Positions 1 through 64,000 of a stretch of 64,000 nt of DNA are shown piece after piece; position 1 is the first letter of the stretch, and the number at the start of each line of letters is the position of its first letter. The notes under the pieces are model-generated. The model was not told where the DNA came from, made no database searches, and was given only the letters and a program-made list of their open reading frames with translations. Both the position numbers and the translations under genes were made by a program. The stretch is from Desulfobacterales bacterium. Its GTDB lineage: Bacteria; Desulfobacterota; Desulfobacteria; Desulfobacterales; JAIPEE01. The stretch covers positions 62,001-126,000 of the forward strand of contig JAIPEE010000004.1 in assembly GCA_021737275.1 (NCBI GenBank). The letters run 5' to 3'.

Positions 1-148
1 CCAGCATACCATTGTAAATTTCTGCAGCTTCTTTAACAAAATGATCACGTTTGCAAATATCAGCCACAAATTGAAATACGGAATTTTTATCAGGAATTGA
101 AATGCCCAGAAAAATATGTTCGGCAGAAAGATGTTTCCAGATTTTCAT
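1..148 (-). CDS. PTS IIA-like (PtsN-type) protein, 5' part only
   Basis: The ATG is at 148-146 and the reading frame stays open to the left edge of the window, so only the first 49 codons are visible. The start of the protein (KIWKHLSAEHIFLGISIPD, then a helix rich in V, F and A) resembles the N-terminus of PTS EIIA type-2 domains such as PtsN. Those domains begin with a short strand and the helix that organises the phosphorylation domain. The catalytic histidine would lie outside the window, so phosphotransfer cannot be confirmed. No strong Shine-Dalgarno sequence precedes the ATG. The gene diverges from the radical SAM gene at 342, with about 190 AT-rich bases between them. Another small alpha/beta domain is possible. 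Confidence 0.5.
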   Translation of the reverse strand, partial: MKIWKHLSAEHIFLGISIPDKNSVFQFVADICKRDHFVKEAAEIYNGML

Positions 149-341
149 AATAAGTCAACCCATTTCTGTCTGGTTAGGGATCGGGGACGAAATAAATTGA
201 ATAAAAAATACAAAGCCTTTTAATTTATGTTCAAGTTGTTGAGCTCACGATCCTCTGTTCCTAAATTGTAAAAAATAATATAAAATATTAAGTGTATATG
301 TGTCAAGGAGTTCGCGTCTTCAGGTTTAAGGTATTGACAGG

Positions 342-1640
342 ATGCCAAATAATATTCAAGAAATAAAAAATATGAATAATAGTGGCCCACATAAATTAAA
401 TATTATACCTGATAAGGCCGGCGCAGATGATTATCTGAAAGTCAGCTACCCTATCCGATATGGGCGGTATTCTGAAATCAGAAAGGATAAACTTTTATTA
501 ACATTCAATCAGAATGGAGAAGTTAAAACCATCCAGGGCCTTGATTCCGAATGGCCTCATCCGTCTGAATGGCTCAAACGAACAGCAGGTAATGATTGGG
601 TATATTATTCAGCAGGTGGTTATAATGGAATGTTTGATTTTATCGGCGAATATTATCGTCCCTGCTTCACCTATTCCACCAATGCCCTTCTTGGAGATAA
701 CCCGTTCGATCAAAAAATTGTAAGAAGTGCTATTTCCCGATGGGCAGATGATCTGGATGCTATATTTACAAGGATCGGAGATGACTGCCCTAATGAAATT
801 AAAACACTATTAGATAAAATTATTACACATCACCCTGTTGCTCTCGATAGAAAAGCAAAGCAGTTTCATGAGCTTATCGGCGGGCGGATTTCTGTTTTGC
901 CGCCGGATGCACGGCATGTGGACTATGATGTTGTACCGGTTATTATAGCAGACGGCTGCCTTTATAATTGCGGGTTCTGCCGTGTCAAAACAGGACGCGG
1001 CTTTGCGCCCCGGCTCAAAGGCGATATATTACGTCAGATTGCCGGCCTGAAAACTTTTTATGATGAAGATATTTCAAATTATAACGCCATTTTTTTGGGA
1101 AACCATGACGGCCTGTATGCAGGTGAAACACTGATCCATTTTGCTGCAGAAGCTGCATTTAATGCGTTTAATTTTGACAACTCATATATGAAAAGGCCAC
1201 GGTTGTTTATGTTCGGTAGTGTGGATTCCCTGCCGGCTGCAGATCATAGTTGTTTTAAAATGATAAATGATTTGCCCTTTCAGACATTTATTAATATTGG
1301 TCTTGAATCCTTTGACTCGGAAACACTTACTCTGCTGGAAAAACCGATATCCACTGATGCTGTAAAAAGTGCTTTCGAAAGAATGCTGGAGGTAAATCAC
1401 CGTTATAAAAACCTGGAGATAACCGCAAATTTTGTATTGGGTAATGATTTGTCAAGAGAACATATTACTTCTCTGATTGAAGTGCTTTCAAATATTCCCA
1501 AAAAATTATGCAGCAAGGGCACCGTTTACATATCGCCGCTTTATTCAGGTGGAAACAAAGGCACAATGGTAAGAGACTTTCGGGAAATTAAGTTTAAAAG
1601 CCGTATGCCGGTTTATCTTTATCTGATTCAAAGATTATAA
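342..1640 (+). CDS. Radical SAM protein of unknown substrate
   Basis: The 432-residue protein has the radical SAM signature CxxxCxxC at C206, C210 and C213 (DGCLYNCGFC), which binds the [4Fe-4S] cluster that cleaves S-adenosylmethionine. The roughly 200 residues before the cluster are unusual, because many radical SAM enzymes carry the motif near the N-terminus. The barrel that follows (about residues 200-400) holds a G-N-H-D-G segment, then MFGSVDSL and a FINIGLESFDSETL stretch. The last of these is typical of the strand 4-5 region in HemN/Elp3-like radical SAM enzymes, where an acidic residue contacts SAM. No B12-binding or SPASM domain is visible. It stands alone between a divergent PTS-like gene and a convergent repair gene only 4 bases away, so context does not suggest a substrate. 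Confidence 0.8.
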   Translation: MPNNIQEIKNMNNSGPHKLNIIPDKAGADDYLKVSYPIRYGRYSEIRKDKLLLTFNQNGEVKTIQGLDSEWPHPSEWLKRTAGNDWVYYSAGGYNGMFDFIGEYYRPCFTYSTNALLGDNPFDQKIVRSAISRWADDLDAIFTRIGDDCPNEIKTLLDKIITHHPVALDRKAKQFHELIGGRISVLPPDARHVDYDVVPVIIADGCLYNCGFCRVKTGRGFAPRLKGDILRQIAGLKTFYDEDISNYNAIFLGNHDGLYAGETLIHFAAEAAFNAFNFDNSYMKRPRLFMFGSVDSLPAADHSCFKMINDLPFQTFINIGLESFDSETLTLLEKPISTDAVKSAFERMLEVNHRYKNLEITANFVLGNDLSREHITSLIEVLSNIPKKLCSKGTVYISPLYSGGNKGTMVRDFREIKFKSRMPVYLYLIQRL

Positions 1641-1644
1641 AGTA

Positions 1645-1974
1645 TCAGATAAACGTCCACTCAAACACACCAAGATCCACCCGGCCGTTTTTATCAAAGA
1701 TTACACCTTCGTCTTCAAGTATCGCCCGCTGGATATCCGCGGCATCACTGCCGGGCCTTATACTGATTTTCCCCTGTGAATTAATAACCCGCTGCCAGGG
1801 GATATCCGAGTCAAAAGGCAGGGCTGCCATTGCAAACCCAACCATGCGAGGTGTACATCTGTCTATCATCCTTGAGATACGGCCATACGTGGTGACCTTC
1901 CCGGCCGGCACTTTTTCAGTCAGCTGATATACCTGTTCAAATTTATTTGGTTTGGGTACTTTCTTTTGAGTCAT
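1645..1974 (-). CDS. Alkyltransferase-like (ATL) DNA repair protein
   Basis: This is a small MGMT/Ada C-terminal domain protein. The helix-turn-helix part (EQVYQLTEKVPAGKVTTYGRI) and the arginine-finger region are recognisable. The MGMT active-site segment PCHRV is replaced by PWQRV, so Trp (W60 from the chosen start) stands where the methyl-accepting Cys should be. ATL proteins of this kind bind O6-alkylguanine, flip it out and hand the lesion to nucleotide excision repair without removing the alkyl group. I chose the ATG at 1974 because a GGATGG sequence lies just upstream and the resulting 109 residues fit the family. An in-frame ATG at 2016 would add 14 residues. The gene ends 4 bases from the convergent radical SAM gene. 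Confidence 0.85.
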   Translation of the reverse strand: MTQKKVPKPNKFEQVYQLTEKVPAGKVTTYGRISRMIDRCTPRMVGFAMAALPFDSDIPWQRVINSQGKISIRPGSDAADIQRAILEDEGVIFDKNGRVDLGVFEWTFI

Positions 1975-2043
1975 AGCCCATCCATATGAAAGCGCCATAA
2001 ATAAGTCAATTATCATATCAGGTTTATTGATCTGAAAACCAAA

Positions 2044-2059
2044 AAACCTTATTCGGTTT
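2044..2059 (-). terminator. Weak hairpin with T-run after the universal stress gene
   Basis: Read on the minus strand, AAACC-loop-GGTTT followed by further T residues begins at the stop codon of the universal stress gene. The stem is only five pairs, so this is a weak intrinsic terminator at best. Confidence 0.3.
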
Positions 2060-2501
2060 AGTCCTGAATAGGAACCGTCAAGACCGGAATTGGTGCATTT
2101 TTTACTATTTTTTCTGTTACGCTGCCAAATGGGAAAATACTGTTTTGCCCGCGTGTCGGCATAACAACCATATCTATTTTTTCCTGCCGAATAAGTTTCA
2201 AAATCTCCTGAGCAGGGTCACCAACGGCAATATGGCGAATATACCTCGGACAATCTTCAAGGTATTTGCTGCAAATCTGCTCAAGTCTTTCGGTCGCCAC
2301 CTCATGCCCGCGTTTGATCAGCTTGCTGATACGCTCTTTTTCAAAAGCACCATACCATGATTCATGGTGAGCGATATCCTCAATAACATATAAAACATGG
2401 ATTTCAGCATCATACTTTTCGGTTAACGATCTTACCTGGGGCAGGGCAAGTTTGGCAATTCGGGAAAAATCCGTTGGCCATAAAATTTTTTTGATGTCCA
2501 T
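2058..2501 (-). CDS. Universal stress protein (UspA family)
   Basis: The 147-residue single-domain Usp protein starts with the characteristic first strand (KKILWPTDFS) and ends with the UspA C-terminal signature (PFGSVTEKIV, NAPIPVLTVP). The ATP-binding consensus G-x2-G-x9-G-S/T is only partly kept: the first Gly (TRG) and the final GS are present, but the middle Gly is missing (GQNS), so nucleotide binding is uncertain. Such proteins are cytoplasmic, often dimeric, and are induced in stress or growth arrest. It is monocistronic in appearance, with about 200 non-coding bases and a hairpin separating it from the HU/IHF gene upstream. Confidence 0.9.
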   Translation of the reverse strand: MDIKKILWPTDFSRIAKLALPQVRSLTEKYDAEIHVLYVIEDIAHHESWYGAFEKERISKLIKRGHEVATERLEQICSKYLEDCPRYIRHIAVGDPAQEILKLIRQEKIDMVVMPTRGQNSIFPFGSVTEKIVKNAPIPVLTVPIQD

Positions 2502-2614
2502 AATATTACCTCACTTAATAAGTAGTTTTTATTTGATATTATCATAAGTATGGACACTGGCCGGGCAATGTCAAGGAGGGCATTATATATTTAATGTGTG
2601 TGACGGTAAATCAA

Positions 2615-2652
2615 ATATTAAAAGGGCTAACGGGTTACAGCCCTTTTAATAT
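2615..2652 (-). terminator. Strong inverted repeat downstream of the HU/IHF gene
   Basis: A perfect 14-base inverted repeat (TATTAAAAGGGCT arm at 2615-2628, mirror arm at 2639-2652, 10-base loop) lies 50 bases past the stop codon of the HU/IHF gene. A-rich and T-rich ends on the arms let it work as an intrinsic terminator. It probably closes the long trpS-scpAB-HU transcription unit. Confidence 0.7.
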
Positions 2653-2701
2653 CAATATCTTTGATCTGCATTTTATCTCAAGCGTCGCGGTCTGAATCAG
2701 T

Positions 2702-2980
2702 TTAGTTGTTATCAACTTTTTCCTTTAGCTCTTTACCAACCTTAAAGAAAGGTAATTTCTTGGGCGGTACTTCTATCTGATCACCGGTTTTAGGATTTCT
2801 GCCTACGTAGGGTTTATATTCTTTTACCGTAAAGCTGCCAAATCCTCTAATTTCAACACGCTCCCCGTTTGCAAGGGCATCTGAGATAGAATCAAAGAAA
2901 GTATTTACTATTTTTTCAGCATCTCGTCTGCTGAGATCGGTTTCATTTTTAACAGCATTAATCAGATCTGATCTGTTCAT
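2702..2980 (-). CDS. HU/IHF-family DNA-bending protein (IHF-beta-like)
   Basis: The 92-residue protein is a complete HU/IHF monomer. It has the two N-terminal helices (RSDLINAVKNE; AEKIVNTFFDSISDAL), the core RVEIRGFGSF and the DNA-gripping arm with GRNPKTG and the intercalating Pro in the beta-ribbon. Its core is closer to IHF beta (EIRGFGSF, GKEL near the C-terminus) than to HU. It would bend DNA in nucleoid packaging and at promoters that need looping, including sigma-54 promoters of the kind proposed elsewhere in this window. The gene follows scpB on the same strand after 65 bases and is followed by a strong terminator. A second, damaged IHF-like gene lies at about 17.2-17.5 kb. Confidence 0.9.
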   Translation of the reverse strand: MNRSDLINAVKNETDLSRRDAEKIVNTFFDSISDALANGERVEIRGFGSFTVKEYKPYVGRNPKTGDQIEVPPKKLPFFKVGKELKEKVDNN

Positions 2981-3045
2981 ACAAGCTCCTTAAATCATCA
3001 GGTACATTCGGTACTGCTAAGCTAACTGGTAATTAATATTGCCTT

Positions 3046-4005
3046 TTATATTGGTTTGTCCTCTTTTAAGTCAAGTGTTTTTTCCTCATATGAAACAGCT
3101 TCTTCAACAGAATTGTCTGTTTCACATGCGATTGTTTCATCACTCAAAACACTATTATCATCTTCATCGGAAACATCCTCTTCCTCGACGATATCCGTCA
3201 TTTCATGAGAAGCCTCTGTTTCTGTCGAATCACTGTCTATATCCATCTGCTCTGGAAGATCTTGAGCAGCAACATATTCATGTTCATCCTGAAATTCGAT
3301 TTCTTCAGAATGCCGGTCCTCTGAAGTGACATCCGTACCTATATCGGGATCTTCCGATCTCAGATTTTCATTTTTGATCCGGTTCGGATCTTCCTGAGAC
3401 TCAGATTTGTTCAGGTTAGTCGGTGTAGCCTGATCCGGCGATTCAGTGTCAAGAGGCAGAAAGGTTTCGGTCACAATTTCAATATTGCTCATGGATTCAA
3501 TCTCTTTTGGAGAAGGAAGATCCCTCAGGTCCTTTAGATTAAAGAGCTCAAGAAACTGTTTTGTGGTGGCATAGATTAATGGACGGCCGGGAATTTCTCT
3601 TCGTCCAAGAACACGAATCAGCTTTCTTTCCAGCAGCATACGGAGAACACCGCCACTGTCAACACCCCGGACACGCTCGACATCATTTCTGATAATAGGC
3701 TGTTTATATGCAATGATCGCCAGTGTTTCCAGTGCAGCCTTACTGATACGAACCGGATTGGGTTTTACGAAGCGTTTAACCCATTCGGCATATTCCGGCC
3801 TGGTACATAACTGATAACCGCCGGCAACCTCGGTAAGGAAAAAACCACCCTCACGGGTTTCATATTCCGCTTCGAGCTCTTTTATGGCCTCACGGATATC
3901 TTTAAGCTCAACGGTATTAATAACCTCAAGCAAACGGTCAGCCGTAAGGGGAGAATCACTAACCATGAGCAGGCTTTCAATAATATATTTTAATGTTTCT
4001 GTCAT
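3046..4005 (-). CDS. scpB: Segregation and condensation protein B, with acidic tail
   Basis: ScpB is the kleisin-associated winged-helix partner of ScpA in the SMC condensin complex. The first ~180 residues hold the two winged-helix domains; the most diagnostic stretch is SKAALETLAIIAYKQPI followed by the RGVDSGGVL segment. The ATG at 4005 overlaps the scpA stop as ATGA, which indicates translational coupling and fixes the start; a longer frame begins at 4062 inside scpA. The C-terminal ~135 residues are unusual: a Glu/Asp/Ser-rich tail with low complexity that is probably disordered. At 319 residues the protein is clearly longer than a typical ScpB (roughly 180-250). Confidence 0.93.
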   Translation of the reverse strand: MTETLKYIIESLLMVSDSPLTADRLLEVINTVELKDIREAIKELEAEYETREGGFFLTEVAGGYQLCTRPEYAEWVKRFVKPNPVRISKAALETLAIIAYKQPIIRNDVERVRGVDSGGVLRMLLERKLIRVLGRREIPGRPLIYATTKQFLELFNLKDLRDLPSPKEIESMSNIEIVTETFLPLDTESPDQATPTNLNKSESQEDPNRIKNENLRSEDPDIGTDVTSEDRHSEEIEFQDEHEYVAAQDLPEQMDIDSDSTETEASHEMTDIVEEEDVSDEDDNSVLSDETIACETDNSVEEAVSYEEKTLDLKEDKPI

Positions 4006-4718
4006 ATGTAAAATAGTCTGATAATTCCGGACTGGACATGCTGGGCCACCTGGATAAGGCAAAGCTTTGTCATTTCCAATACCGCAAGAAATGTTATGAT
4101 AATTTCTCTTTTAGTGCTGCCGTCTCTAAACAGATCTGTAAAAACAATGGATTCTTCTTTTTGAAGAACATCAACAATCTCGTTGATTCTCTCCTTTACA
4201 GACATCCTGTCCGTCGTCAGGTCCACCTTATGTTCGGCAGGGATCTTTTCAAGTATTTTCTGAAAAGCATCGATCAGCTCAAATAACCCGACCTGTATAA
4301 CTTCATCTTCAGGATTTGTCAAAAATTTTGAACCGAGCGGTGTACGGGTAAAAATATGTTCACCTTTAAGCGGTCTGCCGGCAAGCTCTTCTGCAGCCGC
4401 CTGCATCTGCAGATACTCTTCAATCGGCCTGGCAATAGCCATCCTGGGGTCTTCATCTTCGTCCTCATCACCCTCATGGACCGGCAGCAGCATCCTGGAT
4501 TTAATCTTTGTCAGGGAGGATGCCATAACTATGAAATCGCTGGCAAAATCGATATTCATGGACTTCATCCACTCAATATACGAAAGGTACTGTTCCGTCA
4601 GAAATGCAATGGGGATATCATAAATATCCAGCTCATTCTTTCGAATAAGATGAACCAGAAGATCCATAGGGCCTTCAAAAACATTTTCAAGTATGACTTT
4701 ATAATCTTCGTTTATCAT
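4002..4718 (-). CDS. scpA: Segregation and condensation protein A (kleisin)
   Basis: The 238-residue kleisin links the heads of the SMC dimer. The N-terminal SMC-neck-binding part is clear (FEGPMDLLVHLIRKNELDIYDIPIAFLTEQYL), followed by the conserved hydrophobic helix IDFASDFIVMASSLTKIKSRMLLP. The C-terminal winged helix that contacts the SMC head ends in TFLAVLEMTKL. It starts 17 bases after the trpS-scpA junction and overlaps scpB by four bases (ATGA). It forms the SMC-ScpAB complex that compacts and segregates the chromosome; the smc gene itself is not in this window. Confidence 0.95.
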   Translation of the reverse strand: MINEDYKVILENVFEGPMDLLVHLIRKNELDIYDIPIAFLTEQYLSYIEWMKSMNIDFASDFIVMASSLTKIKSRMLLPVHEGDEDEDEDPRMAIARPIEEYLQMQAAAEELAGRPLKGEHIFTRTPLGSKFLTNPEDEVIQVGLFELIDAFQKILEKIPAEHKVDLTTDRMSVKERINEIVDVLQKEESIVFTDLFRDGSTKREIIITFLAVLEMTKLCLIQVAQHVQSGIIRLFYI

Positions 4719-4734
4719 AAATCAGAAATAGATC

Positions 4735-5724
4735 TTAAATATTAATGGCTGCCCTGACATCTTCCATGGTTTTAACCGCTACGGCACGGGCACGGGTTTC
4801 TCCGGCTGAAATTATTTCATCCACCTTTTGAGGGCAGGACTCATAAAATTTTCTTTTTTCCTGAATGGGCGCCATGGCTTTTACAAGATTTTCAGCCATT
4901 TTCTTTTTACAATCAACACACCCGATTTCCGCTTTACGACAGGCCGGTGCAATCTCATTAACAAGCGCTTCATCTGAATAGATTTTATGAAAATCATAAA
5001 CATTACAGATATCAGGATCACCGGGATCACTTTTCCGCATCCGCTGGGGATCTGTCACCATGCCGGATACTTTTTTCAGGACAACATCCGCCGGATCAGC
5101 GAGGTAGATACAGTTGTCATAGCTTTTGCTCATTTTACGGCGATCAAGACCAAGCACTTTGGATGTTTCAGCCAGCAGGGCTTCGGGTTCCGGAAAAACC
5201 TCTTTTTTATAGAGAAAATTAAATCGTCTTGCGATTTCACGGGTAAGTTCAACATGGGGCACCTGATCAACACCAACCGGGACAGTATCAGCCTTGTACA
5301 TAATAATATCGGCTGCCTGCAGAACCGGATACCCCAGAAAACCGAAAGTGGAAAGATCCTTGTTTTCCAACTGAACAATCTGGTCCTTATATGTGGGATT
5401 TCTTTCAAGCCATGGCACAGGTGTGATCATGGAGAGCAGCAGGAAAAGTTCAGCATGCTCTTTTATATGTGACTGAACAAACATCGTACACTTTTCAGGA
5501 GAAAGTCCGGCACTGAGCCAGTCCAGCATCATCTCTCTGATATAGGATAAAATTTCTTCCGGATTCTCATAGTTACTGGTCAAGGCATGCCAGTCCGCAA
5601 TAAAGAAGAAACAGTCATATTCATGCTGAAGCTTTATCCAGTTAGCCAGAGCGCCATGATAGTTACCAAGATGAAGGCGGCCGGTGGGCCGCATACCGCT
5701 TAAAATTCGTTTTTTCCCGCTCAT
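4735..5724 (-). CDS. trpS: Tryptophanyl-tRNA synthetase
   Basis: This is a class I aminoacyl-tRNA synthetase that charges tRNA-Trp. The HIGH-equivalent motif is at residues 16-24 (RLHLGNYHG) and the KMSKS loop is exact at residues 197-201. The length of 329 residues matches bacterial TrpRS. A cysteine-containing patch near the C-terminus (C..CVDC) could be a metal site as found in some bacterial TrpRS. The gene lies between the M50 protease and scpA on the same strand with gaps of about 20 bases, so it is probably cotranscribed. No tryptophan attenuator or T-box is visible upstream, as expected for an internal operon gene. Confidence 0.95.
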   Translation of the reverse strand: MSGKKRILSGMRPTGRLHLGNYHGALANWIKLQHEYDCFFFIADWHALTSNYENPEEILSYIREMMLDWLSAGLSPEKCTMFVQSHIKEHAELFLLLSMITPVPWLERNPTYKDQIVQLENKDLSTFGFLGYPVLQAADIIMYKADTVPVGVDQVPHVELTREIARRFNFLYKKEVFPEPEALLAETSKVLGLDRRKMSKSYDNCIYLADPADVVLKKVSGMVTDPQRMRKSDPGDPDICNVYDFHKIYSDEALVNEIAPACRKAEIGCVDCKKKMAENLVKAMAPIQEKRKFYESCPQKVDEIISAGETRARAVAVKTMEDVRAAINI

Positions 5725-5745
5725 TAAATAAACTCCTGCAAAAAA

Positions 5746-6423
5746 TTATAAAAAAAACAATTTTACAATCAGAGGCAAATATTTGCCCAAAAATATTTTA
5801 ATTAATGGCCACACAAAAAAGCCAAGAATTTTCCCCAGTATTCCGGTCATTAATAACACTATAATAATTAACATTCCATATCTTTCCAGTCTGATGTATG
5901 AGCGCTGTAGATCCCGGGGTAAATATAGTGCCAGAATACGACTACCATCCAATGGCGGTACCGGTATCAGGTTGAAAACAGCGAGTACAACATTAATAAT
6001 TACGCTGAAACCAAGGAAGGCCAACAGATCGCTTGATGCAGCACCCATAAAACCGGATGTTGGCCAGACGGATGCGCTTTGCAGCAGAATACCGGCAATC
6101 ATTGCCAAAAACAGGTTTGTAACAACGCCTGCCGCAGAGACCATCAAAATCCCCTTTCTTGTATTTCTAAGCCGTGCAAAATTAACAGGGACCGGTTTGG
6201 CATATCCAAAAATAATGCCGCCGCTGATTAAGCTGACAAGAGGAAGAATAATGGTTCCAATCGGATCAATATGTTTGATGGGATTTAAAGTCAGCCGCCC
6301 GGAGAGTTTGGCCGTGTCATCACCCATTTTATATGCGACATAGGCATGAGCAAATTCATGAGCAATCATTGCTAAAATCAGAGCAAACAGTTTTAGTATT
6401 ATTAAATTGACACTATTATACAT
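5746..6423 (-). CDS. Site-2 protease family (M50) membrane metalloprotease
   Basis: The protein is an intramembrane zinc protease of the short M50B type, with no PDZ or CBS domain. The HExxH motif is HEFAHA in the first membrane segment (H22, E23, H26 from the chosen start). The third ligand motif, in the form NLIPVPPLDGSR, lies in a later segment. Four to six hydrophobic segments fill the rest. Such proteases often cleave anti-sigma factors or signal-peptide remnants, but no substrate is evident here. I chose the ATG at 6423, which overlaps the stop of the upstream fusion gene by eight bases; the ATG at 6447 would add eight residues. Its place between the tRNA nucleotidyltransferase fusion and trpS suggests one transcription unit. 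Confidence 0.9.
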   Translation of the reverse strand: MYNSVNLIILKLFALILAMIAHEFAHAYVAYKMGDDTAKLSGRLTLNPIKHIDPIGTIILPLVSLISGGIIFGYAKPVPVNFARLRNTRKGILMVSAAGVVTNLFLAMIAGILLQSASVWPTSGFMGAASSDLLAFLGFSVIINVVLAVFNLIPVPPLDGSRILALYLPRDLQRSYIRLERYGMLIIIVLLMTGILGKILGFFVWPLIKIFLGKYLPLIVKLFFL

Positions 6424-9091
6424 ATTTTTCTGCAAAAAGAAGCTCATCGCTTCTTGTTTTCAGCTCTCCATTCAGTTTAGCTTCCAGTACGGCATCAAGA
6501 ATCTTACTGAAAAAGGGGCCGGGTTTGAGACCCATTTTCTGAAGATCCCGTCCTTTAATCTGCAGGCGGACATGTCTCAATTTAAGGATATAATTAGAGA
6601 TATAACGTTTGACATATTCTTCCTGCTCTGCCGCCATCATATAAAGCAGGAATTCTGTTTTCAGTGAGGCAAGCCGGTGAAAAAGCTCTCCATTACTGAT
6701 ATCTTTTCTGCTTTTCAGCCAGAAGAGGCATTTTTCAGATTCCCTTCTGTCTTTGCAGAAAAAGTGTTTATGTCTGGGTGCCAATTCAAGACGATCACAG
6801 ATTTCCGTTATGGCATCGATATCATAATTTCGTATTAAAACCAGAAAATAAACGGCCCATTTCATATAGGGTTCTTCAAGAAAAAGCAAATCATACCATG
6901 ACAGGGTTTTCTTTACTGAATTCAGAATTGATTCCATAGCCGGATCAAACAAAAACTCCGGATGGATAACCTTTAGAAGGCCATAATCATTCATTCTTGC
7001 AATGGACAGGGTCGGATTTTCTTCTTCCAGAATCAGTTTTATCTCTGTAAAAACGCGCCTTCCACTGAGGCGGCTGAAAAAATTCATCTTTTCAGCATTA
7101 TTAATCAGGCTGGATGTCAGTTTCCCGATATTAAAGCCGAACCGCTGTTCAAAACGGATGGCCCGGAAAACCCGTGTTGGATCCTCCACAAAGCTGAGAT
7201 TGTGCAGTACCCTGACAGACTTGTCTTTGAGATCATTCAGTGCTGCAAAAAAGTCGACCATCATACCGAATCTGGAAGGTGTCAGCTGAATAGCCAGCGT
7301 ATTGATGGTAAAATCACGCCTGAACAGATCCAGTTTAATGGAACTCATCTCAACCGTAGGTAACGCCGCCGGAAACTTGTAATATTCTAACCGGGCAGAA
7401 GCCACATCAATTTTAAAGCCATCCGGAAAAATAATAACAGCCGTACCGAATTTGGCATAGGTATGGATTCGGGCACCATTGAGGGCGGCATATTTTTTAG
7501 CAAATGCAATGCCGTCACCTTCAACAACAATATCAATATCTTCATTGGGGCGGTATAAAAACAGATCTCTTACAAACCCGCCAACAACATATGATTTATA
7601 ACCGGCCTCATGGGCGACTTCGCCAATCGACTTGAGGGTATCGATAACTTTATCAGATAGCCGTTCTTTCATAAATTTCTGAACATTGCGTGTTCGGGTA
7701 TGAAAAGGCTCCTTCAGCAGGTCGGATCCGTCTTTGGCATGCTGGTTTGTCTGCCGCACCAGTGTGTTCAGCAGATCCGTTCTGGTGACAACCCCGATAA
7801 CTTTATCTTTTTCAATAACAGGTAAAATCCGTTGTTTTTTCGCAATAATTTTTTCCTGAATTTCAGGAAGATCCGCCTCCGGAGATACGGTTGCAATATC
7901 TCGGGTCATATATTCCTGAACAGCGACATCATCGAGCTCATGTGAAAGTGCTTTTTCAACAATCTGGCGGGTTACATATCCGTAAAGAAGGTCTCCCGCT
8001 GTCGCCTGATTTTCCAGTACCAGCAACGCATTGATATTACACCGCGTCATGATCCGGCTGGCTTCTTTACAGGTGATTTCAGGCAGAATTGAAAGAGCCG
8101 GCGTTGTCATAAGATTTTTAGCTCGCCGTTTGGATCGTATTTTCTGATGGAGTATTTCAAGAAGCAGGCTTTCGGCCTGGGCAAGGGTTTTGTCTTTAAT
8201 CGCTGCGGCCGCTGCATAAGAGTGGCCGCCACCACCGAAAGGTGCCACAATACTGCCCACATCCACTTCAGGAATACGGCTCCGCCCTACAATATAAATT
8301 TTATTTGTCATCCTTGCTACAGCAATAATGGCATTAATGTTTTCCATTTTAACCATCTTGTGTACAAGGAATGCAAAATCCGGCACATAGGTTTCAGTAC
8401 TGACGGTTGTCAGCACGACATCCACACCGTTAATGTTATAGGTGTTGGCCGACTGGATCATGTCATTCAACAAACTGACCTGATCGGGGTTGATCTCTCT
8501 TGATATCATGTCCGCGATTGTATTGAGGCTGGCACCTTTGGACAGAAGGTATGCAGCAGCCATAAAATCGTTTTCCGTTGTCGATGAAAATGTAAAAGAT
8601 CCGGTGTCTTCATAGATACCAAGACTTAAAACTGTGGCTTCATCAGGTGTGAGTTCAATACCCTTTTCCCTGATGAGTTCAATGAGAATGGTAACCGTCG
8701 CACCATAAGGTTTATATATTTCATGGGTACCGTGCAGGTCATCACCCTTGGCCGGGTGATGATCGTAGAGATGAATCTCAACATCTTTTTTGTCTGCGAG
8801 CGTTGACAGTTTTCCAATGCGTTTTGCCTGCCGGGTATCTACAAGAACAAGGGTTTTTACATGCAAAGGATCAACATCATTGATATCGATCATATTAAGC
8901 ATGTATATCATTGAATTAATGAAGAAATTTCGAATATTTTTTTCTATTGAGCCTGGAAAAACCAGCTTTGCATCCGGATAAAGTTTCTGAGCTGCCACCA
9001 TGGATGAAATAGCATCAAAATCCGCATTAATATGGGTCGTGATAATTGTGAGCTCTTCTTTGTCAGGATGCCGATCAGTGGTTTTAGTCAT
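6416..9091 (-). CDS. DHH phosphoesterase - CBS pair - tRNA nucleotidyltransferase fusion
   Basis: The 891-residue protein joins three units. Residues ~12-320 are a DHH/DHHA1 phosphoesterase (nano-RNase/pAp phosphatase type) with THINADFDAIS, the DHH triad at D110-H112 and the glycine-rich GGGGHSYAAAAA substrate loop. Residues ~330-450 are two CBS domains, which usually bind adenine nucleotides. Residues ~495-880 are a class II polymerase-beta-type tRNA nucleotidyltransferase/poly(A) polymerase with GGFVRD and the catalytic EDIDIVV acidic pair. It should add CCA, or only the CC or the A, to tRNA 3' ends; the sequence alone does not say which. The same fusion is known in other deep-branching bacteria and deltaproteobacteria. 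It begins the leftward operon through M50, trpS and scpAB. Confidence 0.92.
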   Translation of the reverse strand: MTKTTDRHPDKEELTIITTHINADFDAISSMVAAQKLYPDAKLVFPGSIEKNIRNFFINSMIYMLNMIDINDVDPLHVKTLVLVDTRQAKRIGKLSTLADKKDVEIHLYDHHPAKGDDLHGTHEIYKPYGATVTILIELIREKGIELTPDEATVLSLGIYEDTGSFTFSSTTENDFMAAAYLLSKGASLNTIADMISREINPDQVSLLNDMIQSANTYNINGVDVVLTTVSTETYVPDFAFLVHKMVKMENINAIIAVARMTNKIYIVGRSRIPEVDVGSIVAPFGGGGHSYAAAAAIKDKTLAQAESLLLEILHQKIRSKRRAKNLMTTPALSILPEITCKEASRIMTRCNINALLVLENQATAGDLLYGYVTRQIVEKALSHELDDVAVQEYMTRDIATVSPEADLPEIQEKIIAKKQRILPVIEKDKVIGVVTRTDLLNTLVRQTNQHAKDGSDLLKEPFHTRTRNVQKFMKERLSDKVIDTLKSIGEVAHEAGYKSYVVGGFVRDLFLYRPNEDIDIVVEGDGIAFAKKYAALNGARIHTYAKFGTAVIIFPDGFKIDVASARLEYYKFPAALPTVEMSSIKLDLFRRDFTINTLAIQLTPSRFGMMVDFFAALNDLKDKSVRVLHNLSFVEDPTRVFRAIRFEQRFGFNIGKLTSSLINNAEKMNFFSRLSGRRVFTEIKLILEEENPTLSIARMNDYGLLKVIHPEFLFDPAMESILNSVKKTLSWYDLLFLEEPYMKWAVYFLVLIRNYDIDAITEICDRLELAPRHKHFFCKDRRESEKCLFWLKSRKDISNGELFHRLASLKTEFLLYMMAAEQEEYVKRYISNYILKLRHVRLQIKGRDLQKMGLKPGPFFSKILDAVLEAKLNGELKTRSDELLFAEKYV

Positions 9092-9503
9092 AGTGTAAAA
9101 TTATACTTTTTATAGATGTTTTAGATGTTTATAAGTCACGCTTAACATGGCACAATGATAGTTTATTATCAAGTTGAAAGGCATCACACTCTTCATTATC
9201 AACAGTTGCTGTCAGTGAAAAAGATGTTAACCATCAGGATGCCGGTCTATCATTATTCATATTTTTTCAGGTATAATTGAAAAGTAAAAAATTGACCTGA
9301 GCATCAACTAACTGTATAAGTATTAAGAATTTAATAAGAATCTGCTATCTTTACTATAACCGGAAACATGTGATCCCTGCCTTGGATAGGGGCATCCGGC
9401 TCCTGCCCTGGTCAGAAATATTTGTTCCCCGCTTTCAGCAGGGGTGTCTTCAGGCAAAACACATTTTTATCTGTGGAAAACCGGAAAGGCCAAACCAGGC
9501 ATT
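9092..9503. other. Divergent intergenic region with structured leader of the phosphate cotransporter gene
   Basis: About 410 bases separate the divergent tRNA nucleotidyltransferase and Na/Pi cotransporter genes. The left 250 bases are AT-rich and should hold both promoters. From about 9370 to 9450 the sequence turns GC-rich and self-complementary, for example CCCCGCTTTCAGCAGGGG at 9427-9444, with related CCCTGCC/GGGGCA segments just before it. This may be a folded 5' leader. I do not recognise it as a known riboswitch. Confidence 0.45.
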
Positions 9504-11273
9504 ATGGTACAAGACTATTTTAAAGCATTGAAACTATTTGTTTTATCTCTGTTTATTTCCATAGTCTCTGCCCCTGTTATACAGGCGGCAGAAAATAGTT
9601 CAAACGAAATTTCATGGTTTTTTTTGATTATCAGCCTGCTTGGCGGCCTCTCCTTTTTCCTGTATGGCATGGGAAAAATGAGTGAGGGCATGAAGAAATC
9701 TGCCGGAAACAAGATGCGGTCAATTCTTGCCGCAATAACCAAAAATCGGGTTATCGGTTTGCTGGTAGGCGCATTCGTGACGATGGTAATCCAGTCAAGC
9801 AGTGCCACTACCGTTATGCTGGTGAGTTTTGTTCAGGCCGAGTTGATGACATTTACTCAATCCCTCAGCCTCATACTTGGAGCCGGCATTGGTACAACCA
9901 TCACGGCACAACTTATTGCCTTTAAACTAACCGATTATGCGCTGTTAATGGTGGCGGTCGGCTTTTTCATGAGCATGTTCAGTAAGTCTGACAATATGAA
10001 AAATGTTGGAAATGTACTTCTGGGTTTTGGTATCCTTTTTTTCGGTATGAAGCTGATGAGTGATGCCATGAAACCATTGAGGACATATCCTGACTTTATC
10101 AATCTTATGAAGGGCCTTGAAAATCCGGTTATGGGCATTATGGCAGGTGCCGCCCTTACAGCACTTATCCAAAGCAGCAGTGCCTTTACCGGCATTCTGA
10201 TCGTTCTCGGCCAACAGAGCCTTATCTCCCTTGAGGCGGCTATTCCCATGATCTTCGGTACAAACATCGGAACCTGCTTTACAGCCGTCCTTGCCAGTAT
10301 GGGTACCGGCAGAGAAGCAAAAAGGGTTGCGCTGTCGCATGTAATCTTCAGGATTGCCGGCGTTTTGATGTTTGTTTTCTGGATACCGGCCTTTGCAGAT
10401 ATGATCCGTGAGGTTGCTGCCTGGTTTGGTTCGGGCACCGCCCGCCAGATTGCCAATGCCCATACTTTCTTTAACGTCAGTCTCGCCCTTTTGTTTCTGC
10501 CGTTGACCACCGTTTTTGCTGCTTTTATTATGAAAATTTTTCCAAATAAAAGGGAAATTGACGGCATTAAACCGTTACCGTGGCATCTGGATGAAACAAA
10601 AATTCCAACACCGGCACTGGCTATTGATCTGGCCCGGGCTGAAACATCCCGAATGGCCAAACTCCTGGGGCGGATGCTGACAGCCATCATCATTCCCTTT
10701 ACTTCAGAAGAGTTGCCACAGGATGCCATCTACCCTCAGATTTCCCTTATTGAAGGCATTGAGATGCGGGAAAAAAAGATTAACTACCTTGAAAGCAAAA
10801 TTGAGGAATACCTTTTTAATGTTGCCAGACAACCTGGTGTATCCGAGAAGCAAGTGTGTGAAATTTATTCCATTATTTCAATTGTTAAAGATATGGAAAG
10901 TATCGGTGACATTATCCACAGAAATATGCTGCCGATGATTGAAAGAAAAAAACAGCTTGTGTCAAATTTTTCAGATGAGGGTAAGGAAGAGATTCTGATT
11001 TATCATCGAAAAGCCCGAAAACAGATCCGGCTTCTAATGGAGGCCTTTGCCGAAAAAGATACGAGACGAGCCAAAATTATTATGGCCGGGGAGAGAAAAT
11101 ATCTGGATCTGGCTTACCAGTACAGAACACATCATCTTGACCGAATTCTTCACCGGAAAAAGGAATCTATGGATACGCACACGGTTCATATGGAGTTGAT
11201 GAACATGATGAAACAGATCATTGTGTATTCTTCCAATATTGCGAAAACATTTCTGGAGGGATGCCACGAATGA
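9504..11273 (+). CDS. Na/phosphate cotransporter (NptA/PNaS family) with PhoU-like tail
   Basis: The protein has a signal-anchor N-terminus, then the duplicated Na/Pi-cotransporter fold. The two diagnostic QSSS motifs are present, one in each repeat (QSSSATTVML and QSSSAFTGIL), together with GAGIGTT and GTNIGT segments that line the transport path. Around eight membrane segments end near residue ~335, and the remaining ~230 cytoplasmic residues form helices like PhoU. It imports phosphate with sodium. The ATG at 9504 was preferred; a GTG at 9444 gives a longer frame but no signal-like start and no spaced ribosome site. The gene is convergent with glgP, with a hairpin in between. Confidence 0.9.
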   Translation: MVQDYFKALKLFVLSLFISIVSAPVIQAAENSSNEISWFFLIISLLGGLSFFLYGMGKMSEGMKKSAGNKMRSILAAITKNRVIGLLVGAFVTMVIQSSSATTVMLVSFVQAELMTFTQSLSLILGAGIGTTITAQLIAFKLTDYALLMVAVGFFMSMFSKSDNMKNVGNVLLGFGILFFGMKLMSDAMKPLRTYPDFINLMKGLENPVMGIMAGAALTALIQSSSAFTGILIVLGQQSLISLEAAIPMIFGTNIGTCFTAVLASMGTGREAKRVALSHVIFRIAGVLMFVFWIPAFADMIREVAAWFGSGTARQIANAHTFFNVSLALLFLPLTTVFAAFIMKIFPNKREIDGIKPLPWHLDETKIPTPALAIDLARAETSRMAKLLGRMLTAIIIPFTSEELPQDAIYPQISLIEGIEMREKKINYLESKIEEYLFNVARQPGVSEKQVCEIYSIISIVKDMESIGDIIHRNMLPMIERKKQLVSNFSDEGKEEILIYHRKARKQIRLLMEAFAEKDTRRAKIIMAGERKYLDLAYQYRTHHLDRILHRKKESMDTHTVHMELMNMMKQIIVYSSNIAKTFLEGCHE

Positions 11274-11276
11274 TCC

Positions 11277-11300
11277 ACCCCGCAGCATAGCCTGCGGGGT
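11277..11300. terminator. Shared hairpin between the converging phosphate transporter and glgP genes
   Basis: A perfect nine-base stem (ACCCCGCAG / CTGCGGGGT) with a six-base loop begins just after the stop codon of the plus-strand gene and 20 bases beyond the glgP stop on the other strand. No long T-run follows on either side. It is likely a bidirectional terminator of moderate strength. Confidence 0.6.
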
Positions 11301-11320
11301 ATCTCTGATTGTCTGACGGC

Positions 11321-13798
11321 TCATGCACCCAGCGGCTTAACATTCCAGATATTTTCAGCATACTCCATAATGGCCCGGTCACTTGAAAAATATCCCATGT
11401 TAGCTGTATTCAGAATTGATTTCCGGGTCCACTCCTCACGGTTCAGGTAAAGACTGCTGACCTTTTCCTGTGATTCAATATAGCTTCTGTAATCTGCCAG
11501 CACCATATAATAGTCCCCCTGCCGGAGCAATGATTTAATGATTGGACCAAAAAGATCCGGCTCTGAAGGAATAAAGTAATTTTCAGCAATCATGTCGATC
11601 GCCTGTTTGAGTTCCAGATCGTTATGATAGTAATCCTTCGGGTTGTAGCCGCCCGTTCTCATGTTGACGACTTCGTCTGCAGTAAGACCGAAAATAAAAA
11701 TATTCTCTTCTCCTACCTCTTCACGGATTTCCACATTGGCACCATCAAGTGTGCCGATAGTAAGTGCACCGTTTAAGGCAAACTTCATATTACCGGTTCC
11801 GGATGCTTCCATGCCGGCTGTGGATATCTGTTCAGAAAGGTCGGCGGCGGGAATCACCTTTTCTGCCTGCGAAATACAGTAGTTGGGCAGGAACAAAACC
11901 TTGAGCATGTCCTGGGTGTCCGGATCATTGTTAACGGTGTCCGCTACAGAATTGATCAGCTTGATAATCAGCTTGGCCTGAAAGTATCCGGGGGCGGCCT
12001 TTCCGGCAAACATGATGGTTCTTGGCACCTGAACTGATTCAGAATTCTCCTTTATCCGGTTATACAGGGTAATAACATGGAGGACATTAAGAAGCTGGCG
12101 CTTGTATTCATGCATTCTTTTAACATGAATATCAAACAGAGTATCAGGGTTAATACCCATACTCAGCTTTCGAAGTACATATTTTGCAAGACGTTTTTTT
12201 GATTTTCGTTTCGCCTTAAACCATAGGGCTCTGAAGTCCTGATCTTCAGCATAGGGAATCAGTTCCGACAGTTTTTCTAAATGATCAACCCATCCCTCCC
12301 CGATAGTATTTGTAATAAGTTCTGATAACCAGGGGTTGACCTGAAGGAGCCATCTACGGGGCGTAATTCCGTTGGTAACATTTCTTATTTTTCCTGGGAA
12401 AAAGCGGTCAAAATCCCTGAAAAGACTGTTTTTAAGAATCTGCGTGTGCAAAGCCGCAACACCGTTTACAGTGTGGCTGCCAACGATGGCCAGGTTGGCC
12501 ATGCGAACATACTGCTCATCTCCTTCCCTGAAAATTGACATCCGTTCAATCAGATCCATATCACCCGGAAACTTTTTGCCAACCGCCTTAAGAAACCGGT
12601 GATTGATTTCATATATAATTTCAAGATGCCTCGGCAGTACTTTCTTCATAAGGCTGACCGGCCATGTTTCCAGCGCTTCCGGCATGACGGTATGGTTGGT
12701 GTATGCAAAAGTTTTATTACAGATATGCCACGCTTTTTCCCATGGCAGAGCCTCTTCATCCAGCAGAATTCTCATAAGTTCGGGGATGGCAATGGCCGGA
12801 TGAGTGTCATTGAGCTGGATGGCCACCATATCCGACAGTGTATCAAATTTTTTATGATGCTTTTTATGACGGCGAAGAATATCCTGAAAAGTAGCAGCGA
12901 CAAAAAAGTATTGCTGCTTTAACCGAAGCTCCTTACCCTGTTCCGCCTCGTCACTGGGATAGAGCACTTTTGAAAGGTTCTCACTGAAAATCTTGTATTC
13001 AACCGCACCAATGTAATCGCCGACATTAAATTCTTCCAGATTGAATTCCCTGCTGGATTGGGCCGACCATAGGCGCATGTTGGTTACATGATCATTGTTG
13101 TAGCCGGGAACCAATATATCACAGGCCATTGCCATGATTGAATCTGAGTCAACCCACTTATACCGGACACTACCCGTGACATCCGTATATGGCACCGACC
13201 GGCCGTAAAACTTTATTTCATAAAGATTCTGCCTTCGAATAATTCCCCATGGATCCCCCCTGCGGAGCCAGTTATCACTCTGTTCTTTTTGATAGCCGTT
13301 TACGATCGTCTGAAAAAAGATGCCGAAATCATAACGGATACCATATCCATAACCGGGAATTTTCAATGTGGCCATGGAGTCCATAAAACATGAAGCGAGT
13401 CTGCCGAGACCGCCATTGCCAAGACCGGCATCCCACTCCTCCTCTTCAAGCTCTTCAAGGCTTAAACCGATAGAATTTACTGTTTCATGGCATTCATCCT
13501 CAATACCGATATTAGTTATATAGTTCATCAAAAAACGGCCAGGCAGGAACTCAAGCGACAGGTAATAGACCCTTTTTGCGTTAGTGTCATAATAAGCACG
13601 CTGAGTTTGTAGCCAAAGGTTGATCAGCCGATCCCGAACGCTATAGGCAAGGCCTTGAAAATATTGAAATTTTCTTGGTGGGTGGATATCACATCCCAAC
13701 TTTGAAACAATGTGCCGCTGGGTGGTTTTAATCAGGGGTTCTTCCGATAAACAACGGGACGATGGTGTTGTTGAGGAAAAGCCTTCTTTTTTATCCAT
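11321..13798 (-). CDS. glgP: Glycogen/starch (alpha-glucan) phosphorylase
   Basis: The 825-residue GT35 enzyme releases glucose 1-phosphate from glycogen or maltodextrin. The family landmarks are in order: YYLSLEFLPGRFL near the N-terminus, GNGGLGRLASCFMDS, QLNDTHPAIAIPELMR, NGITPRRWL, and the pyridoxal-phosphate region EASGTGNMKFALNGA with the cofactor-binding Lys. The length equals that of E. coli GlgP/MalP, so it is complete. It is monocistronic: about 250 AT-rich bases precede it. No other glycogen gene is in the window, so storage or mobilisation in this organism is supported only by this gene. Confidence 0.96.
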   Translation of the reverse strand: MDKKEGFSSTTPSSRCLSEEPLIKTTQRHIVSKLGCDIHPPRKFQYFQGLAYSVRDRLINLWLQTQRAYYDTNAKRVYYLSLEFLPGRFLMNYITNIGIEDECHETVNSIGLSLEELEEEEWDAGLGNGGLGRLASCFMDSMATLKIPGYGYGIRYDFGIFFQTIVNGYQKEQSDNWLRRGDPWGIIRRQNLYEIKFYGRSVPYTDVTGSVRYKWVDSDSIMAMACDILVPGYNNDHVTNMRLWSAQSSREFNLEEFNVGDYIGAVEYKIFSENLSKVLYPSDEAEQGKELRLKQQYFFVAATFQDILRRHKKHHKKFDTLSDMVAIQLNDTHPAIAIPELMRILLDEEALPWEKAWHICNKTFAYTNHTVMPEALETWPVSLMKKVLPRHLEIIYEINHRFLKAVGKKFPGDMDLIERMSIFREGDEQYVRMANLAIVGSHTVNGVAALHTQILKNSLFRDFDRFFPGKIRNVTNGITPRRWLLQVNPWLSELITNTIGEGWVDHLEKLSELIPYAEDQDFRALWFKAKRKSKKRLAKYVLRKLSMGINPDTLFDIHVKRMHEYKRQLLNVLHVITLYNRIKENSESVQVPRTIMFAGKAAPGYFQAKLIIKLINSVADTVNNDPDTQDMLKVLFLPNYCISQAEKVIPAADLSEQISTAGMEASGTGNMKFALNGALTIGTLDGANVEIREEVGEENIFIFGLTADEVVNMRTGGYNPKDYYHNDLELKQAIDMIAENYFIPSEPDLFGPIIKSLLRQGDYYMVLADYRSYIESQEKVSSLYLNREEWTRKSILNTANMGYFSSDRAIMEYAENIWNVKPLGA

Positions 13799-14006
13799 TT
13801 TTCATATCCTCATCAGGGATTTATTTGCTTACAAAAAACAGTAAAATAAAAGCCGGTTTTCAAATTCAGGCGCAGGGTATAATATATTAAAATAAATCTT
13901 TTTCAGTAAGGTTTTAAAAGAGATGCACTGTAAAAATTATTAAGTGTTATCCGGTTTCAGTATAAAAAAAACAAAGGCTTTAGTCAATTTAAAACAGAAA
14001 AATTAA

Positions 14007-14041
14007 AAGACGGGGATAACGGAATGCACTATCCCCGCCTT
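14007..14041 (-). terminator. Intrinsic terminator of the M16 peptidase gene
   Basis: On the minus strand a GC-rich stem (CGGGGATA / TATCCCCG plus three further pairs after a mismatch) with an 11-base loop is followed by TCTTTTAATTTTT. It lies about 25 bases after the stop codon of the M16 peptidase gene. Confidence 0.75.
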
Positions 14042-14063
14042 AAAGGTACCTGTGTTGACGTTT

Positions 14064-16919
14064 TCACTCCGGCTTTATGATCAATATTGCAGCCTTATCA
14101 TTATCCAGATACTTTTTTGCCAGATCGGAAACCTCTTTAGCTGTTATTGCTGCATAATCGTCAAGAATGGAACGGCTCCATTCAATCTGCCGGGGATGCC
14201 TCACGGAACCGGTCACTACGGTATCAAGCCAGTAATCATTGGTCTTGATCATATCCCTGATGCCGGTCAGAACCGGGGCTTTTGCCCGCTCCAGTTCATC
14301 TTCGGGGATATCGCCTTTTGCAAGATCTGCAACAATCTTTTTTATCTCTGACACAACGAGATCAATCTGATCCGGTGAAAGCGGGACGTATGCCTTAAGT
14401 GACCCAAAATCCTTATAAGTTCTGCTTCCCCGGTTGAAGGCGAATACACTGTAAGCCACCCCCATCTCTTCTCTTATCCTCAATCGTAACCGTTCCGAAA
14501 GTACGGATGCCAGCGTGTTCAGACGACGCGTTCTCCGGATATCCCAAATATCTTCTGTCGGATAAGCGACAATTACCAGCGCTTTTTCCATACCGGTTTT
14601 AGCGGTGAGAATCTCTTTCTCACCGGCAGGAAGTTTTGGCAGGTCTGTTCTTTGCCGGGCCACAGTCTGTTTTCTGTCCGGTAGCGTGCCCAGGTATTTT
14701 GCCACATTTTCAATAATTGTATCTGTATCAAAATCTCCCACAACCGTAACTTCCAGGGGTGCCGTTTTTAAAGGTGGCTCAATCCAGGCTTTAATATCTT
14801 CTATGGAAAGGGCACTTAACTGTTCATAGGATGGAAATCCGAATCGGGTATCCCCACTGGCAAGAAATCTTCTGCCTTCCAGTGTCATCATGCCTTCAAC
14901 CGTTCCGATCTGGGATTTATATTCCTGATTCAGCCGTTCAAGAGACAGCAGATAAGCATCTTCACGAAATGCCGGATCCATAATCCGGGCATAAAGCAGT
15001 TCAAAAAGCAGCGGCGTCTCCTCAGGAATGGTCACACCGGAAAGCAGAAAGTGACTCCCGTCAACATCAAACCATGTCCCGGTTTTTTTCCCTGCAAGAG
15101 CACGATCAAGTTCATTTTTTGTAAGGGCGCCCAGACCGCTCTCATTAATAACAGCTGAAGAGAGGGTTCCAAGGCCCGGCTTATCAACCGGTTCATCAGA
15201 TCGACCGTTTCCAAATGTAATATTTATAAGAATCTCATCTACCTTAAAATCAGTTTTTTTAAGGTTCAGACGAACACCATTTTTAAAATCAATTTGCGTA
15301 ATGCCCAGATCTTCAATGGTCTCCTGTTTTATTATTTCCCCTGATGCATCCGGTACCGGAAGATACGGAAATGAAACGGCCTTTGCCTCTAACGGTTTTG
15401 ATACGGCAACAGCCAGGCTGGAATTGTACGCAGCCAGAATTTGTCCGGTTGCATCTTCATCTGTTTCATCAAGCTGAAGGTTACCGGTAAGCAGAATTAA
15501 TCTGTGATCCGGTGACCAGGTCTCCTGGAACGCCTGATGAACATCCTCAATTGTCAATTCTGCCAGAACAGGCGCAAACAGCGCCAGCTCCTGGCCCGGA
15601 GAGCTGAAAACTTTGTTGTAGTTAAGGCTTCTCATCAGCCTGCGAGCCAGTGTCTGGCTTTTTCTGGTTGGTGCTTTTTCCACAGCTGTTTCAAGTTGTG
15701 CCAGCGTATCTTTTTTGACACGATCCAGTTCCGATTGTGTAAAACCATAAGTCAGGGCAGTTCTCAATACCTGTTCAATCGATGCCAGAATATCTTCCCA
15801 CTTTTCAGGATCACCTTCAGCGGCAATTTCAGCATAATCGACAAAATTGAGGTAATGACCGGAACCGATTATGGCATCCGTAAATGGTGTGCCCGGTTTG
15901 CTGACCATTGTTTCCAGTCTGTTCTGGACAACTTGATCCGCAATATGGCGAACAAACATCTCTTTTCGGCGTGCAGCTGTATCTTCAACAGGACTGTTTT
16001 TTGTAGCAACTTCAATAGTTATGTTCGTGCTGCCGGCATCAGGTTCATAACGGTAAAAAGATTTTATGCCCTTATGGTCTATATCTCCGAATACAGGTTC
16101 AGGGCGAGCCGGTGCCCTTGCCTGTATATCGGCAAACCGTGATTCAACCATCGGAATAACATGATCTGCTTCAAAATCACCGGTGATAACCAGAACCATT
16201 TTTTCAGGACGATACCAGGTATCATAAAAATCCTTAAAGACAGAACGGTCCGCATTTTTCACAACATCCTCGGTGCCGATGATAATTCTTTTGGAAAAGA
16301 TAGAATCCGGAAGCTCAAATTTCAGTGCCTCAACATAACTTCTGTAAGATTCAGAATCCCGGTCCCGTTTTTCAGATAGAATAACTTCCCGCTCTTTTTC
16401 AATTTCAGTTTCCAGCAACAGCGCTCCTTCAGCATAATCTCCGAGAACGGTAAAACCTTTTTTAAAACTCTCGTCAGTACCATCCGGCAGAATGACATCA
16501 TAAACAGTTTCAATGAATCCGGTATGGGCATTCACATCAGCGCCGAAATCCATCCCGATGGACTGGAAAAATTTTACGAGGTCACCCGGCGCAAAGTTGG
16601 TGGAACCGTTAAAAAGCATGTGTTCAAGAAAATGGGCAATTCCTCGCTGATCATCAAGCTCATATATGGAACCGGCCTGAACATTAAGATGCATGCTGAC
16701 CCGACCAGGCGGGGTCTGGTTTGGCATCAGTATATATCTGAATCCATTATGAAACCGGCCATAAATAACTGCCGGGTCCGGCTCAAGATCACTTTTTTCG
16801 TGTGGCCAGGTTGGTGAAGCATATTGACCGGTTGTCGTGCAGGAGGAAAGGAATAACGACGTTAAAAAAAGAGTCGTAACAAGAATAAAAATAGTTGATC
16901 GCAAACACCTATTGATCAT
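14064..16919 (-). CDS. M16 family zinc peptidase, lipoprotein, PqqL/pitrilysin-like
   Basis: The protein is a full-length two-repeat M16 peptidase of about 950 residues. A lipoprotein signal ends at the lipobox LSSC about 27 residues in, so it is probably anchored in a membrane facing the periplasm. The inverted zinc motif HFLEH (HxxEH) followed by MLFNGS is in the first domain, with the downstream ligand region EREVILSEKRDR. The second half (LGTLSSAVINESG; MGVAYSVFAF) is the inactive partner repeat that closes the chamber and contributes the R/Y pair. It should degrade peptides in the periplasm. The ATG at 16919 sits nine bases from GGAG; the ATG at 16928 would directly abut that site. It has its own terminator. 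Confidence 0.9.
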   Translation of the reverse strand: MINRCLRSTIFILVTTLFLTSLFLSSCTTTGQYASPTWPHEKSDLEPDPAVIYGRFHNGFRYILMPNQTPPGRVSMHLNVQAGSIYELDDQRGIAHFLEHMLFNGSTNFAPGDLVKFFQSIGMDFGADVNAHTGFIETVYDVILPDGTDESFKKGFTVLGDYAEGALLLETEIEKEREVILSEKRDRDSESYRSYVEALKFELPDSIFSKRIIIGTEDVVKNADRSVFKDFYDTWYRPEKMVLVITGDFEADHVIPMVESRFADIQARAPARPEPVFGDIDHKGIKSFYRYEPDAGSTNITIEVATKNSPVEDTAARRKEMFVRHIADQVVQNRLETMVSKPGTPFTDAIIGSGHYLNFVDYAEIAAEGDPEKWEDILASIEQVLRTALTYGFTQSELDRVKKDTLAQLETAVEKAPTRKSQTLARRLMRSLNYNKVFSSPGQELALFAPVLAELTIEDVHQAFQETWSPDHRLILLTGNLQLDETDEDATGQILAAYNSSLAVAVSKPLEAKAVSFPYLPVPDASGEIIKQETIEDLGITQIDFKNGVRLNLKKTDFKVDEILINITFGNGRSDEPVDKPGLGTLSSAVINESGLGALTKNELDRALAGKKTGTWFDVDGSHFLLSGVTIPEETPLLFELLYARIMDPAFREDAYLLSLERLNQEYKSQIGTVEGMMTLEGRRFLASGDTRFGFPSYEQLSALSIEDIKAWIEPPLKTAPLEVTVVGDFDTDTIIENVAKYLGTLPDRKQTVARQRTDLPKLPAGEKEILTAKTGMEKALVIVAYPTEDIWDIRRTRRLNTLASVLSERLRLRIREEMGVAYSVFAFNRGSRTYKDFGSLKAYVPLSPDQIDLVVSEIKKIVADLAKGDIPEDELERAKAPVLTGIRDMIKTNDYWLDTVVTGSVRHPRQIEWSRSILDDYAAITAKEVSDLAKKYLDNDKAAILIIKPE

Positions 16920-17185
16920 GATGGTCATCTCCGTGATTGTATTGAATACTTGAAGCAGGCATTATAATAATAACGATTAATTTACTTGATAATAAGACAA
17001 CACTACCTAAAGTTCAAGGGAAGGATTTTATGGCCGGTCAAAAAAAGAGATTCTGAACAGGCCACTGAAGAAATTCCAAAAGTTTTCTACACCTCTTTTG
17101 TTGAAACATCCTGGGTGTTGTGTGTGATCTTTTTATAAAAAAATTGGGCGTTCCGGCTGGGAATAAAAATATATATCAATAAGGC

Positions 17186-17455
17186 TTATCTGATCTCTTC
17201 CGTGAATTTTTTGCTAATTTTAAACCTGGGAACCGCTCTTGCCGGGATCTTGACTTTTTCACCGGTTTTTGGATTACGACCATTTCTCGCATTTTGGTGG
17301 ATCGATTTAAATGTACCAAAACCTGAAATTTTTATGTCCTCGCCTTTTCCCAGAGATATAATAATATCCTCAAGAAAGCTTTCCACTAAAGCCCTTGCTG
17401 CTTTCTTATCTCCCAAATCATTTCAAATTTCATCAATCAGTTCTGCCTTATTCAT
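17186..17455 (-). CDS. IHF-alpha/HU-like DNA-binding protein, interrupted by an in-frame TGA (possible pseudogene)
   Basis: From the ATG at 17455 the frame gives MNKAELIDEI, then TGA at codon 11 (17425-17423), then NDLGDKKAARALVESFL and the rest of a standard HU/IHF monomer. Landmarks include KISGFGTF and GRNPKTG in the DNA-binding arm. Without the TGA it would be about 89 residues, the normal family length, and the peptide on both sides of the TGA matches the family's first helix. It is closest to IHF alpha. Possible readings are a nonsense mutation, a sequencing error, readthrough, or a shortened product from the TTG at 17416, which would lack most of helix 1. It lies 22 bases after the DksA/TraR-type gene on the same strand. 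Confidence 0.7.
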
Positions 17456-17477
17456 ATTTTTCTTTCTTTTCTTGTTA

Positions 17478-17837
17478 TCACCCGAAAGCTTTTTCGAGTG
17501 ATTCGGATCTGTTTTTACATTGAATACAGAAGGATGTTACCGGTCTTGCCTTAAGCCTTTCAATTGAGATGTCTTCGCCGCACATATCACAAATCCCATA
17601 TGTCCCGTCATCTATCCTGTCGAGTGCCTGGATAATTTTCTTAATAAGCCTGCTTTCTCTGTCTCTGATTCTGAGTTTGAAACTATAGTCAATATGTAAT
17701 GTCGCCTTATCAATAAGATCAGATGCTTCCATGGATGAAGACCGAATCTCATCGACAGTCATGTTTGCCATTTCCATAAGTTCATTAAGTTGTTGATTCA
17801 GTAAGTTCTCAAAAAAAATTAAATCACTTTCTTCCAT
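17478..17837 (-). CDS. DksA/TraR-family zinc-finger transcription regulator
   Basis: The 119-residue protein has an N-terminal coiled-coil hairpin region and a C-terminal four-cysteine zinc finger: CDMCGEDIS and FCIQCKN. In the DksA family such proteins enter the RNA polymerase secondary channel and change promoter kinetics, often with ppGpp. The two acidic tip residues typical of DksA are not obvious, so it may belong to the TraR/YocK-like branch. The gene starts two bases after the stop codon of a small cysteine-containing hypothetical and precedes the damaged IHF-like gene, so these are probably one transcript. Confidence 0.88.
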   Translation of the reverse strand: MEESDLIFFENLLNQQLNELMEMANMTVDEIRSSSMEASDLIDKATLHIDYSFKLRIRDRESRLIKKIIQALDRIDDGTYGICDMCGEDISIERLKARPVTSFCIQCKNRSESLEKAFG

Positions 17838-17839
17838 AG

Positions 17840-18106
17840 CTATCTCCCAAGCTCATTAAACGTTTCTTTTTCTATCTCCACCGGAGAAATATTTATCGCC
17901 TGTTTTACTGCCTCACCACAGTGATCAAGAACATTTTCCGATTTAAAAATAATACAGTCTTTACACCAGTAACGAATATTTCCCTTCCGAAATATGTCCT
18001 CACAGGAACTTCGAAAATAGTGTTTATTCTGATCCTTCGGGCAAGAAATTAACTCCGGATAATTTATTGACATTGTTTTAAATATATACCCCCGCTTTGC
18101 TTTCAT
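17840..18106 (-). CDS. Small cysteine-containing hypothetical protein
   Basis: I do not recognise this protein. It has about 88 residues from the chosen ATG at 18106 and contains five cysteines, three of them in LISCPKD and YWCKDC, which could form a small zinc or redox site together with the SSC and DHC cysteines. No signal peptide or membrane segment is visible. Start choice is weak: an ATG at 18073 (MSINYPEL) and a longer frame reaching 18178, inside the upstream gene, are alternatives, and none has a clear ribosome site. The stop codon lies two bases from the DksA/TraR-type start, which argues for coupling with it. Confidence 0.55.
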   Translation of the reverse strand: MKAKRGYIFKTMSINYPELISCPKDQNKHYFRSSCEDIFRKGNIRYWCKDCIIFKSENVLDHCGEAVKQAINISPVEIEKETFNELGR

Positions 18107-18125
18107 AGGTTTAATTCTAAAATGA

Positions 18126-18428
18126 TTATTCCGTGTGTTCTTCAAAATGGCTGACGGTAATGAAAAAATCGCCCTCACTCTCAGAAGCTTCTCCTGTTAC
18201 ACTTACTTCAAGGCCGATATAATTTAAAAAAAGTTCATCGCCTATTTCTGTTTCATCAATGAAATAAATCAGGCCGTCAGATGTAATAATTTCCCTCTGA
18301 TCACTGACGACTCCAACTATAGTAATTTCTTCAATAGTTTCCTGGGCAACAGCCATATTGGAAAAGCTAAAAATCATTAATAATGCCAAGGAGATAATAG
18401 TTATCACTGACATTTTTCTGTTATTCAT
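18126..18428 (-). CDS. Small secreted hypothetical protein, possible beta-barrel (OB-like)
   Basis: The ATG at 18428 is preceded by GGAG at a good distance, and an earlier frame start at 18473 lacks one. The ~100-residue product begins with a clear Sec signal peptide (MNNRKMSVITII, hydrophobic core, cleavage near AVAQ). The mature part is a short run of beta strands (ITIVGVVSDQREIIT, GLEVSVTGEAS, FFITVSHF) with many acidic residues, in the manner of small periplasmic OB-fold domains. No family can be named with confidence. It precedes the small cysteine protein and the DksA/TraR-type gene on the same strand with 19 bases between. Confidence 0.65.
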   Translation of the reverse strand: MNNRKMSVITIISLALLMIFSFSNMAVAQETIEEITIVGVVSDQREIITSDGLIYFIDETEIGDELFLNYIGLEVSVTGEASESEGDFFITVSHFEEHTE

Positions 18429-18865
18429 TCTTGCGTCTCCGTTATTTAAAAGCGTGTTTTTGTTATGGGCCAAACAGTTTCCGGTTTTATTCCCAAAAGC
18501 TTATGGCCCCAATAAAGGCAGATTAATCACAGCAATAGACATGCCAAATACATAGATGGTTGAAATTATTAAAAGTTAGTATTATATATTGTAATTTTAT
18601 AAGAACCAATAGTTCTGAAATAGCCTGAAAAAATTAATCGGATTGGAATCCCGACTGGACTATTTTATAAAATATTGATTTTACTACAATTAAAAAAAAG
18701 AATCGTCGGTTCTGCTTATTGGTCATATAGAGAATATGAAGTTCTTTTTTATGTGTTACGTGAGTTATTTGTTTGATAAACACATTTATCATTATTATAG
18801 TTATGAAATAAGAATTTAATTTCTGAAACATTTGATCTATATCCTTATAAAATACGGAAATAACA
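18429..18865. other. AT-rich divergent intergenic region
   Basis: About 435 bases separate the divergent small secreted protein gene and the sigma-54 activator gene. The region is very AT-rich and should contain both promoters. A 65-codon frame on the minus strand (18634-18831) has no ribosome site and no recognisable content. I see no repeat or RNA structure. Confidence 0.4.
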
Positions 18866-20296
18866 ATGAAAAATGTTCTGGTGGCCAGCTATAAACATAC
18901 GCCTTATCGCATTATTAAGGAAAGTCTCCCCTCCGGATATACGGTAGACACAGCGCAGAATAAAAGTATGTGCTTGGAAATGTTTCATAAAAAACGTTAT
19001 GATTTGTTATTTATTGATTTAAAATTATTGCTTGAACATCATTCCGAAACCGGTTTTAAGTCAGCCCTAAAACCCTTCCGGCATATTTATCCAACTGCCG
19101 CTGTTATTATTATGACACCAAACGAGCAAATTCGACAGGCCGTCATGGCAGTTAAAGCCGGCGTAAAGGATTATCTGACATACCCGGTAACCCATGCGGA
19201 AGTTAAACTTTTGGCAGAAAACATTCAGGAATCATTAATTGTCCAATCTGAAATAAATTATCTGAGAGACCGGTTCTGGAACAGAGAAATTGTCGATCTT
19301 ATTCAGACCAGAAGCCCCTTAATGAAGCGCGTTTATGAAAAGGTCAAGTCTGTCGCTGTGACTAAAAGCACGGTCCTGATAACCGGTGAAACCGGCACCG
19401 GTAAAAGTGTACTGGCAAATTTAATACACCAGCACAGTAGCCGTAAGGACAATCCGTTTATCAGTATTCATTGCGGCGCAATCCCCGATACGCTGGTGGA
19501 AAGTGAATTGTTTGGTCATGAAAAAGGAGCTTTTACCGGAGCTATAAAAAGGAAGCTCGGGAAATTTGAGATTGCAGAAAGCGGCACCATTTTTCTGGAT
19601 GAAATTGGAACCGTCACGCCATCCGCCCAGGTAAAACTTTTGCAGGTTTTACAAGATGGCACTTTTCAAAGAGTTGGCGGAGAAGAGACCATTCATGCCG
19701 ATGTCAGGGTAATATCTGCAACCAATACCAATTTGGACGAGATGTGTGAATCCGGCAAATTCAGAAATGATCTTTATTACCGTCTGAACGTATTTCCCAT
19801 TGATATCCCGCCACTCAGGGACAGGATTGAAGACATAACAATTATTGCCGATTCCTTTTTGAAAAAGTTAAATAAGTTCAATTTAAAGGAGATTTATGAT
19901 ATCCATCCTGAAGTACTGGAAGCGCTGATTCGCTACCCATGGCCGGGGAACATCCGCGAGATGGAAAATCTTATCGAGCGTGCCTATATCCTTGAACAGT
20001 CAGACATTCTTACACCTGAAAGTTTTCCCAGAGAGTTTACTGAATCTGAAAAATTGACACCATCACTACATGTGGATCATTCGATAACACTTGGTGTGTA
20101 TCGTAAAAAAGCTGTTGAAAATATTGAAAAGACCTATCTTGAATATATGTTATCATTTAATAAGGGGAAAATTAATGATACCGCCTCTTCATCTGGAATA
20201 ACAACGCGCCAGCTCCACAAGCTCATGAAAAAACATGGGATCCGGAAGGAGGATTTTAAAGAAAAAAATTATAAATACCGGTTAAAAACCGGCTGA
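18866..20296 (+). CDS. Sigma-54-dependent transcription activator with degenerate receiver domain
   Basis: The 476-residue protein has a receiver-like domain (1-~120), an AAA+ sigma-54 interaction domain (~140-375) and a Fis-type helix-turn-helix (~425-460). The AAA+ part is complete: Walker A GETGTGKS, the sigma-54-contacting loop GAFTGA, FLDEIGTV as Walker B and the sensor regions. The receiver is abnormal. Asp51 is in the phospho-acceptor position and T84 is kept, but the N-terminal acidic pair is absent (VASYKHT) and the conserved Lys is Tyr106 (YLTYP). It therefore probably does not respond to phosphorylation in the usual way. No kinase gene is adjacent. The C-terminal helix region (ITTRQLHKLMKKHG) reads as the recognition helix. 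It is monocistronic, facing the glycosyltransferase gene. Confidence 0.88.
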   Translation: MKNVLVASYKHTPYRIIKESLPSGYTVDTAQNKSMCLEMFHKKRYDLLFIDLKLLLEHHSETGFKSALKPFRHIYPTAAVIIMTPNEQIRQAVMAVKAGVKDYLTYPVTHAEVKLLAENIQESLIVQSEINYLRDRFWNREIVDLIQTRSPLMKRVYEKVKSVAVTKSTVLITGETGTGKSVLANLIHQHSSRKDNPFISIHCGAIPDTLVESELFGHEKGAFTGAIKRKLGKFEIAESGTIFLDEIGTVTPSAQVKLLQVLQDGTFQRVGGEETIHADVRVISATNTNLDEMCESGKFRNDLYYRLNVFPIDIPPLRDRIEDITIIADSFLKKLNKFNLKEIYDIHPEVLEALIRYPWPGNIREMENLIERAYILEQSDILTPESFPREFTESEKLTPSLHVDHSITLGVYRKKAVENIEKTYLEYMLSFNKGKINDTASSSGITTRQLHKLMKKHGIRKEDFKEKNYKYRLKTG

Positions 20297-20367
20297 CAAA
20301 AAAACTGTTATAGCAGGATAATAATGTGGGGCGCTTCCGGTATGGCGGTCAAATTTAATTACATTTT

Positions 20368-21630
20368 CTAATTGTCCACCCCAAAGAATTTTGAAATCAG
20401 AAAATTAAGACTTCTTCTCAGGGTTGCATATGAGTAATGACGTAGCGCTATCCGGTAGTTATGTTCCACAATCTTTTTGGCTAATTCAGGATTCGTAAGG
20501 ATGTCTAATGCTTTTTCAACTGTTTTGGGGGTTATGAAACCATCCATGACAACAACATCAAATCCATGCGGTTCAATATCCCGTGCAAAAATGGCATAGC
20601 GGTTGATCAGTAGCGGTTTCTTGAAATAAACCGCTTCAAGGAAGGCATTCCCAAAACCTTCATACATACTGGGGAAAGTGATAAAATCTGCATGGGGATA
20701 GATATCCCATAAAGAGTGACGATCTTTGTCCCTTGCGCGAAAATTCCAGGGGTCCTTGATACAGGTATCGATCAGCCGCATATCCACATCAACATCTTCA
20801 GCATAATTTTTCAGCCATTCAACATATTCAAAACCTTCATCACCGGCCTCATGGGAAATAAACAGTTTACAATGCGGATTATCCAGCTCACTGACCAGTT
20901 CAATAGCATGCTCAATACCCTTCCGTTGAACAATTCGGGTTGGCTGGAGAATCATTTTATCTTCCGGTGAGAGTCCAATTGTCTCACGGAGCTTTACGCT
21001 TCTTTCACGTTCAATATGTGGTGGTTTTTCAAAATTAAGAACATTGGGAATAATGGTTGATGAAATACCCTGTCGATGAGCCAGCTCTTCATGGGCAACC
21101 GAGTTTATGACAACATGTTCAATATTGGGCAGGCTTGGTGGAAATGCCATCCCGATATAATCGCCAATGGCGTTTAGTAAAAATCGGGTTCTTTCCCAGT
21201 AAAAATCATGGTGGTGTGCAATACAGGGAATCTGCAATTCCGCAATCGTTTCGGTCAGGGCCATGCCCAGAGGTACCTGCATGGGAATAGCGAGAGCATT
21301 CTGAACAATGAGCATATCAATTGAAAATCGTTCTATAAAAATTCGAAGCTGTTTTTTCAGATAAACTTTCAGGTCCTGGATATCATTTGTGACCGTTAGT
21401 GTCCGTGCTTGTTTCCCGAAAATCCGATCATTGATTTTTATGTTAGTTGCATGTTGAAAATGTGCTTCTTTGACAAGCATCGATCTTTTCGGATCCATAT
21501 CAAGCTCACCGGCAAACCAGAAACATTTATAATCGTTTTCCGTAAGTACTTCCGCCCACTTTCTGGCTTCAAGAGAGACACCGTCAACGCCGGCAAAGCG
21601 GGTTGAAACAAAACCAATGTTTTTTCCCAC
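20368..21630 (-). CDS. GT4-type glycosyltransferase
   Basis: The 420-residue protein has a GT-B fold. The N-terminal domain starts with the glycine loop of GT4 enzymes (NIGFVSTRFAGVDGVSLEA), and the C-terminal donor-binding domain has PTRIVQRKGIEHAIELV and the E-x7-E motif in FPSMYEGFGNAFLEAVYF. It should transfer a sugar from a nucleotide-sugar donor to an unknown acceptor. An AHHHDFYWER segment in the N-terminal domain is a notable acceptor-side feature. It has no sugar-synthesis neighbours and is separated from the 2-oxoacid oxidoreductase operon by 90 bases, so it may share that transcript. Confidence 0.88.
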   Translation of the reverse strand: MGKNIGFVSTRFAGVDGVSLEARKWAEVLTENDYKCFWFAGELDMDPKRSMLVKEAHFQHATNIKINDRIFGKQARTLTVTNDIQDLKVYLKKQLRIFIERFSIDMLIVQNALAIPMQVPLGMALTETIAELQIPCIAHHHDFYWERTRFLLNAIGDYIGMAFPPSLPNIEHVVINSVAHEELAHRQGISSTIIPNVLNFEKPPHIERERSVKLRETIGLSPEDKMILQPTRIVQRKGIEHAIELVSELDNPHCKLFISHEAGDEGFEYVEWLKNYAEDVDVDMRLIDTCIKDPWNFRARDKDRHSLWDIYPHADFITFPSMYEGFGNAFLEAVYFKKPLLINRYAIFARDIEPHGFDVVVMDGFITPKTVEKALDILTNPELAKKIVEHNYRIALRHYSYATLRRSLNFLISKFFGVDN

Positions 21631-21720
21631 GGCAAAACTCCTTTTTTCATCAGCGCTATCAGGCTTTTAAGCAGGTGAATGAATTATATGAAAGTCATCA
21701 TAATCCGGATAATACAAATA

Positions 21721-22563
21721 TTAACTTTGGGTTTCTCTGATGATTTCCATATATGACGGCCGTTTCTTGTCCTGATAAAAGATACCGGTAATAAGACGCG
21801 GAATTTCAGCCAACCGGAGTGCTGACTCAAAACTGGTCTGATCATGAACCGGCTCTATGGGTTCTACAGTACCGTTTAATCGTCCCCAGGTAATGTTGGT
21901 TTTATCAAAGGTAACGCAGGGCGTTACGATATGAATAAAGCTGAAGCCCTTGTGAGTAATAGCCTGCCTGAAAACATCTTTCATACCGTCAACATCACCG
22001 GCATAACATCGTGCAACAAAGGATGCACCATATGCCAGTGCGAGCGACACCGGTTTTAACGGCGTATCCGGATTTCCTTTTAGATGGGAATTCGTTGCCT
22101 GATTCAGGGGCGTTGTGGGCGATGTCTGCCCCTTGGTTAAACCGTAAATGGAATTGTCGAACAGAAACAGTGTAATATCAACATTTCTTCTGATGGTATG
22201 GGGCAGGTGGCCGCCGCCGATACCTAATGCATCTCCGTCTCCGGCGACTGCAAAAACAGTCAGTTCCTCTCTGGAAAGTTTTATGCCGGCGGCAATGGGC
22301 AGGGACCTTCCATGAACGGTATGGAATCCATAGACATCCATAAAAATCGGATAACGACCGGCACAACCGATACCGCTGACGACACACACCTCTTCTTTTT
22401 TTAACTGAAGATCATTACAGGTCTGAACAATGGCATGGGTAATGCCGAAATACCCGCATCCGGGACACCATGTGGGCAGCTGCGATGTACGATAGTCCAG
22501 AAATCCCTGTTTTTTTACCGCTTCAAGTTCTTCATCCAGATAACTATTCTTTAAAATATCCAT
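21721..22563 (-). CDS. korB: 2-oxoacid:ferredoxin oxidoreductase, beta (TPP) subunit
   Basis: The ~280-residue protein is the thiamine-diphosphate subunit of a 2-oxoacid:acceptor oxidoreductase. It has the N-terminal cluster-binding Cys segment WCPGCGYFG, the conserved GIGCAGRYP and the TPP/Mg motif GDGDALGIGGGHLPH...NVDITLFLFDN. The subunit layout (beta plus fused gamma-alpha) matches 2-oxoglutarate or related KorAB enzymes. The substrate cannot be fixed from sequence alone. The ATG at 22563 follows TGGAG at the right spacing; the GTG at 22569 overlaps that site. It is the last gene of a leftward four-gene operon. Confidence 0.88.
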   Translation of the reverse strand: MDILKNSYLDEELEAVKKQGFLDYRTSQLPTWCPGCGYFGITHAIVQTCNDLQLKKEEVCVVSGIGCAGRYPIFMDVYGFHTVHGRSLPIAAGIKLSREELTVFAVAGDGDALGIGGGHLPHTIRRNVDITLFLFDNSIYGLTKGQTSPTTPLNQATNSHLKGNPDTPLKPVSLALAYGASFVARCYAGDVDGMKDVFRQAITHKGFSFIHIVTPCVTFDKTNITWGRLNGTVEPIEPVHDQTSFESALRLAEIPRLITGIFYQDKKRPSYMEIIRETQS

Positions 22564-22575
22564 TATCACTCCAGT

Positions 22576-24342
22576 TTACCGGGCCATATCCCGGATCTTT
22601 TCTAATATATCTTCTGCTGAAATCGGCAGACCGGTGACCATATTCAGCCGTTCAATGCTGCGACTCAGATGAGGGGATAAAACATTTGCAAACTGCCCGG
22701 TATAGTTCAGCTCGGGCACAAGAATCCGGCTGCAGGCTTCGCTGAATTTTTTAATTTCTTTTACCGGAAAAGGAGAAAGTATTACCGTGCTCATAAATGC
22801 AACATTGATGCCTTCTTTCCGTGCATTCAGAACGGCCTCATGGGCCGATCCGGCTGTTGATCCCCAGGCAATAACACCGATATCCACATTCTTTTTAGGG
22901 CCGACCCACCTTGGTTTTGGCGCTTCACTGAGTGCACCCTGGATTTTATTAAATCGCTTTTCAGTCATGGCCGGATGTGTATTTCTGTCATAACGGGGGT
23001 GGCCGTGTTCGCTATGTTCAAGGCCGGTTGAGATACACATGCCGCCGGGTGTACCCGGAATCGCTCTTGGAGAGATACCATTTTTTGTAAGTTTATAGCG
23101 CTTGTAATCCTTTAAAGCAGTTTTAGTCGGCGCAACATTAGAGTTCAACTGGTTGGCTTTTGGCGGAACAGGTGTGGTGATGTTCCTGATGCTGTTGGAA
23201 AGAAAAAAATCCAGCAGGATAATGACCAGCGTCTGATATTTTTCAGCAAGATAAAATGCCAGTGTTGTACAGGTATAACATTCATTCACGCTGGTCGGTG
23301 CCAATACAATTCTTGGTGAGTCCCCGCTGCCGCCGAACAAGGCAATGTTGAGATCACTCTGTTCGTTCCGTGTCGGCAGGCCGGTACTGGGCCCGCCACG
23401 TTGAGAATTAACCAGTACGGCAGGCACCTCGGCCATGACCGCAAGGTTTGCCAGTTCGCTCATGAGGCAGAATCCAGGACCGGATGTGGCGGTCATGGCT
23501 CTTTTCCCGGCATATCCGGCACCGATAACATGGCCGATGGCTGATATTTCATCTTCGGTCTGAACCATAACACCGCCTTTTTTCGGCAGCTCCCTGCTCA
23601 CAATTTCCATAATTTTTGTTGCCGGTGTTATGGGATAACCGGCATAAAGATGAAGACCGCTATCGATGGCAGCCTGTGCCACAGCCTGATTACCATTGAT
23701 GATCGCTTTTTTTTCTTTGGACGGTTTTGGCTTGCTGTGTCCAAATGTGTAGCTGTCGACCTTGGTTACATGTTGTTGGGCCCATGTGAAACCTTCGGCG
23801 AATGAATTGATATTACTGTCTATTACAACCTTATTTTTTTTGGCATATCTGGCATGAATAGCACTTTTCATCTGTTCGCCATCAATTCCAAAAATAGCAG
23901 CAAGAGCGCCGAGTGCAACCATATTTCTGCCCCGTGCACTACCGGATGCTTTCTGGGAAAGGTTTAACAGGGGTATTCCGTATGAAATCATGCCCGGTTC
24001 AATCCACCCGGCAATGCTCTGATCTTCTTCGAGATAGTTCGGCGGTTTATTATCAAAAATAACAATACCCGTCTCTCTGAGTGTGTGGAGTTGTGATATG
24101 GCATGGGCATTATTCAACGCAATGAGAATGTCCGTATATTTACCCGGTGATAGCACCTTTTTGTTACTGATGCGGGAATGCGCCACACATTTTCCAAAAC
24201 CCCGGATTTCAGACGGGTATGAATCAAACGACATGATTTCAAAACCCTGGCTGCTCATAAAACGGCTCAGGATTTCTCCGGAAGAGATGGTACCGTCACC
24301 GGCACTGCCGCAAATTTCAATTACAATATCAACATCAGCCAT
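22576..24342 (-). CDS. korA: 2-oxoacid:ferredoxin oxidoreductase, fused gamma-alpha subunit
   Basis: Residues ~1-185 are the gamma domain (IEICGSAGDGTISSGEIL, a CoA-binding-side domain), and residues ~210-588 are the alpha domain with the TPP pyrimidine-binding core (GYPITPATKIME, TEDEISAIGHVIGAGYAGKRAMTATSGPGF). Together with the beta subunit encoded six codons downstream it oxidises a 2-oxoacid plus CoA to acyl-CoA, CO2 and reduced ferredoxin, or runs in reverse. No ferredoxin domain is fused here; the Fe-S partner is likely the flavin/iron-sulfur protein two genes upstream. Length and motifs are complete. Confidence 0.9.
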   Translation of the reverse strand: MADVDIVIEICGSAGDGTISSGEILSRFMSSQGFEIMSFDSYPSEIRGFGKCVAHSRISNKKVLSPGKYTDILIALNNAHAISQLHTLRETGIVIFDNKPPNYLEEDQSIAGWIEPGMISYGIPLLNLSQKASGSARGRNMVALGALAAIFGIDGEQMKSAIHARYAKKNKVVIDSNINSFAEGFTWAQQHVTKVDSYTFGHSKPKPSKEKKAIINGNQAVAQAAIDSGLHLYAGYPITPATKIMEIVSRELPKKGGVMVQTEDEISAIGHVIGAGYAGKRAMTATSGPGFCLMSELANLAVMAEVPAVLVNSQRGGPSTGLPTRNEQSDLNIALFGGSGDSPRIVLAPTSVNECYTCTTLAFYLAEKYQTLVIILLDFFLSNSIRNITTPVPPKANQLNSNVAPTKTALKDYKRYKLTKNGISPRAIPGTPGGMCISTGLEHSEHGHPRYDRNTHPAMTEKRFNKIQGALSEAPKPRWVGPKKNVDIGVIAWGSTAGSAHEAVLNARKEGINVAFMSTVILSPFPVKEIKKFSEACSRILVPELNYTGQFANVLSPHLSRSIERLNMVTGLPISAEDILEKIRDMAR

Positions 24343-24375
24343 TATATATCCTTATTAATCCCATATTAATAAAAT

Positions 24376-25395
24376 CTAGAAATGATCCCACCAGGATGTC
24401 TGAATTTTGATGCCCACCACATCCCGAATACTTTTAGGCAGGGGTTTAACCACCTTGCTGCTGCCCAGAAGATTCATGGCGGCAATTTTACCCTGCAACC
24501 CGGCATTGCTCCATCCGATTGAAATCCAGTAATCTTTCAGCTTTGGGTCATAAATCTGGGCACAGTCCCCGCAGGCATAAATATCCTTATAATTTGTCTG
24601 CATGAACTCATTAACCAGGACACCGCGTTCAGTATCAATACCGCTACCGATGATATAGCCGATATTAGGAACAAGCCCCAAGAAACAGCATACCAGATCA
24701 GATTTAAACGTCCGTCCCGATGCCGTCTTGAGCGTATATAAATTCCCTTTTTCAGTTAAGGTCTCAACCGTATCATCCGCATAAGCTTCAATATTCTTTT
24801 TTTTCATATTGGCGCAGATTTTGGCCGACATGTTCCCGGTTAACTCGACAGGCCAGAAGCATTTGCTGTAAAAAATAAAAAATATCTTCTTTTTCATTGT
24901 CCTGAGCGCCTTCACCAGCTCAAAGCTGATCAGATCTCCACCCAGAATAGTGATGGTTTTGGCTTTTTGAATCTCCGGCATGAGCTTGATGGCATTGTTA
25001 TAACCGGTCATGAAACGCAAATGCTTTTCAAAACTGGTCAGAGACGGAAGAATTCTTGGTGAACCACCGGTGGCAATAACCAGTTTGGTATAACCCACCT
25101 TTTCCATATGTCTGAGGTAGAGAATCTTTTCTTCCGGATCAATACGATCTACACACTGCCCAAGGCGCAGGCGGATATTCTGCTCTTTGTAGACACTGTA
25201 TGGTCTGACTTTGAGATCATCTTCGCCGATATTTCCGGCAACAAACTGCGGGAGCTTGTGACGGTAAAAAAAGGAAAAGGCCTCGTCAGATATAATGGTA
25301 ACGCGGGCATCCTTATCATTGGCGCGAAATGCATCTGCGGCGCTATTGCCTGCAGGACCGTTTCCAATAATTACATAATGGTCTTTTTTGGGCAT
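24376..25395 (-). CDS. FAD-dependent NAD(P)-type oxidoreductase (pyridine nucleotide-disulfide family)
   Basis: The 339-residue flavoprotein has the N-terminal FAD motif GNGPAGNSAA, a second dinucleotide motif GGDLISFELVKAL near residue 155, and the C-terminal FAD motif YACGDCAQIYD. It lacks the redox-active CxxxxC disulfide of reductases such as lipoamide dehydrogenase and resembles NADH:rubredoxin/ferredoxin reductase-like proteins. The ATG shares its A with the stop of the preceding gene (TAATG), so the two are tightly coupled. In the operon it probably passes electrons between the 2-oxoacid oxidoreductase, the Fe-S protein and a pyridine nucleotide. Confidence 0.85.
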   Translation of the reverse strand: MPKKDHYVIIGNGPAGNSAADAFRANDKDARVTIISDEAFSFFYRHKLPQFVAGNIGEDDLKVRPYSVYKEQNIRLRLGQCVDRIDPEEKILYLRHMEKVGYTKLVIATGGSPRILPSLTSFEKHLRFMTGYNNAIKLMPEIQKAKTITILGGDLISFELVKALRTMKKKIFFIFYSKCFWPVELTGNMSAKICANMKKKNIEAYADDTVETLTEKGNLYTLKTASGRTFKSDLVCCFLGLVPNIGYIIGSGIDTERGVLVNEFMQTNYKDIYACGDCAQIYDPKLKDYWISIGWSNAGLQGKIAAMNLLGSSKVVKPLPKSIRDVVGIKIQTSWWDHF

Positions 25396-27185
25396 TATGC
25401 CTCCAGATCCTGTTCAATTAGTTCAACCTTGGTGACACTGATACAATCCATGGGACAGGCTTCAACACATTTGCCGCAACGGATACAACGCTTGTTGTCA
25501 ATGGCAATAGCCACAACATTGCGCCAATTTGTAGTTTCTTCATAGTCGCCATAGGAACCGTCTTTTTTAACTTCCACATCCCTGATCAGCTTTATGCAGT
25601 CGCGGGGAGCAACGTCGATACAGGCTGAACAATATATACAACGATCAACATCTATTTCGAATTTGAGATTACACAGATAGCAGCGTTTCGCCTCTTTAAA
25701 TGCGGATTCATGATCATAACCGAGCTCCACCTCATTGGTTATCTTTTTAAACCGGCTGTTTCTATCCAGTACCGGGAGCTTGACCTGGGGAATGAAATCA
25801 TCACTCCGCTTTCTATCTGAAGGTGCTGATGCCTCAAAACGAACAATCCGCTTTTTTCTTTTGCGCCTGATAAGAAATTCATCAACCTCCTGGGCTGCCT
25901 GCCGTCCATTGGCAACGGCATTTATGACATCTGTTGCACCGGTCACACAGTCTCCTGCAGCGTAAAGCTTCTTTACGCTGGTCCGGTATGAATCACTTGA
26001 AGTCCAGATACGATGCCCATCCAATTTGATTTTGGTATCTATAAAACCGGTTTCCGGATATTGGCCAATGGCGATGATGACGGAATCAACCGGAATGGTA
26101 AATTCAGAATTTTCAATGGGTACCGCTTTTCTGAATGGCGGCTCGGGTGTATAGATAAGCCGGGTTCTTTCCATCGTCATTGATTTCACCCGACCGTTTT
26201 TTCCGGTAATGCGAACCGGCCTGACAAGGCCGTAGATTCTGATTTTTTCAAATTTTGCTTCATTCTTTTCATGCTCATCAATACGCATATTCTCTTCGGT
26301 TCTTCTGAGATTTACAGAAACCTTTGAGGCACCAAGGCGTATGGCCATCCGGGAACAATCTATGGCCGTAAAACCGCCGCCGATAACGGCAACCTCTTTG
26401 CCGACCTTAGGCCGTTCTCCATTATTGACCCGCATCATGAAATCAAGGCCACTGTATACACCATCAAGATCTTCACCCGGCAGGTTTGCTGAAAAGGCAT
26501 TCATGCAGCCGGTAGCTGTAATGACGGCATCATAATCTTTTAAAAGTGATTTCAGAGAAGTGCGTTTTCCTATTTCAACACCCAGCTCAAGATCAACACC
26601 CAGCCGGAGAATATTTTTTATTTCCAGATCAAGAATATCCCTTGGTAATCTGAATTCCGGAATGCCATGCATCAACATGCCGCCCGGTTGTTCCATAGCT
26701 TCAAAAACCGTCACCTTATGCCCAAGAGTCGCCAGTTCATGGGCAGATGCCAGACCGGCCGGACCGGCACCAACAACAGCAATCTTATATCCTGTAGGCG
26801 CATAAAGATTTTCCTTGATCCGGTGCCATGATGATTTCAGGTCGGCCGCACTTCTTTTAAGGTGGCAGATATTAACAGGTTCGCCAAGGTCGGCTTCTCC
26901 GTGGCGACACCTTTTTTCACATGGTCGACTGCATATTCTGCCCAGTACGCCGGGAAAAATATTATACATACGGTTCAGTTCATATGACCGTCCAAACCGC
27001 TCCTCTGAAATACACCGGATATACCCCGGAATATTAGTAATCGCAGGGCATCCGTCCTGACATGGCACATTCTCAGCCATATAACCATAGTCTCTGGAAT
27101 CCTCGGAAAAACGAACCTCTTTAATGATTTTGATGGCCCGTGCATGACCCTGTTCCTTGTTGAAATAAAAATCTTTTTCCTTCAA
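25395..27185 (-). CDS. GltD-like NAD(P)/FAD oxidoreductase with extra ferredoxin domains
   Basis: The 596-residue protein has the N-terminal cysteine cluster of glutamate synthase small subunit-like enzymes (C42, C46, then C85, C89, C93, C107), followed by FAD (VVGAGPAGLASAHELA) and NAD(P) (AVIGGGFTAIDCSRMA) domains. The last ~70 residues hold two ferredoxin motifs. The second is complete (CIRCGKCVEACP). The first, CIYCSACIDVAP, has Ala where the fourth Cys is expected, although another Cys follows four residues later. As in NADP-linked 2-oxoacid oxidoreductases, it likely takes electrons from ferredoxin or the Kor enzyme to NAD(P). It is the first gene of the operon running to korB. Confidence 0.87.
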   Translation of the reverse strand: MKEKDFYFNKEQGHARAIKIIKEVRFSEDSRDYGYMAENVPCQDGCPAITNIPGYIRCISEERFGRSYELNRMYNIFPGVLGRICSRPCEKRCRHGEADLGEPVNICHLKRSAADLKSSWHRIKENLYAPTGYKIAVVGAGPAGLASAHELATLGHKVTVFEAMEQPGGMLMHGIPEFRLPRDILDLEIKNILRLGVDLELGVEIGKRTSLKSLLKDYDAVITATGCMNAFSANLPGEDLDGVYSGLDFMMRVNNGERPKVGKEVAVIGGGFTAIDCSRMAIRLGASKVSVNLRRTEENMRIDEHEKNEAKFEKIRIYGLVRPVRITGKNGRVKSMTMERTRLIYTPEPPFRKAVPIENSEFTIPVDSVIIAIGQYPETGFIDTKIKLDGHRIWTSSDSYRTSVKKLYAAGDCVTGATDVINAVANGRQAAQEVDEFLIRRKRKKRIVRFEASAPSDRKRSDDFIPQVKLPVLDRNSRFKKITNEVELGYDHESAFKEAKRCYLCNLKFEIDVDRCIYCSACIDVAPRDCIKLIRDVEVKKDGSYGDYEETTNWRNVVAIAIDNKRCIRCGKCVEACPMDCISVTKVELIEQDLEA

Positions 27186-27513
27186 AATACACCTCGAAAT
27201 CGGAAGATATTTGTTAAAATTGCATGTTCAAGGTTAGTTTTTTTGTGGGTTTAATTCTAAATGAAGCTCATTGGTTGATATGATACATATAATGTTAAAG
27301 CCATTTATTCAACGACAAAAAAATATACATTTATAATATCATAAACTGAAATAATCTGTCAATTTTGCCTGATATATAAAATTATTTCAAGGATATTTCC
27401 CATTGACCGAAAAAGGTGTACATGCTAATCCCCAAAACTGGCTTGAAACTGAAAATTATAACCCTATAACCCGGAAAAATTTTTAACATCAAGCAGGAAT
27501 TTGGTCAGGTTTT
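27186..27513. other. AT-rich divergent promoter region
   Basis: About 330 bases lie between the 2-oxoacid oxidoreductase operon and the divergent PiT transporter gene. The sequence is AT-rich throughout. A CTGAAATAATCTGTCA segment at 27346-27361 recalls half of a Pho box, but the spacing of the two CTG elements is one base short. No other structure is evident. Confidence 0.4.
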
Positions 27514-28740
27514 ATGACTGTTGAATATACAATTCTGATTATCGGTTATATCTTTGGATTCTACATGGCCTGGAACATCGGTGCGAACGATGTTGCCAAT
27601 TCCATGGCCTCCAGTGTCGGTGCAAAAGCAATTACCATCCGCCAGGCTGTTTTCATTGCCGGTATTCTTAACCTGGTCGGTGCTATTTTTATCGGCTCCA
27701 ATGTAACCGAAACCATCCGCAAGGGCATTGTCTCCACTGAGGTGATGAGCGACCCTCACATCGCATTGATCGGCGCTCTTTCCGCCCTGCTTTCTGCCGC
27801 TTTATGGGTCAGTTTTGCCACCTGGAAAGCTTTGCCTGTCTCTACAACACACTCCATTGTCGGCTCAATGGTCGGCTATGGTATTATGGCGGGCGGGTTT
27901 TCAGTTATTAAATGGGGGAAATTGCTTCAAGTCGTATTGAGCTGGATTGTCTCACCGGTTTTCAGCATTATTATCGCATTTATATTATTCAGAATAATTG
28001 CAAAGACCATTATCTCCCGCAAAGATCACTTTATTCGGGCCTTGAAATACTCCCCTGTTTTTATCGGGACGACCGGTTTTATTGTTATCCTTTCCTTTCT
28101 GTTTAAAACACCGCTTGGTAAAAAGCTTAATGTGGATATGTCTACGGCACTGATAATGTCTTTTTTATTGGCAGCCATTCTGGGATTTACAGGCAAACTG
28201 CTGCTTCGAAAGTTTATAAAGAAAAAAAGAGCCGGGGCAGAAGATGTTTTCAAATTTATCCAGGTCGGTACCGCCTGCTATGTTGCGCTTGCACAGGGGG
28301 CAAATGATGTCGCAAATGCCATCGGACCGCTGGCTGTAATCTATTTTCTAGTTAAAACAGGCAGCCTGCAGGCCGCCAGTGTTCCTGTACCAATATTTCT
28401 TCTCTTGTTTGGCGGTCTTGGCATTGCTATCGGTATCTTCATGGCAGGGCATCGTGTTATGGATACAATCGGCACAAAAATAACAACGTTGACAAATACA
28501 CGCGGTTTTTCCGTTGAGTTTGCAGCGGCAACTACGGTTCTGGTTGCCTCCAAGATGGGGCTGCCTGTCTCCACCACACATGCAGCGGTTGGCGGTGTGC
28601 TTGGTGTGGGGCTTGCAAGGGGTATTGCCGCAGTTAACTTTGGCATCGTTTTTAAAATTATGATATACTGGGTTTTAACTGTACCCGCCGCAGCACTGAC
28701 CAGTATGGTAATATTTAAAATACTCAATCTATTCCTGTAA
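27514..28740 (+). CDS. pit: PiT-family inorganic phosphate transporter
   Basis: The 408-residue membrane protein carries the PiT signature twice, GANDVANSMASSVG near the N-terminus and GANDVANAIGPLA in the second half, each followed by a segment with VSTTH (LPVSTTHS and LPVSTTHA). About ten membrane segments with a central cytoplasmic loop are predictable. It takes up phosphate, probably as a metal-phosphate complex with a cation. The next gene, a DUF47 protein, starts 11 bases later on the same strand; this pairing is typical for PiT transporters. Confidence 0.94.
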   Translation: MTVEYTILIIGYIFGFYMAWNIGANDVANSMASSVGAKAITIRQAVFIAGILNLVGAIFIGSNVTETIRKGIVSTEVMSDPHIALIGALSALLSAALWVSFATWKALPVSTTHSIVGSMVGYGIMAGGFSVIKWGKLLQVVLSWIVSPVFSIIIAFILFRIIAKTIISRKDHFIRALKYSPVFIGTTGFIVILSFLFKTPLGKKLNVDMSTALIMSFLLAAILGFTGKLLLRKFIKKKRAGAEDVFKFIQVGTACYVALAQGANDVANAIGPLAVIYFLVKTGSLQAASVPVPIFLLLFGGLGIAIGIFMAGHRVMDTIGTKITTLTNTRGFSVEFAAATTVLVASKMGLPVSTTHAAVGGVLGVGLARGIAAVNFGIVFKIMIYWVLTVPAAALTSMVIFKILNLFL

Positions 28741-28751
28741 AGGAGACCATT

Positions 28752-29420
28752 ATGCGGATACCAGTACTATCAATGTTTATGGCATCACCTCTTGATGGAC
28801 TTAAAGAACATATAGAAAAAGTTCAGGAAGGTTCATTTGTATTTCAACAGGCTTTTGAGTGCTTTATTTCAAAAAACTGTACCAGTTTTGAAGAGTTTCG
28901 AAAAGAAGTACGTACGATTGAACAGGAAGCTGATTCCATCAAACGACGAATCAGAAGCGGTTTGCCTAAGGGAACCATGCTGCCTGTAGACAAGTTCCAG
29001 TTGTTCAGATATCTCAGGGAGCAGGATAAAATTATTGATTCTTTTGAAAATTCACTGGACTGGATTTCATATCGCAGCGAGCAGGGTATACCGGATGAAA
29101 TTGAAAAGGATCTTATTTTACTGGTTGATGCCGTTATCGACCCTGTAGAAGAGCTTGGCCAGATGATTATTGAGGCACAGAAATATTTTAAATATTTTTC
29201 AAGCAAACACCGTAACCGGGTCAAGAAAATCATTACAATCGTTCGGGATCAGGAATATCTGGCTGACCGGCAAGAGGATGCACTTAAGCGAAAAATATTC
29301 CACATGTCCCAGGATCCGGTAGGAATTTTTCATCATATCAAGCTTGTTGAGCTCATTGGAGGTATTGCAGATCATACTGAAAATGCATGTGATATGATGA
29401 GAGCGATGATTGCGAGATAA
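28752..29420 (+). CDS. DUF47 (YkaA/PhoU-like) protein, PiT partner
   Basis: The 222-residue all-helical protein belongs to the DUF47 family, which is distantly related to PhoU. It is rich in long amphipathic helices with conserved acidic residues, for example EFRKEVRTIEQEADSIKRRI and DRQEDALKRKIF. Members nearly always lie next to a pit gene and are thought to regulate or gate the transporter. Here it is in the pit operon, with AGGAG just after the pit stop as its ribosome site. A weak hairpin follows. Confidence 0.9.
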   Translation: MRIPVLSMFMASPLDGLKEHIEKVQEGSFVFQQAFECFISKNCTSFEEFRKEVRTIEQEADSIKRRIRSGLPKGTMLPVDKFQLFRYLREQDKIIDSFENSLDWISYRSEQGIPDEIEKDLILLVDAVIDPVEELGQMIIEAQKYFKYFSSKHRNRVKKIITIVRDQEYLADRQEDALKRKIFHMSQDPVGIFHHIKLVELIGGIADHTENACDMMRAMIAR

Positions 29421-29421
29421 T

Positions 29422-29454
29422 GTTTAGACGTGTTCTGATTCAAAACACTTAAAC
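29422..29454. terminator. Weak hairpin between converging genes
   Basis: GTTTA-GAC-GTGTT and its mirror AACAC-T-TAAAC form an interrupted ten-pair stem with a nine-base loop between the DUF47 gene and the converging AMMECR1 gene. It is AT-rich, with no clear T-run. Confidence 0.35.
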
Positions 29455-29466
29455 TGCGGACAATAA

Positions 29467-30045
29467 TTATTCAGCCACTGTTAATTCGCCAAAGTATTCC
29501 ACTTCATAAACGCTGACGTTTGTCTCTGTTGATTGCCAGCAATCCGTTCCCATACCGCCCTTTTTGCAGAGATTCACCAGAAAGTCTTTCGGATCAGACA
29601 GCTGTTTCCATACCTGGGGTAGAAATGTTGACCGCCTGTACCCCTGTGAAAGAATCACGCCATGAACATCCGGTTTAAGCTGCCGTAAAAGATCTTCCCC
29701 GTCAACAAACGCCAATGGTACAGGAACTGTGAGTACGCTTATTTCAATGTCAATTTCGCCAAGTTCATCTATTGAAAGCTGCGGAAACCTGGGATCACTG
29801 AATGCCGCCTTAATAGCATTTTCTTCAACACCTTTAAAGAGAGAATCTACAGGCTCAATGGTACCAATACACCCCCTGAGCATTCCTGATTTATGAAGTG
29901 TAACAAAACAACCTCTCTCTTCAGTAAGCGCAGGGGAAAGGTTCTCCGGCTGCATGGCCGCTTCACTTTTTATTAGTGATGCTGTAATTACAGATCGGGC
30001 AAGAACAAGCAGATCTTTTTTTTCTTTTTCAGTCAGGCCGGCCAT
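29467..30045 (-). CDS. AMMECR1-domain protein (AmmeMemoRadiSam system protein A type)
   Basis: The ~190-residue protein is an AMMECR1 domain. The signature LRGCIG is present, preceded by ERGCFVTLHKSG and followed by SDPRFPQLSIDELGEIDIEISVLT. In bacteria this domain usually accompanies a Memo-family protein and a radical SAM enzyme, and its biochemical role is not settled. Neither partner is adjacent here; the radical SAM gene at 342 is far away and of a different type. The ATG at 30045 is chosen because AGGAG lies five bases upstream; longer frames run into the preceding small gene. Confidence 0.85.
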   Translation of the reverse strand: MAGLTEKEKKDLLVLARSVITASLIKSEAAMQPENLSPALTEERGCFVTLHKSGMLRGCIGTIEPVDSLFKGVEENAIKAAFSDPRFPQLSIDELGEIDIEISVLTVPVPLAFVDGEDLLRQLKPDVHGVILSQGYRRSTFLPQVWKQLSDPKDFLVNLCKKGGMGTDCWQSTETNVSVYEVEYFGELTVAE

Positions 30046-30068
30046 ATGACTCCTCATTGAACAGTTAA

Positions 30069-30320
30069 TTATGATTTGTCTTTCAAAAATGCAGCCCAGA
30101 TATAAACACCAAACGCAAGCCATGACAGCAGACAGATGAAATAGGCAGACCAGTTGATGGTCCTTTTGGCCATGCCGGTCTTTTCATCAACCACAGAGAC
30201 CTTGGTCCTGCACATATGACATCGTAATGCCCCAAGTTCCAGTTGGGTCAAACATTCCGGGCATTTTTTTGTGGCATGGATACGAGGCGGAACAGAAGCC
30301 GCATAATCTATATCATCCAT
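30069..30320 (-). CDS. Small zinc-ribbon membrane protein
   Basis: The 83-residue protein has an N-terminal zinc ribbon (CPEC and CHMC, 14 residues apart between the pairs), then a basic linker and one C-terminal membrane helix (WSAYFICLLSWLAFGVYIWA). It looks like a tail-anchored zinc-ribbon protein of unknown role. It is followed 23 bases later by the AMMECR1 gene on the same strand, so the two may be cotranscribed. No specific function can be assigned. Confidence 0.7.
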   Translation of the reverse strand: MDDIDYAASVPPRIHATKKCPECLTQLELGALRCHMCRTKVSVVDEKTGMAKRTINWSAYFICLLSWLAFGVYIWAAFLKDKS

Positions 30321-30415
30321 AATTGCTCCTGATAAAATTTATTTAATTAATAATCTATAATGAATTTTGTTTTGAAATCAAGCATTAAGCGAATATGATT
30401 CAAAAACCGATCGGT

Positions 30416-32119
30416 TTATCTGGCGCTCATCAACATCTCCCTGGCATGCTCAAGGGTTGTTGACGTAATCGTGGCACCACCCAGCATTCTGGCAATCTCT
30501 TCAATTCTCTCTTTTTCATCAACCGGCTCAATGGACGTGTATGTCCGGCCGTCTGCTACACTTTTTGATATCCTGAAATGGTGATCTGCAAACTTGGCAA
30601 TCTGTGGCAGATGGGTGATACAAATAATCTGATGATACCCGGATAGTGCTGAAAGCTTGACGCCGACCATTTCAGCAACATCACCACCGATACCGGCATC
30701 AACTTCATCAAAGATCATAGTTGAAACAGAGCCCGTCTCAGCAAGAATGGCCATAAGCGAAAGTACTACCCTGGAAAGCTCTCCGCCGGATGCAATAGCG
30801 GAAAGCGGTTTCAGATCTTCTCCTACATTGGGTGCAATCTGAAAGCAAGCATGGTCTATTCCGGAATCATTGACAACCATACCATCAACTACAAATGCAC
30901 TGTCTGTTTTTTTTTCCGCATAAACCGCCTGAAGAGATACCTCAAACCGGGTTTTGGCCATTTTTAAGGATGAAAGCTCATCTTCAACCTTTTTAGCCAG
31001 CTGCTTTGCAGCTTTTTTTCTTTTTGCAGAGAGCGCTTTTACAAGATCGGAAAGCGCTTTATGCTGTTGTTTAATACCTGCTTCAGTTTCAGCAATCTCA
31101 TCAGCAATATTTTCTACACCTGAAAGTTCCTGCTCTATTTCAGATAACCGATCCAGCACAGCTTCAAGCGTGCCGCCATATTTACGCTTCAATCGTCGAA
31201 GTGTATCAATACGGCTTTCAAGATCTTCAATCCTGTTGGTATCAAAAGAAATTGAACTCTGATAAGTCCTGAGCTGATCATTAATATCTTCCACCTGAAA
31301 AACTAACTCGGCAACTTTTTCTGAAAGGGGAACAATCTTTTCATCAATGCGACCTGCTTTTTCAAGCTCCTTTTTAACCGTCATCAGGCGTTCAAATGCC
31401 GCACCCGGCGCATTATACACTTCCTGAATACATCCGCCCGTCACTTTATAGAGTGTTTCGCCATGTTTCAGCTTAGCCAGCTCCTGCTCTATATCAGCAT
31501 CCTCTCCGGGTTTAATGGCTGCCGTCATAATTTCATTCTGCTGGAACCTGAGAAAATCAAGATGTTCCTCCTGCCGATCCTTGATGGCAATAAGTTTTTT
31601 AAGCTTTTCAACAAGGGGCACCATTTCCTGAAAGCATGAAAAAACCTTGCTTCGAAGCGGCATCAAGCTGCCATACCGATCAAGTATTAACAGATGCTGC
31701 TCTTCCTTCAGAAGCCCCTGATGCGCATGCTGGCCGGAAATACTGGCAAGGCTTTCAGTAATCTCATTGAGAATCTGCATGGTGGCAAGGCAGCCATTGA
31801 TAAAAATCTTATGTCGATCCTTTTTGGAAATAAGCCTTCTTATTAAAAGCCCCTCATCACTATTATAGCCATGTATCTTGAGTTTTTTGGAAACAGGGCT
31901 TTCAGAAGAAATATCAAACAGAGCCTCAAGTTCAGCCATATCTGCTCCGGTACGAATTAGCTTAGGGGTGGCACGGTTGCCTAAAAGCAGATTAACGGCA
32001 TTTATGATAATGGATTTTCCTGCCCCGGTTTCACCACTCAAAACGGTAAGACCATCTGAAAAACAGATATTAAGATCATCGATGATGGCAAAATTTTTTA
32101 TAGAAAGTTCCTGGAGCAT
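30416..32119 (-). CDS. recN: DNA repair protein RecN
   Basis: The 567-residue SMC-like ATPase has Walker A (GETGAGKSIIINAVNLLLG), two long coiled-coil arms around a short hinge (~residues 160-370), the ABC signature ASGGELSRVVLSLM and Walker B IFDEVDAGIGGDVAEMVG. It acts early in double-strand break repair. The length equals that of E. coli RecN. The last residues end just before the zinc-ribbon gene on the same strand, 95 bases away. No LexA-type operator is clear upstream. Confidence 0.96.
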   Translation of the reverse strand: MLQELSIKNFAIIDDLNICFSDGLTVLSGETGAGKSIIINAVNLLLGNRATPKLIRTGADMAELEALFDISSESPVSKKLKIHGYNSDEGLLIRRLISKKDRHKIFINGCLATMQILNEITESLASISGQHAHQGLLKEEQHLLILDRYGSLMPLRSKVFSCFQEMVPLVEKLKKLIAIKDRQEEHLDFLRFQQNEIMTAAIKPGEDADIEQELAKLKHGETLYKVTGGCIQEVYNAPGAAFERLMTVKKELEKAGRIDEKIVPLSEKVAELVFQVEDINDQLRTYQSSISFDTNRIEDLESRIDTLRRLKRKYGGTLEAVLDRLSEIEQELSGVENIADEIAETEAGIKQQHKALSDLVKALSAKRKKAAKQLAKKVEDELSSLKMAKTRFEVSLQAVYAEKKTDSAFVVDGMVVNDSGIDHACFQIAPNVGEDLKPLSAIASGGELSRVVLSLMAILAETGSVSTMIFDEVDAGIGGDVAEMVGVKLSALSGYHQIICITHLPQIAKFADHHFRISKSVADGRTYTSIEPVDEKERIEEIARMLGGATITSTTLEHAREMLMSAR

Positions 32120-32171
32120 AATGTCTGACAGATATTATAATAACAAAACCGGGTTTATTCAATTTTAATGG

Positions 32172-32405
32172 TTATGATTTAACCTCACCTAACATATTTT
32201 TATCAATATAACTATTTGTTTTATTGTTAAAAACAGTATCTTTCTCATGTACCAGTTTGAGGCCGTTCCATTTTCCAAAAGCGGGTACGGTCATTTCACC
32301 CAGGGAAAATTTCCCACCGCAGGCGGGACATCCCTCAGTATTTAATGTATTCAGCAGATTAAGATCAATAACAATTTTTTTTGGTCTTTGTCCGATCTGT
32401 TTCAT
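32172..32405 (-). CDS. Small CxxC hypothetical protein
   Basis: The ATG at 32405 is preceded by AGGAGG at ideal spacing, so the true protein has 77 residues. An upstream in-frame extension reaches 32516 into the 3' end of priA and is unlikely to be used. A single knuckle EGCPACGGKF near residue 29 could bind metal in a dimer. I do not recognise the family. It lies between priA and recN on the same strand. The gap to recN is 52 bases. Confidence 0.65.
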   Translation of the reverse strand: MKQIGQRPKKIVIDLNLLNTLNTEGCPACGGKFSLGEMTVPAFGKWNGLKLVHEKDTVFNNKTNSYIDKNMLGEVKS

Positions 32406-32487
32406 GGCTGCCTCCTCTTTCAAATTATGATTGATCAATATAGTAGCATATTCACCCCAATATTGGAAACAATACGATTGAGGTGAA

Positions 32488-34935
32488 TTAAAGCATAAAT
32501 ACCGGATCAACATCAATTACAACACTTACGTATCGTGACTTTGGAACAGCTCCGTTTTCAAACAGAACCTTCCTGATAAAACTATGAAGTGGCTTAACCG
32601 AGTTTCCTTTAAGAAGAATCTGCCATCTGTATCGTTTTGCAATTTTGGCAAGGGGTGCTTCGCATGGGCCGAGAACTTCAATGGTGTTTTTATATGTGCT
32701 GTTTTTCTGATGACAGGTGTTTATGATGTCTCCAAGTCTGAGGGCGTGATACTTTGTCATTTTTTTATCTTTGCCGGAAATCTTGATTTGGACTATTCTT
32801 GAAAAGGGTGGATAGTTCAGGGCTTTTCTGAAAGAGATCTCTTTTTCATAAAAAGCTTCAAAATCCTGATCTTTTGCTGACCGGATACAGAAATGATCAG
32901 GTGTATAGGTCTGAAGAATTACCCTTCCCGGTTGCTCACCGCGACCGGCCCGGCCGGCAACCTGCGCAAGGAGTTGAAAAGTATTTTCCCCGGCACGGAA
33001 GTCGGGAAAACTTAAAGAAAGATCGGCACATATGATCCCGACAAGCGTAATATTGGGAAAGTCATGCCCCTTTGCCACCATTTGCGTACCGATGAGAATA
33101 TCCGTAGACCGGTCTCTTAATCCTTTAAGAATTTCAATAATCCGGCCTTTCTGTTTTGTCGTATCCAGATCAGCTCTCGCTACTCTTGCTCTTGGAAAAA
33201 GGCTTTTGACGGCCTCTTCGAGTTTTTCCGTACCTATTCCAAGCCGCTTTATTTTATCGGAACTACAGGCCGGGCACGTTGAAAGAGCAGATCGGGCATG
33301 TCCGCAGAAATGGCACTTATACGCATTGGCTTTCTGATGATAGGTAAGGGCAATATTGCAGTTGTTACACTTTAATGCTTCTCCGCACGCTACACAGACC
33401 GGATAGGTGGCAAATCCCCTGCGATTCAGAAAAAGCAGCACCTGCTCTTTCCGGTCAAGGGTCTTTTTTATTTCATCATAGAGGGGCTGGGTTATATATC
33501 GCCTGTGACCTCTTCCGATATCTCTGTATTCCCGCATATCTATAATTTTAATCTCAGGCAGAGCCTGTTTATTTATTCTTTTACTTAACTGTAATGAGTT
33601 AAATTTTTTAGTTCTGGTATTATAAAAAGACTGGAATGAAGGTGTCGCTGAGCCAAGAAGTGCCAGGCAACCATGAAGTTTTGCCCTTACAACAGCAAGG
33701 TCCCTGGCATGATAATGCATTTTGTTGTCCTGCTTATAAGAGCCGTCATGCTCTTCATCAACTATTATGATACCGGGGTTTTCAAATGGTGCAAAAATTG
33801 CAGATCGTGCGCCGATGGCAATGTTGACCTCTTTTCTGGTAATTCGCATCCATTGGTCATATCGTTCACCTGCAGACAAACCACTGTGAAGGACAGCCAC
33901 ACAATCTCCAAATCTTGCCCGGAATCGTCTTTCCACCTGTGAAATAAGGGCAATTTCCGGTACCAGAACAAGTACATCAAGGCTCCTTTTGATTGCTTCA
34001 GCTGCTATAGCCATATAAACTTCCGTTTTGCCGCTGCCGGTAACGCCCGCAAGCAGATATGGCGCAAAACCGTTTTCAAGTTGACCGGTTACTTTTTTAA
34101 TCACTCCGGCCTGCTCAGGTGTATGAACCGGCGGCATATCAGGCTCGATGCTTTCTCCGAATGGATCCCGGTATGCTTCTTTTTCATAGATAATAATATG
34201 GTTATGGCCGGTCAGATATTTTATAAATCCTGTCAGCTCAGGAAGCTGTTCCGTGAGCGCTGAAAAAGATATATCTCCATGTTTTTGTACAAAATCTAAT
34301 ATTTGAATTCTGTTATCATAAAATCGATCTTTAGGAAGGTTGCTATTTTGAAATGATACATAGCGGACCATTTTGGGCCGGGTTCTGCCACCTTCAACCT
34401 TTTGATGGATCTCAATCAGTTCTTTTTTACCAAGGCCCTGTACAAGGCTGTCGGATACTTTTATGCCCGGCATGGTATACAGTTTTTTTAATGCGATGCT
34501 CTTTTTAGTTAACAGAATATTTAAAACTTCATGTTCTGAAGCGTTTAGGGCACCTCCGGAAAGTGCAATTTTGCCTTTTTCAGTAATAATGGCAACAGAT
34601 TGATCTTTTATATTTAACCCGCCAGGAAGCGCTTCACTGATAACTTCTCCCATTGGGTACATATAATAGGTAGATATCCATTCAAAAAAGGGAATCATTG
34701 AAGGTGGAAACAGCGGATTTTCATCTATGATGTCATAAATCGGCTTTATCTCAACGTTATCAATCTTTTCAGCAGTGCCGAGGATATACCCTGTAACTCT
34801 GCGCCGGCCAAATGGCACCAACACTCTTTTACCGGTTGAAACATGATCAAAAAATACCTCGGGCACCCTATATGTAAATATTTGAAATACCGGAAGAGCA
34901 ACAGCTACCTTGATAAATTTATGATGAATGGCCAT
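32488..34935 (-). CDS. priA: Primosomal protein N' (PriA helicase)
   Basis: The ~815-residue protein has the N-terminal 3'-DNA-binding domain, a DEAH/DExH helicase core (LAGVTGSGKTEVYMAIAAEAI as Walker A, IIVDEEHD as Walker B, LGSATPSFQSF as motif III), a zinc-binding insert with paired CxxC motifs (CVACGEALKCNNC; CHFCG; CPAC) and helicase motifs V-VI (GTQMVAKGHDFP; QVAGRAGRG). It restarts stalled replication forks. The ATG at 34935 is preferred to the GTG at 34953. It is upstream of the small CxxC gene and recN on the same strand, a replication-repair neighbourhood. Confidence 0.96.
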   Translation of the reverse strand: MAIHHKFIKVAVALPVFQIFTYRVPEVFFDHVSTGKRVLVPFGRRRVTGYILGTAEKIDNVEIKPIYDIIDENPLFPPSMIPFFEWISTYYMYPMGEVISEALPGGLNIKDQSVAIITEKGKIALSGGALNASEHEVLNILLTKKSIALKKLYTMPGIKVSDSLVQGLGKKELIEIHQKVEGGRTRPKMVRYVSFQNSNLPKDRFYDNRIQILDFVQKHGDISFSALTEQLPELTGFIKYLTGHNHIIIYEKEAYRDPFGESIEPDMPPVHTPEQAGVIKKVTGQLENGFAPYLLAGVTGSGKTEVYMAIAAEAIKRSLDVLVLVPEIALISQVERRFRARFGDCVAVLHSGLSAGERYDQWMRITRKEVNIAIGARSAIFAPFENPGIIIVDEEHDGSYKQDNKMHYHARDLAVVRAKLHGCLALLGSATPSFQSFYNTRTKKFNSLQLSKRINKQALPEIKIIDMREYRDIGRGHRRYITQPLYDEIKKTLDRKEQVLLFLNRRGFATYPVCVACGEALKCNNCNIALTYHQKANAYKCHFCGHARSALSTCPACSSDKIKRLGIGTEKLEEAVKSLFPRARVARADLDTTKQKGRIIEILKGLRDRSTDILIGTQMVAKGHDFPNITLVGIICADLSLSFPDFRAGENTFQLLAQVAGRAGRGEQPGRVILQTYTPDHFCIRSAKDQDFEAFYEKEISFRKALNYPPFSRIVQIKISGKDKKMTKYHALRLGDIINTCHQKNSTYKNTIEVLGPCEAPLAKIAKRYRWQILLKGNSVKPLHSFIRKVLFENGAVPKSRYVSVVIDVDPVFML

Positions 34936-35150
34936 ATGAGCTTTAAATATCACTTTATGAAATATATGAATATATCAAAATTTGACGGTACGCCCTGTAA
35001 ATACTTTTTTCGTTGCAATAATGAATTTTTATGTTAATATTGTAAATTATTAATTTATCATAGTTTTTCTTTGTATGTATCACTTTTTTCAAAAATTAAA
35101 AGCAAGCATATTATTATCCTCGAATTGTAAATTTTCTATAGGAGGCAGCT

Positions 35151-35483
35151 ATGTATAAAGCCGTAAAAAAATTGTTCTTACTTTTTGTTATTTTCTCAAT
35201 TGTAATCGTTCCGATTGGCACCACAGCTTTTGCCGGAAACTACCAGCTTCAGGATAATGAAATTACGCCTGAAAAGGTCTTTGTGGACGCCGTACTGGTA
35301 AGGCCTTTTAGCTTTCTGGCCACTATTCTTGGAACCGTTGTCTTTGTTGTTGCATTACCATTTTCCATTCCTGGCGGAAATACCGGCGAGGTATTTGACA
35401 ATGTAGTGGAATACCCTGCACAGTATACCTTTTCAAGGAAGGTTGGAGATTTCTCAACTGATGGTAGATATTACAGAAGATAA
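35151..35483 (+). CDS. Small membrane/periplasmic hypothetical protein
   Basis: The 110-residue protein has a signal peptide (cut near AFAGN) and a second hydrophobic segment in the middle (RPFSFLATILGTVVFVVALPFS) followed by PGGNTGEVFDN, ending with VEYPAQYTFSRKVGDF. Small proteins with this VRPFSFLATILGTVVFVV / GGN pattern are widespread in proteobacteria and often mislabelled as multidrug transporters. Their role is unknown. AGGAGG lies six bases before the ATG. It is convergent with pgsA, 24 bases apart. Confidence 0.75.
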   Translation: MYKAVKKLFLLFVIFSIVIVPIGTTAFAGNYQLQDNEITPEKVFVDAVLVRPFSFLATILGTVVFVVALPFSIPGGNTGEVFDNVVEYPAQYTFSRKVGDFSTDGRYYRR

Positions 35484-35507
35484 CGATTCATATCAAGCGT
35501 AATGGTT

Positions 35508-36065
35508 TTATGTACCCGGCTTATTATTAGCTGAACTCTGGATAATATTGAGCCCGATATAAATATAGTGCAGGCCTGAATAAACTGTAATTGCGGCTGT
35601 AAACCAGAACAGGGCCATCATAAAAAGATCGGCCTTAAAAAAAACGGTACTGAGGAGCGCCAGACAAACAGTTGCCAACTGGGCTACGGTGTTCCACTTG
35701 CTGTCTCTTGTCGGCTTGATGGCAAACCTGATATCGTTTAGCTTGAAAATAACAATTCCAATAACAATCAAAAGATCACGGCTGATAACGATAACGGTCA
35801 GCCACTCGGGTATGATCTGAAGTAACGCAAGACTGACATAAGCAGACATTAAAAGCATTTTATCCGCTATGGGATCGAGATAGGCACCCAGTACCGTATG
35901 CTGGTTAAAGTAGCGGGCAAGCAAACCATCTAGTCCGTCACTAATGCCGGCGATGATAAACATCAGCAATGCAAAAAGATACATGTTCCTGAGGAGGGAT
36001 ATGACAAATACGGGAACAATCAGTATCCGGATAACAGTTAGTATGTTTGGTATCGTTAATGTCAA
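35508..36065 (-). CDS. pgsA: CDP-diacylglycerol-glycerol-3-phosphate 3-phosphatidyltransferase
   Basis: The 185-residue membrane enzyme carries the CDP-alcohol phosphatidyltransferase signature D-G-x2-A-R-x8-G-x3-D-x3-D in DGLDGLLARYF...GAYLDPIADK. It makes phosphatidylglycerol phosphate in the inner membrane. The N-terminus (LTIPNILTVIRILIVPVFV) is that of PgsA. About four to six hydrophobic segments follow. It is downstream of the FlgT-like gene on the same strand, 46 bases away. Confidence 0.92.
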   Translation of the reverse strand: MTLTIPNILTVIRILIVPVFVISLLRNMYLFALLMFIIAGISDGLDGLLARYFNQHTVLGAYLDPIADKMLLMSAYVSLALLQIIPEWLTVIVISRDLLIVIGIVIFKLNDIRFAIKPTRDSKWNTVAQLATVCLALLSTVFFKADLFMMALFWFTAAITVYSGLHYIYIGLNIIQSSANNKPGT

Positions 36066-36111
36066 TTATCGTTTCCCTGTGAACCTGTTAACAATTCAAT
36101 AATTGAGGACC

Positions 36112-37311
36112 TTATTCCGTAATAAGCTCAATCCTGATGGTATCCGCAGTCACCTCATAAATATTTATACTGAACGCATCATAAGTTTCAGACATTAACG
36201 CTTCGGCAAATTTTTGTGCTTTACCTTTAAACTTAACCACAAGAATGGCCTCATCCGCTCTGAGCTTTTCAACCTGAGATTCTGCGACATCTGTTACACT
36301 ATTAAGAACCCTTCGAAACTTTTCAAAATTTGCAAGATAGCGATTTCCGCCAACAGTAATCTCAAGGGTCGTTAACAAGTTTTCTTTCTGAACCCAGTCC
36401 GCTGCGATTTTTGAAGCAAGTAATTCTCCTGCTATTTTTCCTGCACCGGACAGGGCTGTTTCTCCGCCGGCAGTATCATCATCACTGACCGTTACAAATG
36501 TCTTGTTGGCCGAAGCAATTTCTTTTCCGCTGTCTGCCCGAATAGCACGTACACTTAGTGTGCCATTATATGAATACGTATCTGTACCTAATGTATTGGA
36601 TGCTCTTTGTGCGGATGAAATACCGACGATAACCACATCGGCTGATAACAGTTTACCAAGCTCGGCTGCTTCCATGTTATCCGGATACGGCTGGTCCGCC
36701 AGGGCGTCAGTCAGAACACTTGAAAATCCGGCACTATGATCGGCAATACGAAAACCCTTACTTTTAAATACTTCTGAAAGTGCGGCTTCTGCAAAAGATT
36801 TATCCGTTAGCCGGTTATTTCCCCACCAATACCCGGGTCCGATATCACCGATATTTTGTTCGGTAATTACAAAAAGTATTTTCGGAACATCCTTATTACC
36901 GGCGACGATGCCGATATAGGAAAGTTTCTTATCCACAATACCTGTTGATATGGTTGTTGAGACAAGTACCTTGTATCTTTTTTCATCAGCAAATTCCGCC
37001 AGAACCTTATAATCGGTTATATATTCTTTCGGATTCTCATAAATAACCATATCGATGGCCTGAAAATTGTTAATTCTTGCATCCACCGGTAAAAGGTCCG
37101 ACACAACCTGGTCAATGGCAGAAGCCAGGCCATTTAAAATAGCATATTCCCGGGCGGCCGTGACATCTCCGTTTTTTATTGGCGCCGTGCCTATAACCTC
37201 AATGGTTTGAATTTCTGACGCTGCATCAGATAAGGCTATCGTTGAAAAAACAAATGCCAGAATAATTAAAAATGCAGTTATAATTTTTGTAGTGTGGCCG
37301 TTTTTTATCAT
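36112..37311 (-). CDS. Periplasmic protein with FlgT-like N-terminal domain
   Basis: The 399-residue protein has a signal peptide (cut near LSDAAS) and then a domain resembling the FlgT/LPP20-like N-terminus: IQTIEVIGTAPIKNGDVTAAREYAILNGLASAI. FlgT is a flagellar H-ring component, but related domains occur in non-flagellar lipoproteins. The middle part (DVVIVGISSAQR near residue ~228, with a KEIASANKTF segment) resembles the TolB/CsgG-like domain that follows in FlgT. No flagellar gene is nearby, and the neighbours are lipid and isoprenoid genes, so a motility role is only a guess. It starts 24 bases after the polyprenyl synthase gene on the same strand. Confidence 0.7.
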   Translation of the reverse strand: MIKNGHTTKIITAFLIILAFVFSTIALSDAASEIQTIEVIGTAPIKNGDVTAAREYAILNGLASAIDQVVSDLLPVDARINNFQAIDMVIYENPKEYITDYKVLAEFADEKRYKVLVSTTISTGIVDKKLSYIGIVAGNKDVPKILFVITEQNIGDIGPGYWWGNNRLTDKSFAEAALSEVFKSKGFRIADHSAGFSSVLTDALADQPYPDNMEAAELGKLLSADVVIVGISSAQRASNTLGTDTYSYNGTLSVRAIRADSGKEIASANKTFVTVSDDDTAGGETALSGAGKIAGELLASKIAADWVQKENLLTTLEITVGGNRYLANFEKFRRVLNSVTDVAESQVEKLRADEAILVVKFKGKAQKFAEALMSETYDAFSINIYEVTADTIRIELITE

Positions 37312-37335
37312 ATGAATTATTGTTTTCCCCGCTGG

Positions 37336-38322
37336 TTACAATTTTCGAGACAAAGCATAATCCGCAATGTCTGAAAGAATATCTTTGCTTTTTGACGGCT
37401 GAAACAGATCAAGTGCTCTCTTTGCCTTTTCCACATGTTCGGCAGCAATCTGTTCCGTGTAGTTTAGTCCACCGTACTTTTGCAACAATTTTATAAAAAT
37501 ATCAAGATCTTCGTCAGATAAATCATCTTTTTCAATACTTTCCCGTATCAGATCCCGATCGTTTTGTGAGGCCTTTCCAAGGGTATAAATAACCGGCAGT
37601 GTCAGCTTTCCTTCTTTCAGGTCCGTGCCGACTGCTTTCCCCAACGTCTCTGTCCGGGATGTGTAATCGAGCAGATCGTCAATCATCTGAAATGCGAGAC
37701 CAAGATGTAAACCGTAATCGGAAAGTGCTGCCTCTTCTTTGCCGTCAGCACCTGCAATCAGTGCGCCGGTCCGGCAGGCCCCCTGGATAAGTACGGATGT
37801 TTTATTTTTGATAATATCCATATACTCATCTTCGGTAAGCGTGAGATCGCCCTTTTTGGAAAGCTGATGAATTTCGCCCTGGGACATATTTTCTGTAATT
37901 TCAGCAATGATGCTGATAATTTTTGGATTTTTGGTTTTGGCTGAAAGACTCAACGAGCGCGCCAGCAGGAAATCACCTGTCAGAACGGTTACAGCCGGAT
38001 CCCAAATGGTGTGGGCGGCCGGTTTCCCGCGCCTTACCACCCCCCCATCAATAATATCATCGTGCAGAAGCGTTGCAGCGTGCAGGTATTCAAAAATAAT
38101 GGAAAACAATTTATCTTCATTACCATCATAACCGCAAGCTCTGGCAGAAAGTATCATTAAGAGGGGCCTGAGCCGTTTACCACCGCCAAAGAGCAGGTGT
38201 CCGGCCACATCTGAAACAAGGTCAAGATAGGGTGTCAGGTTCTCTTTTAAGGCTTTTTCAATTCCATCAAGATCATGCTTGACTGAAGAGAGGAGTTTGG
38301 CTTTTGAAATTTTACCGATCAT
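37336..38322 (-). CDS. Long-chain polyprenyl diphosphate synthase
   Basis: The 328-residue trans-isoprenyl synthase has the first Asp-rich motif DDIID (in ATLLHDDIIDGGVVRRG) and the second in FQMIDDLLDYT, with GGKRLRPLL near the N-terminus for substrate binding. The residues before the first motif (A-A-T-L-L-H) are small, consistent with a long product such as the octaprenyl or similar side chain of a menaquinone. The chain length is not fixed by sequence alone. It overlaps the end of rimO by four bases (ATGA) and is therefore coupled to it. Confidence 0.9.
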   Translation of the reverse strand: MIGKISKAKLLSSVKHDLDGIEKALKENLTPYLDLVSDVAGHLLFGGGKRLRPLLMILSARACGYDGNEDKLFSIIFEYLHAATLLHDDIIDGGVVRRGKPAAHTIWDPAVTVLTGDFLLARSLSLSAKTKNPKIISIIAEITENMSQGEIHQLSKKGDLTLTEDEYMDIIKNKTSVLIQGACRTGALIAGADGKEEAALSDYGLHLGLAFQMIDDLLDYTSRTETLGKAVGTDLKEGKLTLPVIYTLGKASQNDRDLIRESIEKDDLSDEDLDIFIKLLQKYGGLNYTEQIAAEHVEKAKRALDLFQPSKSKDILSDIADYALSRKL

Positions 38323-39635
38323 TCTGTTTCTCCAACAAGATCATATTCAAGGGCATCTGTAATTTTTACCCGGGTAAACCGGCCAACTCCGATATTTTCA
38401 GACCGGACAAAGACACACCCGTCTATTTCCGGTGCCTGAAAAGCAGTTCTGCCCAGAAAATGGTCATCATCCGGTTTTTCATCTATCAGGACATCATACA
38501 CATTCCCGATATACCTTCTCATATTCTCTGATGAAATCTCAAGCTGTACTTTCATCAACTCATCATATCTTTTTTGTGCTATTTTTACCGGCACATGATT
38601 TTTCAGGTCATGGGACGGCAGATCATCGGCATCTGAATATATAAACCCGCCCAGATGATCAAAACGGACATCCTGTATAAACCGGATAAGATCTTCAAAC
38701 GCTTTATCTGTCTCACCCGGGAATCCTACGATAACAGTTGTCCGCAAAGCAGCATCCGGAACGGTTGATTTAATTTTTTCATAAAGGCGATAAAGATCAT
38801 CCCGTGAATAGTGACGTCCCATCAGTTTAAGCAAACCGCTGTCTGTATGCTGTATGGGAATATCAAAATATGAACAGATGTTCGGGCGTGCCGCCACAGT
38901 CTCAAGAAAAGCATCATCAATACTTTCAGGATGGCCGTAAAGCGTTCGGATCCAGACATTTTCATCAATACCCGCAATCTCTGAAACAAGAGAACCAAGG
39001 CCTGCCGGTGGAAAAAGGTCATGTCCATATGCGGTGGTATCCTGGGCTACCATTATCAGTTCTCTGGTACCGTATTTGATCAATTCCCTTGCTTCATCGA
39101 CAATGTTCTTCGTCGGCCTGCTTTTATGGTGTCCCCTGAGCTTTGGAATAATGCAGTATGTGCAATGCTTGTCACAGCCTTCGGCAATTTTTAGATAAGC
39201 CATGTGGGCCGTACTCAAAACCCGGTCATAATTCCAATTGACCAGATCAATCAGATCAGGATCAGGGAGCACGCAACCGCTTTGAGTCAACGTGCCTTCG
39301 GCGGCCTGCACAATCTGGTCATATGCCCCGGTACCGAGAAACTGATCAACCTCCGGAAGAGATTCTAAAATATCGTCCCGATAACGCTCCGGCAGACATC
39401 CGGCTACAATAAGCCTTTTGCAGGGTCCGGATTGTCTGAATTCAGAAAGTTCAAGAATCGTATCAATGGACTCATTAACCGCATCTTCAACAAAACTGCA
39501 TGTATTCACAACAATGACATCTGCATCTTCAGGATCATCACAAATCCGCCAGCCGGCACATCTGAGCCGACCCAGCATATTTTCGCTGTCTACAAGGTTC
39601 CTTGCACAACCAAGACTGACAAGGTGTATATTCAT
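38319..39635 (-). CDS. rimO: Ribosomal protein S12 methylthiotransferase RimO
   Basis: The 438-residue protein has the UPF0004 N-terminal domain with three Cys for the auxiliary cluster (VSLGCARNLVDSE; VNTCSFVEDA; AGCLPERY), the radical SAM cluster CDKHCTYC and a C-terminal TRAM domain. It methylthiolates an Asp of S12. The start MNIHLVSLGCARNLVDSE is typical for RimO rather than MiaB. It leads an apparent operon of rimO, polyprenyl synthase, the FlgT-like gene and pgsA. Confidence 0.95.
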   Translation of the reverse strand: MNIHLVSLGCARNLVDSENMLGRLRCAGWRICDDPEDADVIVVNTCSFVEDAVNESIDTILELSEFRQSGPCKRLIVAGCLPERYRDDILESLPEVDQFLGTGAYDQIVQAAEGTLTQSGCVLPDPDLIDLVNWNYDRVLSTAHMAYLKIAEGCDKHCTYCIIPKLRGHHKSRPTKNIVDEARELIKYGTRELIMVAQDTTAYGHDLFPPAGLGSLVSEIAGIDENVWIRTLYGHPESIDDAFLETVAARPNICSYFDIPIQHTDSGLLKLMGRHYSRDDLYRLYEKIKSTVPDAALRTTVIVGFPGETDKAFEDLIRFIQDVRFDHLGGFIYSDADDLPSHDLKNHVPVKIAQKRYDELMKVQLEISSENMRRYIGNVYDVLIDEKPDDDHFLGRTAFQAPEIDGCVFVRSENIGVGRFTRVKITDALEYDLVGETE

Positions 39636-39731
39636 ACGTTTACTTAACTTTCTTAAGGTTACCTCTAAAAATTGCCCTTTGGTAGCGGTTGAATCTTATC
39701 AGGGACAGTAGATATATACCTCATAACAAAG

Positions 39732-39766
39732 CAAAAGGCCACCCGGCAAATCCAGGCGGCCTTTTG
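39732..39766 (-). terminator. Intrinsic terminator of etfBA
   Basis: Read on the minus strand, AAAAGGCCGCCTGG and CCGGGTGGCCTTTT pair over 14 positions (two G-T pairs) around a five-base loop, and GCTTTGTTAT follows. It lies about 20 bases after the etfA stop codon. Confidence 0.8.
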
Positions 39767-39788
39767 TTTTGAAAAAGAGAAATGGATA

Positions 39789-40754
39789 TTATCCCTTGAT
39801 TGCTTTTATCTCTTCAGTAATTGCCGGAACGAGTTCAAAAAGATCACCCACAACACCGTAATCCGCTTTTGAAAATATCGGTGCATCAGGATCTTTATTG
39901 ATCGCCACAACAACCTTGGATGATGACATACCGGCAAGATGCTGGATTGCACCGGAAATACCACAGGCAACATACAGGTTCGGAGAGACAACCTTTCCGG
40001 TCTGACCAACCTGATCACTGTGTGCACGCCAGCCTTCATCAACGGCTACACGTGATGCGCCAACAGCGCCGCCCATTGCCGCTGCAAGCGCTTCTAAAAT
40101 AGCAAAATCTCCACCACCCATACCGCGACCGCCGGATACAATAATATCGGCTTCGGTCAGCTCAAGCTTGTTTGATTCCATTGTTTTTTCAACAAACCGT
40201 ATAGCCGTTTCACCAACATCAGCACTCACTGTCTCCACAGCACCGGCACCATCCGACTCAAGCACCCCCATTGCATTGGGGCGGGTAGCGATAATCTTTG
40301 GTGTGCCTTCAAGAACCACATCGGCAAGAAGCTTTCCACCGTACATGGGACGTGTGGCTGTGATGCTGTCTCCATCAACCTTTATCTCAATTACATCAAT
40401 GGCAATGGCGGCATCCAGTCGAGCCGCCAGACGTGGTGCAAGATCCTTGCCCTGGGCGGTTGCACCCAGAATCACAACAGCCGGGTCTTCCTTGCCGATA
40501 ATATCAGCGACTACATTTGCATATGCGTCTGTTGTGTATTCTTTCAGTGCGGCATTGTCTGCAATAATAATCTTGTCAGCTCCATATTTTGCAAGATCCC
40601 GTGCGACTGATTCCATGCCGGATCCCGGAACAACAACAGTTAGCGAGCACCCCATGCCGGCGGCAATTTTCTTGCCTTCACTGACGGCTTCAAAAGTCAC
40701 CTTTCGAAAAGCACCGTCCAACTGTTCTGCTATTGCTAATACGCCTTGTGACAT
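39789..40754 (-). CDS. etfA: Electron transfer flavoprotein, alpha subunit
   Basis: The 321-residue protein is a complete ETF alpha subunit. Its C-terminal FAD-binding domain is clear: SGGRGMGGGDFAILEALA, then DQVGQTGKVVSPNLYVACGISGAIQHLAGM. Together with EtfB it carries electrons from acyl-CoA dehydrogenases or similar enzymes to a membrane quinone reductase or into electron bifurcation. The spacing to etfB is about 70 bases. AAGGAG lies just upstream of the ATG. No dehydrogenase gene is in the window, so the partner is unknown. Confidence 0.94.
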   Translation of the reverse strand: MSQGVLAIAEQLDGAFRKVTFEAVSEGKKIAAGMGCSLTVVVPGSGMESVARDLAKYGADKIIIADNAALKEYTTDAYANVVADIIGKEDPAVVILGATAQGKDLAPRLAARLDAAIAIDVIEIKVDGDSITATRPMYGGKLLADVVLEGTPKIIATRPNAMGVLESDGAGAVETVSADVGETAIRFVEKTMESNKLELTEADIIVSGGRGMGGGDFAILEALAAAMGGAVGASRVAVDEGWRAHSDQVGQTGKVVSPNLYVACGISGAIQHLAGMSSSKVVVAINKDPDAPIFSKADYGVVGDLFELVPAITEEIKAIKG

Positions 40755-40825
40755 CTTTATCTCCTTATATTATCTAAACGATTAAAATCGTTGAATTATT
40801 TAATTACTCTTAAGCAATTGGCAAT

Positions 40826-41599
40826 TTATACAACCTTTGCCTCTTCATGCAGCGCTTTAACCAGAAGAGCAGCCTTTTCCTGTGCAGATTCACCTTCAAT
40901 CATTCGTCCGCCAACTCTTTCAGGCGGCATTCTCAATGCAGCAATACCGACTTTGGGTGAAGGGGCCTCTATGCCGATGTCTGAAAGGGTTTTGGTATCC
41001 AACGGTTTTTTCTTTGCTTTCATAATGCCGGGAAGAGAAGCATAGCGCGGTTCGTTCAGGCCACGCTGGGTAGTAAAAAGCGCCGGTAAGGGGGCATCCA
41101 GAACAACCGTTCCACCTTCAACAGTACGGTTACAGCGAATTTTACCATCAACGATCTCTTCCTTATTAACCAGTGAAATCTGGGGAATGCCAAGGTATTC
41201 GGCAACAGCGCCACCAACAATGTAATTATCATCATCAACGGCTCTCTGGCCGGCGATAATCAGATCATAAGGCATAGTTTTCAGGGCTTCAGCAAGAATT
41301 TTTGCAATACCGAGGCTGTCACAACCGGCTGTAGCCGGATCATTAATCAGCACACCGTTGTCTGCACCCATGGCCAGGCCGGTTCTGATGGCTTCAACCG
41401 TTTTATCTGTTCCCACGGATAAAATGGTAACGGTTCCGCCCTGCTCTTCCTTGATCTTAAGCGCCTCTTCAACTGCGAACTCATCATACGGGTTTATAAC
41501 CCATTTGATATCATCTGTTTTAATGGATTTGCCGTCATCGGCAATTCCGATCATTGCTTCGGTTGCCGGTACTTGTTTTAACAATACAACAATGTCCAC
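40826..41599 (-). CDS. etfB: Electron transfer flavoprotein, beta subunit
   Basis: The 257-residue ETF beta subunit has the N-terminal strand DIVVLLKQVPATEAMIGI, the nucleotide-binding loop region (GADNGVLINDPATAGCDSLGIAKILAEAL) and GQRAVDDDNYIVGG, and the EVDGKIRCNRTVEGG-like domain. It starts with GTG at 41599, preceded by AGGAAGG. Whether it binds AMP or bifurcating FAD is not clear from the sequence. It heads the etfBA operon, and a large palindrome lies in its upstream region. Confidence 0.93.
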   Translation of the reverse strand: MDIVVLLKQVPATEAMIGIADDGKSIKTDDIKWVINPYDEFAVEEALKIKEEQGGTVTILSVGTDKTVEAIRTGLAMGADNGVLINDPATAGCDSLGIAKILAEALKTMPYDLIIAGQRAVDDDNYIVGGAVAEYLGIPQISLVNKEEIVDGKIRCNRTVEGGTVVLDAPLPALFTTQRGLNEPRYASLPGIMKAKKKPLDTKTLSDIGIEAPSPKVGIAALRMPPERVGGRMIEGESAQEKAALLVKALHEEAKVV

Positions 41600-41625
41600 G
41601 TTTTACCCTTCCTCTCTTGGTTGAT

Positions 41626-41658
41626 TTGAATGGCTAGTTTAACTAGCCTTTAATTCAA
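41626..41658 (-). promoter_or_regulatory. Palindrome upstream of etfBA, possible operator
   Basis: GGCTAGTTTAACTAGCC (41632-41648) is an eight-base inverted repeat about a single T. Beyond it, TTGAAT (41626-41631) and ATTCAA (41653-41658) continue the symmetry with a four-base offset. It lies 27-60 bases upstream of the etfB GTG. This layout suits a dimeric repressor (for example of the TetR type that controls acyl-CoA genes) or a folded leader. No regulator gene is adjacent. Confidence 0.5.
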
Positions 41659-42066
41659 TATAAAACATTCCTTAACTTACTTAAATTATTCAATTAGATT
41701 TGCTGACGAGGAAAATTACAATAATCACTCCCTGATGTCAATAAAATTATCCCACACCAAACCGGGCATGGATAGAGCCTGTAGGATTTAGCAATGGCCG
41801 CAGCAACATCATATGCGTCACAACATACCGAAAATCCATTATATTCAAACACTGATCTCCTTTGAGCAAATAGAATGGATCCTGCCCAAACCGAAGCCCG
41901 GTGACATCTTTCTTGAACGTCGCGAATGATACCTTTCCAATGCCTGCATACCGGTCATTTCAACGTATTGGACTACCCTGTGATTATAACTTTGATTTCA
42001 GAGCCGACCCGAAACCGATCTGTTTGGAGCTTATATATAAATCCTATGGGTAAAATGAATAAACTT
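41659..42066. other. Intergenic region between etfB and apbE genes
   Basis: About 410 bases with no supported gene. A stretch at 41850-41925 reads as an uninterrupted peptide-like frame (QIEWILPKPKPGDIFLERRE, then TGA) and could be a relic of an older gene, but no family is recognised and no start or ribosome site fits. The promoter of etfBA should lie at the left end. Confidence 0.35.
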
Positions 42067-43110
42067 TTACTCTGCAGTTTTAAACCCTTTTGATTGAAAA
42101 TCTATCAGCGAGCCATCGTCCTTCCGAGTAACGATCAACCCTTCCACATGATCAAGGCGATTTATCAACGCAAGCCCTTTTTCATGGCCCATCACCATTA
42201 TGGCAGTCGCAAGTCCATCCGCCAGAACACAATCTCTGGTGATAACAGTTACACTTACAACTTTATTGGTAACCGGATAACCTGTTCTTGGATCAAGAAT
42301 ATGTGAATAATTCTGCCCGCCGGCCTCAAAGAAAATTCGATAATCACCACTGGTGGCAAGGGCGCTTTCCTGAAGATCGAGTATTTTATAAACCTGGTTG
42401 ACGCCAGAGCCCTTAACAGGAGTGTTGATGCCGACACGCCACAGTTTTTTATCTTTTCGTACACCTGACGCCCTTATCTCTCCACCAATTTCAACCAGGA
42501 AATCCGTGTAGCCGTTTTCAAGAATCAGTTCTGCAATCTGATCGACCCCATAACCCTTGGCGATGGAAGCAAAATCCAGAGAAATGGCGGGGAGCTTTTT
42601 AACAATAAATCCGCCATCAAATATTTCAATGTGGTTAAAACCGATTCCTTCAAGCAATTTTTTTATTTCACCATCATCAGGAACTGTATTCTCTTCCTGC
42701 TCAAGGTTTCCAAAACCCCAGAGATTTACAAGCGGCTTGATAGTGCCATCCCATGCACCATCACTCATATTATAAAGGCCAGCACCTACAGTTACAACAT
42801 TTAGAAAATCATCAGAAACAGGAAACTTTTCACCTGTTTTATCCAATGCATTAAAGCGACTTATCTCACTATCCTTAATATATATGGACATGCTCCGGTT
42901 TATCTCATCAAGCCGGTTATCTATCTTTTCCTGAAGTTCATTTATATTCTGAAAAAACCAGCCCACAATTTTAATATGGTAAGTTGTTCCCATTGTTTTG
43001 CCGGAGAGCAAAACCTCTTTTTTAAGCGTGCATCCGGAAAACGGAAATAAAAAAATGATAATAAGCAGGAGGGTGCTTTTTTTAAAAAAAACAGTATTCT
43101 TTTTGTACAT
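42067..43110 (-). CDS. apbE: FAD:protein FMN transferase (ApbE), lipoprotein
   Basis: The 347-residue protein has a lipoprotein signal with lipobox FSGC at C27, then the ApbE domain: GKTMGTTYHIKI, SEISRFNALDKTG, WDGTIKPLVNLWGFG, ISLDFASIAKGYGVD (the ISLDFGAIAKGYAVD-type motif), EIGGEIRASG and SHILDPRTGYPV. It attaches FMN covalently to Thr in periplasmic or membrane flavoproteins such as Rnf or Nqr subunits. No Rnf or Nqr gene is in the window. Upstream, about 110 bases separate it from the small conserved gene at 43224. Its signal and motif set are complete. Confidence 0.93.
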   Translation of the reverse strand: MYKKNTVFFKKSTLLLIIIFLFPFSGCTLKKEVLLSGKTMGTTYHIKIVGWFFQNINELQEKIDNRLDEINRSMSIYIKDSEISRFNALDKTGEKFPVSDDFLNVVTVGAGLYNMSDGAWDGTIKPLVNLWGFGNLEQEENTVPDDGEIKKLLEGIGFNHIEIFDGGFIVKKLPAISLDFASIAKGYGVDQIAELILENGYTDFLVEIGGEIRASGVRKDKKLWRVGINTPVKGSGVNQVYKILDLQESALATSGDYRIFFEAGGQNYSHILDPRTGYPVTNKVVSVTVITRDCVLADGLATAIMVMGHEKGLALINRLDHVEGLIVTRKDDGSLIDFQSKGFKTAE

Positions 43111-43223
43111 CGCTCTCTCGGATCAGCAGATATAATAAAGCCACAAAATTCGTAGTTTAATGTGAACGATGTGGCTTTGTGATTTATTACAAAGGAGGAA
43201 TATGTATAAATAATGAGTCCGGT

Positions 43224-43613
43224 CTATTTTTTTTCATCCAGCAGTTCGTCAACCTCTTCTTCAGCAGATTCAGAATCTTTCTCTTCTTCAGGTTCGGCAG
43301 CGGCGGCCCGTGCCAAAGGCAGAGATTCTGCATCATTTACAATGATTTCAGATTTATGGGCATCTTTAGCCCTAAGAACTTCAGTTACACCATTGGCAAT
43401 TCGCATCATATAATCGTTTATCGGATAAAGGCTCTGGGTTCTTAATGCCGCAATCAGGGCTTCCTGACTCTCTTTGGCCGCTCTTTTTATCTCTTCAAGG
43501 TCATAGGTTGCTTCGAAAACCTCTGTAAAAGTATCTTTATAAAGTTCAGACATTTCACGAATAGTCAGTTCAGTAGCTTTATCGGTTTTTGAGATTACAA
43601 ATTTCTGCTTCAT
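43224..43613 (-). CDS. Small acidic helical hypothetical protein
   Basis: The ATG at 43613 follows AAGGG and gives 129 residues. The first ~95 residues form basic-acidic amphipathic helices (ELTIREMSELYKDTFTEVFEATYDLEEIKRAAKES), and the last ~35 are very acidic and Ala/Glu-rich (AAAAEPEEEKDSESAEEEVDELLDEKK). I do not recognise a family. It lies alone between apbE and two plus-strand tRNA-Ser genes. No signal peptide is present, so it is probably cytosolic. Confidence 0.6.
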   Translation of the reverse strand: MKQKFVISKTDKATELTIREMSELYKDTFTEVFEATYDLEEIKRAAKESQEALIAALRTQSLYPINDYMMRIANGVTEVLRAKDAHKSEIIVNDAESLPLARAAAAEPEEEKDSESAEEEVDELLDEKK

Positions 43614-43821
43614 ACGTATCCCTTCCCTTGCAAAATTATTGGACAGTTTAAAATAATTAGCCTTTCCGAAATCATAAAATGAGCCTTCTGTCAATAAGCA
43701 TTCATGGATTCCATGATAAATCCTGAAGCGCTAAACATCAAATTTCACCATAAATATTCATCACTCATGTAATAAAAATATTGACCTGAAAAAAATATAA
43801 TGATAGTTGCGTACAATTCAT

Positions 43822-43907
43822 GGAGGGATGGCCGAGTGGCTGAAGGCGGCGGTCTTGAAAACCGTTGAACGAAAGTTCCGTGGGTTCGAATCCTACTCCC
43901 TCCGCCA
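43822..43907 (+). tRNA. tRNA-Ser (TGA anticodon)
   Basis: The acceptor stem GGAGGGA pairs with TCCCTCC, followed by G and an encoded CCA. The D-arm has GGCCGAGTGGCTGAAGGC, the anticodon loop is CTTGAAA (anticodon TGA), a class II long variable arm follows, and the T-loop GGGTTCGAATCCT is standard. Confidence 0.95.
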
Positions 43908-43973
43908 TAAAAATTATAAAATGTTCAGTTTTGTGTAAAAATCATATAAGTAACACAAAAAGAATGCTTTTGG

Positions 43974-44066
<93 letters not shown>

Positions 44067-44189
44067 GTTTTAAACAGATTAAGGCTAATTTGAGTTCCCT
44101 CAGCGTAGCCTTGTCTTTATTGATATATTCTACATCGACTAATTAAACCCATTGATTACTTTTCGAGTTATAAACTGAAAAAAATAAGC

Positions 44190-44212
44190 CCGGGGCAATG
44201 AGTTGCCCCCGG
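44190..44212 (-). terminator. Intrinsic terminator of the porin gene
   Basis: On the minus strand a GC-rich hairpin (CCGGGGGCAA and TTGCCCCGG around a four-base loop, one bulged base) is followed by GCTTATTTTTTT. It lies about 37 bases after the porin stop codon and is a textbook intrinsic terminator. Confidence 0.85.
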
Positions 44213-44248
44213 ACCTATAATAAGATGTGTAATTATTAGATGCTTTTA

Positions 44249-45280
44249 TTATAAATCAATACGCCATTGTGCACCAAAGTATGTTACATCACCTTCTTCG
44301 GCACCGGTTTCATCTTCACCATAATCAAGATAACCAACTTCCGGAATGATACGGAACCCTTTAGTGATATTTATTTTAGCCTGAAGATAGTAAGCGATGG
44401 CGTCATCATCAAGTGCATCGCGTTCATCTTCGGAATAACCGATACCGGCTTCAAAGTTGGTTTTATCGTTAACCAAGAAACCAACAATACCCACAATACC
44501 AAAAGAGTCCGCATCTTCACCATTGGCTGCATCAAATTCATCAAGGCCATTCCGGCTGGCGGAATCAATTCCACCATAGTTGCCCAGGTTCTGTCCAAGA
44601 GAAACTTTTGTTTTTAAATACACAGGATCAAGGTCGGCTCTTGCACCAACTGCTAATATGTAAGAATCAACATCCATACCCTTTTCTTCATAAGTGGCAT
44701 AACCACCATAAAGATCAATAGCAAAGTGATTCAGGTCAAACGTATAGCTGGCTTCCAGTGTTGGAATTGTTACGTCAACTGTTGTGTCTGCTGCACCGTC
44801 TGCATCAGGGCTGATAAAGGCCACTTTCAGGGCATCAAATGTTAACTGAATCATCGGTTTGCGGCCCGGCTGAAGATCTCCAAAGCCTTCAAGTGCAAGA
44901 TCTGCATCCCATACCTGGCCGCTGTATGCATCATCAACAGGAGTATATGTCTGGCCTACAAGGAGCTCAATTCCACCAAAATTATAAGTACCGTATATTT
45001 TTCGTGTATATACATCATTCGCATCGCCGGGACCTTTAAGACCGATTTCAACCACACCACTGAAGGTATCCCCTTTGAACGTTGCACCAAAACGGGAGTT
45101 ACTCTGCAGATCCCAGTTCAGATCAGAGTCGGGCTCAGTGCCACCAACCTGTTCTTCACTATAACTTTCCCACCATGTTCCCATTCTGATACTGCTGTAT
45201 AAAGATACATCTGATGCTGCTACCGATCCCGCTGTAGATATCATTATTGCTGTGACCAAAATAACGAATATTTTTTTCAT
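44249..45280 (-). CDS. Outer-membrane porin-like beta-barrel protein
   Basis: The ATG at 45280 follows GGAG at eight bases and starts a clear signal peptide (MKKIFVILVTAIMISTAGSVAASD). The ~320-residue mature part is a run of alternating strands with aromatic ends (MGTWWESYSEE, FGATFKGDTFSGVVEIGLKG, IELLVGQTYTPVDDAY, AIDLYGGYATYEEKG, FEAGIGYSEDE), rich in Asp, Gly and Asn turns. The last strand ends YFGAQWRIDL, which fits a 16-strand type barrel with a hydrophobic terminal pattern. It is typical of deltaproteobacterial porins; the substrate is unknown. A strong terminator follows. Confidence 0.85.
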   Translation of the reverse strand: MKKIFVILVTAIMISTAGSVAASDVSLYSSIRMGTWWESYSEEQVGGTEPDSDLNWDLQSNSRFGATFKGDTFSGVVEIGLKGPGDANDVYTRKIYGTYNFGGIELLVGQTYTPVDDAYSGQVWDADLALEGFGDLQPGRKPMIQLTFDALKVAFISPDADGAADTTVDVTIPTLEASYTFDLNHFAIDLYGGYATYEEKGMDVDSYILAVGARADLDPVYLKTKVSLGQNLGNYGGIDSASRNGLDEFDAANGEDADSFGIVGIVGFLVNDKTNFEAGIGYSEDERDALDDDAIAYYLQAKINITKGFRIIPEVGYLDYGEDETGAEEGDVTYFGAQWRIDL

Positions 45281-45384
45281 TCTTACGCTCCTTATTTTCA
45301 TATGATTAAAAAATTACATCATTATGGAAACTCATTTATGACATAGGGTTGCATCTTATTTTCATATGCAAACTCAAATATCCT

Positions 45385-45410
45385 TATATGTTAACAGTAT
45401 ATGTTAACAG
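45385..45410. repeat. Two tandem copies of TATATGTTAACAG
   Basis: Two perfect, adjacent 13-base copies lie just past the response-regulator stop codon and about 105 bases upstream of the porin start. Each copy contains the palindrome GTTAAC. They could be paired protein-binding sites for porin control or a simple duplication. Confidence 0.6.
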
Positions 45411-45414
45411 TATT

Positions 45415-45867
45415 TTATTTGGGAAACATCGAAAAAACCGATTTCGGTGATTCAATTATTTTTTGGATTTTTTCCTGTGTTTCAATTTTTTCCTCTTTGT
45501 CTTTTATTTTCCATGCACCTTCGATTTTTCGAACAAGTTCAAAAATATCACAAGGCTTTGTCAGATAATCGTACGCACCAAGTTTGACTGCTTCCAACGC
45601 CGAATCGATAGATCCATGCCCTGTAAGCATAAGAATTTGCGTTAACACACCCAGTTTTTTAATTTCTTTCAATGTCGCCAAACCGTCCATGCCCGGCATT
45701 TTCAAGTCCAACACCACAACATCAAAGTTGGTTTTTTCAAGTTCCAGAAGCGCATCTTCACCATTATGGACAGTGGTCACATTGTATTTACGGGTTATTA
45801 AAAGTTTTGCCATATTCCCGGCAAATATCTCTTCATCATCTACGATTAATATTTTTGATCCGATCAT
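45415..45867 (-). CDS. Single-domain response regulator (CheY-like)
   Basis: The ~150-residue protein is a receiver domain with no effector domain: acidic pair DDE near residue 10, phospho-acceptor D54 in VVVLDLKMPG, T82 (MLTGHGS) and K104 (YLTKPCD). The final ~35 residues are a charged helix. The ATG at 45867 follows AGGAGG; the ATG at 45882 overlaps that site. It starts 48 bases after the Cache histidine kinase gene on the same strand, so it is probably the phospho-target of that kinase. With no DNA-binding domain it should act by protein contact. Confidence 0.93.
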   Translation of the reverse strand: MIGSKILIVDDEEIFAGNMAKLLITRKYNVTTVHNGEDALLELEKTNFDVVVLDLKMPGMDGLATLKEIKKLGVLTQILMLTGHGSIDSALEAVKLGAYDYLTKPCDIFELVRKIEGAWKIKDKEEKIETQEKIQKIIESPKSVFSMFPK

Positions 45868-45915
45868 TTTATTCCTCCTCATGCTGCTTATTAATAAAAA
45901 ATCGGGTTTGATTCT

Positions 45916-47691
45916 TTAATCCCGATCGGGCTTTTTCATATCGTCTAATAATTTTTGGGGTGGACTGTAGGGTAGAAAAATTTCAAACTCCGCTCCTTCA
46001 CCGACAGTGCTTTTTACAGTTATATTTCCGCCAAGCCGCTTTATAGTACTGAAGCAGATTGAAAGCCCTAACCCTGTACCTTTGCCCACGGGCTTAGTCG
46101 TAAAAAACGGGTCAAATATTTTTTCCATCCGATCAGGTGAAATCCCGGAACCGGTATCGGCTATACTAATTATTATCCCGGGTTTTTTTTTGGTCGAACG
46201 GGTTCGAATGGTTATGGTTCCGAAGGATGTATTTTCACAGGCATCGATGGCGTTGATAATTATATTCAGCAACACTTGCTGCAATTGAGAAGGATCCGAC
46301 TGTAAGGCCGGCAGATTTTCCTCCAGATGGGAAAAGAATTTAATGCCGCCGGATCCGGCCTCTCTTTCCATGAGCTCGATTACTTCCTGTATAAAATCAT
46401 TAAGGTCAAAAGACTCGATTACCGATTGGGTTCGCCGGGCAAATCGAAGCAGGTTGTAGGTTATGCGTTTGCATCGATGAATTTGAATGTCAATCTGTGC
46501 CATGGAATCACAGAACTGCTCTTTGAAGTCCGGGTCCGAAATCGGTTTTTGCATTTCCAAGTCTATCATGATTTGCCGCTCAGTTGATATAATGGCAAGG
46601 GGATTGTTAATTTCATGAGCCACGCCGGCCGACAACTGCCCGATGGCGGCCAGTTTACCGGTTTGTACAAGCTGTTTATTCAGATTTTCCGCTTCCCCAT
46701 CTCGTTTTTTAATGATGCATATCATATGTCTTGTGATCAGAATCACCACAACCAGTATGATGATTGCACTTAAATGGAGAAAAATAAGTACCGCATAATT
46801 AGCAAGATTAACATCGCTAAAGGCTTCTGCGTAGTTCTGTTTGACTACAAGCTTCCAGCAGGGCTCCGAGAGCCAGGCCTGACTCATAATTTGCCGGGGG
46901 ATCTTTTTCTGACTGTTACTGTCTGTGTAGCTCTCCTGAATGCAAGTCTGGATGCCATCATAAAATTCATCAACAGGGAAGGGGGAGCTATCCAAAATTT
47001 TCCCACTGTAACGGGGGCTTGTTTGATATATTCCCTGCTGATTGACTATAAAAACTTCCCCGGTTTCACCGATTTTGACATTTTCAACCAAACTTCGGAA
47101 AACCTCCGTATCGATGGTGGCCCTTAGAATCCATTTTTCATTGTTATGGGTTGCCGTTACCGCAATCACAAAATGGGGTTCTTTTCGAAAACCCATAAAC
47201 ATGTCACTGATATAGATGCCTTTGTTCATAACGGCCTTGAACCAGAATGTTTCCGAGTAGTTTTTATCCAGCAGATCGTAAGGCCCGACATAGGCAAGAT
47301 GGCGGCCCGTTGAATCAATGACACCAAGGTCCGTGATGGATCGATACTCCCGGTTAATAAGTTTAAAAATATCATTCAGATTTGAAGGAACTGTCAGGAA
47401 ATCTTTAGAATGAGTTTCAGCAATAAGCTGTAGTTTTGAACTGCGTTCTTTTATAAACAGTTCAATAATATTACGGTGATGTTCCAACTCGGTCCGAAAA
47501 GAACTGATCATCCGGGATTTAGCAAACCGGGCATAGTAAATATTTATCCCCCAACCCGCCACCAGCAATGGAACCAGGGAGCATACCACCGTCAACAAGA
47601 CCAATCGTCTGGTTAATCTGGTGTAATAAGTGTTGTGCCCTTTTTCTAAATCATGGTTGCTGTCATGATCGGGTAGTAATTTTTCAGCCAT
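45916..47691 (-). CDS. Cache-domain membrane histidine kinase
   Basis: The 591-residue protein has membrane segments at ~29-53 and ~298-320 with a periplasmic Cache sensor between (DLGVIDSTGRHLAYVGPYD, GIYISDMFMGFR). A HisKA domain follows with phospho-acceptor H359 in GVAHEINNPLAII, and an HATPase domain with NIIINAIDACE, DTGSGISPDRM and GKGTGLGLSI. All kinase motifs are intact. The sensor is clearly paralogous to that of the kinase at 50417, aligning across DLGVIDSTGRHLAYVGPY and the FMGFR..PHF region. The next gene, a receiver-only protein, is its likely partner. Confidence 0.94.
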   Translation of the reverse strand: MAEKLLPDHDSNHDLEKGHNTYYTRLTRRLVLLTVVCSLVPLLVAGWGINIYYARFAKSRMISSFRTELEHHRNIIELFIKERSSKLQLIAETHSKDFLTVPSNLNDIFKLINREYRSITDLGVIDSTGRHLAYVGPYDLLDKNYSETFWFKAVMNKGIYISDMFMGFRKEPHFVIAVTATHNNEKWILRATIDTEVFRSLVENVKIGETGEVFIVNQQGIYQTSPRYSGKILDSSPFPVDEFYDGIQTCIQESYTDSNSQKKIPRQIMSQAWLSEPCWKLVVKQNYAEAFSDVNLANYAVLIFLHLSAIIILVVVILITRHMICIIKKRDGEAENLNKQLVQTGKLAAIGQLSAGVAHEINNPLAIISTERQIMIDLEMQKPISDPDFKEQFCDSMAQIDIQIHRCKRITYNLLRFARRTQSVIESFDLNDFIQEVIELMEREAGSGGIKFFSHLEENLPALQSDPSQLQQVLLNIIINAIDACENTSFGTITIRTRSTKKKPGIIISIADTGSGISPDRMEKIFDPFFTTKPVGKGTGLGLSICFSTIKRLGGNITVKSTVGEGAEFEIFLPYSPPQKLLDDMKKPDRD

Positions 47692-47988
47692 TGCATTTGC
47701 CGCCCATTAAATGATAACCGGAATTTTGTGGTGGTTCAGATTCAATCGTTTCTTATTCATAGAATATACAAAAGTTATGCCAGAGATTTGGGATAGCAGC
47801 CGGTGCCCGCAGGTTGTTTTATGTTGCTGGTATTTATGGATTTAAATTTTTTTTCAAAATATGAAACAATCCGGTGTAACTTTTGGGATGACAACTGTGG
47901 AAATGGAAAATTTCACTGGCAGCGATTGCTTCGGACTTTCGGCCGGGATAAGAACGGGTGAGCTAACTTGATTTGAATAAGCAGTGTT

Positions 47989-50433
47989 TCATCTAAAGTT
48001 ATCCCAATATCGGCTTTGAACCTCGATTACTTTTTCCAGAATCGGCAGACGGCGGCGGGATTCTTTGATTTTTGCAATTTTTTCCGGGAGCAGCGTTCCG
48101 GCATTACACAACTCCTTCATCATGGAAAGGCCGCACTTCTCTATTCCCTGGACACTGTATCCACCTTCCATAACAAAGGCTATTTTACCGCTGCAGACCC
48201 TTTCTGCTATTTCCAGCAGCAACCGGGTTATCAGGGCATATCCTTCCGGTGTTCCCTTCATGCCGCCGAGACGATCGTGTAAATATAAATCAAATCCACA
48301 TGAAACCAGCATAAATTCAGGACAATAACTATCTGCAAGAGGTGCGATAAGATCTATAACAATCTGTGCAAAATCACGATCGCCATGACCTTTTGCCAAC
48401 GGGATATTAACCGTAAACCCTTCTCCTTTTCCTGACCCTACTTCACCGAGCTTGCCGGTACCCGGATAGCAGGGGAACTGGTGCATGGAGACAAAAAGCA
48501 CGTCATCGGTATCATAAAAAGCAGCCTGCGTTCCGTTGCCATGATGTACATCAATGTCGACAATCATCACTTTTTTAACGGCGTATTCTTTTTTAAGATA
48601 ACCGGCCCCCAGCGCCACATTATTGAACAGACAAAATCCCATGACCTTATCGGGCTCTGCGTGATGACCCGGTGGACGAAGGAATGCAAAACCCCGGTCC
48701 GAGTCACCCCTCCATATGCCGTCGATAAGGCTGAATAGCGACCCCACAGCGAGTCGTGCCGTATCATAAGACCTTGCTGTCGTTTGGGTATCCAGGTCAA
48801 AAGATCTCAAAGATTTACCGGCAGTACGTGCGATACGTTCAATGTGTTCCGGTGTATGTATCCAGGCCAGTTGCTCAACGGTAGCCATGCGGGCAGGGAT
48901 CACCGCCCATTTTTCATGGAGACTTTTGTGGGCAAGAATCTTCTCGACGGCACGGTTTCGTTTGGCACTTTCAATGTGAAACACGTTTTCCAGATGATGA
49001 GAAAACCGTTCATCCTTGATTACCAGCACAGGGCGAACGATTGGCGGCGGCTTAATTTTGATTCGACCCTTTTCTGTTCCAAAAGAAAGCAGATGTTCTG
49101 TTTCCGGAATATTCGCTTTCTTTTTCAGTAGATATTCGGCTGCTGTTTTGGGAAACGCCAAATGTCTTTTTGACAACAGGCAGGCTTTTATAAACTCAAT
49201 GGCATATTGTCGTTGCCGGTTTTCAGCCTGTTGCCGACGGGGTTTTTTTGCCAGAATTTTAACCTGTTGCTCAATCAGCCTGCAAAGATCCTGAATAACC
49301 CTGGTGCCTGGCTCCCGGCAATTGTCCGCCATAATGAGAATGGTTTTCATCAGATACCCGGCCGGCTTTTTCAATGAATAAGCACAAAGACGTCGGGGGG
49401 TAAAACCGATGGATGAATAAAAGCGGCCGGCCCCTATCTCCGAATCAAGGAAGATCTCCTTAACGGACGGGAGTCGTTGCTTCCAGAGCATCCATATTCC
49501 GGCCATCAGAAAGGTCCCGATGCCTTTCAGATTGGCAGATTTACGATTATCCGGATACCGGTTGGTGTTGCGAAGGGTTGCGACATACCTGACTTCCAGG
49601 CCTTTGTAGAGCAGTTGTTCTTTTAACGAAAGATAAATAAGGCCCATGATATTGTTTTTTACTATACATGCGAAAAGGTTTTTTTCATGTTTTTTTTCAA
49701 GGCATCTCAGCAGAAACCTAACGTGGAAAAATTCCAGGTCAATGTGGGCGACCTGCATCAATGCATCAAGGCAATAGGGGAATTGAATAAAATGGGCTTT
49801 TATCCCGCTGCTCACCTCAGCGGTATAAAAAACGCCCCTATGGTTTTCGTCCATTTTCCGGGAGATAAAATCATCGACACAAGAGTCGCCTGCCCGTATA
49901 TCTTCTAGAAAAGAGATAAGTTGTTTGAGAAAAAGTGCTTTTTTTTTCTGTACTTGATTTGTATATGCAAGCTGTTTTTTTAAACGCTGAATAGAAAATT
50001 TTATTTCATGGATTACCATAAACTGCAGGCCTGACCGGTAAATATCCAGGGCTGCCTCCCGATAATCCAAAGGCGTGGCATTGCCGCTCAGCACTTGTTT
50101 TCGTAAACGTTCCCCATATTTGATCAGAAGGTGCTGTTCAATGACAGCCGTTCCATCATTAAAAAATGAAATTTTTTTTATGGGGACTTTTTGATCTTCA
50201 AATAAAAAATACAGGTTATCACCACCATTATCTTCACCCTGATGATCCGGAGCATCTATTCGGCCGGTACCGAACATGTCTGTAAGAGAATAACCGACTT
50301 CCGGATCTCTTTCGGAGATGGCATCAATGGCATGTTTTAGAGATTCTCTTTTTATCATGGGCCGTATGGATGCAACTATAGTAATTATTTTACCCAAAAA
50401 AACCGACTCAATGGTTTTATGAGATTGCGCCAT
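47989..50433 (-). CDS. GNAT acetyltransferase - HDAC-type deacetylase fusion
   Basis: The 814-residue protein has a ~230-residue N-terminal helical region of unknown type and a GNAT acetyltransferase-like domain at ~235-350 (NLKGIGTFLMAGIWMLW for acetyl-CoA binding, SEIGAGRFYSSIGF as the C-terminal GNAT motif). After a basic linker comes a class II-like HDAC/AcuC domain at ~467-775. Deacetylase residues are complete: H590-H591 (RPPGHHAEP), D628 and H630 in DIDVHHGNG, D715 in CGFDLY and Y759 in EGGYS. One protein may therefore both acetylate and deacetylate a lysine target, or the GNAT part may be regulatory. It overlaps the upstream kinase gene by 17 bases and precedes the second kinase. Confidence 0.88.
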   Translation of the reverse strand: MAQSHKTIESVFLGKIITIVASIRPMIKRESLKHAIDAISERDPEVGYSLTDMFGTGRIDAPDHQGEDNGGDNLYFLFEDQKVPIKKISFFNDGTAVIEQHLLIKYGERLRKQVLSGNATPLDYREAALDIYRSGLQFMVIHEIKFSIQRLKKQLAYTNQVQKKKALFLKQLISFLEDIRAGDSCVDDFISRKMDENHRGVFYTAEVSSGIKAHFIQFPYCLDALMQVAHIDLEFFHVRFLLRCLEKKHEKNLFACIVKNNIMGLIYLSLKEQLLYKGLEVRYVATLRNTNRYPDNRKSANLKGIGTFLMAGIWMLWKQRLPSVKEIFLDSEIGAGRFYSSIGFTPRRLCAYSLKKPAGYLMKTILIMADNCREPGTRVIQDLCRLIEQQVKILAKKPRRQQAENRQRQYAIEFIKACLLSKRHLAFPKTAAEYLLKKKANIPETEHLLSFGTEKGRIKIKPPPIVRPVLVIKDERFSHHLENVFHIESAKRNRAVEKILAHKSLHEKWAVIPARMATVEQLAWIHTPEHIERIARTAGKSLRSFDLDTQTTARSYDTARLAVGSLFSLIDGIWRGDSDRGFAFLRPPGHHAEPDKVMGFCLFNNVALGAGYLKKEYAVKKVMIVDIDVHHGNGTQAAFYDTDDVLFVSMHQFPCYPGTGKLGEVGSGKGEGFTVNIPLAKGHGDRDFAQIVIDLIAPLADSYCPEFMLVSCGFDLYLHDRLGGMKGTPEGYALITRLLLEIAERVCSGKIAFVMEGGYSVQGIEKCGLSMMKELCNAGTLLPEKIAKIKESRRRLPILEKVIEVQSRYWDNFR

Positions 50434-52102
50434 TCTTATGGATGGCCGGTTTCTCGAATTCCAGGGGCAGTGCTATAATAAAAAAAGTGCCCTTTTCCGG
50501 ACCTGAGTCGGCCCGGATGGTTCCCCCGAGCTTTTCGAGTATATCAAGGCAAATGGGCAACCCAAGTCCGGTTCCTTCCGGTTTGGTTGTATACAGGGGC
50601 TCAAAAATAGATTTAAGACTATCTGCCTCAATTCCGGGCCCATTATCGGTAATGGATATAGTTATCTCATTTTCACCGTACTGAGTTACCAGCGTAATTT
50701 CTCCATCGGACCCGATCGCAGAAATGGCATTTAGAACGATGTTTTGAAATACTTGTCTGATTTTTGTTCTGTCACTTCGAATAACCGGCAACGATGGTTG
50801 AAATTCTTTTTTAATACGGATATTACGAAGATGCAATTCTTTACCAAGAATCTCTGTAAGATTGTCCAATACCTTGTTAATATCGATATCCGTAATAATT
50901 GATTCACCCGGACGGATAAACTGTAAAAACCGATCCATGGCTTTTCGGCTCTGCGCAACCTGGGATTTTATTTGAGCCATGCCGTCTTTTATTTCTTTCG
51001 TTTTTTCGGGCTCCGTTAAATCCTGCAGCCAGGTTGCGGTTATATCGATGTTTGCCAGGGTATCGTTAATCTCCTGAAAAAAACTATTGGACAGTTCCAT
51101 TGCAGAGGAGATGTAACTGATGTGTCTGAGCTGTTTGTCTAGAATCAAAATGATTCGTTTTTTTGATTCTAGCCTTGAAACCAGGTAGTTGGTGGTGAGC
51201 AGTATTGTCAGCACCATCAGAAAACCACCCATCAGGAAGACCAGAATTGCAATATTTCTTGTCTGGTGCAGTGTTTTGAAGAGTTCTTTACGTTCCATTT
51301 GGACGACACAAATCCAGGGGACTTGTTTCTGCCAGGTCGTCAAAATAATAGATTTCCCGTTCTCGATCGTTCGGATGCCATCAAATGGTTCTATGGCGCT
51401 CAATTGTGATTGCGCCATCAGTTCACCACCTATCTTTGGCCGGGTTTGAAATAGGCCGTTTGTGTTTATCAGATAAGTATCTCCTTTTCTGTCTCCTGTG
51501 ATTTCAGAAACCATATTATCAAATATGTTGACGTTTATGGTTACCCGGATGATCCATTCGCTTCCATCACTGTTTTGTTTGACGGCAACGATAAAATGAG
51601 GAACATTTCTAAAACCCATAAAAATGTCGCTGACAAAGATCTCCCTGGCCATAACTGACTTGAACCATGGCGCATTTTTATAATTTGCGGTAAGCAAAGA
51701 GTAAGGGCCGACATAAGCGTTATGTTTTCCCTGGGCGTCAATGATTCCGATATCCTCAAAACAGGGAAACTGCCGGTGCAACGATTGGAAAACTGATTGG
51801 ATTCGTCCGGGAAGTGCCAGCTCAGCCAAAGTCTGTTGCTCGGAGATTAGTTTCAGGGCAACGATTCGTTCCGACAAAAAACGGTCTATGGATTTGTTGT
51901 GCTGGATTACTTCTGTTTTAAGCGAGTCGAGTGTTTTCTGTTTTAACTCACAGGCGAAATAATAATACAGCCCTCCGCCGATGAGGATCAGAGGCACAAA
52001 GGATGATACCAGTAGCGCCATAACTACCTTTTTCCATGTACGGCGAAAATAAGGATAATCATTGGGGCGGTTTTTTTTATCTATATGTGAAATCGCTGTC
52101 AT
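50417..52102 (-). CDS. Cache-domain histidine kinase homolog lacking the phospho-acceptor His
   Basis: The 561-residue protein has two membrane segments (~24-49 and ~283-305) around a periplasmic Cache sensor that closely parallels that of the kinase at 45916. In the DHp helix the position of the phospho-His is Gln343 (FFQEINDTLANID), which aligns without gaps with VAHEINNPLAIIS of the sister kinase. The ATP-binding domain is otherwise complete (FQNIVLNAISAIG, ITDNGPGIEADSL, GTGLGLPICLDIL). Autophosphorylation on the usual His is therefore impossible. It may be a pseudo-kinase that senses and gates the active sister kinase, or a phosphatase for a response regulator. It lies between the REC-CBS and GNAT-HDAC genes. 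Confidence 0.9.
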   Translation of the reverse strand: MTAISHIDKKNRPNDYPYFRRTWKKVVMALLVSSFVPLILIGGGLYYYFACELKQKTLDSLKTEVIQHNKSIDRFLSERIVALKLISEQQTLAELALPGRIQSVFQSLHRQFPCFEDIGIIDAQGKHNAYVGPYSLLTANYKNAPWFKSVMAREIFVSDIFMGFRNVPHFIVAVKQNSDGSEWIIRVTINVNIFDNMVSEITGDRKGDTYLINTNGLFQTRPKIGGELMAQSQLSAIEPFDGIRTIENGKSIILTTWQKQVPWICVVQMERKELFKTLHQTRNIAILVFLMGGFLMVLTILLTTNYLVSRLESKKRIILILDKQLRHISYISSAMELSNSFFQEINDTLANIDITATWLQDLTEPEKTKEIKDGMAQIKSQVAQSRKAMDRFLQFIRPGESIITDIDINKVLDNLTEILGKELHLRNIRIKKEFQPSLPVIRSDRTKIRQVFQNIVLNAISAIGSDGEITLVTQYGENEITISITDNGPGIEADSLKSIFEPLYTTKPEGTGLGLPICLDILEKLGGTIRADSGPEKGTFFIIALPLEFEKPAIHKNGAIS

Positions 52103-52161
52103 AATCTCTTACGCCTCCTGCGGTTCTCGAATGCGAAGCAACAGCCGATTAAACGGGTTGT

Positions 52162-53007
52162 TTATTCAACCTCGTATTCTATAAATTCCAGAACATCTCG
52201 CATCCTTATAATGCCAATGACGGCACCTTCATTGGAAACAACCGGCATACTTCGAAATTTATGAGTAATCATTCGGTCCGCAACCTCTCTAAGTGTTGCA
52301 TCGGAGCCGGTTGTGATGGTTTTCCGGCACATAATATCTCCGATACATTTTTCCGGAAGCCATTGGGGGTGATGAGTGAGTGAATCCCATGTAATCTTCT
52401 GAAGCGGATGGTTTTCCCGGGCCGCAGTAATCAGATCACTTTTAGTAACCAGGCCCTGGAGCCGATCCAGGCGATCAGTAATAAATAAGGTATCCGCAGA
52501 CTTTTTTCCGGTGTATCGGTTGAAAAGGTCAAGCGCCGATGTTAACGGATCTTCAGATTTCAAAGGTAAAAAAGCAAACAGAATAATTTCTCCTGCTTTT
52601 TTTCTGGGCCAGAGTATCGGATGCCGCCGAATATGTTCGAGCTCACAGGCCGCCTGAACTTTTTCGGTTAGATCTTCAATGTCACAGGGCTTCATCAGAT
52701 AGTCAAAAGCGCCTTCCCGGACGGCCTGGACTCCGGACTCAAGGGAGGCATAACCGGTGAGCATAATGACTTCAGTATCAGGTGCAAGATTCTTGATATG
52801 GCGAAGCGTCTCGACTCCATCCATTCCCGGCATTTGATTATCCAGCAGAACAACATCGAAATCTTGTTCGGCCTGAATGATTTCAATCGCTTTAAAGCCG
52901 CTGAATGCCGTTTTGGTCTCAAATCCCCGAACTGCAAAGATCCTGGCCAGATTCATTACGAATGTTTCTTCGTCATCTACCAAAAGTATGCGGAATTTTT
53001 TGTTCAA
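52162..53007 (-). CDS. Response regulator with paired CBS domains (REC-CBS)
   Basis: The 281-residue protein has a receiver domain (acidic pair D11-D12, phospho-acceptor D56 in VVLLDNQMPG, T84, K106 in YLMKPCD) joined to two CBS domains at ~155-280 (VTKSDLITAARE; VIGIIRMRDVLEFIE). CBS pairs usually bind AMP, ATP or SAM, so the output could be switched both by phosphorylation and by adenine nucleotide. No DNA-binding domain is present, so the output is a protein contact. It precedes the His-less kinase gene on the same strand by 59 bases. Confidence 0.93.
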   Translation of the reverse strand: MNKKFRILLVDDEETFVMNLARIFAVRGFETKTAFSGFKAIEIIQAEQDFDVVLLDNQMPGMDGVETLRHIKNLAPDTEVIMLTGYASLESGVQAVREGAFDYLMKPCDIEDLTEKVQAACELEHIRRHPILWPRKKAGEIILFAFLPLKSEDPLTSALDLFNRYTGKKSADTLFITDRLDRLQGLVTKSDLITAARENHPLQKITWDSLTHHPQWLPEKCIGDIMCRKTITTGSDATLREVADRMITHKFRSMPVVSNEGAVIGIIRMRDVLEFIEYEVE

Positions 53008-53038
53008 GTATTTCTCCCTCAGTTACCAAATTATCGGG

Positions 53039-53449
53039 CTAAACTTCCTGCCAGAGGCCTTTGAAAATGAAGTAAACAGATCCGAACATCAGAATCCACA
53101 GGGCGATAATAACGCCTGCCGTGATATGGCTTTTGGGTTTACTTTTGTTGAGAATTGTTTCTGCATGTGCCCTGCATTCGCTCATAATCGGTTCAGGAAT
53201 CATTTTTAATGCAATATAAATACCCAGGGGAACCAGGATAATATCATCGAAATATCCCAGAACAGGAATAAAATCAGGAATAAGGTCAATGGGACTGAAA
53301 GCGTAGCCGACCACACCAGTAGTGAACACTTTGGCATACCAGGGCGTTCTTGGGTCCATGCACGCCAGGTAAAGCGCGTAGAGATTTTTCTTGAGCGGTT
53401 TGGCCCACTCTCGGCAATTCTTAATAATATTGATTCGCAAGTGTTTCAT
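53039..53449 (-). CDS. YkvA-family (DUF1232) membrane protein
   Basis: The 136-residue protein has the DUF1232 core, with a pair of hydrophobic helices around the Asp-rich motif YAFSPIDLIPDFIPVLGYFDD. A basic N-terminus and a third hydrophobic segment near the C-terminus follow. The family is widespread and has no firmly known function. It is between the unknown membrane protein (53493) and the REC-CBS gene, on the same strand, and probably shares their transcript. Confidence 0.88.
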   Translation of the reverse strand: MKHLRINIIKNCREWAKPLKKNLYALYLACMDPRTPWYAKVFTTGVVGYAFSPIDLIPDFIPVLGYFDDIILVPLGIYIALKMIPEPIMSECRAHAETILNKSKPKSHITAGVIIALWILMFGSVYFIFKGLWQEV

Positions 53450-53492
53450 GGCCGTATTATAACTTTACAGTAATTTCCGTTTTCCGCCAAAA

Positions 53493-54020
53493 TTAATATG
53501 CAATGAAAAATATCATTGTTCCAAACAACAGGCAAGTGATCCACAGGCTATGACTGAAAGGCCCCTTTTTAATTGCTTGAAACCGAGCCTCCGGTTGTTT
53601 ATGTCCTTGGGAACACACATAGTGTATTCGTTTTTCCCCGATTTTATTGCAAAATGCACTTTTGCGTTTTACAGATACGCCGCATACGGATTTGCCGCCC
53701 GCCAAAGGTTTGCTGCAGGTCATCCGTGCTCCGATCAGAAAGCAAGTCAGATTGACTACCCAGTTCCAGGTACCGGCAATAATGGCAGCAGAGAAAAAAA
53801 ACATCATCATATCTCCCCTTGTAATTCCCATGCCTGCAAGGGCATCACCTATTTTTTCAGGCTGTAACGGCCCTTCCTGGCTACCGAAAAAGCCCAAGTA
53901 GTATAGAATAAAACATGCGCCCATCACTATCATAGTGATGCCGAAATTGGATGCCCGTTGTTGAAGGGATCGGCTTTTATGCCATTGGTTCATCGGTGTA
54001 TATTCTCCTGAGTAATTCAT
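53493..54020 (-). CDS. Membrane protein of unknown function with Cys-containing central loop
   Basis: I do not recognise this 175-residue protein. It has two or three membrane segments near the N-terminus (GITMIVMGACFILYYLGFF; MFFFSAAIIAGTWNWVVNLTCFLIGA) and one at the C-terminus (WITCLLFGTMIFFIAY). Between them is a basic loop with four Cys (TCSKPLA, SVCGVS, AFCNKI, YVCSQG), perhaps a metal or redox site. The ATG at 54020 follows GGGAG at seven bases. It appears to be the first gene of the signalling operon, after the TSUP terminator. Confidence 0.65.
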   Translation of the reverse strand: MNYSGEYTPMNQWHKSRSLQQRASNFGITMIVMGACFILYYLGFFGSQEGPLQPEKIGDALAGMGITRGDMMMFFFSAAIIAGTWNWVVNLTCFLIGARMTCSKPLAGGKSVCGVSVKRKSAFCNKIGEKRIHYVCSQGHKQPEARFQAIKKGPFSHSLWITCLLFGTMIFFIAY

Positions 54021-54072
54021 AAAAATGCTCCCGATATTTTAATAATTTATTTTACGATAAATGTTTTAAAAA

Positions 54073-54100
54073 CCGGACTCCGCAACCGTTCGGAGCCCGG
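54073..54100 (-). terminator. Intrinsic terminator of the TSUP exporter gene
   Basis: On the minus strand CCGGGCTCCG and CGGAGTCCGG pair (one mismatch) around an eight-base loop and TTTTTAAAA follows. It lies 44 bases after the exporter stop codon and separates it from the downstream operon. Confidence 0.8.
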
Positions 54101-54143
54101 TGAGTTTGCAAAATTTGAAGCTGAACACGGGTGTCGAATCGGA

Positions 54144-55187
54144 TTATCCTGCCAACTTTTTTATGATGCCGGGAGCAATGTTCCAGAAACAGATTACCGC
54201 TACGATAATACAATAAGAAGGTACAATAATTTTCCATAGCTTTTCCGGAAAGACCCTTGTCATATAAGGTGCGGCCACGGCTGAGAACATGGTGGCAATC
54301 ATCATGGACGGCAACAGCATATAATCGATCTGGACCCCGCTTGTGAGCAATGCAATCCATACAATGATGGCAAAAGTACTTACTGCACCTTCACAGATAG
54401 CGGTAACGGCGAGCATACTTTTAACCGGCACACCGGCCAAAAGGCCACCGATAGTGACAACCGGTCCGTATCCACCACCGCCAACCCCTTTATTGAATCC
54501 CGCCAGCGCCGCCCACCCAATCATTTTGCCGGGCCTGTAGGGCCGTTCCTTTCTTGACTGGAATACGGAAATAAAGCCCATCATCAGAAGGAGAATCGCC
54601 ACGTAAAGTTTGATCCAGACCTTATCGACATGCAGGATTTTGTATACGCCTACAATAGAAAGGCAGACAGCAGCGCACCCTGCCAGGGATATGATAAGCG
54701 AAAGCTTAACCGTTTCAGACATAGGGCTGAATTTCCATTCTACATTTTCAAACTCCCTGTGCAAAAAGGCTCCCACCAGACCGGCCACGCCTTGCTGAAT
54801 CATTACAACCGGGACAATCTGTCTGGGATCAAATCCGAGTACCAGCAAAATCGGCGTCAGAGCAGTGCCGAAACCCATACCTGCGGAAGCGTCCATGAAT
54901 TCAAAAAACGCCGCCAGCAGAACCACTGACCATATAATGTGCCAGGTATTTCCCGTCAGGCCGTGCGCAATGCTGTAGGCGGATTGAATTCTCACCGTCG
55001 GTTCAAAGGGATTACCGGCAAGCCAGATACCTATCAAAAATACCATGAAAAACACGACAATTCCGCCCAAAGCCGCCCTGAGATGCCGCCACTCGGGAAC
55101 CAGTCGCTCGAAAATAGTCTCCTTCTCTTTTTCGAGGTTCCGGGCAACTTCCCATCCCATCTGTTTTTGTATATTTACTTTTTCCAT
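54144..55187 (-). CDS. TSUP-family (TauE/SafE) anion exporter
   Basis: The 347-residue membrane protein has about eight hydrophobic segments and the TSUP pattern, with two glycine-rich conserved stretches (FMDASAGMGFGTALTPILLVLGFDPRQIVPVVMIQQG and GFNKGVGGGGYGPVVTIGGLLAG). TSUP members export sulfite, sulfoacetate or other sulfur or carbon anions; a sulfur role would suit a deltaproteobacterium. AAGGAGG lies six bases before the ATG. It is the upstream neighbour of the signalling operon but has its own terminator, and it diverges from the CaCA antiporter gene. Confidence 0.9.
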   Translation of the reverse strand: MEKVNIQKQMGWEVARNLEKEKETIFERLVPEWRHLRAALGGIVVFFMVFLIGIWLAGNPFEPTVRIQSAYSIAHGLTGNTWHIIWSVVLLAAFFEFMDASAGMGFGTALTPILLVLGFDPRQIVPVVMIQQGVAGLVGAFLHREFENVEWKFSPMSETVKLSLIISLAGCAAVCLSIVGVYKILHVDKVWIKLYVAILLLMMGFISVFQSRKERPYRPGKMIGWAALAGFNKGVGGGGYGPVVTIGGLLAGVPVKSMLAVTAICEGAVSTFAIIVWIALLTSGVQIDYMLLPSMMIATMFSAVAAPYMTRVFPEKLWKIIVPSYCIIVAVICFWNIAPGIIKKLAG

Positions 55188-55466
55188 AAAAAACCTCCTT
55201 TTTTCTAATTCGGTCTAAGTTGAGATTATGTCCCACGAAGTAGAATTTTAGATTTATATAAACACTGTTATGAATTCCTTAATCAAAACATATGCCAGGC
55301 TGGAAAATTAATCGAAAGTTTGTCGAAAAGGCTTTTTAATATACTGGAAATAAAGCAAATAAATATTACTTTTCTTTTTTTTAAATCTGATCTCAAAAGT
55401 CTTTTTTGAAAGTAATATATGAAGTTGTAAACTGACCGGCGACAGGTGAAGTAGGGAATGAAACTT
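55188..55466. other. Divergent intergenic region, TSUP side
   Basis: This AT-rich stretch between the TSUP exporter and CaCA antiporter genes holds the TSUP ribosome site (TAAGGAGG) and a sigma-54-like element (55283-55298). No gene is supported; a minus-strand frame at 55283-55477 lacks a ribosome site and recognisable content. Confidence 0.4.
55283..55298 (-). promoter_or_regulatory. Weak sigma-54-like promoter upstream of TSUP gene
   Basis: On the minus strand CTGGCATATGTTTTGA matches the -24 element TGGCA of sigma-54 promoters. The -12 element reads TTGA instead of TTGC, so the fit is incomplete. It is about 95 bases from the TSUP start. Confidence 0.3.
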
Positions 55467-55486
55467 ACCGGTGACAATTATCCGGT
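55467..55486 (+). promoter_or_regulatory. Dyad symmetry element, possible enhancer site
   Basis: ACCGG and CCGGT flank ten bases, a typical dyad for a dimeric activator. The centre is about 120 bases upstream of the proposed -24/-12 promoter at 55595, the distance expected for a sigma-54 enhancer. A related ACCGGCGACAGG sequence lies about 35 bases further upstream. Confidence 0.4.
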
Positions 55487-55594
55487 GTGAAGAAATTTTA
55501 AAAAACGTTCTTAGAGATACACTTCGAAACGATTTGCGCTCTGATCACTGCTTTCAGCCTTTTTACCAAATTTATTTCGTAGTACTGTAAATTA

Positions 55595-55611
55595 TTGGCA
55601 TATAGTTTGCT
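55595..55611 (+). promoter_or_regulatory. Sigma-54 promoter candidate upstream of the CaCA antiporter gene
   Basis: TTGGCATATAGTTTGCT matches the sigma-54 consensus with GG (55597-55598) and GC (55609-55610) at the required 12-base distance. It has one mismatch (T for C after GGCA). The site is 110 bases upstream of the gene start. The NtrC-type regulator encoded at 56857 is a plausible activator. Confidence 0.6.
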
Positions 55612-55720
55612 GTTTTTATTTTCGGAGCCTTAAGCATTAATTTCTTCACGGTGAATATTAAGGCAATAAGAGATTTATGACGGATTTGATCGCCCAATGT
55701 CTGAAAGGAGATTTAAAACT

Positions 55721-56701
55721 ATGTGGATTCAGTATATATTGTTAATAGTCGGATTTGTTTTACTTTACTATGGCGCTGAATGGCTCGTTAAGGGGTCCTC
55801 AAATCTTGCCCGAAGCCTGGGTATAACGCCACTTGTCATCGGGTTGACCGTAGTTGCTTTCGGCACTTCCGCTCCTGAACTGGTAGTTAGTTTTGTAGCA
55901 TCTATCCAGAACAAAAGCATGATTGCGGTGGGAAACGTAATCGGAAGTAATATTTGCAATATTGCACTTGTTCTCGGTATGGCCGCTTTTTTAATGCCGA
56001 TTACAAGTAATAAATCCGTTGTCAAACGCGACATTCCGATTATGCTCGCCATATCAGTATTTTTACTATTGATTTCTCTTAATTCGATGATCAGCAGACT
56101 CGAGGGAATTGTTTTATTTGCAGGTGTCATTCTTTACACCATATATAATTATCGGGTCTCCAAAAAGGAGAGTGCGCTGGTTTCTGAAGTGGAAACTTCT
56201 GACGCTGAAGCTGAGCTGAATGATATCGGGCTTATTGAGTCGAGACCAAAACAGCTTTTCCTAATTTTTTTCGGAATCGCCGGTGTGGTTATCGGTGCCC
56301 AGGTACTCATAGATGCAGCAACGATTGTCATGAGGGAGTTCGGTGTCAGTGAAAAATTCATCGGACTTACGATCGTGGCATTTGGAACATCTTTGCCTGA
56401 ACTGGCCACCTCCGTTGTAGCAGCCCTAAAAAAAGAGATGGACATTAGTATTGGAAATCTGATTGGAAGTAATGTGTTCAATATTCTAAGCGTTATCGGA
56501 GCCGCTTCCATTGTTAGACCGATCCCAATTCCCGGTGGGTTTATCGAAAGCGGGCTGGTCATCGATTATGGTGTAATGCTGAGCATCTGTATTCTGACAT
56601 GGCTGATGATGCGAACAAACTATACGGTTTCCCGAAGGTCCGGGTTTGTGCTTTTATGCTGTTATGTCGGCTATCTCGCTTATTTAATTCCCAATGCTTG
56701 A
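55721..56701 (+). CDS. Calcium/sodium (CaCA family) antiporter
   Basis: The ~325-residue protein has the two inverted CaCA alpha repeats: VVAFGTSAPELVVSFVASI with GNVIGSNICNIALVLG, and VAFGTSLPELATSVVAAL with GNLIGSNVFNILSVIG. About ten membrane segments and a central acidic loop are present. It exchanges calcium or a similar cation for sodium or protons across the inner membrane, as in YrbG. The ATG at 55721 follows AAGGAG at ten bases; the ATG at 55697 has no such site. A sigma-54 promoter candidate precedes it and the gene is convergent with the NtrC-type regulator gene. Confidence 0.93.
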   Translation: MWIQYILLIVGFVLLYYGAEWLVKGSSNLARSLGITPLVIGLTVVAFGTSAPELVVSFVASIQNKSMIAVGNVIGSNICNIALVLGMAAFLMPITSNKSVVKRDIPIMLAISVFLLLISLNSMISRLEGIVLFAGVILYTIYNYRVSKKESALVSEVETSDAEAELNDIGLIESRPKQLFLIFFGIAGVVIGAQVLIDAATIVMREFGVSEKFIGLTIVAFGTSLPELATSVVAALKKEMDISIGNLIGSNVFNILSVIGAASIVRPIPIPGGFIESGLVIDYGVMLSICILTWLMMRTNYTVSRRSGFVLLCCYVGYLAYLIPNA

Positions 56702-56770
56702 TTTATGTTGTTATCGAAAACTGGGCAATGAGTGGTGAGGCATGGGTAAATTCGCCTATTTTTTCATCAC

Positions 56771-56850
56771 TCATCACTCAGTACTTTCTACTTCTTTTTT
56801 CCTCCTCACTTCCTATTTTTATTTTTTTACAAGATTCATCGCTCAGTACT
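56771..56850. repeat. Short imperfect direct repeats
   Basis: TCATCACTCAGTACT (56771-56785) recurs as TCATCGCTCAGTACT (56836-56850), with further CATCACTCATCAC units before them. The segment lies just past the 3' ends of the CaCA antiporter and NtrC-type genes and could be a spreading intergenic repeat. I see no stable hairpin in it. Confidence 0.45.
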
Positions 56851-56856
56851 CAGAAC

Positions 56857-58278
56857 TTATTTTTTTTTGTTTTGACCGGACAAGCTCCGGATGCTGTTGC
56901 CGTCAATGTCTACATCTTTCATCAGTCGGTGAAGATATTGGCGTTTAATGCCTGCTTTTTCAGCCGCTTTGCTGACATTGCCGGCGTTTTCTCTGAGCAG
57001 TGATTCAATGTACTGCTTGTGAAACATGTGGGTTACACGATCTTTTGCCTCATGAAAAGTAAGTCTGGTGAAGTCAGAACTTAAATCGGATTGAAGGTCT
57101 ATATCTTCATTTTCAAGAAACAGGTCTTTTACCTCCAACATTTGTGTTCTGCAGTAAATTACACCTCTTTCAATCGTGTTTTCCAACTCCCGAACATTGC
57201 CTGGAAAATCATTGGACATTATGGCCTGCATTGCTTCAGGTGAGATCTCCCGGATATCCTTTTGATAGAGTCGTGCATATTTTTTAAGGAAATGATGGCT
57301 CAATATTGGAATATCCTGCTTTCTCTCGTTGAGAGAGGGCAATTCAAAATTGATAACATTGAGCCGGTAATACAGATCTTCTCTAAAGGTTTTTTCTTTT
57401 ATGGCTGTTTTGAGATTACAATTGGTGGCAGCAATGAAACGCAAATCGGCTTTTTTTGTAGTTACGCTGCCGACCGGCTTATACTCACCTTCCTGAAGAA
57501 GTCTTAGCAGTTTGGTCTGCATCAACAGGCTGAGATCTCCAATTTCATCCAAAAATAATGTGCCTTCATGGGCCTCCTCTACCAGCCCTTTTTTATCTTT
57601 CCATGCCCCGGTAAATGCACCCTTGATGTGTCCGAAAAGCTCACTTTCCAAGACATTTTCGGGAATTGCCGTACAGTTTATGGTAATAAGTTTCCTTGTA
57701 CACCTCTGACTATGCCGGTGAATGGCCTTAGCGACAAGCTCTTTGCCGGTGCCGCTTGCTCCGGTGATCAGCACGGTGCCCATAGTGGGCGACACTTGCC
57801 GAATGCGTTCAAAAATTTCCTTCATTACCGGCGTCGACCCGATGAGAGAGGAAAAACAATTTTGATCGGCCAGTGCTTCCCGAAGGGTATCATTTTCCTT
57901 TAACATTTTCTGCCATTTCATGACCTGTTCTATGGTCACAAGAATACGCTCCCGTTTAAAAGGTTTGGAAATGTAGTCATGTGCGCCTTTCCGCGTCGCC
58001 TCTACAGCGGTATCAATTGTAGCGTAAGCGGTCATCATGATAACCGATACTTTCGGGTTCATTTTCTTTATTTTTTCAAGAAGCGCAATGCCGCCGATTT
58101 TGGGCATTTTCAGATCCGAGATTACAAGGTCAAACGGTTGGCTTTCAAACAACTCAAGGGCTTTAACCGGATCTGATTCGGTTGTAACTTCATGCGCCGT
58201 TTCATCGGTAATGATTCGTTCAATCAACAGCAGCATATCTTTTTCATCATCAATTACTAAAATTTTTCCTACCATCAT
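56857..58278 (-). CDS. NtrC-type sigma-54-dependent response regulator
   Basis: The 473-residue protein has a complete receiver domain (D10-D11 pair, phospho-acceptor D55 in LVISDLKMPK, conserved Thr and Lys), an AAA+ domain with Walker A GASGTGKE, GAFTGA loop (GHIKGAFTGAWK) and FLDEIGDL, and a C-terminal Fis-type helix-turn-helix (NAGNVSKAAEKAGIKRQYLHRLMKD). All key residues are kept, unlike the activator at 18866. The start overlaps the stop of the kinase gene by four bases (ATGA), so the two form a two-component pair. The CaCA promoter next door is a likely target. Confidence 0.95.
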   Translation of the reverse strand: MMVGKILVIDDEKDMLLLIERIITDETAHEVTTESDPVKALELFESQPFDLVISDLKMPKIGGIALLEKIKKMNPKVSVIMMTAYATIDTAVEATRKGAHDYISKPFKRERILVTIEQVMKWQKMLKENDTLREALADQNCFSSLIGSTPVMKEIFERIRQVSPTMGTVLITGASGTGKELVAKAIHRHSQRCTRKLITINCTAIPENVLESELFGHIKGAFTGAWKDKKGLVEEAHEGTLFLDEIGDLSLLMQTKLLRLLQEGEYKPVGSVTTKKADLRFIAATNCNLKTAIKEKTFREDLYYRLNVINFELPSLNERKQDIPILSHHFLKKYARLYQKDIREISPEAMQAIMSNDFPGNVRELENTIERGVIYCRTQMLEVKDLFLENEDIDLQSDLSSDFTRLTFHEAKDRVTHMFHKQYIESLLRENAGNVSKAAEKAGIKRQYLHRLMKDVDIDGNSIRSLSGQNKKK

Positions 58279-60440
58279 TCCTCACAATCTTTAATGGGCA
58301 GCTCCACTGTAAAGGTCACACCCCTGGTTTGACTGATACACTCTATTGTACCGCCAAATTTGGTAACAATACCGTAGCTTACAAAAAGCCCCAGACCGTT
58401 CCCTTCGCCTTCAGGTTTCGTAGTGTAAAATGGCTCAAATATGTGATCCAGATTCGCCGGGTCAACCCCGCTTCCTGTATCTCGGAGTATAACTCGTGCT
58501 TTCCGTCTTGCCTTATCAAGATAGGTACTTATTGTTATCGAACCCCCTCCGGGCATGGATGCAACCGCGTTGTTAATCAGGTTCAAAAACACCTGCTGCA
58601 GTTGATGCGTATCTCCATTAACCGGAGGAATCTCTTTTTCAAAATTAGTAAAAAGCTTAATCTGATTTATTTCAAGATTATGATGGACAACTCTGAGAAT
58701 TTCTTGAAGGCAGCGGTTCATGTCACAATACGCTGAATGTTCATCCCGTTCACGAGAGAAACTGAGAAGATTTTCCACAATTTTTTTGCAATGCAGTCCC
58801 TGACGTTCAATAATTTTCAGATCCTCATATTCCTGGCTGCCCGGCTTTTTTTTCCGTAATAACAGGTCACAAAAACCGAGGATAACGCCCAGCGGATTAT
58901 TGATTTCATGGGCAACTCCCGCTGCCAGCGTCCCGACTGATGCAAGTTTTTCTGCATTGATGAGATGCCGCTCCAGATTTCTTATTTCGGTAATATCCCT
59001 TGCAATACAAAGCACCGCAGTAATATTACCGTTCTTACTTTTCAAGGGCATGAAGTTGGCATTTATCCAAATATTTTTTCCGTTTATTTTAAATATCAAC
59101 TCATCATGAACGCTTTTATTTTTATTATAAACTTGTTGTAAAATATCGATCTGTCTCTTGGCGCTTTCTTCCGAAAAAGCTTCAAAAATGCTCTTTCCAA
59201 TAAGATTTTTCGGGCTTGTACCGAAGAAGGCGGCGGTAAAGCTGTTTGCCGATTGAAAGATCCCGTTTTTGTCGATGGTATAGATAAAGTCTTCTGCGCT
59301 TTCCACGAGAGAACGATAATTTTCCTCCGAACGACCCAGCTCTGCCGTTCTTATTCGTATCTGTTCTTTTAACCGTCCCGACCATCTCCTTTCAAGAAAC
59401 AGTATGGACAGTGCTGCCGAAAGAATAATGATAATAACAAAACCCTGAAGGCTCAATTGCCAGAGGTGGCCCTCTTCCAGGGCCTCTTCTATTTCCGAGA
59501 CTGGTGCCACCACCGCAACCGACCATTTTTGAGGAGGTTTATTAGAAATAGAGATAGGGGTAAAAGCGATCAGTTTGTTTATTTTACCTGTATTACCCCG
59601 GTGCCATCCTGAAACATATGAACCGGTGCCCTCATCCCCTTTGAGCATTTTTTCCTTCTGAATAAAATTGATTGTGTAAAAGGAAATGTCGGGATGTTTT
59701 TCCGAGCGAACAGTAAATGCGCTCTTTCCGATAAAAGACACATCCGGATGGTAGAGAAAATAGCCTTTTTCATCAATGATCCATGCATAACCGGTTTTCC
59801 CGGAGTGGATATCTTTTATAAAGGGTGCCAGAAATATGGAAATATTAATATGGAAAATCAGCAGCTCCGTTTCATCGCCAATTAACGGAGCGGCCATTAT
59901 CAGATGGATTTCAGAAGCGTTTGTCTGAGGCCTTGAAACCCACACCGAGTGGTCTGATGCCGCCTTAAGTTGAACCGGGTCCGTTATGTTAACGTCTATA
60001 TTTTCTATCTCCTTCCATGGTGAATGGGGGGTATACGAATATGTTATGCGGTTTTCAAGATTTACACTTTCAATTTTCCAGACACCGCTTTCCTGTACAC
60101 GGTTAAACTCGTTTTGAATTTCAAGATGCTGAAATGAGGGAGTGCTGTTCATGACAGCGATATTTTCAGATAGCAAAAGCAGCTCTTTTTGAAGAAAGCG
60201 CAGTTCCCGTTCAATTAAAGTTTTTACACTTCGGGCAACATAGAGCTGTTCCTCATTAAACTGCTTATCAACCACTTCGCGCATTTCACGACTTGACCAA
60301 AAACTAAGAATCGTTCCCAATGCAATGCAGGTTATTGCTATATAAACCACAATAAAAACAATACGGGATTCAATTTTTGGACGAGTTGCTCTAATCATAT
60401 AGTTGTTAACAGCAAACATCATGCCTATTACAGTAAACAC
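58275..60440 (-). CDS. Cache-PAS histidine kinase, partner of the NtrC-type regulator
   Basis: The 721-residue protein has a first membrane helix at ~26-48, a large periplasmic Cache domain (~50-315), a second helix (~329-350), a PAS domain (~370-490) and a HisKA/HATPase core with H511 in GVAHEINNPLGVI, FLNLINNAVASMP, DTGSGVDPANL and GEGNGLGLFVSYGI. It should sense a periplasmic ligand and phosphorylate the NtrC-type protein encoded immediately downstream (four-base overlap). The exact start is uncertain: ATG codons at 60440, 60422, 60419 and 60398 are all in frame, and none has a strong ribosome site. Confidence 0.92.
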   Translation of the reverse strand: MFTVIGMMFAVNNYMIRATRPKIESRIVFIVVYIAITCIALGTILSFWSSREMREVVDKQFNEEQLYVARSVKTLIERELRFLQKELLLLSENIAVMNSTPSFQHLEIQNEFNRVQESGVWKIESVNLENRITYSYTPHSPWKEIENIDVNITDPVQLKAASDHSVWVSRPQTNASEIHLIMAAPLIGDETELLIFHINISIFLAPFIKDIHSGKTGYAWIIDEKGYFLYHPDVSFIGKSAFTVRSEKHPDISFYTINFIQKEKMLKGDEGTGSYVSGWHRGNTGKINKLIAFTPISISNKPPQKWSVAVVAPVSEIEEALEEGHLWQLSLQGFVIIIILSAALSILFLERRWSGRLKEQIRIRTAELGRSEENYRSLVESAEDFIYTIDKNGIFQSANSFTAAFFGTSPKNLIGKSIFEAFSEESAKRQIDILQQVYNKNKSVHDELIFKINGKNIWINANFMPLKSKNGNITAVLCIARDITEIRNLERHLINAEKLASVGTLAAGVAHEINNPLGVILGFCDLLLRKKKPGSQEYEDLKIIERQGLHCKKIVENLLSFSRERDEHSAYCDMNRCLQEILRVVHHNLEINQIKLFTNFEKEIPPVNGDTHQLQQVFLNLINNAVASMPGGGSITISTYLDKARRKARVILRDTGSGVDPANLDHIFEPFYTTKPEGEGNGLGLFVSYGIVTKFGGTIECISQTRGVTFTVELPIKDCEE

Positions 60441-60771
60441 TATGTCCGTGTTTTAAAAAAATATGAATCCATGTAACTATTTGTAATTAAATTATATATT
60501 AAATAACTCATCATACAGGCGCAAATCATGCCGACGCACATTACCCGTCAACTTTTTTTACATGATGCAAAGAGGTGCTTACCGATCAGGCGGGCGTTAT
60601 TAACACGGGGAAAACGCGGCGGGCGGCTTGTGAAGGTTTATTGGAGGTGGCCGGAAACTTAAACCACATGGCAAAAACCTCATCACCATGTACGGCCCTC
60701 CTGAAAAAGGGTAAAGCCTACTTGTAAGTTATTAAAATTTATTTAAAAAATTGCTAAATAATATTCAAATT
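60441..60771. other. Intergenic region between kinase and MscS genes
   Basis: About 330 bases with no firm gene. A 50-codon plus-strand frame (GTG at 60575 to TAA at 60727, peptide beginning VLTDQAGVINTGKTRRAA) is GC-richer than its surroundings. It is too short and has no ribosome site, so it may be a relic. The kinase promoter should lie at the left end. Confidence 0.35.
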
Positions 60772-61992
60772 TTATTTAGCAATTGAACCGGCCAACTTTT
60801 CAAAATTACGACCGGTAGGATTCTGAAATATCCTTAAATCAAATTCTGACATTCCCGCCAGGAGATGATCAAAAATATCCGCCTGAATATCTTCATAGTT
60901 TGCCCAGGCCGTGTCATTTGTAAATACATATATTTCAATGGGAAGCCCTGTCTCGCAAGGTGGAAGCTGGCGTATAATAAACGTCATTCCCTGGTGAATT
61001 TTTTTATGATTTTTCAGATAAGCCACAATATAAGCCCTGAATGTTCCAATATTAGTCATTCTTCGGCCATTTATCAGCACATCCGGATCTACGCCCTGCT
61101 CTTCATTATATTTTTTAAGCTCTTCTTCTTTTCGGACAACATAATCTTTCAAAATCTTGACTCTTTTGAATTTTTCAACCATTGCATCATCACAGAACCG
61201 GACACTTTCGATGTCAATGTAAATCGCCCTCTTGATACGGCGACCACCGCTGAGCTGCATGCCGCGCCAGTTTTTAAAGGTCTCCTCTATTAATTTATGG
61301 GTCGGGATAATGGTAAACGTTTTATCCCAATTCTGTATTTTGATGGTATGAAGGGCAATATCCACAACATCACCGTCCGCACCGTACTTGGGAACTTCAA
61401 TCCAGTCTCCAACCCGTACCAGATCATTTGAACTGATCTGAAGGCTGGTTACAAATGAAAGGATGGTATCTCTGAATATTAACAGCAAAACGGCGGTCAT
61501 TGCGCCAAAGCTGCTGAAGATAATCAGCGGGGATCGACCAAGCAGACTGCTGATGATAACCGTACCGCCTATGAGATATATAAGAATTTTTATAACCTGA
61601 ATATAACCTTTTATGGATCGACCCTTTGACACATCACTATGGGTATAAATTTCATTGAGGCCTGTCAGTAAAGCGCCGGCAAGAAAGAGGAGAAGCCACC
61701 AGAAAACAGCCATTGATATTTTCTGGATAATCTCTTCCGCAAAAGGAAACAAGTTCGCACTGCTGAATATAACTATAAGGGGGGCCAGGTATGCGATGCG
61801 TCTTAGCGGGCCTTCCTGGAAAAGCGCATCATCAAATTTTGTTTTTGATTTTATAATGAGCGTTGCCATTGTTTTGACAACATATCTTTTGGTTATAAAA
61901 TAAGATATGTAGGAGATGCAGATAACCGCAACCATTTTGATAATATAACCCACGTAAGGATACTGTTTGAAAAATTCCTGCAAAGTGTCCAT
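60772..61992 (-). CDS. Mechanosensitive channel, MscS family (YbdG-like)
   Basis: The ~405-residue protein has about five membrane segments followed by the MscS pore and cytoplasmic domains (DLVRVGDWIEVPKYGADGDVVDIALHTIKIQNWDKTFTIIPTHKLIEETFKNW). The last ~150 residues carry the extended C-terminal domain of YbdG-type channels. It gates on membrane tension in hypoosmotic shock. The ATG at 61992 follows AGGAG; the frame could extend to 62082. The gene diverges from recD2. Confidence 0.92.
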   Translation of the reverse strand: MDTLQEFFKQYPYVGYIIKMVAVICISYISYFITKRYVVKTMATLIIKSKTKFDDALFQEGPLRRIAYLAPLIVIFSSANLFPFAEEIIQKISMAVFWWLLLFLAGALLTGLNEIYTHSDVSKGRSIKGYIQVIKILIYLIGGTVIISSLLGRSPLIIFSSFGAMTAVLLLIFRDTILSFVTSLQISSNDLVRVGDWIEVPKYGADGDVVDIALHTIKIQNWDKTFTIIPTHKLIEETFKNWRGMQLSGGRRIKRAIYIDIESVRFCDDAMVEKFKRVKILKDYVVRKEEELKKYNEEQGVDPDVLINGRRMTNIGTFRAYIVAYLKNHKKIHQGMTFIIRQLPPCETGLPIEIYVFTNDTAWANYEDIQADIFDHLLAGMSEFDLRIFQNPTGRNFEKLAGSIAK

Positions 61993-62187
61993 CAACAAAT
62001 TCTCCTGATATATTATTAGCAAAAACAAACGACCGATAATAATTTGGTAAAAAAGGAAAACAAGATGATCTTTTAATTTCATATAAAAGCGCCCTCGTCA
62101 AATTGAATCCGACTATTGAAAAAATTGGATTGAAAAGATTTTAATTAACTGGTTTTATAGAGGTTATTGAAAACCTCAGGAGATTTC

Positions 62188-64000
62188 ATGCAGAAAACGC
62201 TTTCAGGACAGATAGAGCGAATTACATATACCAGTGAAGAGGATGGCTTTACCATTGCAAAAGTAAAGGTCCGCGGACACAGGGATCTTGTAACGGTTGT
62301 CGGTAACATTATTGCACCGGCTCCTGGTGAAATAATTGATATGCAGGGAGAGTGGTCTGCCCATCAGGTTTATGGTGAACAGTTCAAGATCTCAAGCTAT
62401 CAGACAAAGGTGCCGGCAACAGTTTATGGTATCCGGAAATATCTGGGTTCGGGCCTGGTCAACGGTATCGGGCCCAAAATGGCAAGTCGTATTGTAAAAA
62501 AATTCGGCGAAAAAACCCTGGATACTATTGAAAGTGAAACGGAAAAACTTTCCCAGGTTGACGGTATCGGCAAGAAACGCATTGCAATGATCAAAACGGC
62601 ATGGGATGAGCAACGGGAGATCCGGAATGTTATGATCTTTCTGCAATCCCATGGCGTCGGTTCAGGTTATGCCTCAAAGATTTTCAAACAGTATGGTGAT
62701 CATTCCATCGAAGTGGTAACGGAAAACCCATATAAGCTGGCCACCGATATTTTCGGCATCGGTTTTGTTACCGCAGACAATATTGCAGAAAAACTCGGCT
62801 TTGAAAAATCATCTCCTTTCCGGATTCGTGCCGGTATTATATATGTATTACACCGGCTTTCCGATGAGGGGCACGTCTATTTCCCTTATGAGCCGCTCAC
62901 TGAAAAATCCTGTGAGATTCTCCAAGTTGAAAAGGAGCTTGTCCGCCAGGGCATTGCCGATATTGCTACAGATAAACAGGTTATAATCGAAGATCTCAAT
63001 GATGATGTTGAAAATTTTCATCAAAATCATAAAGCCGTTTATCTTGCCAAATTCCATCTATGCGAAACCCGTATTGCCGGAAGATTGAAAATTCTGCTGA
63101 CTGCACCTGTATCTCCCCTGTCTCATCTCAATGCGGATCAGGTTATTCAAAAACTTCATCAGGAGCTTCATATCCGTCTGGCAGAACAGCAGGAGACGGC
63201 TATTCGCAGTTTTCTTAAAAAAAAGGTGATGGTGATCACCGGCGGACCCGGAACAGGAAAGACCACCATCATCAATGCCGTCATTAAAATATGCCGGGCC
63301 GAGCGTCTCAAGGTTCTGATGGCAGCCCCCACAGGCCGGGCCGCCAAAAGGATGAATGAGGCCACCGGCCATGAAGCCAAAACCATTCATCGCCTGCTTG
63401 AATTCAATATGCAGCAGGGCGGTTTTCAGAAAAATGATGAAGATCCCCTTGAATGTCATGTTCTTATTGTAGATGAAGTTTCCATGGTGGATACGATTCT
63501 GATGCATTACCTGCTAAAAGCCGTACCACCCAATGCCATCCTTGTCCTGGTGGGAGATGTTCACCAGTTGCCCTCTGTCGGGGCAGGAAATGTATTGAGC
63601 GATATTATTAACTCAGGTGTCGTGCCGTTTGTAACGCTCAATGAAATCTTCAGGCAGGCAAAGGAGAGCCGGATTATTGTTAATGCCCACCGGATAAACC
63701 ATGGCAATTTCCCCAAACTTGAACCCTATCCGCCCAATAATGATTTTTACTTTATCGAACAGAATGATCCTGAGCGTGTTGTGGATATGATTCTGACCAT
63801 GGCCAAAGAGCGAATCCCAAAACGGTATGGCCTTGATCCGGTGAATGATATCCAGGTGCTGAGCCCCATGCACAAAGGTCTTGTGGGGGCAGGTAATCTG
63901 AATATCCGTTTGCAGGAAAAATTAAATCCCGGAAGAACTGAAGTGACACGCGGCGGAACCGGTTTCAGGCTCAATGACAAGGTCATGCAGATCAGAAATA
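62188..64000 (+). CDS. recD2: RecD2-type helicase (exonuclease V alpha-like), 3' end beyond window
   Basis: The ATG at 62188 follows CAGGAG at five bases, and the frame stays open to the right edge, giving 604 codons here. The N-terminal region has the OB-like and tandem helix-hairpin-helix (NGIGPKMAS; DGIGKKRI) domains of RecD2. Walker A GGPGTGKT is at 352-359, motif Ia APTGRAAKR, Walker B VDEVSM, motif III VGDVHQLPSVGAG and RQA follow. It is a superfamily 1B 5'-3' helicase that acts without RecBC in DNA repair. The last motifs (IV-VI) lie at or beyond the edge. Confidence 0.94.
   Translation, partial: MQKTLSGQIERITYTSEEDGFTIAKVKVRGHRDLVTVVGNIIAPAPGEIIDMQGEWSAHQVYGEQFKISSYQTKVPATVYGIRKYLGSGLVNGIGPKMASRIVKKFGEKTLDTIESETEKLSQVDGIGKKRIAMIKTAWDEQREIRNVMIFLQSHGVGSGYASKIFKQYGDHSIEVVTENPYKLATDIFGIGFVTADNIAEKLGFEKSSPFRIRAGIIYVLHRLSDEGHVYFPYEPLTEKSCEILQVEKELVRQGIADIATDKQVIIEDLNDDVENFHQNHKAVYLAKFHLCETRIAGRLKILLTAPVSPLSHLNADQVIQKLHQELHIRLAEQQETAIRSFLKKKVMVITGGPGTGKTTIINAVIKICRAERLKVLMAAPTGRAAKRMNEATGHEAKTIHRLLEFNMQQGGFQKNDEDPLECHVLIVDEVSMVDTILMHYLLKAVPPNAILVLVGDVHQLPSVGAGNVLSDIINSGVVPFVTLNEIFRQAKESRIIVNAHRINHGNFPKLEPYPPNNDFYFIEQNDPERVVDMILTMAKERIPKRYGLDPVNDIQVLSPMHKGLVGAGNLNIRLQEKLNPGRTEVTRGGTGFRLNDKVMQIRN

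Follow-up and report, generated by a model that had tools for sequence, protein, structure and literature searches.

An HU-family gene with an in-frame TGA at codon 11 in a selenocysteine-using Desulfobacterales draft genome: probably a recent nonsense mutation in a dispensable paralogue

Does a single in-frame TGA in an otherwise whole bacterial gene reflect a nonsense mutation, a recoded codon, a leaky stop or an error in the sequence? The question is raised by an HU/IHF-family gene of 89 codons plus stop, recognized by its translation and Pfam match, that lies on the minus strand at 17186-17455 of the 64,000-nucleotide stretch of Desulfobacterales DNA analyzed here (the window). Read from 17455 to 17186, the frame consists of 10 residues, a TGA at codon 11 (17423-17425, read 17425-17423, with A as the next base), 78 further residues and a terminal TAA; translation of 17186-17455 contains no second stop or frameshift. 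The read-through product scores 102.1 bits against PF00216, where the cut-off is 22.4, and the match spans positions 1-89 of 90, so that the initial annotation of this stretch was right to describe a gene of family length with one TGA at codon 11. Codon usage downstream of the TGA is gene-like (log-odds +12.0 over 78 codons); therefore, the frame past the stop is not a product of chance. The RNPKTG arm motif and the GFGTF core are both kept, and codon 11 falls in the helix-1 region.

The gene had been labeled IHF-alpha-like, and this label does not hold. IHF alpha is indeed its best NCBIfam match, with only 85.4 bits against a cut-off of 111 (NF001401) and 72 against 120.25 (TIGR00987), and the gene stays below every NCBIfam cut-off listed. 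In the HU tree, it falls within a 48-row group together with dksA-linked copies (support 94/99, just below the mark used by the tool, which also warned that the bootstrap had not settled and that the placement of long rows is unsure). Two of the dksA-linked copies in the same group (L134 and L135) have HU-alpha as their best NCBIfam match, also below its cut-off. Score and tree position both speak against IHF alpha, and the neighbors of the gene in the tree are HU genes. Compared to the known HU-family nucleoid proteins (PF00216), the gene is alike in its full length, its retained arm motif and core, and its clustering with HU genes from within the order, of which some sit next to dksA; it differs in the TGA at codon 11 and in a branch far longer than those of most relatives.

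The genome holds seven HU/IHF matches, and a stop is found inside the window's 17186-17455 gene only. The six uninterrupted genes include an IHF-beta-like gene in the window itself (2714-2980, minus strand; C77:64714-64980), which had been noted earlier and scores 110.3 bits for IHF-beta, just below the cut-off of 115; a more alpha-like paralogue at C94:2475-2741, with 92.6 bits for the NCBIfam alpha model, below its cut-off and higher than the TGA-bearing gene; and an IHF-beta-like paralogue at C46:35544-35810 (L005; 89.6 bits, below the cut-off). The concern that loss of the alpha partner would matter is thus not upheld. L005 carries GLC in place of the usual GFG core motif.

An intact dksA-like gene with a DksA_N domain and a C4 zinc finger (17478-17837, minus strand) is located 22 nt upstream of the HU gene. 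Among the loci compared, 12 besides the window's own copies contained both DksA and HU matches, and in nine of these (L012, L134-L138, L143, L149 and L155), which span three families (f7, f29 and f30), the two genes share a strand and their aligned ends lie less than 350 nt apart; the exceptions are L145, with a wider gap, and L147 and L173, with opposite strands. In a midpoint-rooted DksA tree of 41 rows, the other dksA of this genome (on contig C40) belongs to a slow 26-row group (support 85/78), whereas the window dksA and the 12 dksA copies that share a locus with HU fall outside this group. The window dksA has a branch of 0.83, compared to a median of 0.069, and is intact. The genome accordingly carries two dksA lineages (17478-17837 of the window and C40:14887-15243). 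We infer that the dksA-HU pair of the window consists of accessory copies, and the linkage of the non-slow dksA lineage to HU in families f7, f29 and f30 may reflect a functional connection between DksA and HU.

To see what codon 11 encodes in homologues, tblastn matches were taken from the own genome, from the order and from the best 80 loci of a scan of genome contigs, retaining matches that start no later than query residue 5 and are free of gaps in the first 15 columns. This yielded 144 rows, or 141 without the three copies of the window gene, near-identical sequences being counted singly. Small residues occupy the position in 133 of the 141 rows (83 Ala, 30 Thr and 20 Ser); the remainder are two His, two Gln, two Lys, one Glu and one Met, and there is no Cys, Trp or Arg in any row. 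The initial annotation had expected TGG, CGA, TCA or similar; TCA is indeed present, in 13 of the 141 rows, whereas TGG and CGA are found in none. The search of the order covered 389 genomes, the own one included, 57 of which had a match at E <= 1e-18; among the 59 matches listed at this threshold from the 56 other genomes, none has a stop. The disruption is therefore absent from relatives, as in a pseudogene, where the relatives compared belong to other families of the same order; the 39 other genomes listed in the relatives search include none of the same genus or family. The best 80 matches of the genome-contig scan were mostly HUs of Bacteroidota and Nocardia, with no near relative, and a viral scan gave 11 relatives at 36-47% identity.

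The terminal branch of the TGA-bearing gene in the HU tree is 1.48 changes per site, eleven times the median of 0.13, while the branches of three HU paralogues in the same genome are 0.13 (L002), 0.011 (L003) and 0.13 (L004). A long branch alone does not signify decay because the alpha-like L007 of this genome, which has no stop, has a still longer one (3.28). The TGA-bearing gene retains 22 of the 24 residues at positions conserved at 95% or more, and 27 of 32 at 90%, as determined from 45 of the 47 other members of the clade (two identical copies were left out). Neutral evolution was also simulated from the present gene, with a ratio of indels to substitutions that we assumed to be one to ten. 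At 5% divergence, 17% of the runs were still free of any further stop or indel, and at 10% divergence 4% were. Since neutral decay adds stops and indels this quickly in the simulation, any loss of selection on the gene is recent. Selection has thus acted on the gene through most of its history; as for the stop, it is recent, or tolerated via low-level readthrough, or not real. PMC7918605 describes in-frame stops in bacterial genes as tending to be short-lived on the evolutionary time scale. The gene resembles that set, whether pseudogenes or leaky genes, in having one nonsense codon in an otherwise intact, conserved frame, and departs from it in that its stop is common to no related genome found.

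The simplest reading, and the one we consider probable, is a recent nonsense mutation in a fast-evolving HU paralogue that is probably dispensable. Under this scenario, an accessory HU paralogue that sits just 3' of an accessory dksA and changes rapidly in this lineage would have recently mutated to a stop at codon 11. Ribosomes starting at the ATG at 17455 would terminate after 10 residues, and full-length product would arise only through rare misreading of the UGA. The cell would probably tolerate the loss because its six other HU/IHF genes are uninterrupted. This reading is supported by the restriction of the stop to this gene (one of seven in the genome, none of the 59 other listed matches), by the long branch and by the fast but intact dksA neighbor. 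The retention of 22 of 24 conserved residues is also what a gene still under selection would show, and this counts against decay. We infer that the allele is genuine, of recent origin and with little effect.

The best surviving alternative, which we regard as unlikely although deserving some weight, is that the UGA followed by A is misread by a near-cognate tRNA, so that a little full-length HU is made and the stop only lowers expression. UGA followed by A is a leaky context in Escherichia coli, and the base after the UGA here is A. The retained HU core is also consistent with continued expression. Furthermore, bacterial genes with in-frame stops common to several species have dN/dS below 1 on average, according to PMC7918605, which also regards these dN/dS values as rather high and concedes that some of the genes may be true pseudogenes. 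Against misreading, the stop recurs in no listed homologue match, the long branch suggests weak constraint, and the Ala, Thr or Ser found at codon 11 in nearly all rows fits poorly with insertion of Trp. No suppressor tRNA for UGA was found among the loci covered: at least 42 RF00005 matches were obtained with 150 of 211 first-look candidates scored, and among the 35 loci on which ARAGORN was run (the RF00005 matches and tRNA-Sec; the weakest match, on C14, was not called), the sole TCA anticodon belongs to tRNA-Sec. A tRNA-Trp was seen neither among the typed tRNA matches nor by one exact pattern, which is probably a gap in the draft or in the search.

Somewhat less likely again, the TGA stems from a mistake in base calling or in the consensus, or belongs to a minority strain, and most cells carry a sense codon. 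One substitution suffices to create the TGA, the TCA found in some homologues is one base away from it, and the assembly is a draft of 104 contigs with an estimated contamination of 4.02%. The long branch, by contrast, fits true decay, and a partial check of the window found no other interrupted gene with a known domain: it covered four of the 39 further candidate stops, whose eight flanking pieces gave no Pfam match. Readthrough and assembly error had both been proposed at the outset, and both are retained here as rivals, the former for the conserved core and the next base A, the latter for the single substitution and the draft state of the assembly.

There is little to recommend a restart downstream of the TGA that yields an N-terminally shortened HU used as such. 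In-frame start-type codons do exist 3' of the TGA, including the TTG at 17416 (17414-17416, minus strand) that had been put forward as a possible start; the codon is present, but it has no Shine-Dalgarno-like sequence (+0.4 kcal/mol). A GTG at 17386 is preceded by a Shine-Dalgarno-like stretch (-4.2 kcal/mol) that is better than that of the native ATG (-0.9). Either product would be missing helix 1 of the dimer core, and the GTG product part of helix 2 as well, which argues against its use.

Selenocysteine at codon 11 was considered because the machinery for it is present in this organism, and we assign it hardly any probability. The genome encodes a tRNA-Sec (73.4 bits, confirmed by ARAGORN), SelB (372.3 bits), two SelD genes and an FdhA, the last three each with an in-frame TGA and thus available as controls (n = 3). 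The selD genes are neighbors (C63:165761-166684, L190, and 168564-169484, L189), each with its in-frame TGA followed by a bSECIS-like hairpin, and apparently represent two selenoprotein SelD copies in one genome. The bSECIS model cited in PMC13188914 includes a loop of 3-9 nt with G in the first two positions, a spacing of 16-37 and an energy of -7.5 kcal/mol or lower. We applied these constraints in a scan of suboptimal folds to the HU site, the controls and 1,500 ordinary sites. The HU site has a weak hairpin (17375-17395, minus strand), whose AGUGG loop begins 35 nt past the UGA and which agrees with the rules for loop size, G position and spacing; its energy of -6.7 kcal/mol misses the limit by 0.8. 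The controls are stronger (-12.4, -7.6 and -11.3 kcal/mol), and their loops, GGA, GGUC and GGUCU, start at 20, 17 and 18 nt, compared to 35 for HU. The scan is not very specific, as 262 of the 1,500 ordinary sites pass the -7.5 limit: 37, 260 and 55 of them do as well as the first, second and third control, respectively, and 314 do as well as HU, so that the second control, SelD2, which passes by 0.1, is hardly better than HU. In an earlier, stricter scan that handled bulges badly, HU even gave -4.8, compared to -2.9 for the genuine SelD2, and 445 of 4,985 ordinary sites matched the HU hairpin.

Energy alone is therefore not decisive; the spacing, the folding energies from +10 to +36 and the missing Cys weigh more. 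In the +10 to +36 region, the controls have -10.7, -8.2 and -11.2 kcal/mol and rank among the best 0.6%, 2.7% and 0.4% of 4,985 codon sites taken from long open frames, whereas HU has -1.1 and is equaled or surpassed by 70% of these sites. Folded over the full 61 nt, the HU site reaches -9.4 kcal/mol, no better than shuffles (z -0.13), and the apical loop of this fold, AAGG, lacks a G at either of its first two positions. None of the homologue rows has Cys at codon 11, none of the other listed homologue matches has a TGA, and we know of no redox role at helix 1 of HU. Literature searches for selenoprotein and selenocysteine with "DNA-binding protein HU" found nothing, and those for "integration host factor" with selenocysteine and selenoproteome had a match only on elongation factors; in the review PMC13188914, no word of the main text starts with "DNA-binding" or "histone-like". 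In an Rfam search of 16800-18000, none of the four matches with E up to 5 reached its gathering score. The gene thus shares with bacterial selenoprotein genes an in-frame TGA and a host genome that encodes the Sec machinery, and is unlike them in that no Cys homologue, adequate bSECIS or TGA homologue was found. Taken jointly, the tests of the hairpin, of Cys and of conservation lead us to reject selenocysteine, as had been anticipated; as to the original remark that no hairpin is seen just after the TGA, a weak one does exist downstream, far from the UGA.

Reassignment of TGA does not apply here because TGA ends 8 of the 34 stop-to-stop open frames of at least 250 codons in the window, and a programmed frameshift is rejected since the +1 frame, read by eye, does not rejoin the HU frame. 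We give almost no credence to the UGA as a regulatory leak, by which an HU-like protein coupled to the accessory DksA would be made only upon misreading or recoding of the UGA, for example through selenium or RF2 status; if true, this would tie chromosome packing to the state of translation.

The probable explanation thus remains a recent nonsense mutation in a probably dispensable HU paralogue, and one in-frame TGA in a draft genome that uses selenocysteine is not by itself evidence of recoding. The genome's own selenoprotein genes are useful controls for judging such in-frame TGAs. If close relatives turned out to keep the stop, it would be worthwhile to study HU as a leaky partner of an accessory DksA.

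Follow-up and report, generated by a model that had tools for sequence, protein, structure and literature searches.

The five genes and their products

Five genes follow one another on the minus strand of the window, the whole 64,000-nucleotide stretch of Desulfobacterales DNA that was analysed. In the direction of transcription they encode a receiver-CBS protein (REC-CBS; 52162..53007, with a TTG start behind GGAG), a dCache kinase lacking the phosphoacceptor histidine (k2; 50417..52102), a predicted GNAT-HDAC fusion protein (47989..50433), an intact dCache histidine kinase (k4; 45916..47691) and a receiver-only protein (45415..45882). A preliminary description of the sequence had reported these genes, and the positions and strand of the open reading frames bear it out. 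The same is true of their domain make-up: Pfam finds a receiver domain and a CBS pair in REC-CBS, dCache and HATPase_c domains without HisKA in k2, a Hist_deacetyl domain (1e-87) in GNAT-HDAC, dCache, HisKA and HATPase_c domains in k4 and a receiver in the last protein, the GNAT domain alone falling below the cut-off. The 17-base overlap reported between k2 and GNAT-HDAC holds for the frames as called, that is, for the longest ORF, but is not secure, since most orthologues begin at a methionine aligned with residue 26. A start at Met26 (base 50358) would leave a gap between the two genes in place of the overlap, and several relatives have 4-base overlaps at this joint.

REC-CBS consists of an N-terminal receiver and two CBS stretches, with neither an ACT domain nor a DNA-binding domain. 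Its receiver, which gives a 45% match to the lone receiver, retains the phosphoacceptor Asp56 together with Thr84 and Lys106 in 23/23 orthologues, and most orthologues keep in the first CBS stretch a G..T..D sequence that we take to be the ribose-binding motif of CBS domains. Orthologues, defined by E <= 1e-35 at a sharp score gap (the next best match is 1e-22), occur in 24/292 Desulfobacterales genomes, 22 of which also carry GNAT-HDAC (Fisher p 1.5e-25); in the remaining two, REC-CBS lies at contig edges.

The two kinases are paralogues, as had been proposed, sharing 32% identity over 554 residues, and each forms a monophyletic group with full support in the tree. In the window, k2 has Gln343 at the position of the phosphoacceptor histidine and intact ATP-binding boxes. 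Among 29 copies of k2 the H-box position is occupied by R, E, S, Q, L or A in 27, is unaligned in one and is a histidine only in L048, where the ATP boxes are degenerate; the N and G boxes are kept in 27/29. By comparison, the phosphoacceptor histidine of k4 (His359 in the window) and its N and G boxes are present in 25/25 copies. Judged from these counts and from the monophyly of both kinases, the histidine loss in k2 is old and conserved. A sequencing or frame error was rejected as its source, with 27 orthologues lacking the residue. Six loci have lost most or all of the k2 Cache domain while keeping the H-box helix motif. Degradation of k2 goes further in L048 and L052, where the Cache domain is absent and the ATP boxes are lost, and the G2 box is altered in L045, L049, L050 and L067, a lineage with REC-CBS missing or unseen. 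The receiver-only gene directly follows k4 wherever k4 is complete in its context. Kinases of the k4 type also occur outside GNAT-HDAC clusters, at L083, L088, L092 and L095 and at L085, L087, L089 and L093, beside CitMHS/TrkA_C transporters or 850-aa PPDK_N/PEP-utilizer proteins, and several of these kinase genes are preceded by the sigma-54-like site described below.

The GNAT-HDAC protein divides into an N-terminal conserved region (residues ~1-200), a GNAT region (~201-354), a helical linker and a class II-type HDAC region (~465-814). Alignment of the HDAC half places RPPGHH, D628, H630, H631, D715, L722 and EGGY in 29/29 orthologues, so that the Zn ligands, the catalytic histidine pair and tyrosine and the RPPXHH motif of class II-type HDACs are all present, and the best PDB matches are HDAC6, HDA15 and HdaH. 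These residues mark the HDAC half as a canonical class II-type enzyme. RPPXHH and EGGY have been tied to acetyl-specific deacetylases (PMC11532494), and on the basis of that motif analysis the HDAC half is predicted to remove acetyl rather than long acyl groups. The assignment of residues 201-354 is moderate rather than firm because the Pfam score of the window protein lies under the cut-off; the best E among 15 orthologues is 0.00036. An AlphaFold model of these residues has the strand and helix order of GNAT, all 50 of the 50 Foldseek matches listed are GNAT-fold acetyltransferases, albeit with a best E of only 5.5e-3, and a GxG loop and FY..GF vary little or not at all among orthologues; both the fold and the acetyl-CoA loop expected of a GNAT domain thus appear to be present. 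The N-terminal ~200 residues are conserved in part, and residues 1-104 are poorly modelled. A PDB sequence search with the N-terminal profile returned one weak GNAT match only, and neither GNAT-HDAC nor its N-terminal half has a family in NCBIfam.

GNAT and HDAC halves are fused in most genomes and encoded by separate adjacent genes in L009, L061, L062, L065 and L068. Their occurrence as a fusion in some genomes and as neighbours in others argues that they act as a pair. The same distribution led us to reject the fusion as an assembly artefact. Of the five HDAC-family genes in the genome to which the window belongs (loci L001-L005), a single one includes a GNAT half.

Conservation, surroundings and transcription

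The preliminary description had suggested searching related genomes for the five-gene order. The GNAT half was found in 28 of 292 Desulfobacterales genomes; with two further Desulfobacterales records (L036, L039) and one locus outside the order (L072), this gives 31 GNAT-HDAC genomes. L072, which has all five genes, was the one genome outside Desulfobacterales recovered by a phylum-wide search for the GNAT half (395 genomes). The full order REC-CBS, k2, GNAT-HDAC, k4, receiver is present in 18 of the 31 (the window, L036, L039, L042, L043, L044, L046, L047, L048, L051, L054-L058, L063, L065 and L072), 6 are cut by contig ends and 7 deviate. Within the order, the TauE gene and a 175-aa gene (see below) are inserted in L048 and a 4.6-kb segment in L065. 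Elsewhere, k2 is missing from L059, k4 and the receiver are inverted in L068, k4 is shortened in L041, and L061 and L062 lack a k4 orthologue with the remaining genes present. REC-CBS is absent from one lineage (L045, L050 and genome G227, loci L066/L067) while k2, GNAT-HDAC and k4 stay. The divergences of GNAT-HDAC, k2, k4 and REC-CBS are correlated (Pearson 0.69-0.87). Clustering of all neighbours in search of a common substrate gene yielded none that recurs, and no acyl-CoA synthetase. Taken together, a conserved five-gene neighbourhood tied to GNAT-HDAC is supported by these comparisons.

Conservation also extends upstream, and a limit at five genes cuts the neighbourhood short. Before REC-CBS, all on the minus strand, lie genes for a DUF1232 protein (53039..53449), which in some relatives follows the receiver gene instead, a 175-aa protein with hydrophobic stretches and no Pfam family (53493..54020), kept beside TauE in >20 loci, and a TauE/SafE-type membrane transporter (54144..55187), a conserved neighbour. 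Further upstream are an NtrC-type response regulator with receiver, sigma-54 activator AAA+ and Fis-type HTH domains (56857..58278) and, overlapping it by 4 bases, a PAS histidine kinase with a Cache-like sensor (58275..60440). An orthologue of the NtrC-type regulator is present in 26/28 GNAT-HDAC genomes vs 31/264 others, and its divergence correlates with that of the set. The earlier statement that the regulators lack a DNA-binding domain is accurate for the two receiver proteins it named, but leaves aside this NtrC-type regulator and its own kinase in the conserved surroundings. A sodium/calcium exchanger gene lies on the opposite strand (55697-56701, plus), with similar genes in ~9 loci. 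On the other side of the set, genes for electron transfer flavoprotein subunits and an ApbE-type FMN transferase occupy 39789-43110 (minus), downstream of a porin-like gene.

Two sigma-54-like -24/-12 sites were found on the minus strand: TGGCATAACTTTTGTA (47767..47782), 91 bases before k4 in the 297-base gap after GNAT-HDAC, and TGGCATATGTTTTGAT (55282..55297), 110 bases before the TauE gene. Scanning <=200 bases upstream of each gene for TGGCAY-N5-TTG (background 0.015 per 200 bases) placed such sites before k4 in 17/25 loci, before TauE in 11/22 and before REC-CBS in 1/26; no locus scanned had one before k2, GNAT-HDAC or the receiver. The -12 element of these sites is TTGA or TTGT, not TTGC. 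In view of the site before k4, k4 and the receiver probably form a transcript of their own, and the five genes probably do not share a single one. REC-CBS, k2 and GNAT-HDAC are probably transcribed together, for which the TauE promoter may serve, and the k4-receiver unit is possibly under the same NtrC-type regulator.

Candidate mechanism and rival readings

In the acuABC operon of Bacillus, the genes for a GNAT (AcuA), a CBS-ACT protein (AcuB) and an HDAC-type deacetylase (AcuC) stand together, with AcsA as substrate, and AcuB, which binds adenine nucleotides, uses its ACT domain to inhibit AcuC (PMC13121692, PMC13039410). The two studies disagree on Ap4A, which strengthens the inhibition of AcuC in one and abolishes it in the other (PMC13121692, PMC13039410). 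In the light of this operon, the most likely reading of the locus, if a tentative one, is a signalling module for reversible protein acetylation, governed by a two-component system and by the adenylate state. Still more tentatively, we propose that a two-component system here has the reversible acetylation of lysines as its output: REC-CBS would integrate phosphorylation and adenylate charge to control a bifunctional GNAT-HDAC, and the His-less kinase would serve as modulator. In such a system, k4 would detect a small ligand in the periplasm, probably an organic anion, and phosphorylate the lone receiver, perhaps also the receiver of REC-CBS. Its paralogue k2, with the same sensor fold, would bind the receivers or k4 without phosphorylating by itself. 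With its CBS pair, REC-CBS would report the adenine-nucleotide state, and it would act on GNAT-HDAC as AcuB does on AcuC, its receiver replacing the AcuC-contacting ACT domain. The balance between acetylation and deacetylation of a metabolic enzyme would then follow both the outside signal and the energy charge. Expression would occur in at least two units, from the sigma-54-type promoters before TauE and before k4, plausibly under the NtrC-type regulator. Contact between a receiver and GNAT-HDAC, and an output on protein lysines, are what we infer in this scheme. Several observations speak against the acetylation-switch reading, namely the lineage without REC-CBS, the loss of k2 from L059 and of k4 from L061 and L062, and the lack of a recurring substrate gene in the neighbourhood; against an AcuB-like action of REC-CBS in particular, the protein lacks the ACT domain that AcuB uses to bind AcuC.

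The main rival, possible but somewhat doubtful, divides the locus into two neighbouring units: REC-CBS, k2 and GNAT-HDAC would serve acetylation, and k4 with its receiver would be a mobile sensor pair for another output, for example organic acid transport, adjacent only through a common sigma-54 regulator. Orthologues of k4 (E <= 1e-116) occur in 40 genomes, and because 16 of these have the k4-receiver pair without GNAT-HDAC, the pair may be a mere neighbour with an output of its own. Its neighbours in those 16 genomes, CitMHS-type transporters or PPDK-like enzymes, hint that the k4 ligand is an organic anion and that the output is possibly other than acetylation. A division into two units is also favoured by the sigma-54-like site before k4 and by L061 and L062, which hold the rest of the set. 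The preliminary description had named homologues scattered without GNAT-HDAC in most genomes, or separate transcripts, as what would tell against a five-gene circuit; this is found in part, in the 16 genomes and in the site before k4. On the other hand, k4 is present in 24/28 GNAT-HDAC genomes vs 16/264 others (p 1e-20), its divergence tracks that of GNAT-HDAC (Pearson 0.84) and its sensor fold matches that of its paralogue k2.

Unlikely, in our view, is a GNAT-HDAC that makes and unmakes an acetylated small metabolite, with the kinases adjusting that metabolic step. In its favour, small amides or polyamines are substrates of some bacterial HDAC relatives of class II type (PMC11532494), and the RPP and EGGY motifs are found in polyamine deacetylases too. 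Small molecules are also frequent GNAT substrates and the set has no known protein substrate, whereas in Foldseek the GNAT part matches protein N-terminal acetyltransferases best, if weakly. At the gatekeeper position the polyamine deacetylase HDAC10 has a glutamate, while the residue aligned with the leucine of HDAC6 is Leu722 in 29/29 copies here. Bacterial polyamine deacetylases, moreover, fall only in another cluster (PMC11532494). Least likely of all is a neighbourhood of unrelated genes held together by co-regulation or co-transfer, with no common mechanism: its patchy distribution, the presence of all five genes in L072, which fits block transfer, and the adjoining TauE and 175-aa genes, whose divergence shows no correlation to the set, are outweighed by a gene order kept across ~15 families at a median GNAT-HDAC identity of 43%, by fused and split GNAT/HDAC forms staying together and by the near restriction of REC-CBS to GNAT-HDAC genomes.

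Because the GNAT-HDAC gene is kept beside genes for membrane sensors and an energy-sensing partner, protein acetylation in its carriers may be set by an external signal. If the acetylation-switch mechanism is true, a periplasmic sensor would be linked to protein acetylation through two-component phosphorylation, a second bacterial group would have assembled acuABC-like control from different components, and a kinase unable to phosphorylate would have a conserved role. The hosts are mostly sulfate-reducing bacteria, and the mechanism lends itself to a clear test in organisms with central acetate and acyl-CoA metabolism.

Relation to known systems

The literature searched contained no account of GNAT-HDAC fusions, of receiver-CBS proteins with a deacetylase or of acylation in sulfate reducers, and no described periplasmic sensor linked to protein acetylation by two-component phosphorylation. 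Nevertheless, the preliminary claim that no system of this composition had been described overlooks acuABC, the closest known composition to the five-gene set. Like the Bacillus and Geobacillus operon, the set brings together a GNAT, an HDAC-fold deacetylase and a protein with a CBS pair in a single neighbourhood. Here, however, the GNAT is fused to the HDAC or encoded next to it, the CBS protein has an N-terminal receiver where AcuB has a C-terminal ACT domain, and the set further includes two dCache kinases and a lone receiver. The HDAC half carries RPPGHH/EGGY as opposed to GGGLHH/GGGY in AcuC, a class I enzyme, which rules out an AcuC-type deacetylase. No acsA or other acyl-CoA synthetase gene was found among the recurring neighbours or the nearby window genes scanned. 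Since the ACT domain is absent, the HDAC belongs to another class and acsA is not nearby, the set is, by its gene and domain content, not a member of the acuABC system. Nor should AcsA be assumed as its substrate, because the cluster 1b enzymes tested did not deacetylate AcsA (PMC11532494).

With the class II-type bacterial deacetylases (HdaH, cluster 1 of PMC11532494; HDAC6-like) GNAT-HDAC shares the catalytic residues, RPPXHH and EGGY; it differs in its fusion to a GNAT and a ~200-residue N-terminal region and in its two-component neighbourhood. The receiver gene directly behind k4 recalls systems of a kinase and a stand-alone CheY-like receiver, to which a paralogous His-less kinase and a receiver-CBS protein are added here. 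Opposing activities also reside in one protein in GlnE, the adenylyltransferase/adenylyl-removing enzyme that works with PII and NtrB/NtrC. The analogy is functional only, with no homology claimed, and lies in a bifunctional modifier, an adenylate-sensing protein and a tie to a two-component system, acetylation being predicted here in place of adenylylation. Among these comparisons, an acuABC-like writer/eraser pair placed under two-component control is the best reading of the locus.

Follow-up and report, generated by a model that had tools for sequence, protein, structure and literature searches.

What is the role of a bacterial protein in which an acetyltransferase and a deacetylase are joined in one chain? 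The question is raised by a reading frame (47989-50433, minus strand; 814 aa from an ATG start) in the window, the 64,000-nucleotide stretch of Desulfobacterales DNA analysed here. The original prediction recognised a GNAT-like domain and a complete HDAC-type deacetylase domain in this single frame, which is borne out by Pfam, by profiles of the homologues and by fold matching. The roles suggested for it were a self-resetting acetylation switch or a GNAT-like domain that only senses acetyl-CoA. Based on sequence comparisons, the best reading is instead that the fusion may serve a conserved sensory cassette as its effector, rather than act as a self-resetting enzyme, its part in signalling being put forward as a hypothesis.

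Domain organisation and conserved residues

The annotated start of the fusion overlaps the 3′ end of the upstream kinase gene, HKa, by 17 bp. Relatives were gathered by protein searches of genome collections and 30 of their N-terminal halves (N-halves) were aligned (alignment A1). Most of these homologues start at M26 of the window protein (MIKRE...), and residues 1-21 have low confidence in the AlphaFold model; it is therefore probable that the true start is M26, giving a protein of 789 aa (47989-50358). From there, the minus strand encodes an N-terminal helical domain (residues ~26-195; 49849-50358), a GNAT-fold domain (~200-357; 49363-49836), a helical connector (358-455; 49069-49362), and an HDAC/arginase-fold deacetylase domain (473-775; 48109-49017). 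The N-terminal domain carries the conserved block MIKRExIKQAIDAI in A1 and is modelled as helices with a beta hairpin, while the connector, which is also conserved, ends close to the linker at which the two halves separate in split homologues. Neither has a Pfam match. The overall pTM of the full-length AlphaFold model is 0.57, so the arrangement of the GNAT and HDAC domains is not fixed by the model.

In the window sequence alone the signal for the GNAT domain is weak, with sub-threshold Pfam matches to PF13508 and PF13673 (E ~0.1) around residues 299-345 and a best GNAT profile score of 14.2 bits, below the curated cut-off of 23.6. It is from the homologues, the PDB profile, and the predicted structure that the GNAT fold of the N-half becomes a firm assignment. 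Acetyltransf_10 is matched by 23 of the 30 homologue N-halves (best 3.6e-4) and Acetyltransf_7 by 11, and no Pfam family other than GNATs was matched among them. Of the 13 PDB chains found with a profile of the GNAT segment (A3; best E=0.004), nearly all are named acetyltransferases. Likewise, the PDB matches found by Foldseek for the AlphaFold model of residues 1-470 (mean pLDDT 85.9, pTM 0.84) are GNATs: archaeal Ard1/NatA (NAT; best E=2.2e-4), NatC, AtaT, and Gcn5. The domain first placed at about residues 235-350 is thus supported by homologue profiles, PDB profile, and Foldseek, at a slightly larger extent; the segment passes as a GNAT through the homologue profile and the fold, the window sequence by itself staying under the Pfam cut-offs.

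Seven residues of this domain (A285, G304, G306, E332, Y339, G343, and F344) are invariant in all 44 N-halves compared, among them the GxG of the pyrophosphate loop (G304/G306) and the YxxxGF motif (Y339, G343, F344). E280, which lies on the strand preceding the loop, is kept in 42 of the 44. When aligned by MAFFT with yeast Gcn5, represented by one single sequence with its identity confirmed against the PDB, E280 falls on the Gcn5 strand AEIVFCA, where the Glu is catalytic, and KGxG falls on the RGYG loop. This placement is only suggestive, and a specific kinship with Gcn5 was rejected, hhalign against the single yeast sequence having given no useful match. On the basis of its conserved residues, the GNAT half is predicted to be catalytic. 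The alternative, in which it is a non-catalytic acetyl-CoA sensor gating the HDAC half, draws on the divergence of the GNAT sequence and on the Gln/Arg that usually opens the pyrophosphate-loop motif, which is not conserved in A1; however, E280 and Y339 have been kept beyond the need of CoA binding alone, making such a sensor unlikely.

The HDAC half is matched strongly by Pfam Hist_deacetyl (PF00850) at residues 486-773 (E=1.1e-87; 294.6 bits against a cut-off of 27.9). Its metal and catalytic residues are exactly where they had first been placed and are invariant wherever the homologues cover them: H590, H591, D628, and H630 in all 43 HDAC halves, and D715 and Y759, together with L722, in all 42 rows that reach those positions. 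This half is closest to HDAC6, HDAC15, and HdaH, with HDAC2 much lower, and is therefore of the class II type; the full-length model matches HdaH, Kdac1, and HDAC6 (E ~1e-21). The gatekeeper tripeptide is R721-L722-G723 (R-L-G). In the polyamine-specific HDAC10 the gatekeeper is P-E-G, and changing the Glu to Leu strongly raised lysine deacetylation (PMC11532494). A Leu gatekeeper in place of the HDAC10 Glu favours a lysine deacetylase as the predicted function of the HDAC half.

Other deacetylase genes were observed in the same genome. On contig C69 (L075:5505-8947) a sirtuin, an AcuB homologue of full length (matching Geobacillus AcuB at 1.3e-27 over residues 3-214), a class-II-type HDAC, and a CooC/MinD-like ATPase stand in a row that adjoins a RACo-type corrinoid activator; possibly, the AcuB-deacetylase pair serves acetyl-CoA synthase/CO dehydrogenase. 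A second sirtuin adjoins an amidase and an AMP-binding acyl-CoA ligase on contig C68 (L076:4754-8506). The protein encoded on contig C59 (L010:436-2208), in which an HDAC domain (272-577) follows about 270 residues that have no Pfam match, is possibly a second multidomain deacetylase.

The surrounding cassette and its proposed role

Comparison of the window operon with the loci of 20 relatives, supported by Pfam, revealed a common order of genes, given here in the direction of transcription with the minus-strand coordinates of the window. Often conserved furthest upstream are a dCache-PAS histidine kinase (58275-60440) and the NtrC-type sigma-54 activator with which it is paired (56857-58278). 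These are followed by a TauE/SafE (TSUP) permease (54144-55187), a conserved 175-aa protein in which hydrophobic segments can be seen by eye and which has no Pfam match (53493-54020), a DUF1232 protein present in part of the loci only (53039-53449), a response-regulator receiver fused to a CBS pair (52162-53007), the dCache sensor kinase-like protein HKa (50417-52102), the GNAT-HDAC fusion, the dCache histidine kinase HKb (45916-47691), and a single-domain response regulator (45415-45882). In nearly every locus the fusion gene lies between the two dCache kinase genes. The receiver-CBS gene is present in about 15 of the 20 loci and was not found in about five, so it cannot be essential. Neither Pfam nor the locus comparison identified a DNA-binding regulator within the core cassette. 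With inputs and a relay and no DNA-binding output, the core cassette has the enzyme-like GNAT-HDAC protein as its candidate effector.

The two kinases that flank the fusion differ at the phospho-accepting site. HKa, directly upstream, has dCache and HATPase_c domains and no HisKA by Pfam; in the window its ATPase domain is kept and, when aligned with its paralogue HKb, Gln is found at the position of the H-box His. This His is absent in 19 of 20 HKa proteins, where Arg, Ser, Glu, Gln, or others are found instead; the replacing letter depends upon the alignment, but the absence of His does not. The exception (L053) has a degenerate ATPase domain. HKa is shortened to about 350 aa in five of the loci (L046, L048, L049, L053, and L060), two of which (L053 and L060) have also lost the ATPase motifs. 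Downstream of the fusion, HKb has a canonical H-box, HEINNPL (as in the window) or HEINNPI, with the His kept in 17 of 17. The receiver Asp is invariant in both kinds of receiver, 15 out of 15 receiver-CBS proteins and 18 out of 18 single-domain receivers.

The permease is closely linked to the fusion. Relatives of TauE (E below 1e-60) were found in 41 of the 390 genomes of the class, 39 of which also carry the N-half (Fisher p=1.7e-42, on raw genome counts that ignore kinship). In 36 of these 39 pairs a single contig carries both, at a distance of 2-11.4 kb. Of the genomes that have the N-half and lack TauE, several have the gene near a contig edge or are fragmentary, and genomes with neither TauE nor the N-half occur in the same families (f3, f5, f12, f14). 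According to a survey of sulfate reducers, TSUP function is not predictable from sequence (PMC5840216).

It is tentatively proposed, as a reading that could well be correct, that this gene encodes a GNAT-HDAC effector through which a membrane two-component cassette, linked to the TauE/SafE permease, delivers its output. The kinases and receivers are connected to the fusion by gene order and co-occurrence, and their interactions with it, its target, and the direction of control are inferred. A ligand at the periplasmic dCache sensors would set the kinase/phosphatase state of HKb, which would phosphorylate the single-domain receiver and the receiver-CBS protein, with the His-less HKa as a DivL-like allosteric partner. 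HKa and the receivers would then determine whether acetylation by the GNAT half or Zn-dependent deacetylation prevails at the lysine or lysines of a shared target. That target is probably either another component of this system (a receiver, a kinase, or the permease) or an enzyme of central acetyl-CoA metabolism, and the GNAT half would report acetyl-CoA supply. Such an arrangement suggests that membrane signals in this operon may be passed on by acetylation. It is a more doubtful proposition that the His-less sensor kinase signals without phosphotransfer, directly controlling the joined acetyltransferase/deacetylase, so that lysine acetylation would be the output of the pathway. The NtrC regulator and its kinase nearby could also be the true output, with the fusion as an accessory.

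The original prediction of opposing activities remains the simplest reading, both active-site signatures being conserved, but the proposed self-resetting is less likely than external control, because the two-component cassette around the fusion, which includes a His-less kinase and a TauE permease, is conserved. A housekeeping switch resembling AcuA/AcuC has also been considered, in which the fusion reversibly acetylates the AMP-forming acetyl-CoA synthetase (Acs) or other acyl-CoA ligases, the sensors doing no more than co-regulating expression of the fusion. There is an Acs in the genome (TIGR02188, 933 bits), and GNAT, CBS, and HDAC parts come together in one operon, as they do in acuABC (PMC13121692). 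However, this Acs is encoded on another contig (C17; the window is on C77) beside an aldehyde ferredoxin oxidoreductase, there is no Acs gene in the cassette, the genome already has its full-length AcuB homologue adjoining another HDAC and a sirtuin, and the fusion tracks the permease, all of which leave such a switch with a low probability. Less probable still is a cycle of N-acetylation and deacetylation of a small molecule, such as an amine or a sulfonate that the TauE permease would handle. Although the permease link is tight and polyamines can be substrates of the classical deacylases of bacteria (PMC11532494), the gatekeeper is Leu rather than Glu, opposing enzymes in one chain would be metabolically futile, and the operon encodes mostly signalling proteins.

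If the externally controlled GNAT-HDAC effector proposed here is borne out, one operon with known parts would couple the two main protein-modification systems of bacteria, His-Asp phosphorelay and lysine acetylation. How acetylation is targeted and regulated in bacteria is largely an open question, which the cassette makes testable, since it would provide a sensor, a relay, a writer, an eraser, and a candidate transporter target, with writer and eraser naturally in one chain.

Distribution, and fused and split forms

The N-half was found in 48 of the 390 genomes of the class, all of them from the same order of Desulfobacterota, and, in a phylum-wide sample of 395 genomes, in a single one (G761, of the same phylum). 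With N-half identity of 34-46 % across many families, the GNAT-HDAC architecture is a heritable family and not a curiosity of one genome. G761, which is outside the order, has the same order of frames around its fusion (L077), where the HKb-side kinase and the receiver-CBS protein were checked by Pfam, suggesting that the cassette reached this genome as one transferred unit. A search of plasmids with the N-half gave no match, and in the IMG/VR viral collection there were distant viral HDACs only. A class II HDAC of Hyperionvirus (BFVD A0A3G5A832, 802 aa) aligns with the full fusion model over 749 columns, but the N-terminal part of this viral protein is perhaps not a GNAT.

Most members of the family are fused (36 of the 43 tree rows). 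Seven (L003, L016, L017, L018, L020, L031, and L121) encode the HDAC half in a neighbouring frame of its own. In the loci examined by tblastn the split halves part at or near the linker (~450-466), less clearly in L016, where there are unread bases at the cut. The fused or split label changes twice on the tree, on which the split rows group together, compared with ~6.7 changes for shuffled labels. The split state thus passes on by descent, and the halves are partners whether joined or not. The fused gene of the window is itself placed among the split rows, where the branching is not resolved. Frameshift errors are unlikely to be behind the split alleles, given that the split rows group together and that, in the loci examined, the cut lies at the linker, with L016 unsure. 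As seven relatives encode the halves in adjacent frames, the covalent link is not essential, and on these comparisons the functional unit is likely to be a GNAT-HDAC pair or complex. Fusion would keep the two activities at 1:1, and two neighbouring genes could replace it.

Three loci (L121, L122, and L015) look decayed. Two of them, L015 and L121, are copies of the fusion family in one genome (G074): the HDAC half of one is truncated and the N-half of the other is broken over two frames, perhaps decay in progress. It is highly improbable that the fusion is accidental or assembly-derived, or that the GNAT has decayed and only the HDAC half functions, for although some relatives are split or decayed, most rows are fused, the split rows cluster, and the GNAT motifs are invariant; an assembly artefact or chance fusion as such is ruled out by the homologues, the fused loci, and the tree.

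Comparison with known systems

The GNAT half shares its fold, GxG loop, and FYxxxGF motif with the NAT/Ard1 and Gcn5 branches of the GNAT superfamily, from which it differs in being too divergent for Pfam thresholds and in lying between two helical domains that have no Pfam match. The HDAC half has the same fold and catalytic residues as HdaH and the other class II classical deacylases (Bordetella HDAH, Acinetobacter Kdac1, and Pseudomonas HDAH). These have been solved as stand-alone enzymes, whereas the window enzyme is fused to GNAT and helical domains. A word search of the main text of a 2024 survey on the classical deacylases of bacteria did not bring up any fused or multidomain form. Likewise, a phrase search of open-access papers for GNAT-HDAC fusion proteins was empty, which is weak evidence, as most subscription papers are outside its scope.

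AcuC is a class I-like deacetylase, whereas the HDAC of the cassette is closest to class II/HdaH. In Bacillus, AcuA acetylates AcsA, while AcuB, a CBS pair with an ACT domain, binds and inhibits the deacetylase AcuC under the control of adenine nucleotides or Ap4A (PMC13121692, PMC13039410). As in AcuABC, an acetyltransferase, a CBS protein, and an HDAC-type deacetylase with opposing acetylation activities are encoded together here; in the cassette, however, GNAT and HDAC are in one chain, sensors and a permease are added, and the CBS pair is carried on a phospho-receiver with no ACT domain. Among the 60 PDB matches listed for the window receiver-CBS protein, which are receivers and CBS proteins, there is no AcuB. 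Membership of AcuABC was rejected based on the lack of an ACT domain, the lack of an adjoining Acs, and the class II type of the HDAC.

In alphaproteobacteria, the pseudo-kinase DivL and the response regulator DivK control CckA (PMC9430884). The cassette is similar in logic only: it pairs a pseudo-kinase with a canonical kinase and adds a single-domain response regulator. No counterpart of CtrA or ChpT was identified in the cassette, both of its kinases carry dCache sensors, and the GNAT-HDAC protein lies between them. The cassette is a member of neither AcuABC nor DivL/CckA/DivK, but by analogy may be likened to both.
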